Source: Globodera rostochiensis (lineage: Eukaryota; Nematoda; Chromadorea; Rhabditida; Heteroderidae). From it: 64,000 nt of DNA. Location of the stretch: the NCBI GenBank assembly GCA_018350325.1, contig JAEVLN010000025.1, positions 1 through 64,000 of the forward strand, read 5' to 3'. The position numbers and the translations under genes were made by a program. Numbering within the stretch: position 1 is the first letter of the stretch; the number at the start of each line of letters is the position of its first letter. Of this stretch, positions 1 to 64,000 are shown one piece after another. The notes under the pieces are model-generated. The model had not been told where the DNA came from, made no database searches, and saw only the letters and a list, made by a program, of their open reading frames with translations.

Positions 1-76
1 AACCTAAAAATTTTTCCCCGCCGTCCCAGCCATCACAGAGAATTCTGCCGTTGCCATCAACCAAAATGCCATCGGC
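1..76 (-). CDS. coding-like exon, gene unknown
   Basis: The minus strand reads an open frame rich in D and G (DGILVDGNGRILCDGWDGG) after a TTTAGC acceptor-like site near 76. It runs off the window, so neither gene nor function can be named. It could belong to the same gene as the exons at 455-860 and 1507-1850, which lie on the same strand. The call rests only on amino-acid composition and the splice-like edge. Confidence 0.3.
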
Positions 77-454
77 TAAAGGGAAAAGCAAATTTTATCA
101 AAAAAAAGTTTATTCAAAATTAACAACAAATGCGAGGGGTAATCTGAACCAAACGCTATCATCATCTGCTGCACATGACAGCGGTCACCACCAGTCCCGG
201 GCTAAAACCCGAAAAAACAATTTTAAATGCCCACCCGGAAAGGCCAACAAGTCAAAAAAATTTAAAATTAAGCATGCCCTTTTGGGGTACCCAGAAAAAA
301 ATCACTCGGGTCCGGGTCCAAAGATCGATTTTTCGACCCCTAATTACACACATTGCTTGCTGTGTGTGTACATGTAAAACCCAAATTTAAAAAAAAAACA
401 ACAAGAAACTGAAAACAAAACCCCCCCCCCCCTCCAACCGTTGATGCTGAGCTT

Positions 455-860
455 TGGACGCGCGCCGCCGCCATTCGTGCTGCTGCTGTTGTACGTGTTC
501 GTCCCGATGGTGGCCAAGGTGGAGGAGGACGTTGTCGTCATTGTTGTCGTCGTGTTCGTGCCGCCGTCATTGGTGTTTTTGGAATTGTTGTGATGAGCAG
601 CGGATGGTGGCGAGTTGCGAAACGGCGTGTACAGCTGGTAATTGTCCTAAATTTTTGAATTTAAATTAAAAAATTATCAATTTTTGTCAGTCACCAATTT
701 AAAAAACAACAAAAAAATGCCAAAAAAAAATGGAACATTTTTGAATAAATTTATGATTTATGGCAAACAAAAACCAAGAAAAAAGGTCGTCCATCACCGC
801 CACCAAATGCGTTGTTGTTGCGATGCATCGTTGTTGAGCCAAAACGCTACTGGCACCTAA
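455..860 (-). CDS. two coding-like exons, Asn/Ser/Thr-rich protein
   Basis: On the minus strand 455-640 is open and encodes a low-complexity segment beginning LYTPFRNSPPSAAHHNNSKN, then Thr and Ser runs. It follows an AG acceptor-like site. About 150 bp upstream, 770-823 encodes MHRNNNAFGGGDGRP from an ATG, which could be the first exon. Asn/Gly/Ser-rich tracts of this type are common in nematode RNA-binding and transcription proteins, but no domain is recognisable. The poly-C tract at 421-432 abuts the exon end. Exon limits are uncertain. Confidence 0.35.
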
Positions 861-1506
861 AAATAAAATTTTAAAAAAAAATTCAAAAAAAATAAAAATA
901 ATCATTCACCCGAAGAAATTGTTGCATTTTTAGAACATTTACCACACACACACTGATTTAAAACAAAAAAAACCAATTTGGAAACAAACTTAGGAATAAT
1001 TAATGTGCAATTATTGTTTAATTTTTTAGAGAAAAAATTGTTACTCAAAAACAGTTAACAAATATTGCTACAATTCTAAATTCAAAAAATTATGTATAAA
1101 AGGCATAAAATTTGAATGTTGCTTTAGGTAAAACAGATTTAAACTCAAATTTTGAGTTCAATGAATTTCGATCAAAAGAAAAAAATTAGGTAAAACCAAA
1201 TCAGAACTCTTTTTAACTCGGTTATGAGCCACGAAGCCCGGTAAATAAAAAATCAGTAGAAAAATCGTGTTTAGACACTGCTCTTCAAATAATTTTGTAA
1301 GTAAAAAAAAAGAGATTTTTAAGAAAAATTATTCGACCAAATATTCTAAAATCGATTCGAATTCAGTTTTAAAGTTGGCAAAATGATTGAAAACGGGTTC
1401 CCAGTTTAAGTTTTACAAACCCAAAACTCCCTAAAATTTTGCCTTTTTTCAAAAAAAAAAACATGGAGGTGGAAGGGGGGGGGGGGAAGGCCCCGAGAAA
1501 GGCATT
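861..1506. other. AT-rich stretch, no gene seen
   Basis: Homopolymeric A/T-rich DNA with no convincing open frame or repeat. It ends in a 10-nt G tract near 1480. It is probably intronic or intergenic. Confidence 0.6.
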
Positions 1507-1850
1507 ATTTTAATAAAAATAAATATTTTTACAATGTTGTTGTTCAAACGCCGCCGGCACAACGCCGCCATTTTCGGTGTCTCGGCGCAACTGCCCCACC
1601 GGCGCGATGTCCGCCTCGGCGGGCGAGTCGCGCAAAAGTGTCAATTTGTCCCCGGACACAATCACTTGGGCCGGCATTTCGGCCAACAACGCTTTGTCAT
1701 CCTGTGAACAGAAACAAAACAAAAACAAAAAAAATGGGTTTTTAGCAAATGTAATTTTTTGATTGCGAGGCCTGCTCCTAAAAATGTTTTTTTAAACAAA
1801 ATCAAAATTACCTCAATGAGCGCATATCGGTGCCAAGCACTGCCTTCTGA
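1507..1850 (-). CDS. 3'-terminal exons of an unknown gene
   Basis: Two exons splice cleanly on the minus strand. One lies near 1812-1847 and encodes SAWHRYALIE. The last lies at about 1507-1702, begins DDKALLAEMPAQV and ends at a TAA beside 1510. The intron starts GTAATT and ends TTCACAG. The region is GC-richer than its surroundings and shows codon-like base periodicity. Upstream exons were not found with confidence, and no domain is recognised. Confidence 0.4.
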
Positions 1851-4396
1851 AATTTTTGTTTTTTAAAAAAAAATATTTGCATTTTTTGTCCTAATGAGAA
1901 ACTATACTATGATAAAAAAAGTTTCAAAAAATTCCCCTTTCAAAACGGAAAATCGACAAAAAAAAAAAATCTCAACAATTTGGATCGAAGGTTTGTTTTA
2001 AAGCGGTTGAGAAACATTTTGTAAGTAGAAATTTTATTGAAAAAACTGAACCAAAATGATTTTTCGTTTTTAGATTAGAAATATACTAAAATTTTAACGA
2101 TTCTCTTTTTCGAAACTGAAAACATTTATTCAACAATTAGTCCAAACTCACTCGTTTTTATCGAATTTGGTTTTTGGGTTGTCTCCGGAAATTTTCCAAA
2201 TTTATTCCTCTTTCCGTTGTTTGTACTTTTTGGTTATGTCGCCAATACGAGCCCCCAAAATTTTGGTAATTTATGTCTTTCATTGGTTTTGAATTTTTTT
2301 TTTTTAAATAGTGTCAGACCTCTATTTTTTATCCAATTCTTAATGCGAATTCAAAATGTTTTCAAAAAACAATTTTTCCGAAAAATCAAAGAAGATGATG
2401 TGAAACGATGAATCTAATGTTATATTCGTGATCGACGACCTCGAAAAACCCCCCGAGTATTTTTCAGTTTGCATAAAAAACTTAATTTTTTTTTTTTAAA
2501 AAATTCAGGACCAATGAAAGACATTTTTTTGTTAAAATTGCCTTGCCGCTTTATGTTTCCTATACAAAAACCTGAGTCGCAATTTATTCGGTTGGGAATA
2601 ACCAAAATTTTTCGATTCGCGCGGAGCAATTCCTTTGCCCCCGGGGGGCCCGAAGGTCCGCTTTGGCATTTTCAGTTAAAGACCACAAAAAATGCCATAA
2701 AATTTAATAAAAATTCAAACCTCGTTTGGTGTCCATGTGAAATGACGAAGAAAAAACCAAAGAAAAAAAACAGTTAAAGGGAGTATATTTTTTTTTGTTG
2801 ATTTTTTCTTATGATAAAAAGTTGGTGTGAAAGTCACACGGCAATTGTGGATGAATTATGTCGGCAATTGAAGAGAATAAATAATAATATAACAGACCTA
2901 AAGAATTGTGGAGATATTTTTGTTAAATTTGAATTCCGAAGGTCGTCAAAATGGAGAAAATAAATGCCTAATGCATATGCCAAATCATAAAAAAAATATG
3001 GGATGACAAATGAAAGCAAAAAAAAAAAAATGTAAAAAAAAATGGGGGAAGCGATTGTGACGCAATTTAGTAAATTCACACATGATTAAGAAGAAATAGC
3101 ATTATGAAATTGTGATATCAGTTTTCTTCTCACAATCGTTAATGAACATTAATATAAAGATCAAAATTTAAACATAAATTAACGGGAAAAATATCGATCT
3201 TTGTGGCGTGCAACGATCCCTAATCGCAAAAAACTCTGATTGTAGGTAAAAGAAAATACACAATTTTGTAGGAGTATTCGGGGGTGTAGAATCCGAATTT
3301 GACCTCCATTTCGACCAATTCCGAACCCCGGACTCGAATTCGAACATTTTTCTGAAAATTCAAAAATCAATCTTTTCGAATTCGGTTCCGGGGGTTCAAA
3401 ATAGGTCGAAACTAATGGCAGATTCGGATTTTACACCCCACGAATACGCCCAAAGAAACACCTTTTTTGACTTTGAAACCACATTTTTATTTTTTTGAAA
3501 ATTTTTGAGGCACCATCTTTATATTACCGGGATCCCCAAGGACACTTAAATTTTAACGATTTGAGACCCTCCAAATAAGGACAAATATTATATGTAAATA
3601 AGGACAGATAGACAACCCACCGCACCACGTCTTTTTGTTTGTACACCCATAAATTGTAAATAGTCAATTCGAAAAAGCGCATAAAAAGATTCCATTCTCG
3701 AGTTATGTGCCCCGCGTTATCAGCGCTTCAAATCGTCCGCTCAAAAAATGTTCTTTAAATTGCCGCCTTCAGCAAAAAAGAAAAGTCAATAATCGATAAA
3801 CATAAATAATGTTTGGAGGCAAGTAAAAGCGTCGTCAATTATGGGGTTGAAAGGTCGGCGGGTAGCACAAATCGGACAAAATGTCCGCTAGCGTGGACAA
3901 CGACAAACGGTCCGGCAGGCAAAAGCAAAATCGGACAAATGTGCCGTAGTAGACTAACGAACGACAAACTTTAAACATCAAAAGCAACCATCTAATTTCA
4001 TAAAATTAGATGTAAAAGTTGATAAATTTATTAAAATAAAAATAACAACTCATGCTTTGGGTGGTTTTTGAATTTTATTTATTAAAAGAACACACACACT
4101 CATGTAGAAATTTATGACGGAACTCGCAAAAAATAAATATTGTTGAGAAAGTGAGCGTTTGTGTGATTAATCTTCCATCTTCTTACATATTCCCCCCCCC
4201 CCTCCAATCCAATTTAATGGGCAAAGGGACAAAAAACAAAAATCATCATTTACACAAAATTGAGTGATTGATGTGGATGATGCGTCCGTCGTACAATTTT
4301 ACTTATACATTCTTCCCATTCACCCTCGTGGACACACGCAATAAGAAGGAAAAAAGAATGTGACGAGTTGAGAGGGTAGAGGGAAGCCGTACGCGG
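1851..4396. other. intergenic/intronic DNA with dispersed repeat fragments
   Basis: No convincing gene. 3265-3450 carries a dispersed repeat (motifs GGGGGTGTAGAATCCGAAT and CGAATTCGAA) seen again near 38,880, 58,550, 58,880 and 60,370. 3860-3960 contains words such as GGACAAAATGTCCGC related to the minisatellite at 4397. Short ORFs here are low-complexity and unsupported. Confidence 0.5.
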
Positions 4397-5300
4397 ACAA
4401 AAGGTCCCCGTTTAAAAGGTGCCATGGACAAAAGGTCCCCGTTTAAAAGGTGCCATGGACAAAAGGTCCCCGTTCAAAAGGTGCCATGGACAAAAGGTCC
4501 CCGGTGCCATGGACAAAAGGTCCCCGGTACCATGGACAAAAGTTCCCGGTGCGTTCAAAAGGTGCCATGGACAAAAGGTCCCCGGTGCCATGGACAAAAG
4601 GTCCCCGGTACCATGGACAAAAGTTCCCGGTGCGTTCAAAAGGTGCCATGGACAAAAGGTCCCCGTTCAAAGTTGCCATGGACAAAAGGTCCCCGTTCAA
4701 AAGGTGCCATGGACAAAAGGTCCCCGGTGCCATGGACAAAAGGTCCCAGGTACCATGGACAAAAGTTCCCGGTGCGCTCGAAAGGTGCCATGGACAAAAG
4801 GTCCCCGTTCAAAGTTGCCATGGACAAAAGGTCCCCGTTCAAAAGGTGCCATGGACAAAAGGTCCCCGGTGCCATGGACAAAAGGTCCCCGGTACCATGG
4901 ACAAAAGTTCCCGGTGCGTTCAAAAGGTGCCATGGACAAAAGGTCCCCGTTCAAAGTTGCCATGGACAAAAGGCCCCCGTTCAAAGGTGCCATGGACAAA
5001 AGGCCCCGTTCAAAAGGTGCCATGGACAAAAGGTCCCCGTTCAAAGTTGCCATGGACAAAAGGTCCCCGTTCAAAGTTGCCATGGACAAAAGGCCCCGTT
5101 CAAAAGGTGCCATGGACAAAAGGCCCAGTTCAAAAGGTGCCATGGACAAAAGGCCCAGTTCAAAAGGTGCCATGGACAAAAGGCCCAGTTCAAAAGGTGC
5201 CATGGACAAAAGGCCCAGTTCAAAAGGTCCTATGAAAAAATGTCCCCAATGGAAATCGTTCATTTGTCCCCTACGGACATTTTGTCCGTGGTACCTTTTG
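4397..5300. repeat. 26-bp-type minisatellite with an inverted terminal word (fold-back-like)
   Basis: Roughly 30 tandem variants of a unit containing GCCATGGACAAAAGGTCCCC fill 4397-5230, arranged in longer higher-order blocks. The unit core GGACAAAAGGTCC is nearly palindromic. After the array, 5262-5300 carries the word in inverted form (TTTGTCCCCTACGGACATTT, then GTCCGTGGTACC). Because the unit has no stop codon in several frames, ORFs of 261-328 aa are open on both strands, but these are by-products of the repeat. The layout (tandem words at one end, inverted word at the other) recurs at 60,527-61,200 and 63,650-63,945. Confidence 0.85.
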
Positions 5301-5574
5301 ATAGCGTGCCGAGGGAAGCAAAGGGTAGCGCAAAAATAAATTTCAAAATTTGTAAAATTGACATAAAAAAGGTTAAAAAAATTGAAAATAGGAAAGGAAA
5401 GGAAATATAGTGAGTGGCTGTTTTCTTAACAAATATCATTAAAATGTCCAAAAAATTTCCCGGACATCCTCAACTCTTATACGTAAACCAGTTTTTTCTC
5501 TGAAATTCCGAAGCAAAATTCATAATAATTTTGCTAAAATTTTGCTGAAATTTCTTTAACAAAATTAAGTCAAA

Positions 5575-5625
5575 AATTTTTCTCGGCGGCGCCTATCGGC
5601 ACCGCCGACCCCCACCCCCTAAGTA
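5575..5625. repeat. dispersed GC-rich hairpin element
   Basis: CTCGGCGGCGCC-TATC-GGCACCGCCGA forms a near-perfect stem-loop followed by a C tract. Confidence 0.7.
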
Positions 5626-5749
5626 AAGCAGAATCTCAAAAAAATGATATGATAAAATTGAAGTTAAAGACAATGCGGAAGATATTTTTGAATAACAAAT
5701 TTTTTTTTTGTTTTACCATTGAACATTACAAAAAAAAATTTCTCTCTTG

Positions 5750-5895
5750 AAAAGTCCCGGTTGGTCCCGGAACCGGTCCCCGGTTTTTCTGGTCCCGGTA
5801 AGTCCCGGTCCCGGTTTTTCCAAAAAGTCCCGGTCCCGGTTTTTCCAAAAAGTCCCGGTCCCGGTTTTTCCAAAAAGTCCCGGTCCCGTGCAACC
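5750..5895. repeat. GTCCCGGT word repeat, possible truncated MITE
   Basis: The phrase TTTTTCCAAAAAGTCCCGGT is iterated three times within a CCCGGT-rich block. The right edge CCGTGCAACCCTA resembles the hAT-type end TAGGGTTGC seen at 53,097. No matching left end is visible, so it may be a truncated element. Confidence 0.5.
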
Positions 5896-6454
5896 CTACC
5901 CTAAAGTTTAACCACTAGGCGATGTTCAAATTTGAAATATATCCTTGAAAACCAATTTAAGAAAATCGTCTTAATAAATTTTCCTTCAGCAGTCAAAATT
6001 ATGTCCAAAAAACCATATCCTTATCCGTTCGTATCCGGATATCCATGCACATGCCTTTATCATTAAGTTAAAGCTTTGCGATTGGACAATGCTTTAAAAA
6101 AGTTATGGCCAAAAAAGTGGAAAACTCCAAAAATGGCCATTTTTGGAGGTTTTCTGGCCATAACCTTTTTCATAATTATCAGATCGCTTAGCTTTTGAAG
6201 TACCGTAATTACGAGCATCCCTGATTCAAAGCCGTCGAACCCCGTTTCTCTAGAATGAATGAATGAATATGGGGGAGGGGCCTCACAAAGGGAGAGCCCC
6301 AAAGTGTCCGCGGAGTTTCGGGATGAAACTTGGCACAGAGATAGATCACCCCCACATTTCTATCACAAAGTGACATTCATTTTTGCTAAGGAGGCCTGGG
6401 GAACGAGATATAGGCCCTCAAAGTTTTTGAATTTCATTTAACGACAAAAGACTA

Positions 6455-6540
6455 CAAGCACTCAAGTGCTGGTGTGGCCTGCTGGTTGTGTTCTCAATTG
6501 CCTTTTTGTCTGTGAAAGTTCGAATCCTCTTCGATTCAAC
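6455..6540 (+). repeat. tRNA-like sequence with A- and B-box
   Basis: TGGCCTGCTGGT resembles a pol III A box and AGTTCGAATCCT a B box, at about tRNA spacing. The acceptor arms do not pair convincingly, so this is more likely a tRNA pseudogene or SINE head than a working tRNA. Confidence 0.35.
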
Positions 6541-6716
6541 AATTTTTTTTTCTTCATTTTTTTAACCAAATAAATCATAAAAATAATGATCAACCAACAA
6601 AATGTTATTCAAATCTATTTTTCGATTATAGCTTTCGGAGGTCGGGCATTTTTGCTGTCTACATAGTTTTTTTTTGTTTTGTTGGCACATAACAGAAAAA
6701 AACCTAGAAAAGTGCC

Positions 6717-6874
6717 ATGGATAAGAACAAAGTTGGCGTGGACGAGAAGATGGAGCAGGACGACGAATGGCTTTCGACGGACAGTGCCAACGGCGGAAAT
6801 GAAAGCGACTCAACCGCCAGTGACGACATTCCACCGTCGAAGATGGCACGATTGCAGTACCAAAAAAATGTGAT
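6717..6874 (+). CDS. short acidic coding-like exon, gene unknown
   Basis: From ATG 6717 the frame encodes MDKNKVGVDEKMEQDDEWLS followed by an acidic Ser/Asn segment and PPSKMARLQYQK. A partial second copy of its start lies at 7168-7212 (GVDEKMEQYDEWLS), so the exon was locally duplicated. The second copy runs into the 155-bp tandem repeat and looks broken. No domain is recognised. It may be the first exon of a nuclear protein or a relic. Confidence 0.4.
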
Positions 6875-7021
6875 CATTTTTGTTTATTTACGCTTGAAAA
6901 TCAGGGAACTCATCTTCGAGAAAATATGGCAACCGGCTCCAAAATAGTGGCATTTTTATGACAGTTTCCTTGAGGAGTTTTCGAAAAACCAATGTTTTTT
7001 TTTGAAAATTCTGCTTCACTT

Positions 7022-7075
7022 CTGGAGGGGGGGGGGGGGGGGGTCGGCGGTGCCGATAGGCGCCGCCGAGAAATT
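7022..7075. repeat. G tract plus dispersed GC-rich hairpin element
   Basis: A long G homopolymer is followed by the same hairpin as at 5575, in reverse orientation (GTCGGCGGTGCCGATAGGCG onward). Confidence 0.7.
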
Positions 7076-7209
7076 TTTTTTGACTTGAATGTTAAGAGAT
7101 TTTCAAGTTCAAATTTTTAAAAATACTGTATTTTTTTAAATAGATCCCTGTTGAAAATGTTTGTTTTGGCGTGGACGAGAAGATGGAGCAGTACGACGAA
7201 TGGCTTTCG

Positions 7210-7535
7210 GATGGGAGAGGGAGTAATTCTAGGACTCATATCAAAAAATGGAACGGCTCCGATCAGTTTGAACCAATTTATTGCACTTCAAAATCCTCAA
7301 AAAGTGCCCTCTGGGGACTAAATCGATTTTTTCAAATCGATCTGATCCTATCCATTTTTTAATATATGGGAGAGGGAGTAATTCTAGGACTCATATCAAA
7401 AAATGGAACGGCTCCGATCAGTTTGAACCAATTTATTGCACTTCAAAATCCTCAAAAAGTGCCCTCTGGGGACTAAATCGATTTTTTCAAATCGATCTGA
7501 TCCTATCCATTTTTTAATATATGGGAGAGGGAGTT
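7210..7535. repeat. 155-bp direct tandem repeat, about two copies
   Basis: The block beginning GGGAGAGGGAGTAATTCTAG at about 7213 recurs 155 bp later almost identically, with the start of a third copy after 7520. It follows directly on the duplicated exon start at 7168. Confidence 0.85.
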
Positions 7536-7829
7536 GTAAATCCTCTAATACGATAACGGGTAAAAAAAGTGTAGAATATACGGAAAAGGCCGATGAAAAT
7601 CTAAAATCGGATTATGGTCGGATCAGTTAAGAATGATCATAACAAGCCGATTCGGGACCATGATGACCTTTTACTGTTATGTATTAATAGGACGGGGGAA
7701 ATTTTTTTTTCAATTTCAGGAATTAAATGCATATATTCATTGGAACCAACCTGGCCTGGGTATGCTAGTGAATGTTCAACATCAAAAACCGTTTTAATTT
7801 GACTAATTCGTATTTAGCGCGTCAAATAA

Positions 7830-10800
7830 CATATTTTCAGACAAATACACGTTATTTCTTCAGAAAATAAAATTTTCAGAAATTAAACAAAACAATTTTT
7901 AGATGGGGTGCGTTCATGTACAAATTACTCTCGCCGCCTGACTCTCCCTTTTTAACACACTATTTCCTCAGAAAATAAAATTTACAGAAATTAAACAAAA
8001 CAATTTTTAGATGGGGTGCGTTCATGGCCAAAACTCTCGCCGCCTGACTCTCTTTCTTTAACACACTATTTTTTCAGAAAATAAAATTTTCAGAAATTAA
8101 ACTAAAACAATGGGGTGCGTTCATGTCCAAATTACTCTCGACGCCTGACTCTCTCTTTTAGCACACTACTTCTTTAGAAAATAAAATTTTCAGAAATTAA
8201 ACTAAAACAATTTTTAGATGGGGAGCGTTCATGTCCAAATTACTCTCGACGCCTGACTCTCTCTTTTAGCACACTACTTCTTTAGAAAATAAAATTTTCA
8301 GAAATTAAACTAAAACAATTTTTAGATGGGGAGCGTTCATGTCCAAATTACTCTCGCCGCCTGACTCTCCCTTTTTAACACACTATTTCCTCAGAAAATA
8401 AAATTTACAGAAATTAAACAAAACAATTTTTAGATGGGGTGCGTTCATGTCCAAATTACTCTCGCCGCCTGACTCTCTCTTTTAGCACACTATTTCTTTA
8501 GAAAATAAAATTTTCAGAAATTAAACAAAACAATTTTTAGATGGGGTGCGTTCATGTCCAAAACTCTCGCCGCCTGACTCTCTCTTTTTAGCACACTATT
8601 TCTTCAGAAAATAAAATTTTCAGAAATTAAACTAAAACAATGGGGTGCGTTCATGTCCAAATTACTCTCGACGCCTGACTCTCTCTTTTTAGCACACTAT
8701 TTCTTCAGAAAATAAAATTTTCAGAAATTAAACTAAAACAATGGGGTGCGTTCATGTCCAAATTACTCTCGACGCCTGACTCTCTCTTTTAGCACACTAC
8801 TTCTTTAGAAAATAAAATTTTCAGAAATTAAACTAAAACAATTTTTAGATGGGGAGCGTTCATGTCCAAATTACTCTCGCCGCCTGACTCTCCCCTTTTA
8901 ACACACTATTCTTCAGAAAATAAAATTTTCAGAAATTAATCTAAAACAATTTTTAGATGGAGTGCGTTCATGTCCAAATTACTCTCGCCGCCTGACTCTC
9001 TCTTTTAGCACACTATTTCTTTAGAAAATAAAATTTTCAGAAATTAAACTAAAACAATTTTTAGATGGGGAGCGTTCATGTCCAAATTACTCTCGCCGCC
9101 TGACTCTCCCTTTTTAACACACTATTTCTTCAGAAAATAAAATTTTCAGAAATTAAACAAAACAATTTTTAGATGGGGTGCGTTCATGTCCAAATTACTC
9201 TCGCCGTCTGACTCTCCCTTTTTAACACACTATTTCTTCAGAAAATAAAATTTTCAGAAATTAAACAAAACAATTTTTAGATGGGATGCGTTCATGTCCA
9301 AATTACTCTCGCCGCCTGACTCTCCCCTTTTAACACACTATTCTTCAGAAAATAAAATTTTCAGAAATTAAACAAAACAATTTTTAGATGGGGTGCGTTC
9401 ATGTCCAAATTACTCTCGCCGCCTGACTCTCTCTTTTTAGCACACTATTTCTTCAGAAAATAAAATTTTCAGAAATTAAACAAAACAATTTTTAGATGGG
9501 GTGCGTTCATGTACAAATTACTCTCGCCGCCTGACTCTCCCTTTTTAACACACTATTTCTTCAGAAAATAAAATTTTCAGAAATTAAACTAAAACAATGG
9601 GGTGCGTTCATGTCCAAATTACTCTCGACGCCTGACTCTCTCTTTTAGCACACTACTTCTTTAGAAAATAAAATTTTCAGAAATTAAACTAAAACAATTT
9701 TTAGATGGGGAGCGTTCATGTCCAAATTACTCTCGCCGCCTGACTCTCCCCTTTTAACACACTATTCTTCAGAAAATAAAATTTTCAGAAATTAATCTAA
9801 AACAATTTTTAGATGGAGTGCGTTCATGTCCAAATTACTCTCGCCGCCTGACTCTTCCCTTTTAACACACTATTCTTCAGAAAATAAAATTTTCAGAAAT
9901 TAAACTAAAACAATTTTTAGATGGGGAGCGTTCATGTCCAAATTACTCTCGCCGCCTGACTCTCTCTTTTAGCACACTATTTCTTTAGAAAATAAAATTT
10001 TCAGAAATTAAACTAAAACAATTTTTAGATGGGGAGCGTTCATGTCCAAATTACTCTCGCCGCCTGACTCTCCCTTTTTAACACACTATTTCTTCAGAAA
10101 ATAAAATTTTCAGAAATTAAACAAAACAATTTTTAGATGGGGTGCGTTCATTTCCAAATTACTCTCGCCGTCTGACTCTCCCTTTTTAACACACTATTTC
10201 TTCAGAAAATAAAATTTTCAGAAATTAAACAAAACAATTTTTAGATGAGGTGCGTTCATGTCCAAATTACTCTCGCCGTCTGACACTCCCTTTTTAACAC
10301 ACTATTTCTTCAGAAAATAAAATTTTCAGAAATTAAACAAAACAATTTTTAGATGGGATGCGTTCATGTCCAAATTACTCTCGCCGCCTGACTCTCCCCT
10401 TTTAACACACTATTCTTCAGAAAATAAAATTTTCAGAAATTAAACAAAACAATTTTTAGATGGGGTGCGTTCATGTCCAAATTACTCTCGCCGCCTGACT
10501 CTCTCTTTTTAGCACACTATTCTTCAGAAAATAAAATTTTCAGAAATTAATCTAAAACAATTTTTAGATGGAGTGCGTTCATGTCCAAATTACTCTCGCC
10601 GCCTGACTCTCCCTTTTTAACACACTATTTCTTCAGAAAATAAAATTTTCAGAAATTAAACAAAACAATTTTTAGATGGGGTGCGTTCATGTCCAAATTA
10701 CTCTCGCCGCCTGACTCTCCCTTTTTAACACACTATTTCTTCAGAAAATAAAATTTTCAGAAATTAAACTAAAACAATGGGGTGCGTTCATGTCCAAATT

Positions 10801-13765
10801 ACTCTCGACGCCTGACTCTCTCTTTTAGCACACTACTTCTTTAGAAAATAAAATTTTCAGAAATTAAACTAAAACAATTTTTAGATGGGGAGCGTTCATG
10901 TCCAAATTACTCTCGCCGCCTGACTCTCTCTTTTAGCACACTATTTCTTTAGAAAATAAAATTTTCAGAAATTAAACTAAAACAATTTTTAGATGGGGAG
11001 CGTTCATGTCCAAATTACTCTCGCCGCCTGACTCTCCCTTTTTAACACACTATTTCTTCAGAAAATAAAATTTTCAGAAATTAAACAAAACAATTTTTAG
11101 ATGGGGTGCGTTCATGTCCAAATTACTCTCGCCGCCTGACTCTCCCTTTTTAACACACTATTTCTTCAGAAAATAAAATTTTCAGAAATTAAACAAAACA
11201 ATTTTTAGATGGGGTGCGTTCATGTCCAAAACTCTCGCCGCCTGACTCTCTCTTTTAGCACACTATTTCTTTAGAAAATAAAATTTTCAGAAATTAAACT
11301 AAAACAATTTTTAGATGGGGTGCGTTCATGTCCAAATTACTCTCGCCGCCTGACTCTCCCTTTTTAACACACTATTTCTTCAGAAAATAAAATTTTCAGA
11401 AATTAAACAAAACAATTTTTAGATGGGGTGCGTTCATGTCCAAAACTCTCGCCGCCTGACTCTCTCTTTTTAGCACACTATTTCTTCAGAAAATAAAATT
11501 TTCAGAAATTAAACTAAAACAATGGGGTGCGTTCATGTCCAAATTACTCTCGACGCCTGACTCTCTCTTTTAGCACACTACTTCTTTAGAAAATAAAATT
11601 TTCAGAAATTAAACTAAAACAATTTTTAGATGGGGAGCGTTCATGTCCAAATTACTCTCGCCGCCTGACTCTCCCCTTTTAACACACTATTCTTCAGAAA
11701 ATAAAATTTTCAGAAATTAATCTAAAACAATTTTTAGATGGAGTGCGTTCATGTCCAAATTACTCTCGCCGCCTGACTCTCCCCTTTTAACACACTATTC
11801 TTCAGAAAATAAAATTTTCAGAAATTAATCTAAAACAATTTTTAGATGGGATGCGTTCATGTCCAAATTACTCTCGCCGCCTGACTCTCTCTTTTTAGCA
11901 CACTATTTCTTCAGAAAATAAAATTTTCAGAAATTAAACTAAAACAATTTTTAGATGGGGTGCGTTCATGTCCAAATTACTCTCGCCGCCTGACTCTCTC
12001 TTTTTAGCACACTATTTCTTCAGAAAATAAAATTTTCAGAAATTAAACAAAACAATTTTTAGATGGGGTGCGTTCATGTCCAAAACTCTCGCCGCCTGAC
12101 TCTCTCTTTTTAGCACACTATTTCTTCAGAAAATAAAATTTTCAGAAATTAAACTAAAACAATGGGGTGCGTTCATGTCCAAATTACTCTCGCCGCCTGA
12201 CTCTCTCTTTTTAGCACACTATTTCTTCAGAAAATAAAATTTTCAGAAATTAAACAAAACAATTTTTAGATGGGATGCGTTCATGTCCAAATTACTCTCG
12301 CCGCCTGACTCTCTCTTTTTAACACACTATTCTTCAGAAAATAAAATTTTCAGAAATTAAACTAAAACAATTTTTAGATGGGGAGCGTTCATGTCCAAAT
12401 TACTCTCGCCGCCTGACTCTCCCTTTTTAACACACTATTTCTTCAGAAAATAAAATTTTCAGAAATTAAACAAAACAATTTTTAGATGGGGTGCGTTCAT
12501 GTCCAAATTACTCTCGCCGCCTGACTCTCTCTTTTTAGCACACTATTTCTTCAGAAAATAAAATTTTCAGAAATTAAACAAAACAATTTTTAGATGGGAT
12601 GCGTTCATGTCCAAATTACTCTCGCCGCCTGACTCTCTCTTTTTAGCACACTATTTCTTCAGAAAATAAAATTTTCAGAAATTAAACTAAAACAATTTTT
12701 AGATGGGGAGCGTTCATGTCCAATTACTCTCGCCGCCTGACTCTCCCTTTTTAACACACTATTTCTTCAGAAAATAAAATTTTCAGAAATTAAACTAAAA
12801 CAATGGGGTGCGTTCATGTCCAAATTACTCTCGACGCCTGACTCTCTCTTTTAGCACACTATTTCTTTAGAAAATAAAATTTTCAGAAATTAAACTAAAA
12901 CAATTTTTAGATGGGGAGCGTTCATGTCCAAATTACTCTCGCCGCCTGACTCTCCCTTTTTAACACACTATTTCTTCAGAAAATAAAATTTTCAGAAATT
13001 AAACAAAACAATTTTTAGATGGGGTGCGTTCATGTCCAAATTACTCTCGCCGCCTGACTCTCCCCTTTTAACACACTATTCTTCAGAAAATAAAATTTTC
13101 AGAAATTAAACTAAAACAATTTTTAGATGGGGAGCGTTCATGTCCAAATTACTCTCGCCGCCTGACTCTCCCTTTTTAACACACTATTTCTTCAGAAAAT
13201 AAAATTTTCAGAAATTAAACAAAACAATTTTTAGATGGGGTGCGTTCATGTCCAAATTACTCTCGCCGCCTGACTCTCTCTTTTTAGCACACTATTTCTT
13301 CAGAAAATAAAATTTTCAGAAATTAAACAAAACAATTTTTAGATGGGGTGCGTTCATGTACAAATTACTCTCGCCGCCTGACTCTCCCTTTTTAACACAC
13401 TATTTCTTCAGAAAATAAAATTTTCAGAAATTAAACAAAACAATTTTTAGATGGGGTGCGTTCATGTACAAATTACTCTCGCCGCCTGACTCTCCCTTTT
13501 TAACACACTATTTCTTCAGAAAATAAAATTTTCAGAAATTAAACAAAACAATTTTTAGATGGGGTGCGTTCATGTACAAATTACTCTCGCCGCCTGACTC
13601 TCCCTTTTTAACACACTATTTCTTCAGAAAATAAAATTTTCAGAAATTAAACAAAACAATTTTTAGATGAGGTGCGTTCATGTCCAAAACTCTCGCCGCC
13701 TGACTCTCTCTTTTTAGCACACTATTTCTTCAGAAAATTAAACTAAAACAATTTTTAGATGGCTG
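7830..13765. repeat. satellite DNA, about 110-bp unit, roughly 54 copies
   Basis: Every unit contains AGAAAATAAAATTTTCAGAA, an A-rich segment, GATGGGGTGCGTTCATGTCC and ACTCTCGCCGCCTGACTCTC. Variants differ by small indels (the ATTTTTAG segment present or absent, T-tract length) and by G/T at GGGGAGCG or GGGGTGCG. Variants occur in recurring short series, suggesting higher-order structure. No ORF longer than chance occurs in it. It stops 94 bp before the Polinton end at 13,859. Confidence 0.95.
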
Positions 13766-13858
13766 CAACGCTAAAATAAGCCATGTTGCTGTTAACATTT
13801 AATCATTATTTTCTACGTGTAAAGCTCACGCTTTGCCTGATCTTCATTAATGAAAAGT

Positions 13859-15126
13859 AGTAGTTACTACCTGTAAAACCACCGGATTTTTTTCGCAGGC
13901 TATACCTATGGCGGTGGTGTCGGCTGCCAAGTGAGGCCCAGCCAAGTGAGGCTTGGCTAGTTTGGTCTTATAGCCTAAACCTATTGGCAGGGTCCCTGCC
14001 CGACTTTTTCGAGTTTTTTTCCTGCGAGACTTTTATTTTTATTATTTAAATTTATTATTGATTTTTTATTGCGCGAGATTTTATTTATTTTTAAATCATT
14101 TAAAACCGATTTGCATCCAAAGGGATCCGAACCCCCGCTTCCACTGCGAGGGAGTCGAGAGCACTAACCACTTGGCCATGGTGTGTTGGGAGTAAAGGCC
14201 TTTAATTCTCCCTATATACTGGCGAATGACGTCACCCAAATTTTTTTCCTGCGAGACCTTACTTAATATTTTTATTTATTTTTAATTTATTTTTTATTTG
14301 ATTTTGTCACTGCGCGAGATTTTATTACTTTTTAATCAATTAAATCATTTGCATCCAGGGGGATCCGAACCTCAGCTTCCACTGCGAGGGAGCCGCGAGC
14401 ACTAACCACTTGGCCATGGGGTGTTGGAAGTAAAGGCCCCTAATTATCCCTATATACTGGGGAATGGCGTCACCCAAATTTTTTCTCTGCGAGAATTTAT
14501 TTAATATTTTTATTTTAATTATTTAATTTATTTTTTATTTAATATTTAAATTTTTATTTTTTTGCGCAAGTTTTATTTTTGAATTTTTTCTGCGCGAGAT
14601 TTAAATATTTAAAATTATTTTTTAATCAATTAAAATCATTTTCATCCAGAGGGATCCGAACCTCCGCTTCCACTGCGAGGGAGCCGCGAGCACTAACCAC
14701 TTGGCCATGGTGTATCGGGAGTAAAGGCCCCTAATTATCCCTATATACTGGAGAATGACGTCACCCAAATTTTTTCTCTGCGAGAACTTATTTAATATTT
14801 AATATTTTTATTTTAATTATTTAATTTATTTTTTATTTAAAATTTTATTTTTATTTATTTTTATTTTATTTTGTCACTACGCGAGATTTTATTACTTTTT
14901 AATCAATTAAATCATTTGCATCCAGAGGGATCCGAACCTCCGCTTACACTGCGAGGGGCCAAGAGCACTAACCACGTGGCCATAAGGCATTGGGAGTAAG
15001 GGCCTCTAATTGTCCTTATATGGTGGGGGATGACGTCATATTCTTCGCAAAGGGAATAAACAATTTCAACTGCAGTAGTAACTGAGGGGGTTTGCAGCCA
15101 ACAGCCAAGTTCAAAGCCCTGCGCGA
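13859..15126. repeat. left terminal inverted repeat of the Polinton
   Basis: Matches the right end (about 34,915-35,926) in inverse orientation, from the terminal AGTAGTTACTACC through the TGCAGTAGTAACTGAGG and CAAGTTCAA segments. It consists of a terminal 180 bp plus four tandem-like subunits of about 240-300 bp. Each subunit holds an AT-rich spacer, a TGCGCGAGA word, a tRNA-like A/B-box segment, TATATACTGG and a TGACGTCA-like palindrome. The right TIR has only three subunits, so this one is longer by one unit. Confidence 0.88.
14105..14990 (-). promoter_or_regulatory. four iterated tRNA-like (A/B-box) segments in the left TIR
   Basis: Minus-strand copies near 14,112-14,182, 14,348-14,418, 14,648-14,718 and 14,922-14,990 each read GGCCA(A/C)GTGGTTAGTGCTC, a central arm and GGTTCGGATCC(C). 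A- and B-box motifs are at tRNA spacing and an anticodon-like CTC sits in the loop of the best copies, but the 5' and 3' acceptor strands do not pair. They are therefore pol III promoter-like tRNA relics, not working tRNAs. Three more copies lie in the internal duplicate (about 18,236-18,878). Confidence 0.6.
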
Positions 15127-15356
15127 TCTAATAATCGCAAAGTACAAATAAAGTTTTCTGGGTAGCTGAGCGACCATTCTACGCATCTAAGGACGCTCTT
15201 TCATTTGATCAAACATCTGTACTGAACGGGGCTGTTTCTGATAAGAAGTAGGCTTTTTGCCCACGCCAAATTTTATTTATAATATTTCTTAAATCAATAT
15301 TTTCTCAAAAAAGTTAAGTAAAATAAAAAAAGGTAAAAGCAGTAGAACCAGTTTAT

Positions 15357-15841
15357 TTATTGTAAACTATTTGTTACAAAGGCATAAACAAACTCGTCGG
15401 GCCTATTTGATCGATTAAAAATTTGCATAACAACTTCAAAATCAAAGCCAACGGACATCAAATAAATAAAAGTGATTACATAATGGCCACAAACATTAGA
15501 AAAGATTGACTGAAATATTCTTTTGTTAAAATAAATTTTCTTAAATTTTTCTGACAAATATTTTTTAATTAAAGAGTTTGGCATATCGCCATAAGAATCA
15601 AAAAAATAGGCCTCTGTTGGTGACTTGGCCCAAATCGCGCACCAGTGAGAACCCGGCCTGCCAGCTCGGTCCTTAATATAAAATTCGTAATAAATAGTTT
15701 TGCAAAACATACCAAATTAACAATCAGGCTGCAGGGGAATCTTGAACACCCTGGCAGACCATCCGAAGGGAAGGTGCCCATAAAGAATTTCCTTGTCGCC
15801 GGATTTTCAAAGAGAATCTTGTCGATGAACCGGTTGTCCAT
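15357..15841 (-). CDS. adenovirus-type maturation cysteine protease (PRO), copy 1
   Basis: Predicted Polinton maturation protease, 147 aa, which would process virion precursors. Two exons: 15,713-15,841 (ATG 15,841) and 15,357-15,671. The 41-nt intron 15,672-15,712 has a strong GTATGT donor and an ATTAAG acceptor. Joining is in phase and brings GTFPSDGLP and CSLIVNL up to the catalytic-His segment GSHWCAIW. Further on come FFDSYG (acidic residue of the triad) and NVCGHY (nucleophile Cys). This order matches adenain-like peptidases, though the protein is shorter than adenain at about 200 aa. Its ATG overlaps the end of the membrane-protein gene by 35 bp. Without the intron the frame is broken, so expression needs splicing. 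Confidence 0.88.
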
Positions 15842-16043
15842 TTTGGCGCCGAATTCTCCTTTCTCGCAAGAACAAATAAAATCCAACGGCTGCAGCCCCT
15901 GCAGTCCCAAACAAATAGAGAAGGCAGAGCGCAAAGTGTATAGGCGACTTTTCGATCACCTCCGGGAAACAAAGAACAACCCCCTCGCGCGGGGATGAGG
16001 CCATTTGAATAATTTTTTCCAAGGAGTAATTGTCGTTTTTCAT
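15807..16043 (-). CDS. small single-pass membrane protein, copy 1
   Basis: 78 aa from ATG 16,043. A hydrophobic segment around residues 33-57 (FALCLLYLFGTAGAAAVGFYL) is followed by a basic stretch RERRIRR, suggesting one transmembrane helix with a positively charged inner side. Its ATG overlaps the stop of the capsid gene in an ATGA arrangement, and its end overlaps the protease start by 35 bp. This supports a real gene read from a shared transcript. Function unknown; small membrane proteins are frequent in virion-forming Polintons. Confidence 0.6.
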   Translation of the reverse strand: MKNDNYSLEKIIQMASSPREGVVLCFPEVIEKSPIHFALCLLYLFGTAGAAAVGFYLFLRERRIRRQNGQPVHRQDSL

Positions 16044-17427
16044 AAGGACAGGTCACTTGTAATTGATCTATTACGATCAATTAGAATGAGGCCGTCGGCC
16101 TCTCCGTAGGCTATTAAGGTGACACCCTCGGGGGGAACAGGTTCGGAAAATCGTATGTTCACCGCAGTGCATCCCTCCTTGATCAGCTCAAAGCCAGGCG
16201 AGTCTTCCTTGCGAGTTGGTCATTTGGAAGACATAAAGGCAAAAAGCCGTCTTAAACATGCTGTAGCTGAGGCCGTTGCTTTCGGTTGTACAAGCAAGGC
16301 CGAGGTGTTCCTGCGCGTCATGATAGGCCCTTGCATAATTGTTGTTTTTGTAGTCCAAATTGTAGGGGTATTGGGGGTATGTTCTGCCAGAGGCCGTTAG
16401 TTCAATGTCCCTAACCTAAAAAGGCAAACGCTTGAGCAAGTTTTTAATTGGTTCTTACGTTATGGTGATTAAAGAAAAAGGGGTTCTTTTGTTTATGGCC
16501 AATGTAGTTCTGATTGGCGACTAGCCCGATGATGACCCTTCTTGGCACTTCCTCCGTGAACAAATTGGCAGAAAAGTCGTATCGACCTCCGGTAATGAAC
16601 AGGGACTTCATAAACGATTTGCGAATCCCAAATCTGGCCGGCTCAACATCCAGCTTCCTTGCAATGTCCAAACTCAGCCCGTCCATTAGATCGACAGTTT
16701 TCACAATCAGTCGGCAGTCGGAAATTTCCAAAACAAATTTATCTTTTTCTTTTTCTTGGTGCAGCATAAAATCGTCAGACTGCAGCGCGAGTTCAATGTC
16801 AATCTCGACATTGCTAATCATATACAAGTCTTGGTTGAATATATCGGCACTCAACTTGCTGATTGTTTGATAGGCCTTGCTTTCAGCCAACGGCTTCCTT
16901 CGCTTATCATTGGCCTTAGAAAGGTCAGTGTCGCGAAAATAGCCCGCCACCCCAAAATAGGCATCCTTTGCAGCAATCGGATAACTGAGTTCCGTGTCGA
17001 GGTACACCTTGTAGCTGTACAACTGGTTGGAGTCGTACACCTCTCGCTGGTTGATATGCACTTTCAAGTTTCGAATAAAGGTTGCCCCGGGCATTTGGAT
17101 TAGCCCAACCGAGTCAGACGACCCAATATTATTAAGCAATCCATCTTCGGCAATCTTTTTGATCTTAAACTCAGTGAACACAAAGACCTTGCTCAGATCA
17201 ATATAGCTGGTTATTGGGTGAATCTAAATTTTATTAGCGATTGAGTACGCAAAGACAAATTTATCGATTACCTTAAAATGAAAAGGCCTAGAGCTTATCG
17301 GGTTCAAGGTCAAATATTCCCGATAGCTTGAGTTTGACACTGCGCAGTTTGTTGGGGGAGTCGTAAAAAAGTCTAGCCCCGCATTTGCCACCTCCGCACT
17401 CGCAACATCCACTTTTTTATACAACAT
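16040..17427 (-). pseudogene. major capsid protein gene, copy 1, frameshifted
   Basis: Same exon structure as the intact copy at 19,927: exons 17,272-17,427, 16,459-17,223 and 16,040-16,415, with introns of 48 and 43 nt. An extra C near 16,207 (CTTCCTT against CTTCTT in copy 2) shifts the frame in the last exon, after about two thirds of the C-terminal jelly-roll segment. Everything upstream is near-identical to copy 2. The break could be a true mutation or an assembly error. The first two exons remain coding. Confidence 0.8.
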
Positions 17428-17442
17428 TAGCAAAGCAAACAA

Positions 17443-17961
17443 TCAATAATAACCGAGGGAATCAAATCGTTTCTTTTTTAAAAGAGCTCTCTGGGGGACA
17501 GTTTGTCCAACAACGTCAAAAGGCTTCAAAATGATCTCCGCTTTTGTCTTCTTCCCTCTCCTCTTTCGTTTACCCCTGCCCTTTTGTAGTGATGAGGAGG
17601 CCTTGTCCAGCAGCTTTTTCGCCCCCTCTTTTCCCTCCGCCAACAGAGCCTCCTTAATGTCGCCGCCTTTCGAGACTTGGCTGAGGACTCGCGCACCAGT
17701 TTCGAGGCCCTCCTTGCCAAGTTCAGTGGCAATATTTGCAGCGTAAGGCTTAGCTGCAGATATCATGGGGCGCAGGTAGCGCCACAAATTTCGCAGAACA
17801 GCTCCAACTCCTGCCCCTTTTTGGCGTGGGACCCCCAAAAAGTACCCGTATCCCCGCTGAAAAGTCGGCAAGCCCTCAAAATAGGTTATAGGCCCGCTGC
17901 CTGTTTGCTGATAAAACTGGTCCAGCCGCAAGTTGGAGCCGTCGAATATTACACGAACCAT
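17443..17961 (-). CDS. basic virion/core-type protein, copy 1
   Basis: 172 aa, ATG 17,961, no intron needed. The N-terminal third has FDGSNLRLDQFYQQTGSGP and PTFQRGYGYFLG. Then comes a segment resembling the small Polinton protein with consensus 'RGxGxG...LFR...P...K' (VGAVLRNLWRYLRPMISAAK). The C-terminus has a K/R cluster (KGRGKRKRRGKK) that would bind DNA or act as a nuclear signal. It is placed between penton and capsid genes, as the equivalent small protein is in other Mavericks. I infer a core or capsid-associated role. Copy 2 differs at residue 26 (T here, A there). Confidence 0.7.
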   Translation of the reverse strand: MVRVIFDGSNLRLDQFYQQTGSGPITYFEGLPTFQRGYGYFLGVPRQKGAGVGAVLRNLWRYLRPMISAAKPYAANIATELGKEGLETGARVLSQVSKGGDIKEALLAEGKEGAKKLLDKASSSLQKGRGKRKRRGKKTKAEIILKPFDVVGQTVPQRALLKKKRFDSLGYY

Positions 17962-17964
17962 TTT

Positions 17965-18085
17965 TCAAAAGGTCAGAACCTTTTTAAACTGAAGCGTCAA
18001 AACTACTTGCCCAAAATCAAATGGAACTTCCCTAAAATAGATTTTAAAAGGGGCCTTAGATGTAAGTACACATACCGGCCGGTCA
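17965..18085 (-). pseudogene. 3' stub of the penton gene at the duplication junction
   Basis: Contains only the last exon (17,965-18,031, EVPFDFGQVVLTL), the last intron and a few bases of the exon before it. Then the sequence switches to TIR DNA at 18,086. It is a by-product of the tandem duplication and several bases diverged from the functional copy. Confidence 0.85.
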
Positions 18086-19243
18086 CCTTTAATTCTCCCT
18101 ATATACTGGCGAATGACGTCACCCAAATTTTTTCCCTGCGAGACCTTATTTAATATTTTAATTTATTTTTAATTTATTTTTTATTTGATTTTGTCACTGC
18201 GCGAGATTTTATTACTTTTTAATCAATTAAATCATTTGCATCCAGGGGGATCCGAACCTCAGCTTCCACTGCGAGGGAGCCGCGAGCACTAACCACTTGG
18301 CCATGGGGTGTTGGAAGTAAAGGCCCCTAATTATCCCTATATACTGGGGAATGGCGTCACCCAAATTTTTTCTCTGCGAGAATTTATTTAATATTTTTAT
18401 TTTAATTATTTAATTTATTTTTTATTTAATATTTAAATTTTTATTTTTTTGCGCAAGTTTTATTTTTGAATTTTTTCTGCGCGAGATTTAAATATTTAAA
18501 ATTATTTTTTAATCAATTAAAATCATTTTCATCCAGAGGGATCCGAACCTCCGCTTCCACTGCGAGGGAGCCGCGAGCACTAACCACTTGGCCATGGTGT
18601 ATCGGGAGTAAAGGCCCCTAATTATCCCTATATACTGGAGAATGACGTCACCCAAATTTTTTCTCTGCGAGAACTTATTTAATATTTAATATTTTTATTT
18701 TAATTATTTAATTTATTTTTTATTTAAAATTTTATTTTTATTTATTTTTATTTTATTTTGTCACTACGCGAGATTTTATTACTTTTTAATCAATTAAATC
18801 ATTTGCATCCAGAGGGATCCGAACCTCCGCTTACACTGCGAGGGGCCAAGAGCACTAACCACGTGGCCATAAGGCATTGGGAGTAAGGGCCTCTAATTGT
18901 CCTTATATGGTGGGGGATGACGTCATATTCTTCGCAAAGGGAATAAACAATTTCAACTGCAGTAGTAACTGAGGGGGTTTGCAGCCAACAGCCAAGTTCA
19001 AAGCCCTGCGCGATCTAATAATCGCAAAGTACAAATAAAGTTTTCTGGGTAGCTGAGCGACCATTCTACGCATCTAAGGACGCTCTTTCATTTGATCAAA
19101 CATCTGTACTGAACGGGGCTGTTTCTGATAAGAAGTAGGCTTTTTGCCCACGCCAAATTTTATTTATAATATTTCTTAAATCAATATTTTCTCAAAAAAG
19201 TTAAGTAAAATAAAAAAAGGTAAAAGCAGTAGAACCAGTTTAT

Positions 19244-19728
19244 TTATTGTAAACTATTTGTTACAAAGGCATAAACAAACTCGTCGGGCCTATTTGATCG
19301 ATTAAAAATTTGCATAACAACTTCAAAATCAAAGCCAACGGACATCAAATAAATAAAAGTGATTACATAATGGCCACAAACATTAGAAAAGATTGACTGA
19401 AATATTCTTTTGTTAAAATAAATTTTCTTAAATTTTTCTGACAAATATTTTTTAATTAAAGAGTTTGGCATATCGCCATAAGAATCAAAAAAATAGGCCT
19501 CTGTTGGTGACTTGGCCCAAATCGCGCACCAGTGAGAACCCGGCCTGCCAGCTCGGTCCTTAATATAAAATTCGTAATAAATAGTTTTGCAAAACATACC
19601 AAATTAACAATCAGGCTGCAGGGGAATCTTGAACACCCTGGCAGACCATCCGAAGGGAAGGTGCCCATAAAGAATTTCCTTGTCGCCGGATTTTCAAAGA
19701 GAATCTTGTCGATGAACCGGTTGTCCAT
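19244..19728 (-). CDS. adenovirus-type maturation cysteine protease (PRO), copy 2
   Basis: Copy of the gene at 15,357 inside the second duplicate. I saw no difference in the coding sequence. Exons are 19,600-19,728 and 19,244-19,558, with the 41-nt intron at 19,559-19,599. The His (GSHW), acidic (FDSYG) and Cys (NVCGHY) motifs are all retained. Two identical protease genes in one element are unusual and stem from the tandem duplication. Confidence 0.88.
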
Positions 19729-19930
19729 TTTGGCGCCGAATTCTCCTTTCTCGCAAGAACAAATAAAATCCAACGGCTGCAGCCCCTGCAGTCCCAAACA
19801 AATAGAGAAGGCAGAGCGCAAAGTGTATAGGCGACTTTTCGATCACCTCCGGGAAACAAAGAACAACCCCCTCGCGCGGGGATGAGGCCATTTGAATAAT
19901 TTTTTCCAAGGAGTAATTGTCGTTTTTCAT
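19694..19930 (-). CDS. small single-pass membrane protein, copy 2
   Basis: Identical copy of the gene at 15,807-16,043. Here the upstream capsid gene is intact, and its TGA stop (19,927-19,929) lies inside the ATGA overlap with this start codon. The arrangement suggests termination-reinitiation on a polycistronic mRNA, or trans-splicing between the genes. Confidence 0.6.
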   Translation of the reverse strand: MKNDNYSLEKIIQMASSPREGVVLCFPEVIEKSPIHFALCLLYLFGTAGAAAVGFYLFLRERRIRRQNGQPVHRQDSL

Positions 19931-21313
19931 AAGGACAGGTCACTTGTAATTGATCTATTACGATCAATTAGAATGAGGCCGTCGGCCTCTCCGTAGGCTA
20001 TTAAGGTGACACCCTCGGGGGGAACAGGTTCGGAAAATCGTATGTTCACCGCAGTGCATCCCTCCTTGATCAGCTCAAAGCCAGGCGAGTCTTCTTGCGA
20101 GTTGGTCATTTGGAAGACATAAAGGCAAAAAGCCGTCTTAAACATGCTGTAGCTGAGGCCGTTGCTTTCGGTTGTACAAGCAAGGCCGAGGTGTTCCTGC
20201 GCGTCATGATAGGCCCTTGCATAATTGTTGTTTTTGTAGTCCAAATTGTAGGGGTATTGGGGGTATGTTCTGCCAGAGGCCGTTAGTTCAATGTCCCTAA
20301 CCTAAAAAGGCAAACGCTTGAGCAAGTTTTTAATTGGTTCTTACGTTATGGTGATTAAAGAAAAAGGGGTTCTTTTGTTTATGGCCAATGTAGTTCTGAT
20401 TGGCGACTAGCCCGATGATGACCCTTCTTGGCACTTCCTCCGTGAACAAATTGGCAGAAAAGTCGTATCGACCTCCGGTAATGAACAGGGACTTCATAAA
20501 CGATTTGCGAATCCCAAATCTGGCCGGCTCAACATCCAGCTTCCTTGCAATGTCCAAACTCAGCCCGTCCATTAGATCGACAGTTTTCACAATCAGTCGG
20601 CAGTCGGAAATTTCCAAAACAAATTTATCTTTTTCTTTTTCTTGGTGCAGCATAAAATCGTCAGACTGCAGCGCGAGTTCAATGTCAATCTCGACATTGC
20701 TAATCATATACAAGTCTTGGTTGAATATATCGGCACTCAACTTGCTGATTGTTTGATAGGCCTTGCTTTCAGCCAACGGCTTCCTTCGCTTATCATTGGC
20801 CTTAGAAAGGTCAGTGTCGCGAAAATAGCCCGCCACCCCAAAATAGGCATCCTTTGCAGCAATCGGATAACTGAGTTCCGTGTCGAGGTACACCTTGTAG
20901 CTGTACAACTGGTTGGAGTCGTACACCTCTCGCTGGTTGATATGCACTTTCAAGTTTCGAATAAAGGTTGCCCCGGGCATTTGGATTAGCCCAACCGAGT
21001 CAGACGACCCAATATTATTAAGCAATCCATCTTCGGCAATCTTTTTGATCTTAAACTCAGTGAACACAAAGACCTTGCTCAGATCAATATAACTGGTTAT
21101 TGGGTGAATCTAAATTTTATTAGCGATTGAGTACGCAAAGACAAATTTATCGATTACCTTAAAATGAAAAGGCCTAGAGCTTATCGGGTTCAAGGTCAAA
21201 TATTCCCGATAGCTTGAGTTTGACACTGCGCAGTTTGTTGGGGGAGTCGTAAAAAAGTCTAGCCCCGCATTTGCCACCTCCGCACTCGCAACATCCACTT
21301 TTTTATACAACAT
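19927..21313 (-). CDS. major capsid protein (double jelly-roll), intact copy 2
   Basis: Predicted 431-aa Polinton hexon-type major capsid protein. Exons 21,158-21,313 (ATG 21,313), 20,345-21,109 and 19,927-20,301. Introns of 48 nt (GTAATC...TTTAG) and 43 nt (GTAAGA...TTTTAG) are both in phase 0. Characteristic segments are GLDFFTTPPTNCAV near the N-terminus, SYIDLSKVFVFTEFKI, LYSYKVYLDTELSYP, FFFNHHN joined to VRDIELTASG, and the C-terminal IRFSEPVPPEGVTLIAYGEA with IDRN. These match the capsid family found widely in Mavericks and, in C. elegans, annotated as F54H12.2-like (recalled, not searched). It lies 15 bp from the basic protein and overlaps the membrane-protein start. Confidence 0.9.
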
Positions 21314-21328
21314 TGGCAAAGCAAACAA

Positions 21329-21847
21329 TTAATAATAACCGAGGGAATCAAATCGCTTCTTTTTTAAAAGAGCTCTCTGGGGGACAGTTTGTCCAACAAC
21401 GTCAAAAGGCTTCAAAATGATCTCCGCTTTTGTCTTCTTCCCTCTCCTCTTTCGTTTACCCCTGCCCTTTTGTAGTGATGAGGAGGCCTTGTCCAGCAGC
21501 TTTTTCGCCCCCTCTTTTCCCTCCGCCAACAGAGCCTCCTTAATGTCGCCGCCTTTCGAGACTTGGCTGAGGACTCGCGCACCAGTTTCGAGGCCCTCCT
21601 TGCCAAGTTCAGTAGCAATATTTGCAGCGTAAGGCTTAGCAGCAGAGATCATGGGACGCAGGTAGCGCCACAAATTTCGCAGAACAGCCCCGACTCCTGC
21701 CCCTTTTTGGCGAGGGACCCCCAAAAAGTACCCGTATCCCCGTTGAAAAGTCGGCAATCCCTCAAAGTAGGCTATAGGTCCGCTGCCTGTTTGCTGATAA
21801 AACTGGTCCAGCCGCAAGTTGGAGCCGTCGAATATTACACGAACCAT
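21329..21847 (-). CDS. basic virion/core-type protein, copy 2
   Basis: 172-aa duplicate of the gene at 17,443, with one residue change. ATG 21,847 lies three bases after the penton gene's TGA at 21,851-21,853, and its stop is 15 bases before the capsid ATG at 21,313. This tight spacing fits co-transcription of penton, basic protein, capsid, membrane protein and protease. Confidence 0.7.
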   Translation of the reverse strand: MVRVIFDGSNLRLDQFYQQTGSGPIAYFEGLPTFQRGYGYFLGVPRQKGAGVGAVLRNLWRYLRPMISAAKPYAANIATELGKEGLETGARVLSQVSKGGDIKEALLAEGKEGAKKLLDKASSSLQKGRGKRKRRGKKTKAEIILKPFDVVGQTVPQRALLKKKRFDSLGYY

Positions 21848-21850
21848 TTT

Positions 21851-23742
21851 TCAAAAGGTCAGAACCTTTTTAAACTGAAGCGTCAAAACTACTTGCCCAA
21901 AATCAAATGGAACTTCCCTAAAATAGATTTAAAAAAGGGCCTTAGAAGTAAGTACACATACCGGCCGGTCAGTGTTCGAATCTCAACATCCAAAACGTCC
22001 ACCTCGCGGGCGATTATTTTATGAAATAAAGGGGTCTGGAAATCTTTCTCAACCACGCTCCCTGATTTGCCTTCAACTGCAATCACTTGGAGGAGATTGG
22101 CAAAAGTATTTCCGAAAATCATGCTTTCAATGATCCCACTGTTGAGGTAGATACACAAATGGCTTACGCCGCCGCCCAAATCAACGCAATATTTGGCGAG
22201 ATCCTCGTTTAGGATTTGCTGCTCCTGCTCATAGCCAAGTACGTAGGCCAACTGATCGGTCAACGTGATATGCGAAATTTTGTTGTCAAAGATTTTCAGC
22301 ATAAACCTCCCAATATCCTCCATATAATAGAAACGGAATCCTTTGACGAGCGCGATCAGCTCTTGTTTTTCCTCTCGAGTTTTTGACCCATAGTTTTCGT
22401 CGTACACTTCGCGTTCAAACAACCCTTTGAACTCTGCGATGTTCCGCTGAATTTGGGAGGATGGGTTAAACGCCGGCAGATCCCAGGGCAGCTCTGGGTG
22501 ATAAATCCGATATTTATCAACTGCATTGGCAAAGTGGTATTCATCTTTTTCGTGCAGATAATGGACATCGGGGGTTGGGTCTTTGCCCTGCACTAGACGC
22601 ATCCATCCACCCCTATACGGTTTCAACTCCTTGAGAAGCTCGAGCTCTCGCAGTTTAAATTTTCTTTCTTGATCTCGCCGCATTCTCTCTTCTTCTTTAT
22701 TTTTGTCTTGGCTGGCGCTCTCTTGTTTTAGTTTGCCAACTCTCTCGCTCTCCTTCAGCTCATTCTCTTTCCGCTCATTCTCTTTCCGCTCATTCTCTTT
22801 CCGCTCATTCTCCTTCCGCTCATTCTCCTTCCGCTCTTTCTCCTTCCGCTCATTCTCCTTCCGCTCTTTCTCCTTCCGCTCATTCTCCTTCAGATCATTC
22901 TCTTTCCGCTCATTCTCCTTCCGCTCTTTCTCTTTCCGCTCATTCTCGTTCGTCGCATTCTCTATCCGCTGTAACCTCTCTATCTCCTTACGCGCAGCCT
23001 CTTGCCGTTGTCTCTCAGTCTCTTTGCGGCCATCCTCTAGCCATTTCTGTCTCTTGGCCTTTCGTTCATTTTCAATCCTATCTTTCTCTTTACGGTCTTC
23101 CTCCACCCGCTGCAGCCGCTCTGTCTCTTTACGGTCTTCCTCCAAGCGCCGCAGCCGTTCTTTCTCTTTACGGTCTGCCTCCAAACGCCGCAGCCTCTCA
23201 TTTTCTTTTTCGTACGCATGTCTCTCTTTTTGCTCCTTTTGGGCACGCTCCCTCTCTTGGGTTGCAGTCTCATTTCTCAGAGGCAGGAGAGGGGCTTCGC
23301 CCGGGGGTTCGACGCCTTGCTCTTCCTCAACGACTTCTAGGTCAAAAAGCTCTCCTTCCTCTTCTACAAGAGCTGCCCTTTTCCGCGTCATCAGCCGTTC
23401 CATCTCGGATATCATGCCATGATGGATTCCACGCTCAAGTTGTTGGGGCGAAAGAAAACTCCCGCTTGGCACTCTGAACCTATATTTGCGGCCATCGCGC
23501 AGATGAACAATCACGTATTGTTTCTCAAGCGTGCCCACTGTTGCCCAACTTAAAGGTAATTGGCTAAAATCTCTTGCCCAATTGGCTTACCTGTTGGGGT
23601 AAATTATGCCAGACATTCCCACCATCCACCCCGACCCTTCAAACACCAATTTCTTTGGCAAATGAACTTTGAATTTATTCGTTTTATTTCCAACAAACCC
23701 AGGCGTATTGCTGGGTAAAATTACAAAAAAGGAGTTGGTCAT
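21851..23742 (-). CDS. minor capsid (penton, single jelly-roll) protein with a long charged coiled-coil insert
   Basis: Predicted 601 aa. Exons 23,591-23,742 (ATG 23,742), 21,962-23,548 and 21,851-21,917, with introns of 42 and 44 nt. The total is divisible by three. The N-terminal segment (MTNSFFVILPSN, KFKVHLPKKL, GIIYPNSW) is typical of Maverick penton proteins. So is the C-terminal part (HITLTDQLAYVLGYE, LLQVIAVEGKSGSVVEKDF, VDVLDVEIRTLTGREV). Between them lie about 245 residues of almost only E, K, R, N and Q (22,625-23,360), with 6-residue repeats of the ERKENE type, predicted to be a long coiled coil. Usual pentons of this family are about half this length. The first intron has two in-frame acceptors (15 nt apart); TTTAAG gives the better match. 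Confidence 0.88.
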
Positions 23743-23774
23743 TTTTAACAAATCGATAAAATGATCAAGTGAAA

Positions 23775-24523
23775 TCACTTCCCGCCTGTGTACGGGTGAT
23801 AGGGTCCGTTCTTTGTTGGCGCAAGCTTCTTTTGGTGCTTCATGATCAAGTCCGTGCAGTCAAAGTTCAGCTTGGCACAGTCACGGCAGAAAGTTTGGGT
23901 GAACTCCAAACGGCCGTCGCCATTTTGGGGTGCCAACACGAAACGGCGGTCACCCAGCAGGAAATTGGCGTTTTGGCAATCTTTGCACATAAACGTGAAG
24001 GTGCCATACTAAAGGGGAAAAGTTTAAGTTTAAGTTATTTGGCAGGAGCTCTCTTACCTTTGGTCGAGCGAGTTTCCAAAAGATGGTTGGGTAGTCAAAG
24101 ACACTTGGCTGGCTCTTTTCCTCGCCTGAAGTGAATAAATCGCAAGGCCTGCGATCTTAGAATACCGTCACTTTCGTTGGCACGAATTTTTCGGGGCGGC
24201 AGCTCCTCTTGTTCTTGCTGTTGTTTGTCCCAGCGAGGCTTTCTTCCCCGTTTGGAAGGCCCAGATTTTTCCACAAGGGGCTTTCTGTCGTCCTCGTCGT
24301 CGTCCAAAATGATGACATCATTTTCGGGTTTTTCTAAGTTTTTTGTTTAAAAAAATTGTAATAACGGAAAAAGTAACCTTGTTTAATTTTACGAGGCCCA
24401 TTATTCTCCTTGCTTGAATCCCCAAAGTTTGGCTCTATAAAACGGCGCTTATGACGATTTATAAATTTTGAAATTACTTTGGCTTTCCTCCAGAAATTGT
24501 TCATTTTGTCTTTTAGGAGCCAT
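23775..24523 (-). CDS. 190-aa zinc-binding protein, function unknown
   Basis: Five exons: 24,478-24,523, 24,378-24,434, 24,166-24,333, 24,058-24,125 and 23,775-24,008. Introns are of 43, 44, 40 and 49 nt, and the total is divisible by three. The N-terminal half is charged and disordered. It contains NDVIILDDDEDD, which resembles a SUMO-interaction motif next to acidic residues, and a basic segment KRGRKPRW. The C-terminal half has YGTFTFMCKDC, later FCRDCAKLNFDC, consistent with a C4 zinc ribbon. It is the first gene of the leftward block, divergent from the PAZ gene. I do not recognise the family. A regulatory or late-transcription role is only a guess. Confidence 0.68.
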
Positions 24524-24816
24524 GAATAAAAGATGACAAAAAATAATGACTTTCGCGTAAAATGATCTGCAAAAATGTTTGGGGGAAAAGGGAAAAAGAA
24601 ATAAGGGTGTTAGCTCGCAGGGACCTCTAGACAGTTGCGTTACGAAATAAACGCCCCGCCCATTCGCCTCCTTGAGAGAGAGAGAGAGTACGTGCGTGTT
24701 GAGGGGCCCCAACCAAAGATAGAGAAAGAAAAAGGCGGGAAAACCAAATTTAAAAGCTAAGGCCCAAGCCCTTTATTGATTTTTTCGTCAAACTTTTTAT
24801 TCTTCATTTGTTTAAG
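24524..24816. promoter_or_regulatory. divergent promoter region in the middle of the Polinton
   Basis: The 293 bp between the ATGs of the leftward zinc-protein gene (24,523) and the rightward PAZ gene (24,817) must drive both blocks. It contains a GAGAGAGAGAGAGAG tract near 24,675 and TTTAAAAG about 60 bp before the PAZ ATG, but no clear TATA box. Confidence 0.5.
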
Positions 24817-25361
24817 ATGATCCCGTTAACTACCGCCCTGTCAAAATTGTTGAATTGTAAACCGGAAAATTTGGCGGAATATTTGAATAACCCTGAGGCG
24901 GTGAACAAAGCGTCCGGCTACTTGGGCGGCAAAAAACTCAAAACAACATACTTGAGCCGTGACGCCACGACAAAGGACGTCAAATTTGGCAATTTTTCAC
25001 TAAAATCAGCGTCGGACACCTACGCTTTTGAAGGATTTCTTGGCATGTTTTGTCATCATTTTCCCCCTTCACACTAACACCCTCCTTTTCCAGAGGTCAA
25101 AGTCCACCAATATTTCTACATAAAACACCGAATTCGGCTTCTTTACCCTCAGTTGAAGTGTGTGGTGGAGTACCACAACAAAGGCCACAGCAAATATTAC
25201 CCCTTGGGCAAGTTTTATACCTAAGGGGATTTCGAGAATTGACCCTTTATTTAGAGTTGTTAGCCATTGACGAACTTGCCGAAGGAGGCGATAAAGCGTC
25301 TGACGACCACAACTACTTGGACTACTTGAGTTTCCGAACTTGGCAGACTCCAGTCTATTAA
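24817..25361 (+). CDS. stand-alone PAZ-domain protein
   Basis: 148 aa from three exons: 24,817-25,042, 25,094-25,207 and 25,255-25,361. Both introns (51 and 47 nt) have GC donors (GCATGT, GCAAGT) and AG acceptors; no GT donor gives an open frame. The product reads as an Argonaute-type PAZ domain almost from its first residue. It has an N-terminal helix (LTTALSKLLNC), a strand KKLKTTYLS, NFSLKSASDTYAFE, then VKVHQYFYIKHRIRLLYPQL and KYYPLELLAI. These correspond to the PAZ signature 'TVAQYFK..Y.I.LRYP.LPC' and 'YLPLE'. No PIWI, MID or RNase III domain follows; only an acidic and aromatic tail of about 30 residues. I infer binding of small-RNA 3' ends, with suppression or redirection of host RNAi as the likely role. 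Not reported for Polintons to my knowledge. Confidence 0.72.
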
Positions 25362-25373
25362 GTGGCGCAGAGA

Positions 25374-25844
25374 ATGAAACGGGCAAGGCCGTCGCAGGAG
25401 TTTCCGGAGATTGAGTTCAACGTCAACACAATGGGTCTGACCGTGTATTGCCCCCGGCACCTGAAAACCCCGCGCTTGGTGCCATGGGACCAGCCGGGCC
25501 GCTGCTCTCGCTGCAGGAGCGGCACTGTCGAGCTCGACTACTTTATTCAGGCAGAAGGCGTTACAGTGTTCTCGACTCGGCTCAAAAACGGGGGCGAACA
25601 CTTTGTGCCATTCGACGAGATCGGTAAAGGGTTTGTGTCTACCCTAATCAATAATTTAATTTTAGTGGATTTTGGCGACAACGCCAAAATTCGAATAAGA
25701 TCGCGCAACAAAGTGTTCACTCTGCCATTGAGGCAGCCGGAGGTTTGGCAAGCTGAATCTGTTGCAGGGGCCGGCCAAGTGTTGGCAGTTCAACCGCCGA
25801 CGGAAGTGATAAAGGACGGAGAGGAGAGGAAAGACACAAATTGA
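25374..25844 (+). CDS. small zinc-finger protein, function unknown
   Basis: ATG 25,374 lies 12 bp after the PAZ stop. 25,624-25,665 is very likely a 42-nt intron (GTAAAG...ATTTTAG). Because its length is divisible by three and it lacks a stop, both the spliced (142 aa) and unspliced (156 aa) forms are open. The protein has CPRH...CSRC, a likely C2HC or C4 zinc site, near residues 26-52. A beta-rich middle and an acidic tail EEVIKDGEERKD-like follow. No family is recognised. The position suggests co-expression with the PAZ protein. Confidence 0.6.
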   Translation: MKRARPSQEFPEIEFNVNTMGLTVYCPRHLKTPRLVPWDQPGRCSRCRSGTVELDYFIQAEGVTVFSTRLKNGGEHFVPFDEIGKGFVSTLINNLILVDFGDNAKIRIRSRNKVFTLPLRQPEVWQAESVAGAGQVLAVQPPTEVIKDGEERKDTN

Positions 25845-25904
25845 ATTCTTACCTAAAATTGAGGCCGATCAATCAATCAATCAATTATTCTAATCTTTTT
25901 TGTA

Positions 25905-26598
25905 ATGGACTATCCGAGAATAAACGAGCAAGAGTTAAAATTTCCCATACCCTGCGGGATTATTGTCAGTGGGCCCTCCTCGTCTGGCAAAACCCAACTG
26001 GTCCTTCGCCTATTAAGCTGCGCAGACGAAATGTTTGCCCCTGCCCCTAAGGCAATAGGTTAGCGCTTGATGATTCACAGGTTTATTGGCTGATTAAGTT
26101 TGGGCGTACGGCGAATACTCTGCGCAGATTCCGGAATTGGAGAGGCAGGGCATAATCGTTCATGCAGGAGCCCCGTCAGACGAAATGTTGAACAAGTTGC
26201 CAAAACCCTTTCTCATTGTATACGACGATCTGATGGGCGAGATTGACGCGAAGAAGTTGGCTGACCTGTACACCAAAAAGTCCCACCATAACAACTTTGC
26301 GGTGATTTTCCTCACGCAAAACCTATTCGACAAGGCAATGAGAGTGCCAAGGTCAAACGCCCAGTACATTTTCCTTATGAGGGCGCCAAACGACATGTTG
26401 AGCATTCGCAATTTGGCCACTCAAATATTCCCTCGCGAGCAGGGGTTTCTGATTGACGCTTATAAACAGGCGTGCGCTGAGCCGTATGGGTATTTGTTGG
26501 TGACCCTTCACGCAAACACTAACAACATTTTACGCCTGAGGACAAACATTTTTCCGGAGGACGACGAAAAAATTATATTTGTTTCCAAAAATGGTTAA
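25905..26598 (+). CDS. genome-packaging ATPase (FtsK/HerA, A32-like)
   Basis: 217 aa from exons 25,905-26,058 and 26,099-26,598. The 40-nt intron (GTTAGC...GATTAAG) is in phase 1. Walker A is IIVSGPSSSGKTQLVLRLL at residues 18-36, and Walker B is FLIVYDDLM. A downstream IFLTQN-type sensor and the C-terminal RLRTNIFP follow. This is the ATPase that would pump element DNA into capsids in the Polinton/adeno-like lineage. Its stop overlaps the next ATG (26,591) by eight bases. Both Walker lysine and aspartates are present, so it looks functional. Confidence 0.9.
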
Positions 26599-26986
26599 AC
26601 AAGAAAAGAAACAGCTGATCGGACAACGCGTGTTGGAAAATTACGAATATTTGAAAACCCTTGGAAAGACATCCTCCCAGAAGAAGATACGTCATTTGTT
26701 AAGCAGAGCCGGGTGTGAGGAGCTGTTGACGTTGGTGGAAATCTGTTTGAATATTTTAAACGGAAGTTTTTGTCTGACCAACAAACAAAAGCAAAAGATT
26801 ACCCCCTTTGCAAATTTTGTTCGAAAGTTGGCTCGAGCGAGAAGCGAAAAAAGTGCCAGAAAATTGGTCCTTCAATCCGGCGGTTCACTGTTTGCCCCCC
26901 TATTGGCACCGATATTGATTGAGGCCGCGCGATATTTGCTTTCGGGACGAGAAGATGGCCAACAAACTAATTCTGCTGCCAGTTGA
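26591..26986 (+). CDS. small virion-type protein with hydrophobic C-terminus
   Basis: 131 aa, ATG 26,591, overlapping the ATPase stop. A charged helical N-terminal part (ELLTLVEICLNILNGSFCLT, KLARARSEKSARKLVL) is followed by GG and a hydrophobic stretch SLFAPLLAPILIEAARYLL. This architecture is typical of a small Maverick protein that usually reads 'EICLNVLNG...K...LLxQxGGFLxALLAPLL'. The GG context may be a protease-processing site, and the hydrophobic tail may be membrane-active (inference). Confidence 0.68.
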   Translation: MVKQEKKQLIGQRVLENYEYLKTLGKTSSQKKIRHLLSRAGCEELLTLVEICLNILNGSFCLTNKQKQKITPFANFVRKLARARSEKSARKLVLQSGGSLFAPLLAPILIEAARYLLSGREDGQQTNSAAS

Positions 26987-27725
26987 ACACTACAGGGGAC
27001 TGGTTGCGGCGAGGGAGAAAGTAGAGGATGACGTCACCGATCAGACAAATTTTGGGTTTGTCAAACAACAGTTTGAAAAGGCAAAGAGAAAGAGGGCGGC
27101 AAACGTCAGCGAAAAGAGTGCAGAGTACAATCAGCAGTTGAGGAGATATTTAAAGCTTCGCAAAGAGGTCAAGGACAAACCGGTCAAAGTTCAACTCAGC
27201 AATGGAATGCGCCTGATGACCAAACCCCCTGCAACGGGTGTGCAGCTGAAGCCTGGGCCTGAAGAAGTTGAAGAGACTATTGTGATTGGTGGCAGTGAGG
27301 CGGATGATGATGAGCCTGCGGCAATAAGCAGCCCCAAGTTTTCTACGCCAAAGGAGGTGGAAGTTGGCCCTGAGCCAAGAGTCAGCAGGAAGAGGGATCT
27401 CAAAAAACAGGAGATAATGGCCAAAAAGGAAAAGCTTTTGTCGATAATAAAATCAAACCCCAAGCGGTTTGGCGTAAATGAGCGTGATAAAATCATCAAT
27501 CCCTCAACAGGGCGAGAATTTGTTGATTTTGATTTGACTTGGGCGATTGAACGACTGGTGAACCCCCGTCCGGAAAATGCCCCGTCGCCAAGCGGAACTC
27601 GGGAGCTGACAAAAAAACTCTTGCAAGACCCAACCGCCAAGCAGTTAATCAACCCCCGATTTGTCGGATCCGGAAAGACCATCAAACGCGGGGGATTTTG
27701 CCCTTTAAAATGGAAGAAAAAATAA
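26955..27725 (+). CDS. conserved Maverick 256-aa protein (virion-associated, unknown role)
   Basis: ATG 26,955 lies inside the end of the previous gene. The N-terminal NKLILLPVEHYRGLVAA, a charged helical middle and an acidic linker are followed by a C-terminal conserved domain. That domain runs from LLSIIKSNPKRFGVN through a glycine turn to FVDFDLTWAIERLVN and ends LINP. The pattern 'LVPxxxYxxLL ... YGIN...GSNIxDLxxYxV...P.G...F' is shared by a protein encoded next to the integrase in many Polintons, whose role is not established. The integrase ATG (27,710) overlaps its last codons. Confidence 0.65.
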   Translation: MANKLILLPVEHYRGLVAAREKVEDDVTDQTNFGFVKQQFEKAKRKRAANVSEKSAEYNQQLRRYLKLRKEVKDKPVKVQLSNGMRLMTKPPATGVQLKPGPEEVEETIVIGGSEADDDEPAAISSPKFSTPKEVEVGPEPRVSRKRDLKKQEIMAKKEKLLSIIKSNPKRFGVNERDKIINPSTGREFVDFDLTWAIERLVNPRPENAPSPSGTRELTKKLLQDPTAKQLINPRFVGSGKTIKRGGFCPLKWKKK

Positions 27726-28862
27726 ATAAAATATACACGGACCCCTCCAATCCTGGGGGGTTTGCGGGCGCAAAGCCTTTATACGCGGCAGTCAAAAAGA
27801 AACACCCTGGCGTGAAGAGGGCAGAGTTTGACGACTTTTTGCGGGGAAGTACCACCTATACGCTGTTTAAACCTAAGCGCGAAAAATTCCGCCGCCTAAG
27901 AACAATCCCCGGCGGGTTTATGACCGGTGAGTTACCCTCCCTTTAGCCCTTTTAACTTTGCGTTCAGATGTTCAAGCCGACTTGGCAGACTTCCAAGCCC
28001 TGTCGCGAAAAAATTCAGGCAATCGATATCTTTTGTTGGCAGTTGATGTGCTGTCGAGGCGGATGTTTGGCGTGCCAGTCAAAAGTAAAAAGCCCGCTGA
28101 GATGAAAAGGGCCTTTGAAGAACTTTTTGGCCAAATGCCAAAACTTCCTGAAACCTTGTACACGGACCGGGGGTTGGAGTTTGTGGCCAAACCCCTCAAG
28201 GAATTTTACGCTGAAAAGGGCATCAAAAAGTTTGAGACAAGTTCAAAGAAGAAGGCCGCCGTTGCAGAGCGCGCAATTCGCACGCTCAAAACCCGGCTGT
28301 ACAAATATTTTTCTGCCAAAAATACCTCAACTTGGGTTGATGTACTTGCGAAATTTTTGGCTGCCATAAATAATTCGGTGTGCCGCGCAACCGGCCTAAA
28401 ACCCATCGACATTGATGAACAAAACGCGAGGGAGGTGTGGAAAAAAGTCTATGGCGAAAGTATTGAGCCCTCTATCAAGACCCCCAAGATCAAATTGGGG
28501 GAAAATGTCAGAATTCCAGAACCCAAACACATTTTTGAAAAGGGTATAAAAGTTCAAATCTTAAGTTTTTAAATTAATTAAAATTTTTAGGATATATGCC
28601 AAACTATTCGGACCATGTCTATACTGTTGATGAACGGCGTTCATCCAATCCCGAACATTATTTCGTCAAAGATTATTATGGAACAAAACTCAAACGAAAA
28701 TTTTATTTACCCGAGCTGACAAAAGTAAAAGTTGACAAAAATACACTGTACAGGGTGGAGAAGAAGTACAAGGAGAGGATAAGAGATGGCCAAAAAGAGA
28801 TGTTGGTAAAATTTATTGGATTTTCGGAAAAATATTGGGTTACAAAGGAAGATTTTGATTAA
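27710..28862 (+). CDS. Polinton integrase (rve, DDE) with chromodomain-like tail
   Basis: 354 aa from exons 27,710-27,926, 27,968-28,543 and 28,591-28,862, with introns of 41 and 47 nt. An N-terminal helix region is followed by the rve core. The catalytic acids are D in ADLADFQAL, D in LYTDRGLEF and E in AVAERAIRTLKTRL, with about 35 residues between the last two. The C-terminal YRVEKKYKERIRDGQKEMLV with KFIGFSEKYWV resembles a chromodomain, lacking the last helix. It catalyses insertion of the element; the 6-bp duplication at the ends is its expected product. The stop is 66 bp from the stop of polB (convergent). Confidence 0.92.
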
Positions 28863-28928
28863 AAATAAAATAAAAGAGAAAAATTAAAATTTTAATCGGA
28901 TTCGGGAGCAAGATCGGCGACGTTAAAG

Positions 28929-31900
28929 TTATATTCGGGTTAGGGGACAATTACAACTATGGGGGTTGTTCAGCTGGCAGTACTCCCAATCGGAGTAGCC
29001 AAAGGGGACCACTCGCAGTCCATGGTCCCTGATCACGCCCTTATTGACCGTGGGGTTGAACCTCTTCGCCAGAGGGACGGTGAAGATGTCCCCCTCTTTG
29101 GTGATCCGGAAGTTCTTTGTTGGGTAGTTGAAGCTGCAGTAGTTGTCCACCGCGCCCCACTTCTCCAGCACCATCTCCTTCATCTTTGCGTAGTTGATCT
29201 GCTGGCAGGCGTCCGAGTCGAGGGTGATGCCGCGCAGCTTCATCTTGTATTGGTCCTCGCCGGTGTTGTTGTCCCGCAGCCAAAGGGCGTAGGCCTTTGG
29301 TCCCGCTAAAATAACAATTTAATATTTTTCGGATCCCCGACCCTAAACCATACCGCAAATGAATTCCACAATCGTGTGGTTCGGATATTCATCCGTCAGC
29401 TCTCCTAAACAAGAACTTTTATTTTTTATTTTTTTAAATTCAAAAATACCAAGTTGTTCTCCGCCAGGCAGCGGATCCCCCAGCGCCGTCTCGTACTCGT
29501 AGAAGATGGAGTCGGTGTCCTTAAGGGCAATTTTTAAAAAAATTTATTGGTTTTTTTTAAAAACCAATTACCATATAAAGTACGCGCGTGTCCTTCCGGG
29601 CGGAGCCATCCGGAGCGCAAAAGACCTTGCACAGCGAGTCCAGCAGGTGGATCCGAGCCGCTGAAGTCGTCCAAAGGGCCAATGCGACCTAAATAGTCAA
29701 ATTCAAATTAGTTTCCCTCAAACCCTTCGAAATTTTTACGTTGCTCGTGTCGTGCTCGACCACGTGCTCATCCTTCGTCTTGTAGCACACCATCCAAAAC
29801 TTCTCCGTCAGCTGGTCGATGCTGCTGATCTCGATCTTCTCGTCGTTCAGCAGCTTGGCCAAGTCCGCGTGGTTGTCGATGATCTCCGTTTTGGTCAGCC
29901 GATTCCTAGAATTTAGATTTTTTTTGTTATTTTTTTAAATTATTTTATTTTTGTAAATTTTACCTTAGCGCAAAACGCCCCCAAAGGGAGTTCAGACAGA
30001 GCTTGGCCACGTACCGCAGGCCCGTGTTGTACTTGATATTGTCCGGGTTTAAACGGACTTGGCACACGCTCCAGGCCTTGTCGATGTATGCCTGCTTGCG
30101 GGCGGCCGCCTCCTCCTCGCTGATGCCCTCCTCCGAGCAGTTCGCCGGGTATCCGCTGGCTAAATTAAATTTTTAATTGGAAAACTAAGCCAAATAGAAA
30201 GATTACCCTCAAACTTCATCTTCAGAAACTTTTCGAGGTAGCTGTGGAACAAGAAGCCACTCCAATCGCTTGCCAACGGCCAGTTGTACGCCCTGTAGAC
30301 TCGTGTGACTCTGTAGCCCACTTTGAGGGCCTCCGCCAACTCAATGTGCGGGATTGTCACCGAAAAGCCTTAAATTCAAAATTGAATTAGTTCATATTAA
30401 AAATATTAAACCTCTTTCGGCGTCCTCAAAATGGGGGCAGCTGTACTCCCTGTCGGCGGCGCTTTGGGGTAAAGTTCCGAACACTTGCGGCACAAAGGGA
30501 AGAGCGTCCGTTTGTTCATCCGCAGCGGCAAGACGGGAATGCCGCAGTGGACGTGGCGAGGCGGCACGACGAAACACTTGATGATCCCTTCCAGCCTGTA
30601 CCCGTCGTCCCCGATCATGTCTGCAGGCTTGCACCAGTTGACGTCCTTGTCAAAGTGGATAAGCGTTGGATGACCGACCGGGTAGCTGGTGAACATGTTC
30701 CTGAAGCTTAACCTTTAAGGGCGCCCATTGCCAACCGCTTACCGAGAGGGATAAAGGCTGTTGAAGTCCTTGATTTTGATCGTCCTGGGCAGTAGTTCGC
30801 CAGTTTCCAAGATCACTGACGCCCCTAACCACTCAGGGCCTGTTCGGCCTTTAATTTAATTTTAAAGTATATAAATTTAAATTTTGTAAATTTACCGCCA
30901 AAAAAGGCGTCGTGAAAGTCGATTGGGCCCGAGTCTGGCGTGTTATCGAAGAAAGCCTTCATCGCTGGGGTGTCCTCCAGCAGCCGGTTGAGATGGCACT
31001 CCCAAATGATCTCGACCTCAAACTCCCGCGCAATTTGGGCGATGCGCTTCGCGTCCCTTGCGCGGATGGCTCCCGCTGTCTCCCCTCCGGCAACAATTGC
31101 CGCGGCGTCTGGGAAACAGTTCGGACAGGCGTGCCAGAAGCAACTGTTTGTGCCAAAATTATCGCAAACCGCCCTTTTTTCACTTACCCGTTGACCTCAA
31201 TAGCGAGGTTATTGCCGTCTCCCGGCCTTTCCAGCATCCCGTCCAAGCTGTAGTTACCGAATTTGTACTCTCCGCCAGGGCTTTCGACGTGGCGAAGGGT
31301 GAGGCCGTTTTCGCGCATCTCCTCCTCCGCGCGCCACTTAAGTTATTATTTCTTATTTTATTTATAAATTTTAACTTACCTTTAGGTATTTCCGTGCAAT
31401 CGTGCTTTGCTTTCCTCTCTTCTCGTAGCCAAGGTGGGGGATTATGGCGATCTTCTGCTTGTCGTAGTGCGCCACGGACACAAAAAACTTCATGCAAGCG
31501 GACTAAAATTATTTTAAATATTTTATTTATTTTTAAAATTTAATGAAAACTAACCGGAATCGTCACCGAATCGGTGATGTCGTCAAACGTTTCTTTGTAA
31601 AACAGCTCGCGCATCTTAATCACCCCGTGTGCGAGAATTTGGACGTCTAAATTTAAAAAAAAGTTCAAATTTTATCGCCTAAATAGACCGGTTTTGCAGT
31701 AGTCCGCGATGACTTCGCGCAGAACAAAGGGGGTATTGAAGTTCTCCCTGTGCCATCGCTCAAGTTTCTTGCGTTCCTCCGGGAAATGGCCTCCTGGATA
31801 GTACATCTCAAGCGGCGGCAGCGTTTCGAGCGCCGTGTCGTAATTTGCTTCCTAAACGGCAATTTAAAAGATTATTTTTAATTTTTTTATTTTAGGCTTA

Positions 31901-34577
31901 CCTTGTTAAACTTATGCGGGAAGTACTTTTTGTTCTCCACGCCATCAATTTCAAGCCCAAAGGTTTTGACAAAGGCCGCCAGTTTCACCGGTATTAATTT
32001 ATAACTGAAAAATTAATTAAATTTCGCATTTTAATTTTTATTTGCCTGTCTCGAAAGACAGTCGCCGTAATGCCGCCCTTTTTGGGAGCGCGCATCTCCA
32101 GCAGATGATTTCCCTGGCGTACAAGATCCGGGCACACCCCCATCCTCAGCATTTCGCCGTAGACCAGCACGTGGTCATAGCGAGAGCCTTAACTTGCCAG
32201 GTTTTTTTATTTTTTATGTCGTAATTTCTTTGCCTGCGTGTGCGTAGGCGTAGGTTGTTACAGAGACCGGCTTTTCGCCTTTCTCGCCAAAGATCATCCA
32301 GTTGTTGTCGTCATCGTCGTCACTTTCAGCGTCATCGACCTCCTCGGCCAGGATGTTGCTGTTTTTGGCCGGGGCGCGCTTACGCTTCCGGCGATCGTTG
32401 GGGTCAACCCCCAGCGTCTCTGACTCAAAGTGCAGCAGCCATTTGGTGAACGCCGCTAGTGGGGCGTCCACCCTGAAGTGCCGATCCACGTCGGTGTTGT
32501 CGTAGTGGAACGGGGCCCAGGAGTAGAATCGAAGGGGCCCACAAAGCGCGCAAGCTTTTTCCAGGTCCTTGTCCCAGACATCCTTTTCAATGCACCTCGT
32601 GCAAGTCACGTGCGCGTAGCAGAAATTAACCTGTTTGTTTATGAAATTTTCAACCTGACTTTTTTCTTTTTCTAAATTACCTGGTGCTTGAAGCGCAGAA
32701 TCTCCGGGTCCGGCTTGAAGTCCGTCGTGCATTCGAAGTCAAAGAAGATGAAACGCTTCTCCTTCTTCGCCTTGGGCCGATACGGGATGTAGCAGTCGCG
32801 CGGGGCATGGAAGCCGAGACAGACTCGGCAGAACTTTTGGCCGCACTGATGCCCCTTCTGCTTGTCTTGGAGCTAAAATTTAAGGCAATGTCAATTTGAT
32901 CAAAATTAAGGTTTACCCGAATTTGATAAATTACACCGCAATCTGGGCATTTTTTTGAGCTTTTACAGATGGACTTTTCGATGGTAGTCCCCTCTTTCCC
33001 GCGTTTGGCTTTCTGGGCAATAATTTTGGCGTGGTGCTGATAGCACTCCGCAGATTTGAAAGTCTGAAAATGTATAAACAAATTTTGAACCGGTTGCTTT
33101 TTCTAAAAGACCCTCCGTCCTTACCTTGCTGCAGGCCAAGCATGTTTCAAAGAAAGTGCCATTCTTGTTGTCACAGTTTCCTCTAAATAAGTTGCCGACC
33201 CGTTGACAGTTGTGGCACTTCCATTTGCAGTTAGCGTTATGGCGGTTTGGTTGAAGATATGGCATCTCGCACTAAAATTAAAATGTTTAAACAGGCTTTT
33301 AACTTGTTTGCATACGCCAAAGCAGTAATTTCCGTTGTTGTTAAATATTTTTCCCATCGATTTGATGGGGTCGTAGTGCCCTGCAGCCCCATCAACGCCC
33401 TCTGTAAACAGCACACAAAGCTCGTGCTGGTAGTCCTCAACCTCGGTTTTCCAAGAAGGCTTCATTTTGCCAGATGTTTCGAAGCAGAAAAGCCGGAACA
33501 TTCCGGGATGAAGCTGCTCATAAAAGGCCTTAAAATAAAATATTATTGTCGCAAGTATTAATTTTAGTCCAACACACCTGAATTCTTTCTCCATATTCTT
33601 CAACAGAATAAAATGGCTGATCCAAATCAATGTTGCATGCACCGCACAAAACGCGGACATCATTGAGTTGCCATGACGGAGCGCGCTTATATTCGCTAAA
33701 CCGTTGATGGGGCAGCACAAATTTCATGCGCAGAAATTCGAAGGCCCGAAAAAGGCAAAAGTTGTCGTTGTTCGTCAGTTCGAATGTTGCTCCCTGATGG
33801 ATGGTGTAGTTGATGTTGAACTCCTTGGGGCGTCCTCTGCCGGCCAATTTTTTCCGCTTTCCGCCGCTGTCGATCGCTGTGATGTCGATAACAAACGATT
33901 CCTCGCAAATGGACGGCCTTTCCTTTGACTTGTTGCTTTGATCCACCATTTCAAAGCGTGTCAAAATTGTCTCTGCCGAAGTGTTGTCGATCTTTTTGAA
34001 GTGTAGAGCGATTTCGTAGTCCAGGTGGCGTGCAGACAGTAGAAAGATGAAGTGATCCGCCACAATTTTCATTCCTTTCGCTCCTTTCACCGCGTAGGCC
34101 AAGCTCATGGAAAAAAGAGCCTTCAAAACATCCTCGGGGTATGCAGACCCCCAGATGAAGTTGAGCATAAACCGGCCGATAAAGCGAAATGCTTGAACAG
34201 AAATGAAATTTTAGCCCGCGCTGTCGTTAAAATTTAGTTTTTTGATTTTAAAAAATTTTAAATAAACTGATTCGAAGATTTATGTTAATTATAAAGGGAT
34301 CATTTTCTTTTATTTTATCTTCGCCACACCTTTAAAGCGCCCGCTACTAGCCTGTGCCGCTGCCAGGCACATCCAATTTTCCCCTGTAAACTCGTTGACG
34401 TCCAAATTCTTGTTCACCTCAGGCTTTTTCGGTTGGGGTCGCGGCGGCGCAGCAACCTGAAAAAATTCTCGAACTGCTAGAAATATCTTTAAAATTTAAA
34501 AAATTAAGCCCTACAAGGGCCTCATGCGGAAGACGTTCAAGTACATTTTCCATTGGCGGCGCCGGCAAATATTCCAT
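28929..34577 (-). CDS. protein-primed DNA polymerase B (pPolB), 25 exons
   Basis: Hand-spliced to 1,476 codons without a stop. Exons (5' to 3'): 34515-34577, 34330-34456, 33578-34191, 33304-33528, 33125-33271, 32917-33063, 32681-32872, 32234-32630, 32046-32187, 31902-32004, 31689-31851, 31555-31646, 31380-31502, 31188-31336, 30896-31143, 30743-30848, 30485-30700, 30412-30449, 30207-30368, 29964-30159, 29740-29905, 29572-29688, 29450-29519, 29354-29404, 28929-29305. Motifs: Exo I FIFFDFE; Exo II AYAHAGSRYD; palm DFNSLYPS; KLCLNSLWGRF; YMDTDS (split by an intron between M and D). A Cys/His-rich region precedes Exo I, as in other Polintons. Introns 32188-32233 and 32005-32045 are GC-AG. An acidic insert (EEVDDAESDDDDD) precedes Exo II. 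The first two exons are less certain; an alternative start is ATG 34,168. Confidence 0.9.
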
Positions 34578-34914
34578 TATTTTTAAAAGTTGGCTAAACT
34601 CGGTTCGTAATGCTAAAACTTTTTTTAAATTCAACTTTACGGTTTTGACCAAGCTGAATTTTATTGATTGGATGAAAAATACAAAGTGGGTATGAATCAA
34701 ATGAGAAAATGATGACAAATAAATAAAGGGAATATCATAAGGTATCAAATTTCAATCAATACAATTTTATTTTATATTTACAATTTTTATTTGTTTTACG
34801 AGATTTATTTAGAAAATCGATCTTACAAATAAATTTTTTATATTTGTAAATAATTTGAATTTATGAATTTATTAAATTTAATTTAAATATTTAATTTTAA
34901 AAAAACAATATCGG
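34578..34914. promoter_or_regulatory. AT-rich upstream region of polB
   Basis: 337 bp between the polB ATG and the inner edge of the right TIR. It is very AT-rich, with many TTTATTT and AAATAAA words. No specific element is recognised. It probably contains the polB promoter together with the TIR. Confidence 0.4.
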
Positions 34915-35926
34915 CTTGCGCAGGTGATTGAACTTGGCTGTTGGCTGCAAACCCCCTCAGTTACTACTGCAGTTGAAATTGTTTATTCCCTTTGCGAAGA
35001 ATATGACGTCATCCCCCACCATATAAGGACAATTAGAGGCCCTTACTCCCAATGCCTTATGGCCACGTGGTTAGTGCTCTTGGCCCCTCGCAGTGTAAGA
35101 GGAGGTTCGGATCCCTCTGGATGAAAATTATTTTAATTGATTAAAAAAATTTTAAATATTTAAATCTCGCGCAGAAAAAATTCAAAAATAAAATAAAATA
35201 ATTTAAAAAACTTGCGCAAAAAAATAAAATATTTAAATATTTACAAATGTAAAATATTAAAATAATTTAAATAAAAAAATTGAATAAGGTTTCGCAGGAA
35301 AAAAATTTGGGTGACGTCAGCCCCCATCATATAAGGACAATTAAGGGCCTTTACTCCCAATGCCTTATGGCCAAGTGGTTAGTGCTCTCGACTCCCTCGC
35401 AGTGGAAGCGGGGGTTCGGGTCCCTCTAGGTGCAAATGATTTAATTGATTAAAAAAAATAAATAAAATCCCGCGCAGTGACAAAAAAATAAAATATTAAA
35501 ATAATTAAAATAAAAATATTAAGTAAGGTCTCGCAGGAAAAAAATTTGGGTGACGTCATTCGCCAGTATATAGGGACAATTAAAGGCCTTTACTCCCAAC
35601 ACACCATGGCCAAGTGGTTAGTGCTCTCGACTCCCTCGCAGTGGAAGCGGGGGTTCGGATCCCTTTGGATGCAAATCGGTTTTAAATGATTTAAAAATAA
35701 ATAAAATCTCGCGCAATAAAAAATCAATAATAAATTTAAATAATAAAAATAAAAGTCTCGCAGGAAAAAAACTCGAAAAAGTCGGGCAGGGACCCTGCCA
35801 ATAGGTTTAGGCTATAAGACCAAACTAGCCAAGCCTCACTTGGCTGGGCCTCACTTGGCAGCCGACACCACCGCCATAGGTATAGCCTGCGAAAAAAATC
35901 CGGTGGTTTTACAGGTAGTAACTACT
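34915..35926. repeat. right terminal inverted repeat of the Polinton
   Basis: Inverse match of the left TIR with three subunits. tRNA-like segments lie near 35,050-35,122, 35,362-35,435 and 35,600-35,672. In the outermost one the A box TGGCCAAGTGG is at 35,607-35,617 and the B box GGTTCGGATCC at 35,652-35,662, which is tRNA spacing. TGACGTCA-like sites are near 35,004, 35,311 and 35,553. Confidence 0.88.
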
Positions 35927-35932
35927 AAAAGT

Positions 35933-36580
35933 GACTTCAGCAACAGATAATTTATTCATATAATTACATTAAAAACTAATTTAAATAAATACAAACACAA
36001 AAACGGGTTAACATTACAATTCGTTTGAATATTCGTTTGAATATGACTTAATTTCAAGGCAGTTAACAACGGTATGAGCCTTTTAGGCCTCTTCAGTTGC
36101 TTCGGAAAAAAATAAAACATTTAAAATATTATTAATTTTTACGAGTTTTATTGAATTTAGGTAATGATAAAAGATAAAATAATAAAAGTGTTAATTGGTA
36201 ACGATTGTTAGTTAATGTATTCGACTATAAATAAACATAATTTAAAAACTTTATAAATAACTATCAATAAAGCTCTAACAAAGCAATTTGGAGGCGTTAA
36301 AATTCATTCAGTTAAAAAATTAACTTAACAAATTGCCTATTATTATAAAAACACCTTTAAACAGTTAAAAATTTTAAATTTTTTAATTTATACTAAAATA
36401 TATTTCATTAACACTTACAAAATATTTATATTTTTATTTAAAAAAACATAAATACATCAATGAAATTTGAAGAATACTGAATTAAAGCGAACTAAATAGT
36501 AAAATTATGCGTATTGCAAAGTGAAATTTTAAAAAATAAGTAAAAAGAATTTTTAGTCAGCGGGACACATCGGGCTTTGG
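35933..36580. other. AT-rich flank, nothing recognised
   Basis: Very AT-rich host DNA to the right of the Polinton, without an ORF or repeat I can support. Confidence 0.6.
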
Positions 36581-37120
36581 TAATCTCGGGATCCGGCGGA
36601 CTCTCAACCCCTAACAAAATGGTTCGGGAAATAATTGAAATCAGCAGCTCCCTCTCCCCGTACATTTTTTGTTAATCGATCGGTTAGAAAAATCGAAAAT
36701 ATGCTAAAATGAATTAATGATGGATGGCAAGCGACAGCCAATGCACCAAAACGATTTGGACGATTCACTTATGGCTCGCGTTCTTTCCCATCAGAGATTT
36801 TAATCGAATTCATCGCCCTAACCAATTGAACGATTGATTTATTCGTAAGAAATGTTAGGACAAAAATGTTTTGATGTCTAATTAAAAATAGAAATATATT
36901 AATATTAGAAAAGCATTTAAAATTCATTTGAATAAATGAATATTATAAACTAAAGCGGCGTGGCGCCGGCCAAACCTCCGAGGGACGGAAATTGACCTTA
37001 AACGACGGCGTCCAGTTGACCCCAATTGGGGCTTCGACTTTCCCCAGAGATTTTGCTGGGGATAAAAAATTTGATACTGTAAGGGAGAAATCTGCTTAGG
37101 TACATGCTTTTACTTCTGCT
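36581..37120. repeat. about 500-bp direct repeat, copy A
   Basis: Recurs at 47,716-48,150 in the same orientation with small indels. Landmarks are TAATCTCGGGATCCGGCGGA, CTCCCTCTCCCCGTACATTT and TGCTTAGGTACATGC. Copy B starts just upstream of the first exon of the secreted gene at 47,675, so this may be a duplicated promoter-side fragment. Confidence 0.8.
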
Positions 37121-38505
37121 TAATAAATAATGACGGATTTTGCCAGTTTTATGTAGCACATTTTTTAGTCCATATTTTGGGTATTTTTTGGTGTTACAAA
37201 GAAATGAATTATGATTTTGAATAGAATTGTGTTTTTTGAATGAAATTCAGTTCATTGTATGTAAGCTTTCGAATGATATCAAAATGTTTTGTTTAGTTAG
37301 CTTGAAAAAAAAGTACAAAAAAGTAGCGAATCAGGATGTAGCAAATCCGCGGGTAGACATCGTCTTTTATCCTATTACAGCAATTTCTATTATTTTTTTT
37401 TTGTCAAAAAACTAAATTCTTGATGTGCCGATGCGGCCTTAGAAGTAAATTTTAGGGTTCTGGCTGTTAACGTTTTTTGGCTAATAAATTCAAAAAAATC
37501 GAGAAATGCATTCTCCTAAATGATTTTTTAAATTTTTGAATTATGCAAAAATTTTTAAAAGAAAAATAAATTATTTTTTTGAATTAAAAGCGCTTCTAAA
37601 GCATTTCGAAGCTCGAAGCGCCGCTCTCCTCCCATTCCAAGAAGCTTCAAAATTGCCGTATTGTTTTAAATTTGAATGTAACTTATGTTAAAAAGTTGTT
37701 TTCTTGAAAAATCACAACAAAAATGCAGAAAAACCGGAAAATGCCCCAAAAATCAAACATAATTTAAAAAAAAATTTCGTTTCGCTTCGTTTTGTGTTTC
37801 GTTAATTGGAAAAAAATTTTTTGTTGTTTCATTTCGTCGAAAAAAATGTTTGAGTTTTGTCCATCTCTGCCCTCACTCCAATGTCCGAGTCCTTCCATAT
37901 CAATGTTCTCCATTTCTCCCCTTAATCATTCCACCCAATTATTCCGGGAATGGACTGATTTGCTTCAATATTTGCCGCCATTAATTCCTCAAATTCACTT
38001 TATCATTTAGTAGTTTTTGGGCCATGCTCAGCTAATTTTTGTACAATTTGTTTTAATTGGTTAATTTACATTTGTTTTCGGGCCATTCTGGCCCTTTTCA
38101 CACTTTATGTGCCAATTTGTCTCGGAATCGCCTAGCTCTTTTCTATTATAGTATCTACAGACATAGGGCTTTCGAATGATTACCCCAAGACTGTTTGGTT
38201 TGGTCAAATAGACAAAAAGTTATAACGTTTCAAACTTGTCGGCGCCGAACTGACCTCGGCCGAATTTGTCCTTAATTTCAATTGTTCATTTTTTGATCAC
38301 TTTGCGCCTCATGACTCAATTTCTTAAAAGATTTGCAACAAAATTTTAAAAAATACGATAATCTTTTGTTTTTTAGGAGTGGGCGGGGTCGACGCTGCCG
38401 ATAGGCGCCGCCGGCAAATGTTTTTTGTTGTTGTATTTTTGATGGGTTTAGTGTTAAAATTTGCAACAAAATTTTAAATGTTATTTATTCTTTTGTTTAA
38501 TAAAA
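37121..38505. other. intergenic DNA with one GC-rich hairpin repeat
   Basis: No gene recognised. 38,380-38,416 carries another copy of the GATAGGCGCCGCCG hairpin element, partly degenerate, with its flanking AT-rich context. Confidence 0.5.
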
Positions 38506-40338
38506 ATGGGATTATGTTTATCGTCCTCATCAACCCGTGCGGACTGGGCGCCAGTCTCTCCCTGTGGCTGCGGTTACCAGCATTATTGTGCCGCAAAAAT
38601 GCAGTTGCGTGCTCACCCACTGGAACCTGTAAACCAAACTTTGCTAGCCCCGCTTTTGGTTAAATGCAAAAAAAAACAAAATGTTTTTTTTAATTCAAAA
38701 ATAGTTTTACAGAAGAGGCCGGAGCACGACGCGGTCAGAATTTATTTTGTCTGTGCCAAATGTGGCAAAGAGAACAAATGCACTTACGAACTCACCGGCG
38801 TGGGCAAACATAGTCGGTACTAATTTTATGTTTTATTAGCTAATCAAGTCGATAAAAAGGTTTTTAGGGGATTTCGGGGGGGGGGGGGGGGGTCGCTAGA
38901 ATCCGAATCGGACTTTCATTTGACCGATCTCGAACACCGGACTCGAATTCGAACAATTTCCGGGAAAACAACTTATTTTTGATTTGCATTGTGCAGAATA
39001 AGGAATATCAGTTTTAATGGCATAATTCAACGATGTTTTGAAGGACGGAGGACGATTCGTTCCCCCTTTTCAACAGTTTTTTCGGTATAACTAGGGCTGC
39101 GATTTTAAAGGCATTTCAGAGAAAATTTTTGAAAATGTGCGGAATTTTAAAAATTTTTATTTTTGTGGTGGCAGAATTTTTAGTCGCGAAAGTCAATTTT
39201 TAGGGGTGCATTTTTTGAAAATTTTGAAAAAATCGATTCTCAGGGGTGCATTTTTTGTTTTTATTCCATTTTTGTTAAAAAAATTTTAAAAAATGGCAAA
39301 ATATGGAAAAAAATATGGAAAATATGGATTATAATATGGGCGCTAGAAGCTCCAACCAAAGCTAAAAAACACTATTTCTGGCATTTATACGCTGTTCCAA
39401 GTGCGCAAAAAAAAATGGATTTTTTTTCCATATAAATCGCAGCCCTAGTTATAACTTTTTTCAAAGCTAACCAAATCAAACATTTTTGGTATCATTCAAA
39501 AGCTTAGGAGGAGGAGAAGCTATTAGCAAGCGAAAACTAAGCGATTGGCCAAATCTTAAAAAAGTTATGGCCAATTGTGGCCAAAAAGCGTTTTCTGGCC
39601 ATAACTTTTTTGAGATTTGGCCAATCGCTTAGCCTTTGCTTTGGAAAGCTTCTACTAGTTGTAAGCTTTCGAATGATAACGAAAATGTTTGATTTGGTTA
39701 GATTTGAAAGAAGTTATAATGAAAAACTTTGTTCGAAGTTGGGTCCGGGGTTTGAAATAGAAGTCAGATTCGGATTCTAACGACATCGAAAACTCCTAGA
39801 AACAAGTTTGTGAAAACAGCGTTTCCTTTATTTTTGAATGCTTTTTGGCTTAATTTGATTGTGTTTAAAAAAAGTTATGATAAAAACAAGTGGTGCAGGA
39901 CTTTTTTGGGTCACCGTGTATAATTTTGTTTAATTTTTGGATTTTTAATTTAATCAAGTTTATATATTTTATTTAAACTTAAGAGAGGAAGCTTTGTCAC
40001 TTTTTCCGATAGATTTAAAATAACTTTGCCTGTCTAAACTTTAAAACACAATTTTTTTTTTCTGGGAGCGCCTTTAAGCATTCGCACTCCCGAAACTCAA
40101 TTTAAAAGTTCGGGAAAGAGTCCAACAAATTTTTCTTTATGTTTTTTTTTGTTTTAGTTGGGAGTACTATGGTCGCTCTCTCAAAATTGTTGTGCAGACC
40201 AAACTGAATGTTTCTTATGAAACAGTTGAGGATATTTTTCGTGGAATGTGGAAGAAATACAATTTGAAGCGTGCCAACTGTCAACATTGGGCACTCGACT
40301 TCTTTAATCGTGGTATAATAAAGTTGTTGTTTTCTTAA
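38506..40338 (+). CDS. putative N-myristoylated protein, possibly disrupted
   Basis: ATG 38,506 starts MGLCLSSSSTR, a good N-myristoylation context with a neighbouring Cys for palmitoylation. Exons: 38,506-38,658, 38,713-38,816 (in-frame 54-nt intron between) and 40,158-40,312. The protein has CGCGYQHYC, later FVCAKCGKENKC (zinc-site-like), then WEYYGRSLKIVV and ANCQHWALDFFN. The N-C-x-H-W motif recalls papain-like or LRAT-like folds, but this is weak. The 1.34-kb second intron is filled with repeats, including a hAT-like MITE (39,092-39,447). After the third exon reading stops at 40,338 unless spliced again, and another MITE sits at 40,364. The 3' end is therefore unclear and the gene may be broken. 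Confidence 0.5.
39092..39447. mobile_element. hAT-like MITE 1
   Basis: Ends TAGGGCTGCGATTT and AAATCGCAGCCCTA are perfect inverted repeats. Flanking 8-mers are GGTATAAC and GTTATAAC, an imperfect 8-bp target duplication (7/8). No coding capacity; the internal AAAATTTT and ATATGGAAA words are repeated. Ends of the T/CAGGG type with 8-bp duplications fit hAT-derived MITEs. Confidence 0.8.
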
Positions 40339-40363
40339 TTCATTTTTAGCGCGATGAAATCAC

Positions 40364-40758
40364 TAGGGATGATGCATATTTTTTTGCTGAACTGGTAACG
40401 GTCTGAAATGCACGAAAAACGAGTTTTCAGCTTGGTTTGAAGCTTCTAGAACGCATTTCCATGTGCATATTTCGCTATTTAGGTGCATATTTTGGCATTT
40501 TCGCCATTTTTCAAAAATTCCTTAACAAAAATGCGTTAAAAAACGAAAAATATACCCCCTAAAGATCGAATTTTTCAAAAAAAATGCCCCCAAAAAAATT
40601 GACTTTTTCACGGCAAAAATTCTGCCACCAAAAAATGAAAATTTTTAAAATTTCTGCTTATTTCAAAATTTATGTGCATATTTTTTTATTTTATGTGCAT
40701 ATTTTGCAGTTTTTGGTGCATATTTTATGCGCATATTTCAATATAAATGCCATCCCTA
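40364..40758. mobile_element. hAT-like MITE 2
   Basis: Ends TAGGGATGATGCATA and AAATGCCATCCCTA; flanks GAAATCAC and GAAATCGC (7/8). The interior is dominated by TGCATATTT repeated many times, the same word that begins the element. Confidence 0.8.
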
Positions 40759-40878
40759 GAAATCGCTATTTTTGAAAAGCATTACTATAAATTTATTATT
40801 TAGTTGGGAAAGAATCAACGGAGGCATTCGATACGTATCGTGAACCAATTGGTTCGGAGATTTTTTTCCATGCGATTA

Positions 40879-41977
40879 AACAGAATGATTCTTGAATACA
40901 TTCAACAGAATGATTCTTGAATACATTCAACAGAATGATTCTTGAATACATTCAACAGAATGATTCTTGAATACATTCAACAGAATGATTCTTGAATACA
41001 TTCAACAGAATGATTCTTGAATACATTCAACAGAATGATTCTTGAATACATTCAACAGAATGATTCTTGAATACATTCAACAGAATGATTCTTGAATACA
41101 TTCAACAGAATGATTCTTGAATACATTCAACAGAATGATTCTTGAATACATTCAACAGAATGATTCTTGAATACATTCAACAGAATGATTCTTGAATACA
41201 TTCAACAGAATGATTCTTGAATACATTCAACAGAATGATTCTTGAATACATTCAACAGAATGATTCTTGAATACATTCAACAGAATGATTCTTGAATACA
41301 TTCAACAGAATGATTCTTGAATACATTCAACAGAATGATTCTTGAATACATTCAACAGAATGATTCTTGAATACATTCAACAGAATGATTCTTGAATACA
41401 TTCAACAGAATGATTCTTGAATACATTCAACAGAATGATTCTTGAATCATCAACAGAATGATTCTTGAATACATTCAACAGAATGATTCTTGAATACATT
41501 CAACAGAATGATTCTTGAATACATTCAACAGAATGATTCTTTTCTTGAATACATTCAACAGAATGATTCTTGAATACATTCAACAGAATGATTCTTGAAT
41601 ACATTCAACAGAATGATTCTTGAATACATTCAACAGAATGATTCTTGAATACATTCAACAGAATGATTCTTGAATACATTCAACAGAATGATTCTTGAAT
41701 ACATTCAACAGAATGATTCGTGAATACATTCAACAGAATGATTCTTGAATACATTCAACAGAATGATTCGTGAATACATTCAACAGAATGATTCTTGAAT
41801 ACATTCAACAGAATGATTCGTGAATACATTCAACAGAATGATTCTTGAATACATTCAACAGAATGATTCTTGAATACATTCAACAGAATGATTCTTGAAT
41901 ACATTCAACAGAATGATTCGTGAATACATTCAACAGAATGATTCGTGAATACATTCAACAGAATGATTCTTGAATAC
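40879..41977. repeat. 25-bp satellite, about 43 copies
   Basis: Unit CAGAATGATTCTTGAATACA followed by TTCAA repeats without spacers. The first 22 or so units are near-identical. Two small indels occur at about 41,445 and 41,540, and a CTTGAAT to CGTGAAT variant appears repeatedly in the last 300 bp. TTGAATACATTCAA within the unit is nearly palindromic. It is not a CRISPR array: there are no unique spacers and the genome is eukaryotic. Confidence 0.95.
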
Positions 41978-42751
41978 ATTCTGCGCTGTTTTCTGTTGTT
42001 GTTTTTGGGTATTTATTCAATTTAAATCTCAGCTTTATGGATAAATTATTTTTAAAGAGAAAATGCTGCTATTAAATAATGCGTTTAATGAGCCGGAGAA
42101 AACAAATTTTGTAACTAAAAAATGTGTACAAAAATATAGGGGCAAAATTTTATTTGTCTGCAAATTTAATAAAATGTGTTTAATATTTTTAGAATTATTT
42201 TTTTTAATCTTTGCTTAGGCTCGCTTCGATATTTGTTGTTTTTGGGGAAATCTTCTCCAGACACATTTTTTAATCAGCAGGTTTTGTTGGACTATCAGAT
42301 ATCTCAAATTTAAGAATTAAAACTTTTAAACGAAGCGTGTCTTATTTTCGGTGTGTTTGGCTCCATCTTTACTCCGTTTATTTTAAGTTCCCAAAGCCAA
42401 TGAAACATGAAAAGGTAGGTCTTTTTTTCTTTACAATATCGCCGTTATCGAAGTCATTTCGGCACCGGAGGCCAATTTTAAAAGAGCATGGGTTAAATCC
42501 ATTTTAAAATTTAATCCCCCGGGTGCCAAAAGCCCATTTTAGTCTCTTAAATAATTGAGAATTCGATGCCGAAATAATCTAGTGCACAAATGACTATGTA
42601 GTTTTATAAACATTGCATCATTACATAAACAAGAAAAAGCAAAGCTAAATTTTTTTTAATTTTATTATTTAATTTAAAACACGAAAATGCAAGAAAATAA
42701 TTTTCGATTAAATACATTCAAAATTATAGCAAAAAATCGATTGATTTCCTC
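41978..42751. other. intergenic DNA, nothing recognised
   Basis: AT-rich sequence downstream of the satellite and of the serpin stop. No supported gene or repeat. Confidence 0.5.
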
Positions 42752-45138
42752 TCATTGTTCGCCCACGAAAACCCCGCTGAACATGACGTGCTTTTGGCTG
42801 TAGATGAGGAAAAAGGCGAACGGATGGTCGGCTCGAAAAGTTGGGGGCGGTGGTGGCGGAATGAGGCTGCTAGTTGGTAGGAAAAATACGGCTGTCGCCG
42901 CAGCCGCTTCTGTGCCGTTCTCGTCAATCTTCGAATTTTGCCAAAAATAAATGTTTGGCGGCATTAATTTGAAATAAAATATTTAATTCTCAGAAGAATG
43001 AATTAATTACGCACCGAAATCATCGCTTTTTGAATAACTTTGCTGATGTAGACTGGCAATGGGTTGCTTATGCCGGAAAAGTCGGCATTCTTTGGGTCAA
43101 ATGCGCTTTTAATGCCAAGCGAAGGCAGCACATCTTCCAATTTGTGAGACGACTCAATTTTGAATTTTGGCAAAATGACCTAAAAAGAGCAGAAAAACGA
43201 ATATTATCGTAAAAACCCCTCAAAAGTCCAAATCCGTTGGGGGAATTACACAAATTTTAAAATAATGTCAAAAAATATTGCGAAAAAAAGATTTGGCCTC
43301 ACTTCGACTTTGGTAGTTGCAGAATTTTGAGCCAATTCCATCAATTTGGCCCCTTTCAATTCGTTCAACAAAGCCTTCAGGCCGTCGTTCGCATTTGGCA
43401 AAATGATGAAAAAGTGCGCTTTATCGCCGACATATGGAATTCCGAGCATTTTGAACTAAATTTTGAATCATTTTAATGGGGAAATTCCGTCACTTTTTAG
43501 TTGAAATGAATATTCTTTTTATTGTGTAGCTTAAGTTAGTCTGAAAAGCGCCCAAAATCACTTTTAAATGCTTTAAATTGTATTAAAAATCGAAATGATA
43601 ATATTTTTATTTTATTTTACATTGTTTTCCACGACGTAAATGAATTTGTCTTGCGTTTGCATCATGTCCAACTAAATAATTATATTTAAAACTTTCCATA
43701 ATAAAGTTCTAATAAATTCCAACAAATTCAATTAGTTAAATGTCTTTTTAAAAGTAAATATTTCATTAAAATACTTTGCTTTCTTGGCCATTGGTCAAGA
43801 AAAATGTGAGCTTTTCTTTCGTTCGATCACTAAACGGTCGAAGCCAATTTGCTTTAAAATAAATTGCATTGACGAGAACCAATCTAAAAGATTTATTAAG
43901 TAAAATTAAGGTTAAAATAGAGTTTGGACTTGAGGACCGATCGAGATTTCAATAGAGAAGCTCGAATCTTGTGAAATCTTGAAAAAATTCGTTGATAAAG
44001 AAATCAAAAAAATCTTGTCGAGATTTACCAAGGTTTCGATCGGGAATCTCGATCGGTCCGGTCTCTATTTGAGAAAGTAAACTTTGTTTGAGAATCTAAA
44101 TCTTCTGCGTTGACCAATTCTTTGATCTTTCCATTCGTCGAATTCTCAACAAAGGCATTAATCTTCTGCAAAATTATCTTTTAGAAAAACTTTTTTAATT
44201 TTCAGCAAAAATAAATCGCTAAATTAAAGTATATTTTCTGAAAATAAAAAAATGCAATTTTCAGGAGTGAAAATTGAAAAAAAGTCGATGCATTTTTGGT
44301 TTAATTGCCTTAATGGATTTAAAAGGCTAGAATAGTTTAAAAAAACTAAATTTGGTCTTTTTATCATTATAAAATAAAGGGATATATAAAAATAAAAGAC
44401 TAAAAAAGTCACTATAAAATAAAATGGAAAAAACTCATTGATAAACTTAAAAAGTTAATAAATAATTTTCGTGCATTTCAGAGCGCCTGGGGACATTCAG
44501 GGGAAAAAACTCAAAAGACTAAAATTCGGGGGCCCTAAAATAATCTTTTTTTGTTCAATTTTTGCCTTGGCCGCTGCGGCATTTTGCGCAAAATCGATGG
44601 ACTCGAAGTTGCCCCCATAATGCGTGTTGATGACCGATTTGAACGCGTCCAAAACGTTGAAAGTGTTCGCCAAATATATTCTGTTGGCAATTCTCAGCAT
44701 AAACTCTGGAGGGGGCCCGCCGCGTCGGAAATTGTTCCCTTTTTTTAACACTTCATCGGTTTGATTGGACGCAATTTCTTGAAGAAATTTGCCGAAATTG
44801 ATGTGCAAGGTTGAATCAGAAGAATCTGACAAATATTTATGGGTCGTCAACAAAATGAATTAGATAATTCTTCAATTATAAATTTGGATTAAAATAATGA
44901 AAGCCAATTTTAGGAGACATTAATTAATTATATTGCCAAATTTAAAAATAGAAAATACCGCCGGCCAACACTTTGCCAAATTCAGCTGCAGTTTGGCCGC
45001 GTGCACCGGCGTACGCCATTGCCAGGGCAATGGCTGCCGAAAGAGGCGAAAGTACCGTATTCTTTACCGAAGTTCCCACCGTCAGGTTACGATAGACCGC
45101 CTTCAGTAAGTCCACGGAGAACTCCGCTTCTCCAACAG
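42752..45138 (-). CDS. serpin (serine/cysteine protease inhibitor), likely inhibitory
   Basis: About eight exons on the minus strand encode a serpin fold. These are 44,959-45,138 (FSVDLLKAVYRNL, VLSPLSAAIALAMAYAGARG), 44,566-44,825, near 44,082-44,162 (INAFVENSTNGKI), near 43,800-43,885 (LVLVNAIYFKANW), near 43,621-43,672, 43,290-43,455 (GIPYVGDKAHFFIILPNA), near 43,010-43,180 (SHKLEDVLPSLGIKSAF), and the last ending at 42,752. The reactive-loop hinge GTEAAAATA is canonical for inhibitory serpins. The loop continues VFFLPTSSLIPPPPPP before FRADHPFAFF. The proline run in the loop is unusual. The intron after 44,566 has a GC donor (AAG|GCAAAA). A MITE-like repeat lies in an intron at about 43,916-44,068. 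The domain start is spliced directly from upstream exons (see 45,210-47,675). Confidence 0.8.
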
Positions 45139-45209
45139 CTACAAAACGACAAATGGTTAAGTAAACCGTGCAATTTAAATTAAAGATGGAATTAAGAATT
45201 CTAATCACT

Positions 45210-47675
45210 TACGATTCAGATCAAGATTCGGGGAACGATTCAAATCACGATTCGAGGAACCATTCAAGTCAAGATTCGGGTACATCAATGCAACATCGAC
45301 GAGCCCAAAAGCATTAAGTGACTTCAACTCGCTCGGCTGCCACATCAGACGCGCTTCCTTCGCGAATGCATAACCGCCGAGGGAGTCGCGCCACTGCACT
45401 GCGTTCCCTTGCAGGTCCAACTGCAGTCCGCGCATCTCCTGCACGCGACCCTGCAAAAACCCCAAAATTTGATTAAATTTTTTTGTGTCCATTAAGGTAT
45501 AAAAATTAAAATTTGAATCCAACCTTTTCGAATTCGAGAGTCGGAAGCTTGAAGCTTTTCGTGCCACAACTGTGTGAAATAACGGGAAACATTTCGATTA
45601 ATTGCTCTAAAATTATTTAAATGTTGACGCACTCGCCGCTTATGGTAATCGTAATGTTCTCGAAGGCATCGTCCACGTCGCTGCCAAACAAACCCTTGCA
45701 AATTCGATGTTTGAACTCCACAGGAAAAGCGAATGGTGAAGAGGCGGCATTTGTTACTGTAAAATTAAAATTTATTTTAATTTTAAAGAAACACCAATGT
45801 CTTCTATAACATATATAATAGGAAACAAGCAACTGAGGATGCTCGAGAGTCTCGAGTCAAGAATTTTCTCGGATTTTTTGGTTTCGATCTCGAGTCTCGG
45901 TAAATTGCAAGTCTCGAGTATCCCTAAAAGCCACCATTGTTTCCATCTGAAGATTTATCACTGGCGGCAGCGGAAGACGCCTTCACTTCAATGCTAAAAT
46001 TAAAATTTAAAACACGGATTTTCAGGGTTTAAGCTAGGTCGCTTCTTAAATTCCGCCACATATATTTTATAAAGTAGGTTTAGACATCATAACTTTATTC
46101 ATACTGCACTAAATCGTTTAAGTCTTATACCAATGGAAAGCTTTATATGCGTAGAAAAAGCATTACAGCAAAGTCCAAGTAGTTTGAAAAGTTTCAAAAA
46201 AGTTAAAAATGTAAAATTGCCAAAATTGTGCTTGTCGTGGTTTTTTGATCATAACGTTTTTAAACTTTGATTTACTGTTTTGTTTAGGTTTACAAATAGT
46301 GTCTATTCATATAGAGCTTTCCATTGGTATAAGACTTAAACGATTTAGTGCAGTGTGAATAAAGTTATGATGTCTAAAACTACTTTATAAAATATATGTG
46401 GCGGAATTTAAGAAACGACCTAGCACAGGTTTTTACTCAATATTTAGAATTTTTGTGGTTTTTAGTTAAATTTTGGCAGCAATTTTATATTATATTTTTC
46501 AATACATTTAATTGGTTGTTGTAACTCACGTGCTCTCGAAGACTGTTTTAGTCTCGGCATCGCAATTGCCGTAGAAGAAGGACCTTTGTGGCTGTTCAAA
46601 TGCAATGTTCACATTTGCCGTACAATTTTTGTGTGATGGCCCCCCCGCGATGATGCAACCGTCCAGAAGCACCAAAGTGCCTGAAAATGTTGTAAAATTT
46701 GAATGAATTCTATTTATTTTTTTTTTATTTTACTTTTGTGATCGGAGTTTCTTGGCTCCTTTTCTGGGTCATTATTGTAGAATTGGACCTGAATGTTTTT
46801 TTTGTAAATATTTGTTTTATAAGGCATCTTAAACCATGGCACAATGCTTGACGTGATCGTAATAGTCGCTCCCGCACTTTGGCATCTACGAAACACAAAA
46901 ATTAAAAAACCAAAAAATGTTTTTTACCAATGCCATTTTGTGGAAATTCTGAATGCAAGTTGTGTTGCCAAAGTCGAAAGTGCCGAAAATCTTTCCAAAT
47001 TTTTCATTCAAAGCTTGCTTTTTATACTGAAATTTGTCACTTTTTTTATTTGATTTAAAAAATCAGAATTTTTACCGTACACGCACAGTACTCCTCGGCC
47101 GCCGGGTTGACGCCGTTACTCGCCTTTGTGCCCTTGTAACACGCGTAACATCCATCGCCCGTCGCTTTGTCCGCCGGCAGCTTGTTGTCCTCAAACAGCG
47201 AGGAGTTCAGCCATGGCGGACGCAAATGCCGGGGAATAAAGCCCTTCTGTTTGACCACCTCCGACAGCAGACATTGCGCGTGGAACGGAGTGCCCTCAAT
47301 GGCACGGCACAATTCTTTGGCGTTAAATTCTGAAATGTTCACATACAAATTCACATTTCACAATATTGAAGTTAATAATTTTGCGAAAATAGCTTCAGCC
47401 CCGAACCGTCTCTTCGGGAGGCGGAGAAGCGCCGGGGTTGGGTCAAACCCTACTCTGCTTGCTCGCTGACACCAGCCCGGGTCGTCCCCCCGATCCACGA
47501 CATAGCCAACTCCGACCTCTCCGACCCCCGACTTTCCCGCCCCCGAGGGGTTGGGTCAACCCCTACTCAAACCACCGAAAGCTTTTGACTGTTGATTTGC
47601 ATTGCATCCGTTGAATTGGATGCCGAAGACTTGCAGAACGGTAATTATCAGAGCCAAGTTGAAGTGCAACACCAT
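45210..47675 (-). CDS. secreted Cys-rich protein exons directly upstream of, and possibly fused to, the serpin
   Basis: ATG 47,675 starts a signal peptide (VLHFNLALIITVLQVFG). Exons 47,573-47,675, 47,076-47,329, 46,928-47,026, about 46,832-46,885, 46,738-46,790, 46,530-46,680, 45,935-45,995, 45,640-45,757 and 45,220-45,450 continue in frame where checked. They encode a Cys-rich ectodomain (GDGCYACYKGT, CGSDYYDHVKHC, LVLLDGCIIAGG, KGLFGSDVDDAFENITITI). I do not recognise the family. The last of these exons has a GTAAGT donor, and the next acceptor (45,139) leads into the serpin domain, so one transcript may encode both. Two separate genes are the alternative. A CTCGAG-type word repeat sits in the intron near 45,838-45,930. 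Confidence 0.5.
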
Positions 47676-47715
47676 TTTGGGGGAGTTGTCCTTCAGAAAG
47701 TACAATTAATTAATT

Positions 47716-48150
47716 AATCTCGGGATCCGGCGGACTCTCAACCCCTAACAAAATGGCCCAGAAATAATTGACATTGCCAGCTCCCTCTCCCCGTACATTT
47801 TTTGTTAATCGATCGGTTAGAAAAATCGGTTAAAATATGCTAAAATGGAAAAATGATGGATGGTAAGCGATGTTAAATTACAGCCAATGCAGCAAAAACG
47901 ATTTGGATGATTCACTTATGGCTCGCGTTCTTTCCCATCAGAGATTTTAATCGAATTCATCGCCCTAACCAATTGAACGATTGATTTATTTGTAAAAAGT
48001 GTTTGGACAAAATGTTTTTGCAATGTCTAATTAAAAATAGAAATTTATTAATATTAGAAAAGCATTTAAATTCATTTTTTTTTCTGGGGATAAAAATTTG
48101 ATACTGTATGTTGCTGTAGAAATCTGCTTAGGTACATGCTTTTACTTCTG
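47716..48150. repeat. about 450-bp direct repeat, copy B
   Basis: Counterpart of 36,581-37,120, lying immediately upstream of the secreted gene's ATG. It carries the same landmarks, with several indels. Confidence 0.8.
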
Positions 48151-48454
48151 ATAAGCTTAAAGTAAAGACTTTTCTAAATTTTTTGAAAATCGGAAATTGG
48201 ATACTAACTCAAAGTGTTTCCTGTTTTTGAGACAATAAACATTTTTAATCATTGTGACTAATTTGATTTTTCGTCTAAAAATAAGATTAATTCGTTGTTT
48301 AAAAGTCTTTTAATTATGCATTAATTAATATATAAAACACTGAAGAAAAAAATAATGCTATCAATTTAAAAAGTCATTAAATTTATAAGTAATTAAGCAC
48401 TAATCGTTTTTCGCTAATACCTATCAATATTTTCTAAATTAAGGGTTTAATTCT

Positions 48455-51448
48455 TTACTGTCGTTTCTTCTCATTTATCTCTTTTTCAATTGTTTTCATT
48501 GCATCGGAAATTGTTTTTGCGTTATTTTTTTGACGAATTCCGACGCTGACGGACTTTAATTTGTCCAAATCGAATTGTTCATCCGATCTAAATTAATTGG
48601 AATTGCATTTTTATTGACATATTTATATTATTTTACACCTTTTGATCAATCCCAATGCCGTTGAGAGCGCTAAATTGAGCTCTTTTTGTATTGTCTGCTT
48701 GTCATTTTTGGGTTCAATTACCAGCCCAATCTTTTGAATTGCCAGCAATTCCGCATTATAAAATTGGTCGCCGAAGAACGGCATGCAGACCATTGGCACG
48801 CCGTAAAAGGTGCCCTCCATAACGCTGTTCATGCCGCAATGCGACACAAATGCCATTGTCTTCGGATGGGCTAAAATTTTAAAAATTGATTTTAAAACAA
48901 CAAAAATAGAATTTTCAAATTGAATACCCAATGTCTCCTTTTGGTTAATCCAATTTTGCAAAATAACATTTTTGAATTTGAATTCTTTTAAAATGGGCAA
49001 ATCCCCTTTGGGCTGCTTCCAAATGAACAAATAATTGGGAAACTTTTCCATTGTTTCCACCAAAGCTTCGATTATGTGAGAAGAAACTTGAAAAAACGAG
49101 TCAACAATGGTGCCAAAACTGACCAAAATGACGCCCTTTTTTGTGCCCAACGTCAAATTAATGAGAGAATTTGTCTGTTTTTAAATTATATTTCGACATT
49201 ATTTATTTTACAAATTAATTTTACGTGTTGTATCGCATTTGTATTGAGACTTGACGGACGGTCCAAATTAAATGCTCCAATAAATTTGACTTTTTCAATG
49301 CTTTCAACAATTTTAAACTGGGCAAAATCCACTTCAGGCAGGGAATTCAGGAAGAAAAAGCGCGTACTTTTAAACATTTCAACCCAACTTGGGAAGGTGT
49401 TTAAGAAATATTTCTCCTCAGCCAATTTTTGATAGTCCACATCCTTAAAAATTAATCAAAATCGATGAAAGCAAATTTTATTTTAAATTTAAAAAAAGTT
49501 ATTTTTATATTTACTTGATTTATGAATTCTTTGATTTTCTCCATTGTTTGATCCACACAATTTTGCCACACTTTTGCCTTTCTCAACTTCAGTTGCTCTT
49601 CCCTAACTTCTCGGGATTTGAAATTGAGCAGCTCGAGACGATCTTCTCCCGATGGCAATAGATTAAACGTTGGAAGGCCGATATAGCCTGAAAATATTTA
49701 CATTGGTTTAAGTCAATTTGAGTCGATTAGTTGAAAGTTTTTCTCAGGCGTGTGCACGGATATCCGCGGATATACCCGGATATTACGGATGGGATAACGG
49801 TTATGGATTTTAAACTCAGACGGATACGGATTGCATATGGCTGATGATGCTCATATTCACAATGCTAACTATCTGTACATAAATCCCTAGCAACAGATTA
49901 ATACAATGCTATGACTACTGTAGGGTATCCGTATTTCGATAAACCCTATGTGTAGCTCTATCCTTATTTCATATTCACAATGCTCAGGATCCGCAGATAC
50001 CTCAGCTACATATAGATATCTGCAGATTTTAATCCTTACAAATCAATGCTAACTATCTGTAGATAAATCGCTAGCAACAGATAAATATAATGCTATGACT
50101 AGGGTATCTATCCGTATTCCGAACTAGCAGTATGTATAAACCCAATGTGTAGCTCTCTATCCTTATTTCATATTCACAATGTTAAGAATAGGGTATCGGC
50201 TAGTTATATCTGTAGCTTTGGATAGTTAGCTGCGGATATCCTTAACCTTGTGAATACGGTTTTTAAGCTGCAGATTTTAATCTTTATCATTGTGAATATA
50301 TAAGCATGAGTGGGTGGTTAAACTGTTAGGTTAATTCTATTTCAATTTAAATGCCACGCGATGCACCCACAAACTGTTTGCTTGGAAAAAAAAGTATGTT
50401 GGAAAAAATAATTAAAAAATGGATTTTTATGTGTTAAAAAATAATGTTACCATTTATTTGCGTCTTCATTTTGCTCAAAACTCCAAGTAAATAGAGATGA
50501 AAAGGTGCCATTGGCTGACTGTGCGTCGCAATTGTGACGGGTATTCCCAAGAAATGAAAAATAGCCAATGAATATGCCGTCATATAAAATGTTTCCGTTA
50601 TTCCAACGTCAAATTTTTCAGATCGTAATTTATCCATTAGTTTTAAATCACTGGCGATATCTAAATTTGAATTTTAAATTTTCAACAAAAAAGGGTTTAA
50701 ACTTTAAAGTATATTTTACATTTCTACTTATTTAATAGTTTAATTCTGTTTAAAAAGGATTTCACTACTCTAATAAAGCTAATTTTAAGTAAATTTTTAT
50801 AAATTACCGAGATATATTTTATCGTACTCTAATGGAATACCAACACCGAATAATGAAGGTGACGTTTGCATTTTTGGCATAAAATATTGCACATTCAGTC
50901 GAACTTCAACATTTTTATCAGAAATTTTCTGATTTTCATCTCTTATCGGAATCAACATGTGCTGAAATATTTTAATAAACTTTTTATTCAAATGTGCTGA
51001 AAACAGTTTAAATATTTTAATAAACTTTTTATTCAAATGTGCTGAAAACAGTTTAGATATTTTAATAAACTTTTTATTCAAATGTGCTGAAAACAGTTTA
51101 AATATTTTAATAAACTTTTTATTCAAATGTGCTGAAAACAGTTTAGATATTTTAATAAACTTGTTATTCAAATGTGCTGAAAACAGTTTAGATATTTTAA
51201 TAAACTTTTTATTCAAATGTGCTAAATAAAAACAGTTAAAATATTTATAAAAACTTTTTATTCAAAAATATTACCACTTCATGGCCGTCTTCTTCCATTA
51301 ATAATTTTGCCAAATTCAAACTAAAACCGAAGTGCCCTCCAAAGTATAAATAGTTTGGCTGTACGAACAATATTTTCAAGGCATTTGCCTCTTGTGGAAT
51401 GGAACTTAAGCATAGTAAAATAGTTATGATGATTAATGCATTAATCAT
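48455..51448 (-). CDS. UDP-glucuronosyltransferase-type glycosyltransferase
   Basis: Complete eight-exon gene, 513 aa, frame checked: 51275-51448, 50808-50961, 50451-50660, 49515-49687, 49225-49443, 48928-49174, 48639-48870, 48455-48587; all introns GT-AG. A signal peptide (MINALIIITILLCLSSIPQE) is followed by the acceptor-binding half, then VILVSFGT and the UGT signature in the C-terminal half (FVSHCGMNSVMEGTFYGVPM, FFGDQFYNAELL). UGTs conjugate sugars to small lipophilic substrates in the ER lumen. The usual C-terminal membrane helix is missing; the protein ends in a charged helix EKEINEKKRQ. Intron 1 contains 45-bp repeats; intron 3 is 763 nt and holds a GGATAT-rich repeat. Confidence 0.9.
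49741..50300. repeat. GCGGATAT/TTCACAATG word repeat in UGT intron 3
   Basis: Iterated and inverted words such as GGATATCCGCGGATAT, ATATTCACAATGCT and AACTATCTGTA fill about 550 bp. No clear TIR or target duplication was found, so the element class is undecided. Confidence 0.6.
50965..51235. repeat. 45-bp tandem repeat, each unit carrying a 3' splice-site-like motif
   Basis: About six units, read on the minus strand as CTGTTTTCAG|CACATTTGAATAAA and so on. Each contains a pyrimidine run plus CAG, identical in type to the true acceptor of UGT exon 2 (ATTTCAG|CACATG at 50,961/50,962). The array is open in one frame (LNKKFIKIFKLFSAH repeated), which produces a spurious 139-aa ORF. Confidence 0.85.
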
Positions 51449-51710
51449 TTGTTCTGTTTTTCTAAATTTTATTATTATCGATTGCCCGGGATTTTGAAGA
51501 TCCGGTTTTCGTGACAGTTTAACTGATAGTGCCCTACTCTAAGCGCCAGCTTTAAAGTTTTTCTTAGGAAAAAAAAAAAAATAAATGTCCTTTAATAAAT
51601 TAAATTTTATTTTGGTAATTAAATCCTTAAATGTTTTTTGAGTTGAATCGTAAAGTAAAAATAAAGTACTTATTTCCTTGCTTAAAATGTAAGTTTTTGG
51701 GCAGTTAAAT

Positions 51711-52312
51711 CAGGGATGCCATTTGTACTTATTTATCAGAAATGTACTGATATTAGAAGGCAGAATCTGACAAATTAAAAATGTACTGATTTGTCAGAAA
51801 TGTACTGATTTCAGCTCGGCGTACTGATTTTGTACTGATTTTCAGGTTAATTCGCATTTTTGGACCAATTTTGTTAACAAATTGAGTCGAAAATCCAAAA
51901 ATTTTCTCGGCGGCGCCTATCGGCACCGCCGACCCCCCCCCCCTACTAAAGCAGATTTCACAAAAAAAATTGCTTTTTTGAAAAAACGAAAATCGGCAAG
52001 GTTTTCGAAATGTTACACAATTTCTTAACAAAAAAAACGTTATAAAATAAAAAACTTTTCCCGACGGCACCTGTCGGCGCCGTCGGACCCACCAACTCAA
52101 AAATCCATGTGAAAAGCTGCAATTTCCAACCCCGAATTGTTGAGAAAAATTGTTGGAGGAGTGAAATATGGTTAAAAACGCACATTTCATGCGAAAAATT
52201 AATGATTTATTATATTTTGAGACATTTTTTAAAATGTACTGATTTTTGACCCCAAAATCTGATATTTTGATTCCAATGTACTGATTTTGAAAAATTTTTG
52301 TTGGCATCCCTG
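51711..52312. mobile_element. hAT-like MITE 3
   Basis: Ends CAGGGATGCCA and TGGCATCCCTG with a perfect 8-bp duplication AGTTAAAT (51,703-51,710 and 52,313-52,320). The interior is packed with TGTACTGATT words near both ends and holds two GC-rich hairpins (51,902-51,937 and 52,052-52,087). Confidence 0.92.
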
Positions 52313-52822
52313 AGTTAAATGCTTTAGATTATAACAAAATTAAATAAATAAAAAACCCCAAACATTAAACATGTAAACAGCAGACAATATCGAAACGTAT
52401 GCACGCCAACAATTTCCGCATATTTACAAAATGCAAAAAAAAGAAAATTCATTATGTGAATATACCCCCAACACAACCTTTTCCTCCATTTGCCACATTT
52501 TTTAAGCGGAAATAGAGAAGAAAGATAAATCGAAACATTGTCAGCAGAATTCACGTGAAAATTGCCATATCTAGAGAAGAAAAAGAGGTGGATTTATTTA
52601 TGTAACCGGATGCCAAAAAAGTCCGAAATCCGGGATTCCGGCTCCCAAAAAATGACCAGGAATTGGAAAATTTCGATACTCAAAAATTTGACTTCATAAG
52701 AAATGGGCTAAATCACTTATATAGGCTTTCAAACATGCCGGAAACGAAAATATGCAGATTTTGTTAATATAATTTCTTTGAGTAACAAAAGCCGGATAAA
52801 ATAACGAAGGCTGCGCAATGGC

Positions 52823-53000
52823 TAGAGACCGGACTTGAGCTTCGAGCGAGATCTCGAGTCGAGATTTTTCGAGATGTCGAGACCGAGATTCTCGAAAAAG
52901 CCGAGATTCTCGGAAAAATCTCGGAAAATTTCATCGAGCGAGATCTCGAGTCGAGATTTTTCGAGATCTCGAGACGAGATCTCGTCTCGACCGGTCTCTA
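52823..53000. mobile_element. hAT-like MITE 4 (CTCGAG word)
   Basis: Ends TAGAGACCGG and CCGGTCTCTA; flanks GCAATGGC and GTAATGAC (6/8). The interior consists of GAGATCTCGAG and TCGAGATTTTTCGAGAT words. Related sequences occur at 43,916-44,068 and 62,362-62,459. Confidence 0.75.
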
Positions 53001-53096
53001 GTAATGACCCGCCAACAGCAGTGATTTCACGGTTCCGGGAACCGCCAAAATCCGGAAGGTTTCAATATACCGTAGTTCCATTGCTAATGAATTGAA

Positions 53097-53200
53097 TAGG
53101 GTTGCCGGTTCCTGGGAATTCTTCGGGTACCCGAACCGGAACCGAGAACCGAACCGAAAAAATCCCGGTTCTACGGTTCGGTTCGGAACCGACAACTCTA
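53097..53200. mobile_element. hAT-like MITE 5 (CCGGTTC word)
   Basis: 104 bp. Ends TAGGGTTGCCGGTT and AACCGACAACTCTA, with a perfect 8-bp duplication GAATTGAA on both sides. The interior is made of GAACCGGAACC-like words. Confidence 0.88.
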
Positions 53201-53629
53201 GAATTGAATAAATGATTAATCAATTGATGCGCGTAAATGGAATATGAAAATGAATGTTTCGCTCATCGATTGATCGATCAGCCAATTCCATCGCCGTTCA
53301 AACATTTTCCATAGAATTTACTCGCGACAAATTTGCTCAATACATTCAAATTTTATTATTATTTGCGAGGGAATGCGTCAAAGCAAATTATGAAACCAAA
53401 AAAGGAATTTGAAAAAGACCAGTTTTGCAGATTGATGTTTTGGGGATATTTTACACAAAATTTCTATTAATAATAATAATAGTAATAAATTTTCCAAAAT
53501 GAAAGTAAAATAATATTTAAATAATGTAAGCCTGTTAAATATAAACCAAAAATAATTTGTCTCTTAAATATGTTTTAAAAACAATTTTTTTAGATAAAAA
53601 ATGACAATAAGTAATTGGTTTGTTAAAAT

Positions 53630-53849
53630 TAGTGTTAGGCACGGTACGGTATTACCGCGGTAATTTTCGGTATTACCGCGGTAATTTTTTCGGTATTACC
53701 GATTCGGTATACCGACCGAGAAAAATGTTGAGATTTCGGTATTTTTCGGTAACGGTAATTTACCGATTTACCATTACCGATTACCGAAAAACCCCATTTG
53801 CCTAAGCAAATGGGGTTTTTCGGTAATCGGTAATGGTAAATCGGCACTA
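53630..53849. mobile_element. hAT-like MITE 6 (GGTAATACCG word)
   Basis: 220 bp with a perfect 8-bp duplication GTTAAAAT on both sides. The interior consists of CGGTATTACCGCGGTAATTT words and a large palindrome around GCCTAAGCAAATGGGG. Confidence 0.85.
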
Positions 53850-54038
53850 GTTAAAATTCATAAAATACAAATCTTTTTCAGAAGCCAAACAAATGTTTTT
53901 GAAAACAAAAAAAAGTTCGATTTTTGAGAAAATTATAACAGAGAATAATTATTCTTTACAAATTGACCAATATCTGTTTGAGCGTCACCAAAGGGACAAA
54001 AAGTCACCCATTTGGTTGGCTTCCTTCACGATAACACC

Positions 54039-54160
54039 GCTTACGACCATACCACGTTGAAAGCACGCCATCCCGTCCGATCTGGCGAGTTAAGCAACGT
54101 TGGGTCTCCTTAGTACTTGGAACGGAGACGTCCTGTGTGTGAATCGGCGGTGTTGTAAGC
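54039..54160 (+). rRNA. 5S ribosomal RNA
   Basis: Starts GCTTACGACCATACCACGTTG and contains the conserved CATCCCGTCCGATCTGGC, AGTTAAGCAACGTTG and TTAGTACTTGG blocks. It ends GTTGTAAGC, complementary to the 5' end. This is the nematode 5S sequence with few changes in the 5' two thirds. The internal promoter (A box, intermediate element and C box) lies inside. A TTCCTTTTTTTTT run directly after the 3' end is a pol III terminator. It appears as a single copy here rather than in a tandem array. Confidence 0.9.
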
Positions 54161-54993
54161 TTCCTTTTTTTTTAATTTTTAGGTGCATTTCTGAAATTTC
54201 TTTTTTTGTTTGTTCAAAAAATATTAGTAGCATTCGTTTATAATTTAAGAATAACAAAATGCAATTATATATCAATCGGCAATTGAATTTAAAACGGGTT
54301 TTGAATCGGTTGAAATTTTTGAAAATTAAGGAAAACCAATTTTTTTAAAAACTCCAAAGAAAACTGAATTGGAAAAAACACAAATTTTCATTAGAATTCT
54401 ACGCTCCTTTTTTTGAACCTTTTTGTCCTTGGAATTGCTTTTAAAAACGCATTAAATAAAATAGAAATTGCCTGATTTTTGGCAGTTTTTCTGATTTTTC
54501 AAAAATTTTGAAATTTTCAGTAAAAATGCCCAATTTTCTTAACAAATATTGTAAATCTTCAAAAAATTTTCCCGGCAGCGCCTATCGGCGCAGATCTTTT
54601 GGGGTCATTTTTTGTACAAGAACACAAGTCTTTTTAAGGTGTATTTTTAGTTTGACAATTTGATTTTTAAAAAACTCCGGCGGCGATCCCCTTTCCCGAT
54701 TTGCTCATCGCCGAAACGGGATCACCGGTTTTACTGGGACCCCCCCCCCCGGCCGCATCCCTACTTTCAAGCTGCCGAACGACGAATATGACTTTTCCCA
54801 TTGACCACTTCAATTAAATTGGATTTTCTGAGTCAAGACAAACTGCAATATTATCCAGAATAAAAAATTACACCCATAAATCTCTCATAGATTTGACGTT
54901 TTTAGAATTTTGCAAACATTCGATGGTCTAAAAAAGGCAAACAAGAGATCAAAGACCAGTAATAATTAACCGATGAGCAAAAGATAAATTATT
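54161..54993. other. intergenic DNA with one degenerate hairpin repeat
   Basis: Between the 5S gene and the PUF gene. 54,570-54,592 has a truncated copy of the GGCGCCTATCGGCG hairpin and there is a C tract near 54,740. No gene recognised. Confidence 0.5.
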
Positions 54994-57900
54994 CTAATCA
55001 TTCAATAATCCGTTGTTATTCGACTTCTTCCTTTTGTCCACGAGTGCGCCACTTTTGGTGCGCGATCTGAAATCAAAAAACATTCATTTAAATTCCGGAC
55101 ACAAATATTGTACTTATTTTTGAAAAGTCGCATAACCGAAAAAATAGCGTGTTTGAAATATTTAGTAAAACCGAATTATCGCAATGGCCATTATGGGGGA
55201 AAATAAATTAATTCCCGAGAACAAAATCGAGAACCACAAAAAGGGGCAGAAAAGCCAACACAAAACTCACTGATGCTCTGATTGCCGTGCTTTTAAACGG
55301 ATCAGTGCCGGAATGTGTTCTTCGATGGCGAACATCATTTTGTCACGATGCGCAGAGTCCGCAAAGTCATGCATTTTGAGCACAACGTCGTTGGCAAACG
55401 GTTGCTTTATCATTTCCAACAAAGGCGGCTTGCCAGTGCCGTTGCTGAACAAAAAACAGCAAAAATTTAATTTTTGGGGTTCCCGGGAAAAACTCACTCC
55501 GCGCAAACTTGGTCGATCAGCGCATTTCTCTGTTCCGTTGTCCCAAAAACCAAACACTTTTCGATTATGCTGCAAATGCCCTTGTGATGTGCGTTCTTCA
55601 AAATGTCCCCCTGCAGACTGTGCACAATGCGCTCCCGGTCTTCGGGCAGTCCATGCTCAATCACACGTTCAATCACGTAGCTGCCATACTTATCCGTGAC
55701 CAAAGAGAGCAGATTGTCAAGTATTTGTTCCAGCATGGGACGCTTTTGTTGCTCCGTACAGAGTTCAAGAACACGTTCGATCACCCAATTACCGTATTCA
55801 TGGAGGCAAAGGGAGGCAACCTGTTAGGACGGGACGAGACGAAGGATGCTTTTCAAGATTTAGTCTTAGATTGGCAAATTTTTCATTGTTTCTAACAGCA
55901 CCAATATTCTTTGATTTTATTCACATTATACTCAATACATCCATTACAAAGTTCGAAATGTTCTAATTTAATTTATATGTAGACAAAAATTAAGTGTTTG
56001 GACAAAATCGAGAAAGTTATACGCAGAAAGTTCAAAAAACTCTAAAATTTCAAATTTTGTGTTTGGAAATATAACTTATTGGAAATGCTTTGAACCGCTT
56101 GAACATTGGTGAAACATATCTTCTACTCGATTAAAGCTTTAAAAACGTACAGAATCCGACGGGCTGTAGAGTATGGCATCAACGACAAACTGAAGCCGTT
56201 CTGGTTCGATTTGTTCAATTATCTGTAAATTTAACAGTTTCCAATAAAGCAAACCCCAATCCGGGAGCCCCCCGGTTAAGCCTCAAACAACACATTTATA
56301 TAATTGTTATTATTGGTGTTATTCACCGTGTTCATGACGTGCATTCCATAACGATCTTTGATGCATCTGATCACACACGCACGCGGCGTCAGTTCTTCGA
56401 TTATCTTTAAAAAATATTTTATTTTTTAATTAAAATAAATGTAATAACTATTTAAAATAAATGCTTTGCCTCTATTTGTGACGCTTTGTCCACCGATTTC
56501 AACGCCTTTTGGATCACGGGACAGCCGTATATTTGCAGGGCCAATGTCAACACGTGGCCACGCAATGCGTCCACCAGTCGAGCCTTCTGACCCTCCGTGC
56601 CGTACTCAAAAAATTTCTGAAACTTTTTTTTTTCTTAATTAGGTAATTCCCTTTGATCATTTTTGGGCTATTTTAGGGAATTTTACTTAATAATTAAATT
56701 ATGTTTTCAATTCCTTTTGAATGTGCGACTAAAAATTGAAAGAATCAGACCAATTTGAAGAAACTTGCAAAAATAGTTCACTCAATTTATCGAATCATGC
56801 CAAAACTAATGAATATTCGAAGGACCTGAATAACATAATGGCCAAATTCGTCAGCCATCAATTGTCGAGCATTTTGAAGCGTCTCCGGCCCTCTTTAAAA
56901 AATAAAATTTCACAAAATTATGTCCCAACTCCTCATCCCAAAGTTCAACCCTTACATTTTAATGCATAAAGAAACTCACCCGCCACAAACGTTGTCGATC
57001 AGCGCCTTTTTCTGATCCGCCGTCCCGCACACCAAACATTTTAAGATGACGTTGAAGGCGAACTTGTCCTGTGCGTACTTCATAATGTCGTCCTTCAGAA
57101 TGTGCACAATGCGCTCCCGGTCTTCGGGCAGTCCATGCTCAATCAGATGTTGGATCACGAAGCAGCCGTACTTATCCGTGACCAAACTGAGCACATTCTC
57201 GTGCAGTTGTTCCAGCATGGGACGCTTTTGCGGCTCCGTGCAGTGTTCAAGCACACTTCGGATCACCCAATTGCCGTATTTATGGAGGGACAGGGGAATC
57301 ACTTGCGCCAATATCTCATTGATTAGCTAAATAACATTTTTCACATTTATAGTCAAGCATTTGAGTCCCCAGGTAAAAGGGACACTTCAGTACGCAAGTC
57401 TAAAAACTGGATTAAAAAGAGAGCGACAAATTCTTTCGGCACATAAAGTCTAATCGTTACACAAATTAAAAGCAAAATAAATTAATTAAATGTTTTTGCC
57501 TCCATTTGTGACGTTTTGTCCACTGATTTCAACGCCGTTTGGATCACGTGAGAGCCGTTCATGTTCAGGGCCAATGTCAACACGTGGCCACGCAATGCGC
57601 CCACCAGCCGAGCCTTCACCGTCGGACTGGCACGCCCCAATTTTTGTTGGATGAATCTGACGAAATGTTTGTTAATGCAAATTCTAATATTCGATCAGCT
57701 TTTGCATCAAAAATTGTTGTGAAACTTGGTTAGGAGAGCCTGCGTTCGGGGCCAAGAGATACGCACTCGACTACCCCTACTCGGAAGTCCGACGCCGAGA
57801 ATAACTTTTCTTCAAACGAATACGACAAATTTGGTCAAAGAGCTATTTTTATTAAGAAAAAGCCAAGTGATTGGGCAAAGTCCCTTCCAAAAGTTATAAC

Positions 57901-58297
57901 AACAAAAAATGGATTTTTTCCCCCCTTTCCATGGCATGACTAATTAATGTTTTGTACAATTGCTTAGCTTATGATAATTTATCGAGCTTTTCGAGTGGTA
58001 TTAAATTTGTCTGATTTGGTGAAACTGAAGACCATGAAAGTCAGCCCGGGCTGTTCAAATCGTTCACCCAGCAATTCGCACCTTGAACCTTGCAGGTCCA
58101 GCGCAAACGCCACGGCGTCTTTGCCCAAATCGGCGAGTTGAAGATTGGCTGCACGGTTATTGTGGTAATCGTCCAACAGCGTGGAACCGCCGTTGTTGCT
58201 GTACTCGTCCGACAGCTTAGACCGGTTGTTGGGGCGGTCTAAAATTGCGTAAAACCTAATTAAATGTCCAAAATTTACTGGACGACGACGACGCCAT
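54994..58297 (-). CDS. PUF (Pumilio/FBF) RNA-binding protein with expanded, rearranged repeats
   Basis: 537 aa, eleven exons, frame checked: 58279-58297, 58082-58238, 57500-57656, 56980-57326, 56826-56892, 56470-56616, 56327-56404, 56151-56222, 55498-55820, 55271-55444, 54994-55066. PUF repeats bind 3'UTR motifs and repress mRNAs. Order by resemblance: repeat 1 (LGKDAVAFALDLQGSRFIQQ), a repeat-3 type (LRGHVLTLALNMNGSHVIQ), repeats 5, 6, 7 and the start of 8. The array then restarts at repeat 2 (MADEFGHYVIQKFF) and runs 3, 4, 5, 6, 7, 8. That gives about 11 repeats instead of eight, from an internal duplication. The introns after 57,500 and after 56,470 have GC donors (GAG|GCAAA). The basic tail RTKSGALVDKRKK resembles a nuclear signal. 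Start ATG 58,297 (MASSSS) gives an open frame, but an upstream start is possible. Confidence 0.85.
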
Positions 58298-60526
58298 GCG
58301 AGCGCCGCATAAAAGAACGGGTGCCGGGCACACTTTTTTGGCGCATTGTTGCAAAAACGCCACATGAACTGCTTGAACGTGTTGGTGTTGAACCTAAAAA
58401 ATATTATGGGACTAAAATATTTGAGTACGAATGAAACTTTCCTAAAGGTATGGTTATAAGCCCTAAAAGCATCAGAATTTCTGGTAATAGCAAAGACGCG
58501 CCTTCCATTTTTCAAAAAAATAAAAATTCCTGCGGGTTTTCGGGGGGGGGGGGGGGGGCGTAGAATCCAAATCTGACTTTGTTTCGACCAATTCCGAACC
58601 CGGAACCGAATTCGAACAATTTTTCGAAAAATTAAAATTTTCCAAAAATCAATGTTGCCTTAAAAATTTAACAATCACAAATTTACAACAAAAATGATCG
58701 AATTCATGCCTTTTGGGTGATTTTGCAGCCAAAACTGATTTTTCGAAAATTGTTCGGATTCGGGTCCGGGGTCGAAATAGGTCAAAGTTGAGGTCAAATT
58801 AGGGTAATACTCGGGCTGGCCCCCCCCCCATTTTTTGAAAAAATACAAATATTTTTCTAAGTCTAAAAAAGATTTTTCTAGGAGTATTCTGGGGGTGTAG
58901 AATCCGAATCTGACATTAGTTTCGACCAATTTCGAACCCCGAACCCTAGAACACCTTTTTTGAAAAAAAAGTTATTTTAGAAAAGTAAATGCCCCCCCCC
59001 CCCGTAAAGAAATGCCGTCGTTTTTCCCGACAATTTGTCGAAAACGAAACGAAAATCGAACGATTTACTCAAATAAAGAATTGTTTTTACATTTTCCCGG
59101 GGCTAAAACGGAATCCAACCAAAAAATAAAAAATTCAAACCTTGCAAATAATGTGTTGGCCGTTCAGAAAATTACGAATTAACCGGCCGATCATTTTGCG
59201 CGATTGCGTTAATTTCTAAGAGCTAAACACCAATTACAAAAATGTTGAATAAAATGAAACAAAAGAGGCAACTAAAAAGGTAAAAAGTAAAGACCGGAAA
59301 CTTGGACACAAATAATATTTGGCCAAAAGTTTTGGGTCATCTTTTGCATATTTCTAATCAACCGGGATATTCTAAAAATTGTCTAAAAATATGTTCTTTG
59401 ACATGGAAAATTGCAGCCAAAGTACCGCACACCAGGGTTGCGTCGAAACCTTTCGATTTCGATAATTTCGAGGTTTTTCTTTCGGTTTTCTTACGAAAAT
59501 CGAAAGAGAAAATTCTTCGAAATTTTGTCGAAAGAGAAATTATATCAAAGAAATTTTGTATTTTTCGAGACACTTTACCACATTTTTCGTGAGCAGGAAA
59601 CTGTTATTGTTGGCTTATTTGTCTGTGTTCCTGTCATCAAAAATTCGTTGGAGGTTCGAACCCTCTCCATGTCATTAACACTTTTTTTACCCTTTACACT
59701 AACCAAAAAATCATTGGAAAAGAACCCGGCGATAAAAGATAAGCGCGGGCAGGAAAAGGGAAAAGGGAAAAATTAACAAATTTTAACTTATTTTTTTAAG
59801 AAAATTGCTTAGAAATTTCACAAAAATTTATATTTTTTGAATTTTAATTGCTTAGAAATTTAACAAAATTCAAATACTTTAAAAAGCTTCAAAAAGTTAC
59901 CGTATTTATTTTAAATTTTGGTTGCAAATCTCTTAACAAATTGAGTCACAGATTCAAAAAATTTCACGGCTGTGCCTATGCACCGCCGACCCCCCTCCCC
60001 TTTTGCAAAAACTTTTTGAAAAATCGCGCGCAAACAAATTAGGTATGTAAAAATGCTCAATATGCTTGTGTCAATATATAACGCTTGAAGCAAAGTTAAC
60101 ATAAATTTTGGGTTATAATGAAGAAATGACAAATTTGCGGGTTTTAGGTATCAAATGAGGATTTTTTAATGCTCCGATGCGGATTTTTAAAATTTTGAGA
60201 TCGCAGCCCTGCTTAAGCCTAAGCCTAGGGTGGATTAGGCCTAAGCCTAAGTTTAGGGTGGCTTAGGCCTAAGCCTAATAAGGAAAACCAGCCCTTTTTT
60301 GAAAGATTTTGAGGCCAAAATTGATTTTTGAAATTTCGAAAAAAATGTTTGAGTTTGGGCCCGGTGTTAGAAATTGGAATTCGGATTCTACGCCCCGAAA
60401 ATTTGGAATTTCTTTTTGGGATTTCTAGAAATTACCAAATGAACCGCTTTCTCTCCGCCATGCTCGCTGACGGGCCGCCAGCGGCTCAAATTTGAGTCAA
60501 AAATTCAAAATCCCCCCCCCCCAAAG
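58298..60526. other. repeat-rich intergenic stretch
   Basis: Contains dispersed GAATTCGAA-type repeats next to G or C tracts (58,530-58,620 and 58,740-58,945) and a TCGAAA word block at 59,440-59,530 after a CAGGGTTGCG end-like motif. A hairpin fragment lies at 59,960-59,990 and an AGCCTAAGCCTA word block at 60,210-60,280 beside GCAGCCCTG. A tRNA-like B box (AGGTTCGAACCCT) followed by T7 occurs at about 59,650-59,690. No gene supported. Confidence 0.5.
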
Positions 60527-61200
60527 GGTGACCGATCGTTTGGGCAGTGGATCCTTTGGGCAGTGGATCGATTAGGCAGTGATCCTTTGGGCAGTGACTT
60601 TTTTTGCGAAAATTAATTAATCAGTCAATTAACTTTTAAATATTTTTTTATATAAAAAAAATTTTAGTTGGTTTATTATTTTTTAAATAGAAATATGCTA
60701 ATAAAATGTTGCTTTGATGATTTGACTGATTCTTAATAATATGATGGAACACAATCCGGGCAGATAAAGAATGGGGAGGGGGGGGGGGGGGGTGGCGGGA
60801 AGACAGAGGGGGGGGGGGGGATGGCCCAAACAACTTTAGGTCCAAACAACTTTATTTTCGCACAATTATTCATAATTTATTAACGATAGACTGATATTTT
60901 TTTTTTTTTTAAATTCTAAGATTTGAATAGTAGTGAAGTCATTTCAAAAAAAGGCAAAAGCATTCTAACTCGAGAAGGCTTCGATTATCAGTTTGAAACG
61001 GACAGCAAAGTTGAAGACAACATGCAAATTTTCAGCAACTGTTTGCAATTTGATAATAGAGCAATGGAGTATTTGCGTGCCGTTTCATATCATCTGGCAC
61101 GCCCCAATTAATTTTCCTTATAACTTACAAACACTTGTACTCAAAAAATTATTTTTTAAAATTATATTTCACTGCCCAAAGGATCCACTGCCCAAAGGAT
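60527..61200. mobile_element. fold-back-like element, word TTTGGGCAGTGGATCC
   Basis: Four tandem TTTGGGCAGTG(G)ATC words at 60,538-60,600 face two inverted copies (CACTGCCCAAAGGATCC) at 61,167-61,198. Between them 60,923-61,111 is open (NSSEVISKKGKSILTREGFD onward), with a weak resemblance to the start of a FLYWCH zinc finger (KGK...L..GF.Y). It may be a captured exon. A G tract lies at about 60,775-60,820. Confidence 0.55.
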
Positions 61201-61797
61201 AGGGAACCTTTTATAATCAGCCCTGAACAAAATTTCGGTTGAATTTTTAAACACGATTTTTATTAAAAAAAATTTTTAGTGTATTGCAAAAAAATGTTTT
61301 CAAAAAAGTCTCGAACCGAGAAATTTCTCGGTTTTTTGGGTCGAGTCTCGGTGTCATTTCTCGGTCTCGAGTCTTGGTTATGGCGGCATGATCAAAGGAC
61401 CCGACCCTTCCAATAGTTTTTTGGCGGCATGAGATCAAAGTGACGGACCTCTATTTGGTTCTTTTTTGCTTTCCCTCTCTTTCACTCTTCTTTCTCTTTT
61501 CCTTTTCCCCATCAATTACTTTCATTTCTCACAATTCTTCTTGCTGGGTCAGCATTTTGCTGGGAGCAAATAAAACATTCAAATTTATGATAAAATGGGA
61601 AGGGATTATCCCAAAAGTGAATGTCCATCCCCCTTTTTTGAGTCAACATTTGCTCAAAGTAATGCCATTCAAATATTTATAAGAAAGTCCCCAACTTTCA
61701 GTCTATTAAAATATGTAATTTCATTCAAATACGGTTAATTCATTTTTAAAAACTTTTGGAGACTTAAATCAAGGATTTTATAGTACAATAAATAAAT
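61201..61797. other. upstream region of the SPRY gene
   Basis: 61,300-61,380 carries a CTCGGTTTCTCG-type word repeat. The pyrimidine-rich 61,460-61,520 and AT-rich DNA before ATG 61,798 may hold the promoter. Nothing more specific seen. Confidence 0.4.
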
Positions 61798-63622
61798 ATG
61801 TCAATTCCGACCGATTCAATCGATGGGGACATAACAGCTGATTATGATCAGGGTAAATTCAATTTATTGATATTTATTAAATGCCAATGTTTCCAGAACA
61901 TTTGTGCCCACCTTTTACTAATTTGGACCCGTCCGAAGAAGTGCAACTTTTGCGTGCCAGAATTGCCCAATTGGAACGCCAACAAACGATGAGTTCGCCA
62001 ACTTGCTCATGTGCCAGTTTCGATTTGGTGGCATTAAATGGAAATGGTACAAAAATGCCAAATACAGTACAAACATTTTCGCGTTGGTCGGATTGGAGTT
62101 ATTTTTCTCAATTTATTTTCTTGCGATTTTAATCCCAAAATAATTTTTATTTAATTAATTTTTTGTCATTTTCATAAATGAGAGATGCGGCGGCGGACAC
62201 TTTGAGAGGTCAAAACAACGAAATTGAGGCGAACAATGACAAAGAATCCATGGCTGATCAGGAAAAGGAGGAGGAACAAACAAAGCTCGATCAGGCAAAT
62301 TCTGTACAACAAAAAACTGATCAAAAAGCGCTGTGTGCCCCGATTGATCCAGTGGGTTTGGTAGAGAAAGGACTTGAGGACCGATCGAGAATCTCTAAAT
62401 TTCGTTGATCGAGATTACGATCAAGAATCTCGACGAGATTTTCAATCGTCCTTTCTCTAGTTTAAACTTTAAAGAGATCGGCTGATGTCAAAATGCCGTG
62501 TTCAAGTTAATACAACTTTTTAGCAATTCAATGAGCGTGGAGTGCAGCAACTGACCAACTTTTTGGAGCAGTTTGTTGAAGGACAGAATAAAATGTTTGA
62601 GGAACAAAAGGAAACGAACAGAATGCTTCAGAAGCAAATGAACGAATTAGAAAACTGTTTCAAAAAACAGCTCGAAAAGGTGGGTTAGGAATTATTTTAG
62701 ATACTGCCGTCGGTGACGATAGGCACCGCTAAATTTTGAAATTTTTTAAAATATCCATTAGCTCAAAAACCCATCAATTTTTCGTCGTTAGTTTTGGTAA
62801 GAAGAAGAGATAAACCGGTGTCCAATTCTATTTTAAGCATTATACTTACATTTAAATGTTATTTAAAATTAAATTATTAAGGGAATGAATCTGCTAGAGA
62901 AAAAATTGAGTGCAAAGATGGAGCAGTATCAGAAACAACAGCAACTGAACATCGGCGACGTGTTGACTGAAGCAAATGGTAGGGAAATTGTTGTTTAAAT
63001 GCTTTCAATAATTGAAAAATCATATTTAAATTAAAATAACAAATTATTAGGGCTAATCCAACAACAAAATCAATGGGATTCCGCTGCATGTCACAAGAAC
63101 CTAACGCTCTCTGAGCCCAATCAATTGATTTTCAAATTTTCTGCAGAGGAATGGGGTAAATATTATTCTGTTAAAGTGATTTGATTAACTAAATTTGATT
63201 ATTTGTTGAATTGATTTACTTTTCAGGGAATAATCGCTCTGTGCGCGCTGCACAGGCAATTCCAAATGAGAAATCCGGCATTTTCTACTACGAAGTGAAA
63301 ATATTAGCACAAATAAAGTAAAAGTTAAAAAATAAATGCTTAATAAGCATTTCTCTTAAAAAATTATATTTACATAGCATTCTTTTCATTGGATTTGCGC
63401 CAAGAGAAATGCCATTAAACCAATTTGTTGGAGATTTCAATGGCACTTACGCATACGCAAGCTGGGGCACTTTAATGGGACACGCCGTTGAGGGATTCGT
63501 CCACAGCGTTAGACATCCTGTCATCGAAGGAAAGCCCAAATTTGGCGTCGGCGACGTCATCGGATGCGGCGTCAATTTGGCAACACGCCAAATTATTTAT
63601 ACAAAGAATGGACAGCGTTTGG
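61798..63622 (+). CDS. SPRY-domain (RanBPM/SPRYSEC-type) protein, 3' end beyond the window
   Basis: Eight exons, frame checked: 61798-61852, 61897-62046, 62185-62360, 62524-62679, 62882-62978, 63051-63155, 63227-63317, 63378-63622. The N-terminus lacks a signal peptide. The middle is a Gln/Glu/Lys-rich coiled coil ([36 protein letters not shown]). The SPRY domain begins [20 protein letters not shown] and continues [29 protein letters not shown] and [20 protein letters not shown]. This wording is almost diagnostic of cyst-nematode SPRY proteins. The last 35 or so residues of the fold are missing. The frame reaches a GTGGGT donor at 63,623 whose intron is filled by the repeat at 63,650, so a further exon should lie downstream. 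Confidence 0.85.
62362..62459. mobile_element. MITE-like repeat forming the start of a SPRY-gene intron
   Basis: Ends TAGAGAAAGGAC and GTCCTTTCTCTA are inverted repeats; the interior is GATCGAGATTACGATC-like, related to 52,823-53,000. The intron's GT donor at 62,361 is formed by the flanking G plus the first T of the element. No clear target duplication. Confidence 0.65.
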
Positions 63623-63649
63623 GTGGGTGGGAGAAAGAAAAAGACGAAC

Positions 63650-63945
63650 CGGGCCACTAGCGTCCCGGCCACTACGTCCCGGCCACTAGCGTCCCGGCCA
63701 CTAGCGTCCCGGCCACTACGTCCCGGCCACTAGCGTCCCGGCCACTAGCGTACCTCCCGGCCACTAGCGTACCTCCCGGCCACTAGCGTACCTCCCGGCC
63801 ACTAGCGTACCTCCCGGCCACTAGCGTCCCGGTTTTTGCTTTTTTGTTTGTCTATGGGTACTTTTCCGTTTTATACGACCCCCTCCCTAAATCTGCTGGG
63901 ACGCTAGTGGCCTGGGACGCAGTGGCCGGGACGCTAGTGGCACGG
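63650..63945. repeat. fold-back-like repeat, word CGGCCACTAGCGTCC
   Basis: About ten tandem words (some with an extra TACCTCC) at 63,651-63,832 face inverted copies GGGACGCTAGTGGCC at 63,898-63,942 across a 65-bp spacer. It lies in the last visible intron of the SPRY gene. Confidence 0.8.
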
Positions 63946-64000
63946 TAATGACCCCTACTCAGAAAAAGAAAAATGAATAAAATTAAAGGGGGCAAAATGT

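What the first reader, a model, noticed from the sequence alone, without database searches (positions are those of the whole stretch)
24817..25361. A Polinton that encodes its own stand-alone PAZ domain
Seen: three exons joined in frame give a 148-aa protein with the motifs VKVHQYFYIKHRIRLLYPQL and KYYPLELLAI, preceded by KKLKTTYLS and SASDTYAFE. Known: this is the order and wording of the Argonaute PAZ domain, which holds small-RNA 3' ends; PAZ normally occurs only inside Argonaute or Dicer. Here there is no PIWI, MID or RNase III part. Inference: the element captured a host PAZ exon set and uses it to sequester or redirect small RNAs in an RNAi-rich nematode. It is the first gene of the rightward block, at the divergent promoter, so it could be expressed early. 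I know of no PAZ protein in any Polinton.
Basis: partly seen in the sequence, partly recalled or inferred. Interest (0 to 1): 0.93.

Follow-up and report, generated by a model that had tools for sequence, protein, structure and literature searches.

The report
Stand-alone PAZ gene in nematode Polintons
Virus-like transposons in what looks like a plant-parasitic nematode carry their own small version of the domain that Argonaute proteins use to hold the ends of small RNAs, possibly to interfere with the host's gene-silencing defence.

The parts
24817..25042 (+). PAZ gene exon 1 (N-terminal helices and first PAZ strands)
   Evidence: 52% to P0071, E 3e-20
25043..25093 (+). intron 1, GC-AG
   Evidence: borders kept in 18 of 18 copies, length 50-52
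25094..25207 (+). PAZ gene exon 2 (pocket helix and strand, HQYFYIKHRIRL)
   Evidence: Pfam PAZ 13.4 bits alone, below cut-off; 56% to P0071
25208..25254 (+). intron 2, GC-AG, donor GCAAGT
   Evidence: borders kept in 18 of 18 copies, length 45-55
25255..25361 (+). PAZ gene exon 3 (last PAZ strand and acidic tail)
   Evidence: matches no Pfam family alone
13859..35926 (.). whole Polinton: TIR arms 13858-14333 / 35452-35927 (95%), target duplication AAAAGT
23800..24134 (-). divergent neighbour with two CxxC pairs (ribbon-like), limits approximate
   Evidence: its likeness to the CxxC genes beside PAZ in L028-L030 and L032 was seen by eye only, and tblastn gave no hit in the window
21919..23739 (-). 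minor capsid (penton-like) protein
   Evidence: tblastn E 9e-27 to the L043 protein; the name rests on recall
19936..21307 (-). major capsid protein, copy 1 (copy 2 at 16049-17421)
   Evidence: tblastn E 2e-97 to the L043 protein, which has no Pfam match; the name rests on recall
19322..19728 (-). maturation protease, copy 1 (copy 2 at 15435-15841)
   Evidence: the L043 query hits Peptidase_C48 at E 3e-4, just over its cut-off
26098..26595 (+). packaging ATPase, main exon
   Evidence: 50% to the L043 protein, E 3e-56; Pox_A32 13.6 bits, below cut-off; L043 piece has no Pfam match, so the name rests on motifs and recall
27710..28856 (+). integrase
   Evidence: rve E 2.7e-9
28995..34138 (-). multi-exon DNA polymerase B
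   Evidence: tblastn with the L032 polymerase, E 7e-67 for the main part, E 4e-14 for 33560-34138

Best explanation
The gene encodes a single-domain PAZ protein: N-terminal helices, PAZ fold, and a probably disordered acidic tail that in relatives often ends in tryptophan. It derives from an Argonaute-type PAZ and is a recurring gene of Polintons in this nematode, with relatives in cyst and root-knot nematodes (shown by homology, fold and, in this genome, linkage). Inferred: the PAZ pocket clamps the 3' ends or 2-nt overhangs of small RNAs made against the element, so that Argonaute cannot load or hold them. The aromatic tail may tether the protein to an Argonaute or a partner. It thus works as an element-encoded suppressor of RNAi, made from the host's own small-RNA clamp.
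Against: No binding, expression or RNAi data. PAZ alone grips overhangs only modestly (recalled). Pocket positions 335 and 337 changed (K to E, T to R), and 294 and 295 could not be aligned. 16 of 55 capsid places and 21 of 56 polymerase places have no PAZ found within 12 kb, so the gene is not universal. The acidic tail and the nearby polymerase equally suit a replication role.
Confidence: 0.52

Rival explanations
1. Replication factor: the PAZ fold binds free 3' DNA ends of displaced strands or TIRs during protein-primed replication, and the acidic tail with a terminal aromatic residue docks on PolB, as tails of single-strand-binding proteins do.
For: Tail 25.0% acidic and 9.5% basic, against 8.7% and 16.1% in the domain part; 46 of 64 tails of at least 30 residues end in W, against 4 of 208 control ORFs. 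PAZ lies 119 bp from the polymerase 3' end in L032. One Argonaute PAZ structure was solved with deoxynucleotide overhangs (title). Acidic tails with terminal aromatics in T7 gp2.5 and bacterial SSB are recalled.
Against: In the window PAZ sits 3.6 kb from the polymerase. Many Polinton places here have no PAZ found nearby, although every active element must replicate. A pocket tuned to 3' ends is not needed for coating single strands.
Confidence: 0.23
2. Protein-protein decoy: the acidic Trp tail enters the tryptophan pockets of host Argonautes and PAZ is mainly a carrier or dimer module.
For: W within the last 15 residues in 53 of 64 tails; by 60%-identity clusters 14 of 19 (10 of 19 exactly at the end). 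hAgo2 binds tryptophan (title of 4olb).
Against: Does not explain why the RNA-end pocket is the more conserved part. In the window gene and its nearest relatives the W lies several residues before the end.
Confidence: 0.12
3. Other role (virion protein, or regulator together with the divergent CxxC gene), end-binding not used.
For: At 9 of 9 places found with the L028 CxxC protein a PAZ gene lies within about 0.6 kb (coordinates compared by eye).
Against: Pocket conservation. The CxxC gene gave no hit in L031 and L033-L037 and only E 0.006 in L027, so the pair is not general.
Confidence: 0.11
4. Chance resemblance or a decayed host exon fragment.
For: The exons alone score weakly.
Against: Fold, one-piece homologues, 18 copies, dN/dS.
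Confidence: 0.02

Closest known systems
PAZ domain of AGO-clade Argonautes (Pfam PF02170; hAgo1/2)
   Different: no MID or PIWI part in the ORFs scanned; acidic tail instead; encoded by a Polinton
Nematode Polinton/Maverick cargo (fusogen, wosp, krma)
   Same: genes beyond the core carried by nematode Mavericks (PMC10680173, passage read)
   Different: those are not small-RNA proteins; PAZ recurs here at about 50 loci
Viral suppressors of RNAi
   Same: proposed working principle: withhold small RNAs from Argonaute
   Different: none made of a PAZ domain appeared in the listings (15 of 473 papers listed) or; suppression not tested

Membership tests
PAZ domain (PF02170) | profile score over the curated cut-off | tested here: met
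   one-piece homologues P0071 32.3, L027 43.5, L028 37.6 against 28.8; some relatives miss it (L035 27.8, L033 28.7, P0075 24.1, P0083 19.7, P0087 14); window exons scored only apart, below cut-off
PAZ domain (PF02170) | PAZ fold | tested here: met
   model of P0071; the window protein itself was not modelled
PAZ domain (PF02170) | aromatic/basic 3'-end pocket | tested here: met
   12 of 14 listed positions alignable, chemistry mostly kept; 294 and 295 not aligned, 335 and 337 changed
Argonaute | PIWI domain beside PAZ | tested here: not met
   coordinates compared by eye: 0 of 50 Polinton-type PAZ loci within 12 kb of a PIWI hit; 10 of 11 Argonaute-type PAZ loci have one within about 3 kb (the C5 locus has none)
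Dicer | RNase III or helicase domain with PAZ | tested here: not met
   no such family over its cut-off in the PAZ ORFs and neighbouring ORFs that were scanned; a PIF1 helicase match of 14.3 bits in one L032 ORF lies below its cut-off
Polinton/Maverick (host element) | PolB, integrase, ATPase, protease, capsid genes, TIRs, 6-bp target duplication | tested here: met
   ATPase and capsid names rest on motifs and recall, as their L043 queries have no Pfam match of that kind
Viral suppressor of RNAi | suppresses silencing | not testable with these tools
   needs experiment
Single-strand DNA-binding protein | ssDNA binding and polymerase contact | not testable with these tools
   only the tail composition was measured

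The most novel reading that the evidence does not exclude
A new class of virus-encoded anti-silencing protein: a free PAZ domain that caps small-RNA 3' ends and uses a C-terminal tryptophan motif to seize host Argonautes, maintained as a near-core gene of a whole Polinton lineage in plant-parasitic nematodes.
Probability: 0.3. Interest if true: 0.95.

Novelty: new variant of a known kind. Interest (0 to 1): 0.87.

Why it matters
PAZ is normally known only inside Argonaute and Dicer (recalled). Here about 50 loci in one genome, 43 of them beside Polinton capsid or polymerase hits, carry it alone, and relatives occur in three nematode genera; the RNA-end pocket is kept and the window family is under purifying selection. 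If it binds small RNAs, large virus-like transposons counter RNAi with a piece of the RNAi machinery. That would help explain how Polintons persist in nematodes, and the prediction can be tested with one small protein.

Tried and rejected
IMG/VR scans with A2, A3, P0102 and the L043 capsid protein found no relative; they rest on short peptide patterns, and records near this genome may be left out there. BFVD viral structures: no match at E <= 0.001. The short-domain tree did not place the donor Argonaute: host sequences fall among viral ones at nodes with support 0.11 and 0.00; the C5 PAZ piece (no PIWI hit nearby) is the best host match of several viral ones, which is only a hint. Pfam scans of ten further window ORFs gave nothing; some of these lie in genes named later by tblastn. 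Chance similarity was rejected by fold and recurrence. Seven of 50 PAZ loci have no capsid or polymerase hit in 12 kb: C44 has an integrase, C56:4418062 and C26:664106 have the CxxC neighbour, four remain unexplained. Literature searches for a PAZ gene in Polintons: (listings; passages of two of the papers listed read); none reports one as far as seen.

Full report
What is there. The gene at 24817-25361 (+) has exons 24817-25042, 25094-25207 and 25255-25361 and two short GC-AG introns. A DNA search of the same 92.6-Mb genome finds 18 copies: 8 at 96-100% identity, the window's own included, and 10 at 88-90%. Exon lengths are unchanged in 16 of 18; L013 lost one base in exon 2 and L026 one base in each of exons 1 and 2. 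Intron 1 ranges from 50 to 52 nt and intron 2 from 45 to 55 nt, with borders kept in 18 of 18, which fits spliced introns. The genome is most likely Globodera rostochiensis: an ORF of locus L028 is identical over 188 aa to a UniProt protein of that species. In this species GC donors are unusually frequent and RNA-supported (PMC4901422, passages read).

Does it keep the RNA-end pocket? Of 14 Ago2 positions chosen from two papers (PMC5896489 and PMC8860597, passages read) and from recall (279, 294), 12 could be aligned. Their mean entropy is 1.05 bits against 1.79 for 140 core columns (20,000 draws, p 0.0018). Position 271 is Y or H in 48 of 48, 311 H or Y in 48 of 48, 315 R or K in 47 and 316 H in 47 of 48; 335 and 337 changed character; 294 and 295 were not aligned. 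Between the two window-type subfamilies (7 x 9 intact copies; L013 and L026 dropped) mean dS is 0.336, dN 0.046 and the ratio 0.14 (range 0.10-0.22).

The element. TIR arms (13858-14333 and 35452-35927, 95%) and a 6-bp direct repeat AAAAGT bound a 22-kb element. With proteins of a second, less fragmented Polinton of this genome (L043 and L032) as queries, the window holds the counterparts of its ATPase, integrase, major and minor capsid proteins, protease and a multi-exon PolB. Integrase, protease and polymerase have Pfam support; the ATPase and capsid names rest on motifs and recall. A capsid-protease block is duplicated in tandem. PAZ is the first gene of the rightward block; leftward lies a small gene with two CxxC pairs, then the minor capsid gene.

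Not a one-off. Searching this genome with three PAZ proteins gives, after merging rows of one gene by hand, 53 loci: 3 Argonaute-type and 50 others. Of the 50, 43 lie within 12 kb of a capsid or polymerase hit (55 capsid and 56 polymerase places merged by hand, weak polymerase hits down to E 0.01 included), while such neighbourhoods cover 2.06% of the genome. Three more have an integrase or the CxxC neighbour. All 18 window-type copies have the ATPase on one side and the minor capsid gene on the other. As a control, 0 of 11 Argonaute-type PAZ loci shows any of the Polinton queries (six of these loci hold only 1.5 kb on each side, five hold 10 kb in all). By coordinates, 10 of those 11 have a PIWI hit within about 3 kb and 0 of the 50 have one within 12 kb. 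PAZ is not universal: 16 of 55 capsid places and 21 of 56 polymerase places have none found within 12 kb. In L032 PAZ lies convergent to PolB, 119 bp away; in the window it lies ahead of the ATPase. A divergent CxxC partner is found at part of the loci: all 9 places hit by the L028 CxxC protein lie next to PAZ, but it gave no hit in L031 and L033-L037 and only E 0.006 in L027, and in the window the likeness is by eye.

Wider distribution. 90 protein clusters and 32 in a second round, three of them repeated, match. Every row naming an organism is Globodera, Heterodera or Meloidogyne; the rest are metagenomic, including a clade at about 60-69% to P0071 on contigs up to 17.6 kb. Linkage to Polintons outside this genome was not tested. 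No relative was found in IMG/VR or among viral structures in BFVD.

A second shared feature. Tails after the PAZ domain are acidic (25.0% D+E against 9.5% K+R). Of the 90 proteins, 80 show the end motif of the domain and 64 of these have a tail of at least 30 residues; 46 of the 64 end exactly in tryptophan and 53 have one in the last 15. By 60%-identity clusters it is 10 and 14 of 19. In control ORFs, PAZ ORFs not excluded, 4 of 208 end in W. In the window clade the W lies several residues before the end. Some C-termini rest on automatic gene models.

How it may work. Shown: PAZ fold, conserved pocket, purifying selection, recurrence in Polintons of this genome, no catalytic partner domain in the ORFs scanned. 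Inferred: it holds small-RNA 3' ends and so starves or misdirects Argonautes, with the tail as a tether. The main rival is a replication protein at DNA 3' ends, for which the acidic aromatic-ended tail and the proximity to PolB in some elements speak. Binding preference would decide.

Novelty. No paper in the listings is seen to describe such a gene. Known nematode Maverick cargo is a fusogen, wosp proteases and krma kinases (PMC10680173, passage read). UniProt already names several relatives 'PAZ domain-containing protein'.

Noticed in passing
window 14300-22050: A tandem duplication of about 3.9 kb doubles the major capsid and protease genes inside the element.
   Followed up: partly
window 23800-24134 (-); L028:5364-5711; L032:5342-5830: A small protein with two CxxC pairs is encoded divergently next to PAZ in some Polinton families.
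   Followed up: partly
PAZ protein C-termini (P0001-P0102): An acidic tail with a motif like R-x-E-C-S-Q...W, often ending in W at the very last residue.
   Followed up: partly
L027 and L029, upstream of PAZ: RING-finger-like ORFs lie near PAZ in some elements (by eye).
   Followed up: no
window 35360-35434: A tRNA-Glu-like sequence lies inside the repeat-rich right terminal region.
   Followed up: no
G000 C9:2005283, C45:3419538, C45:3572141, C17:991770: Four PAZ loci without a detected Polinton gene within 12 kb; decayed elements or host-adopted copies.
   Followed up: no
G000 C26:664106 and C13:618278: Two PAZ ORFs (294-aa open frames) give identical scores; the C26 copy has the CxxC neighbour but no capsid or polymerase hit within 12 kb.
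   Followed up: no
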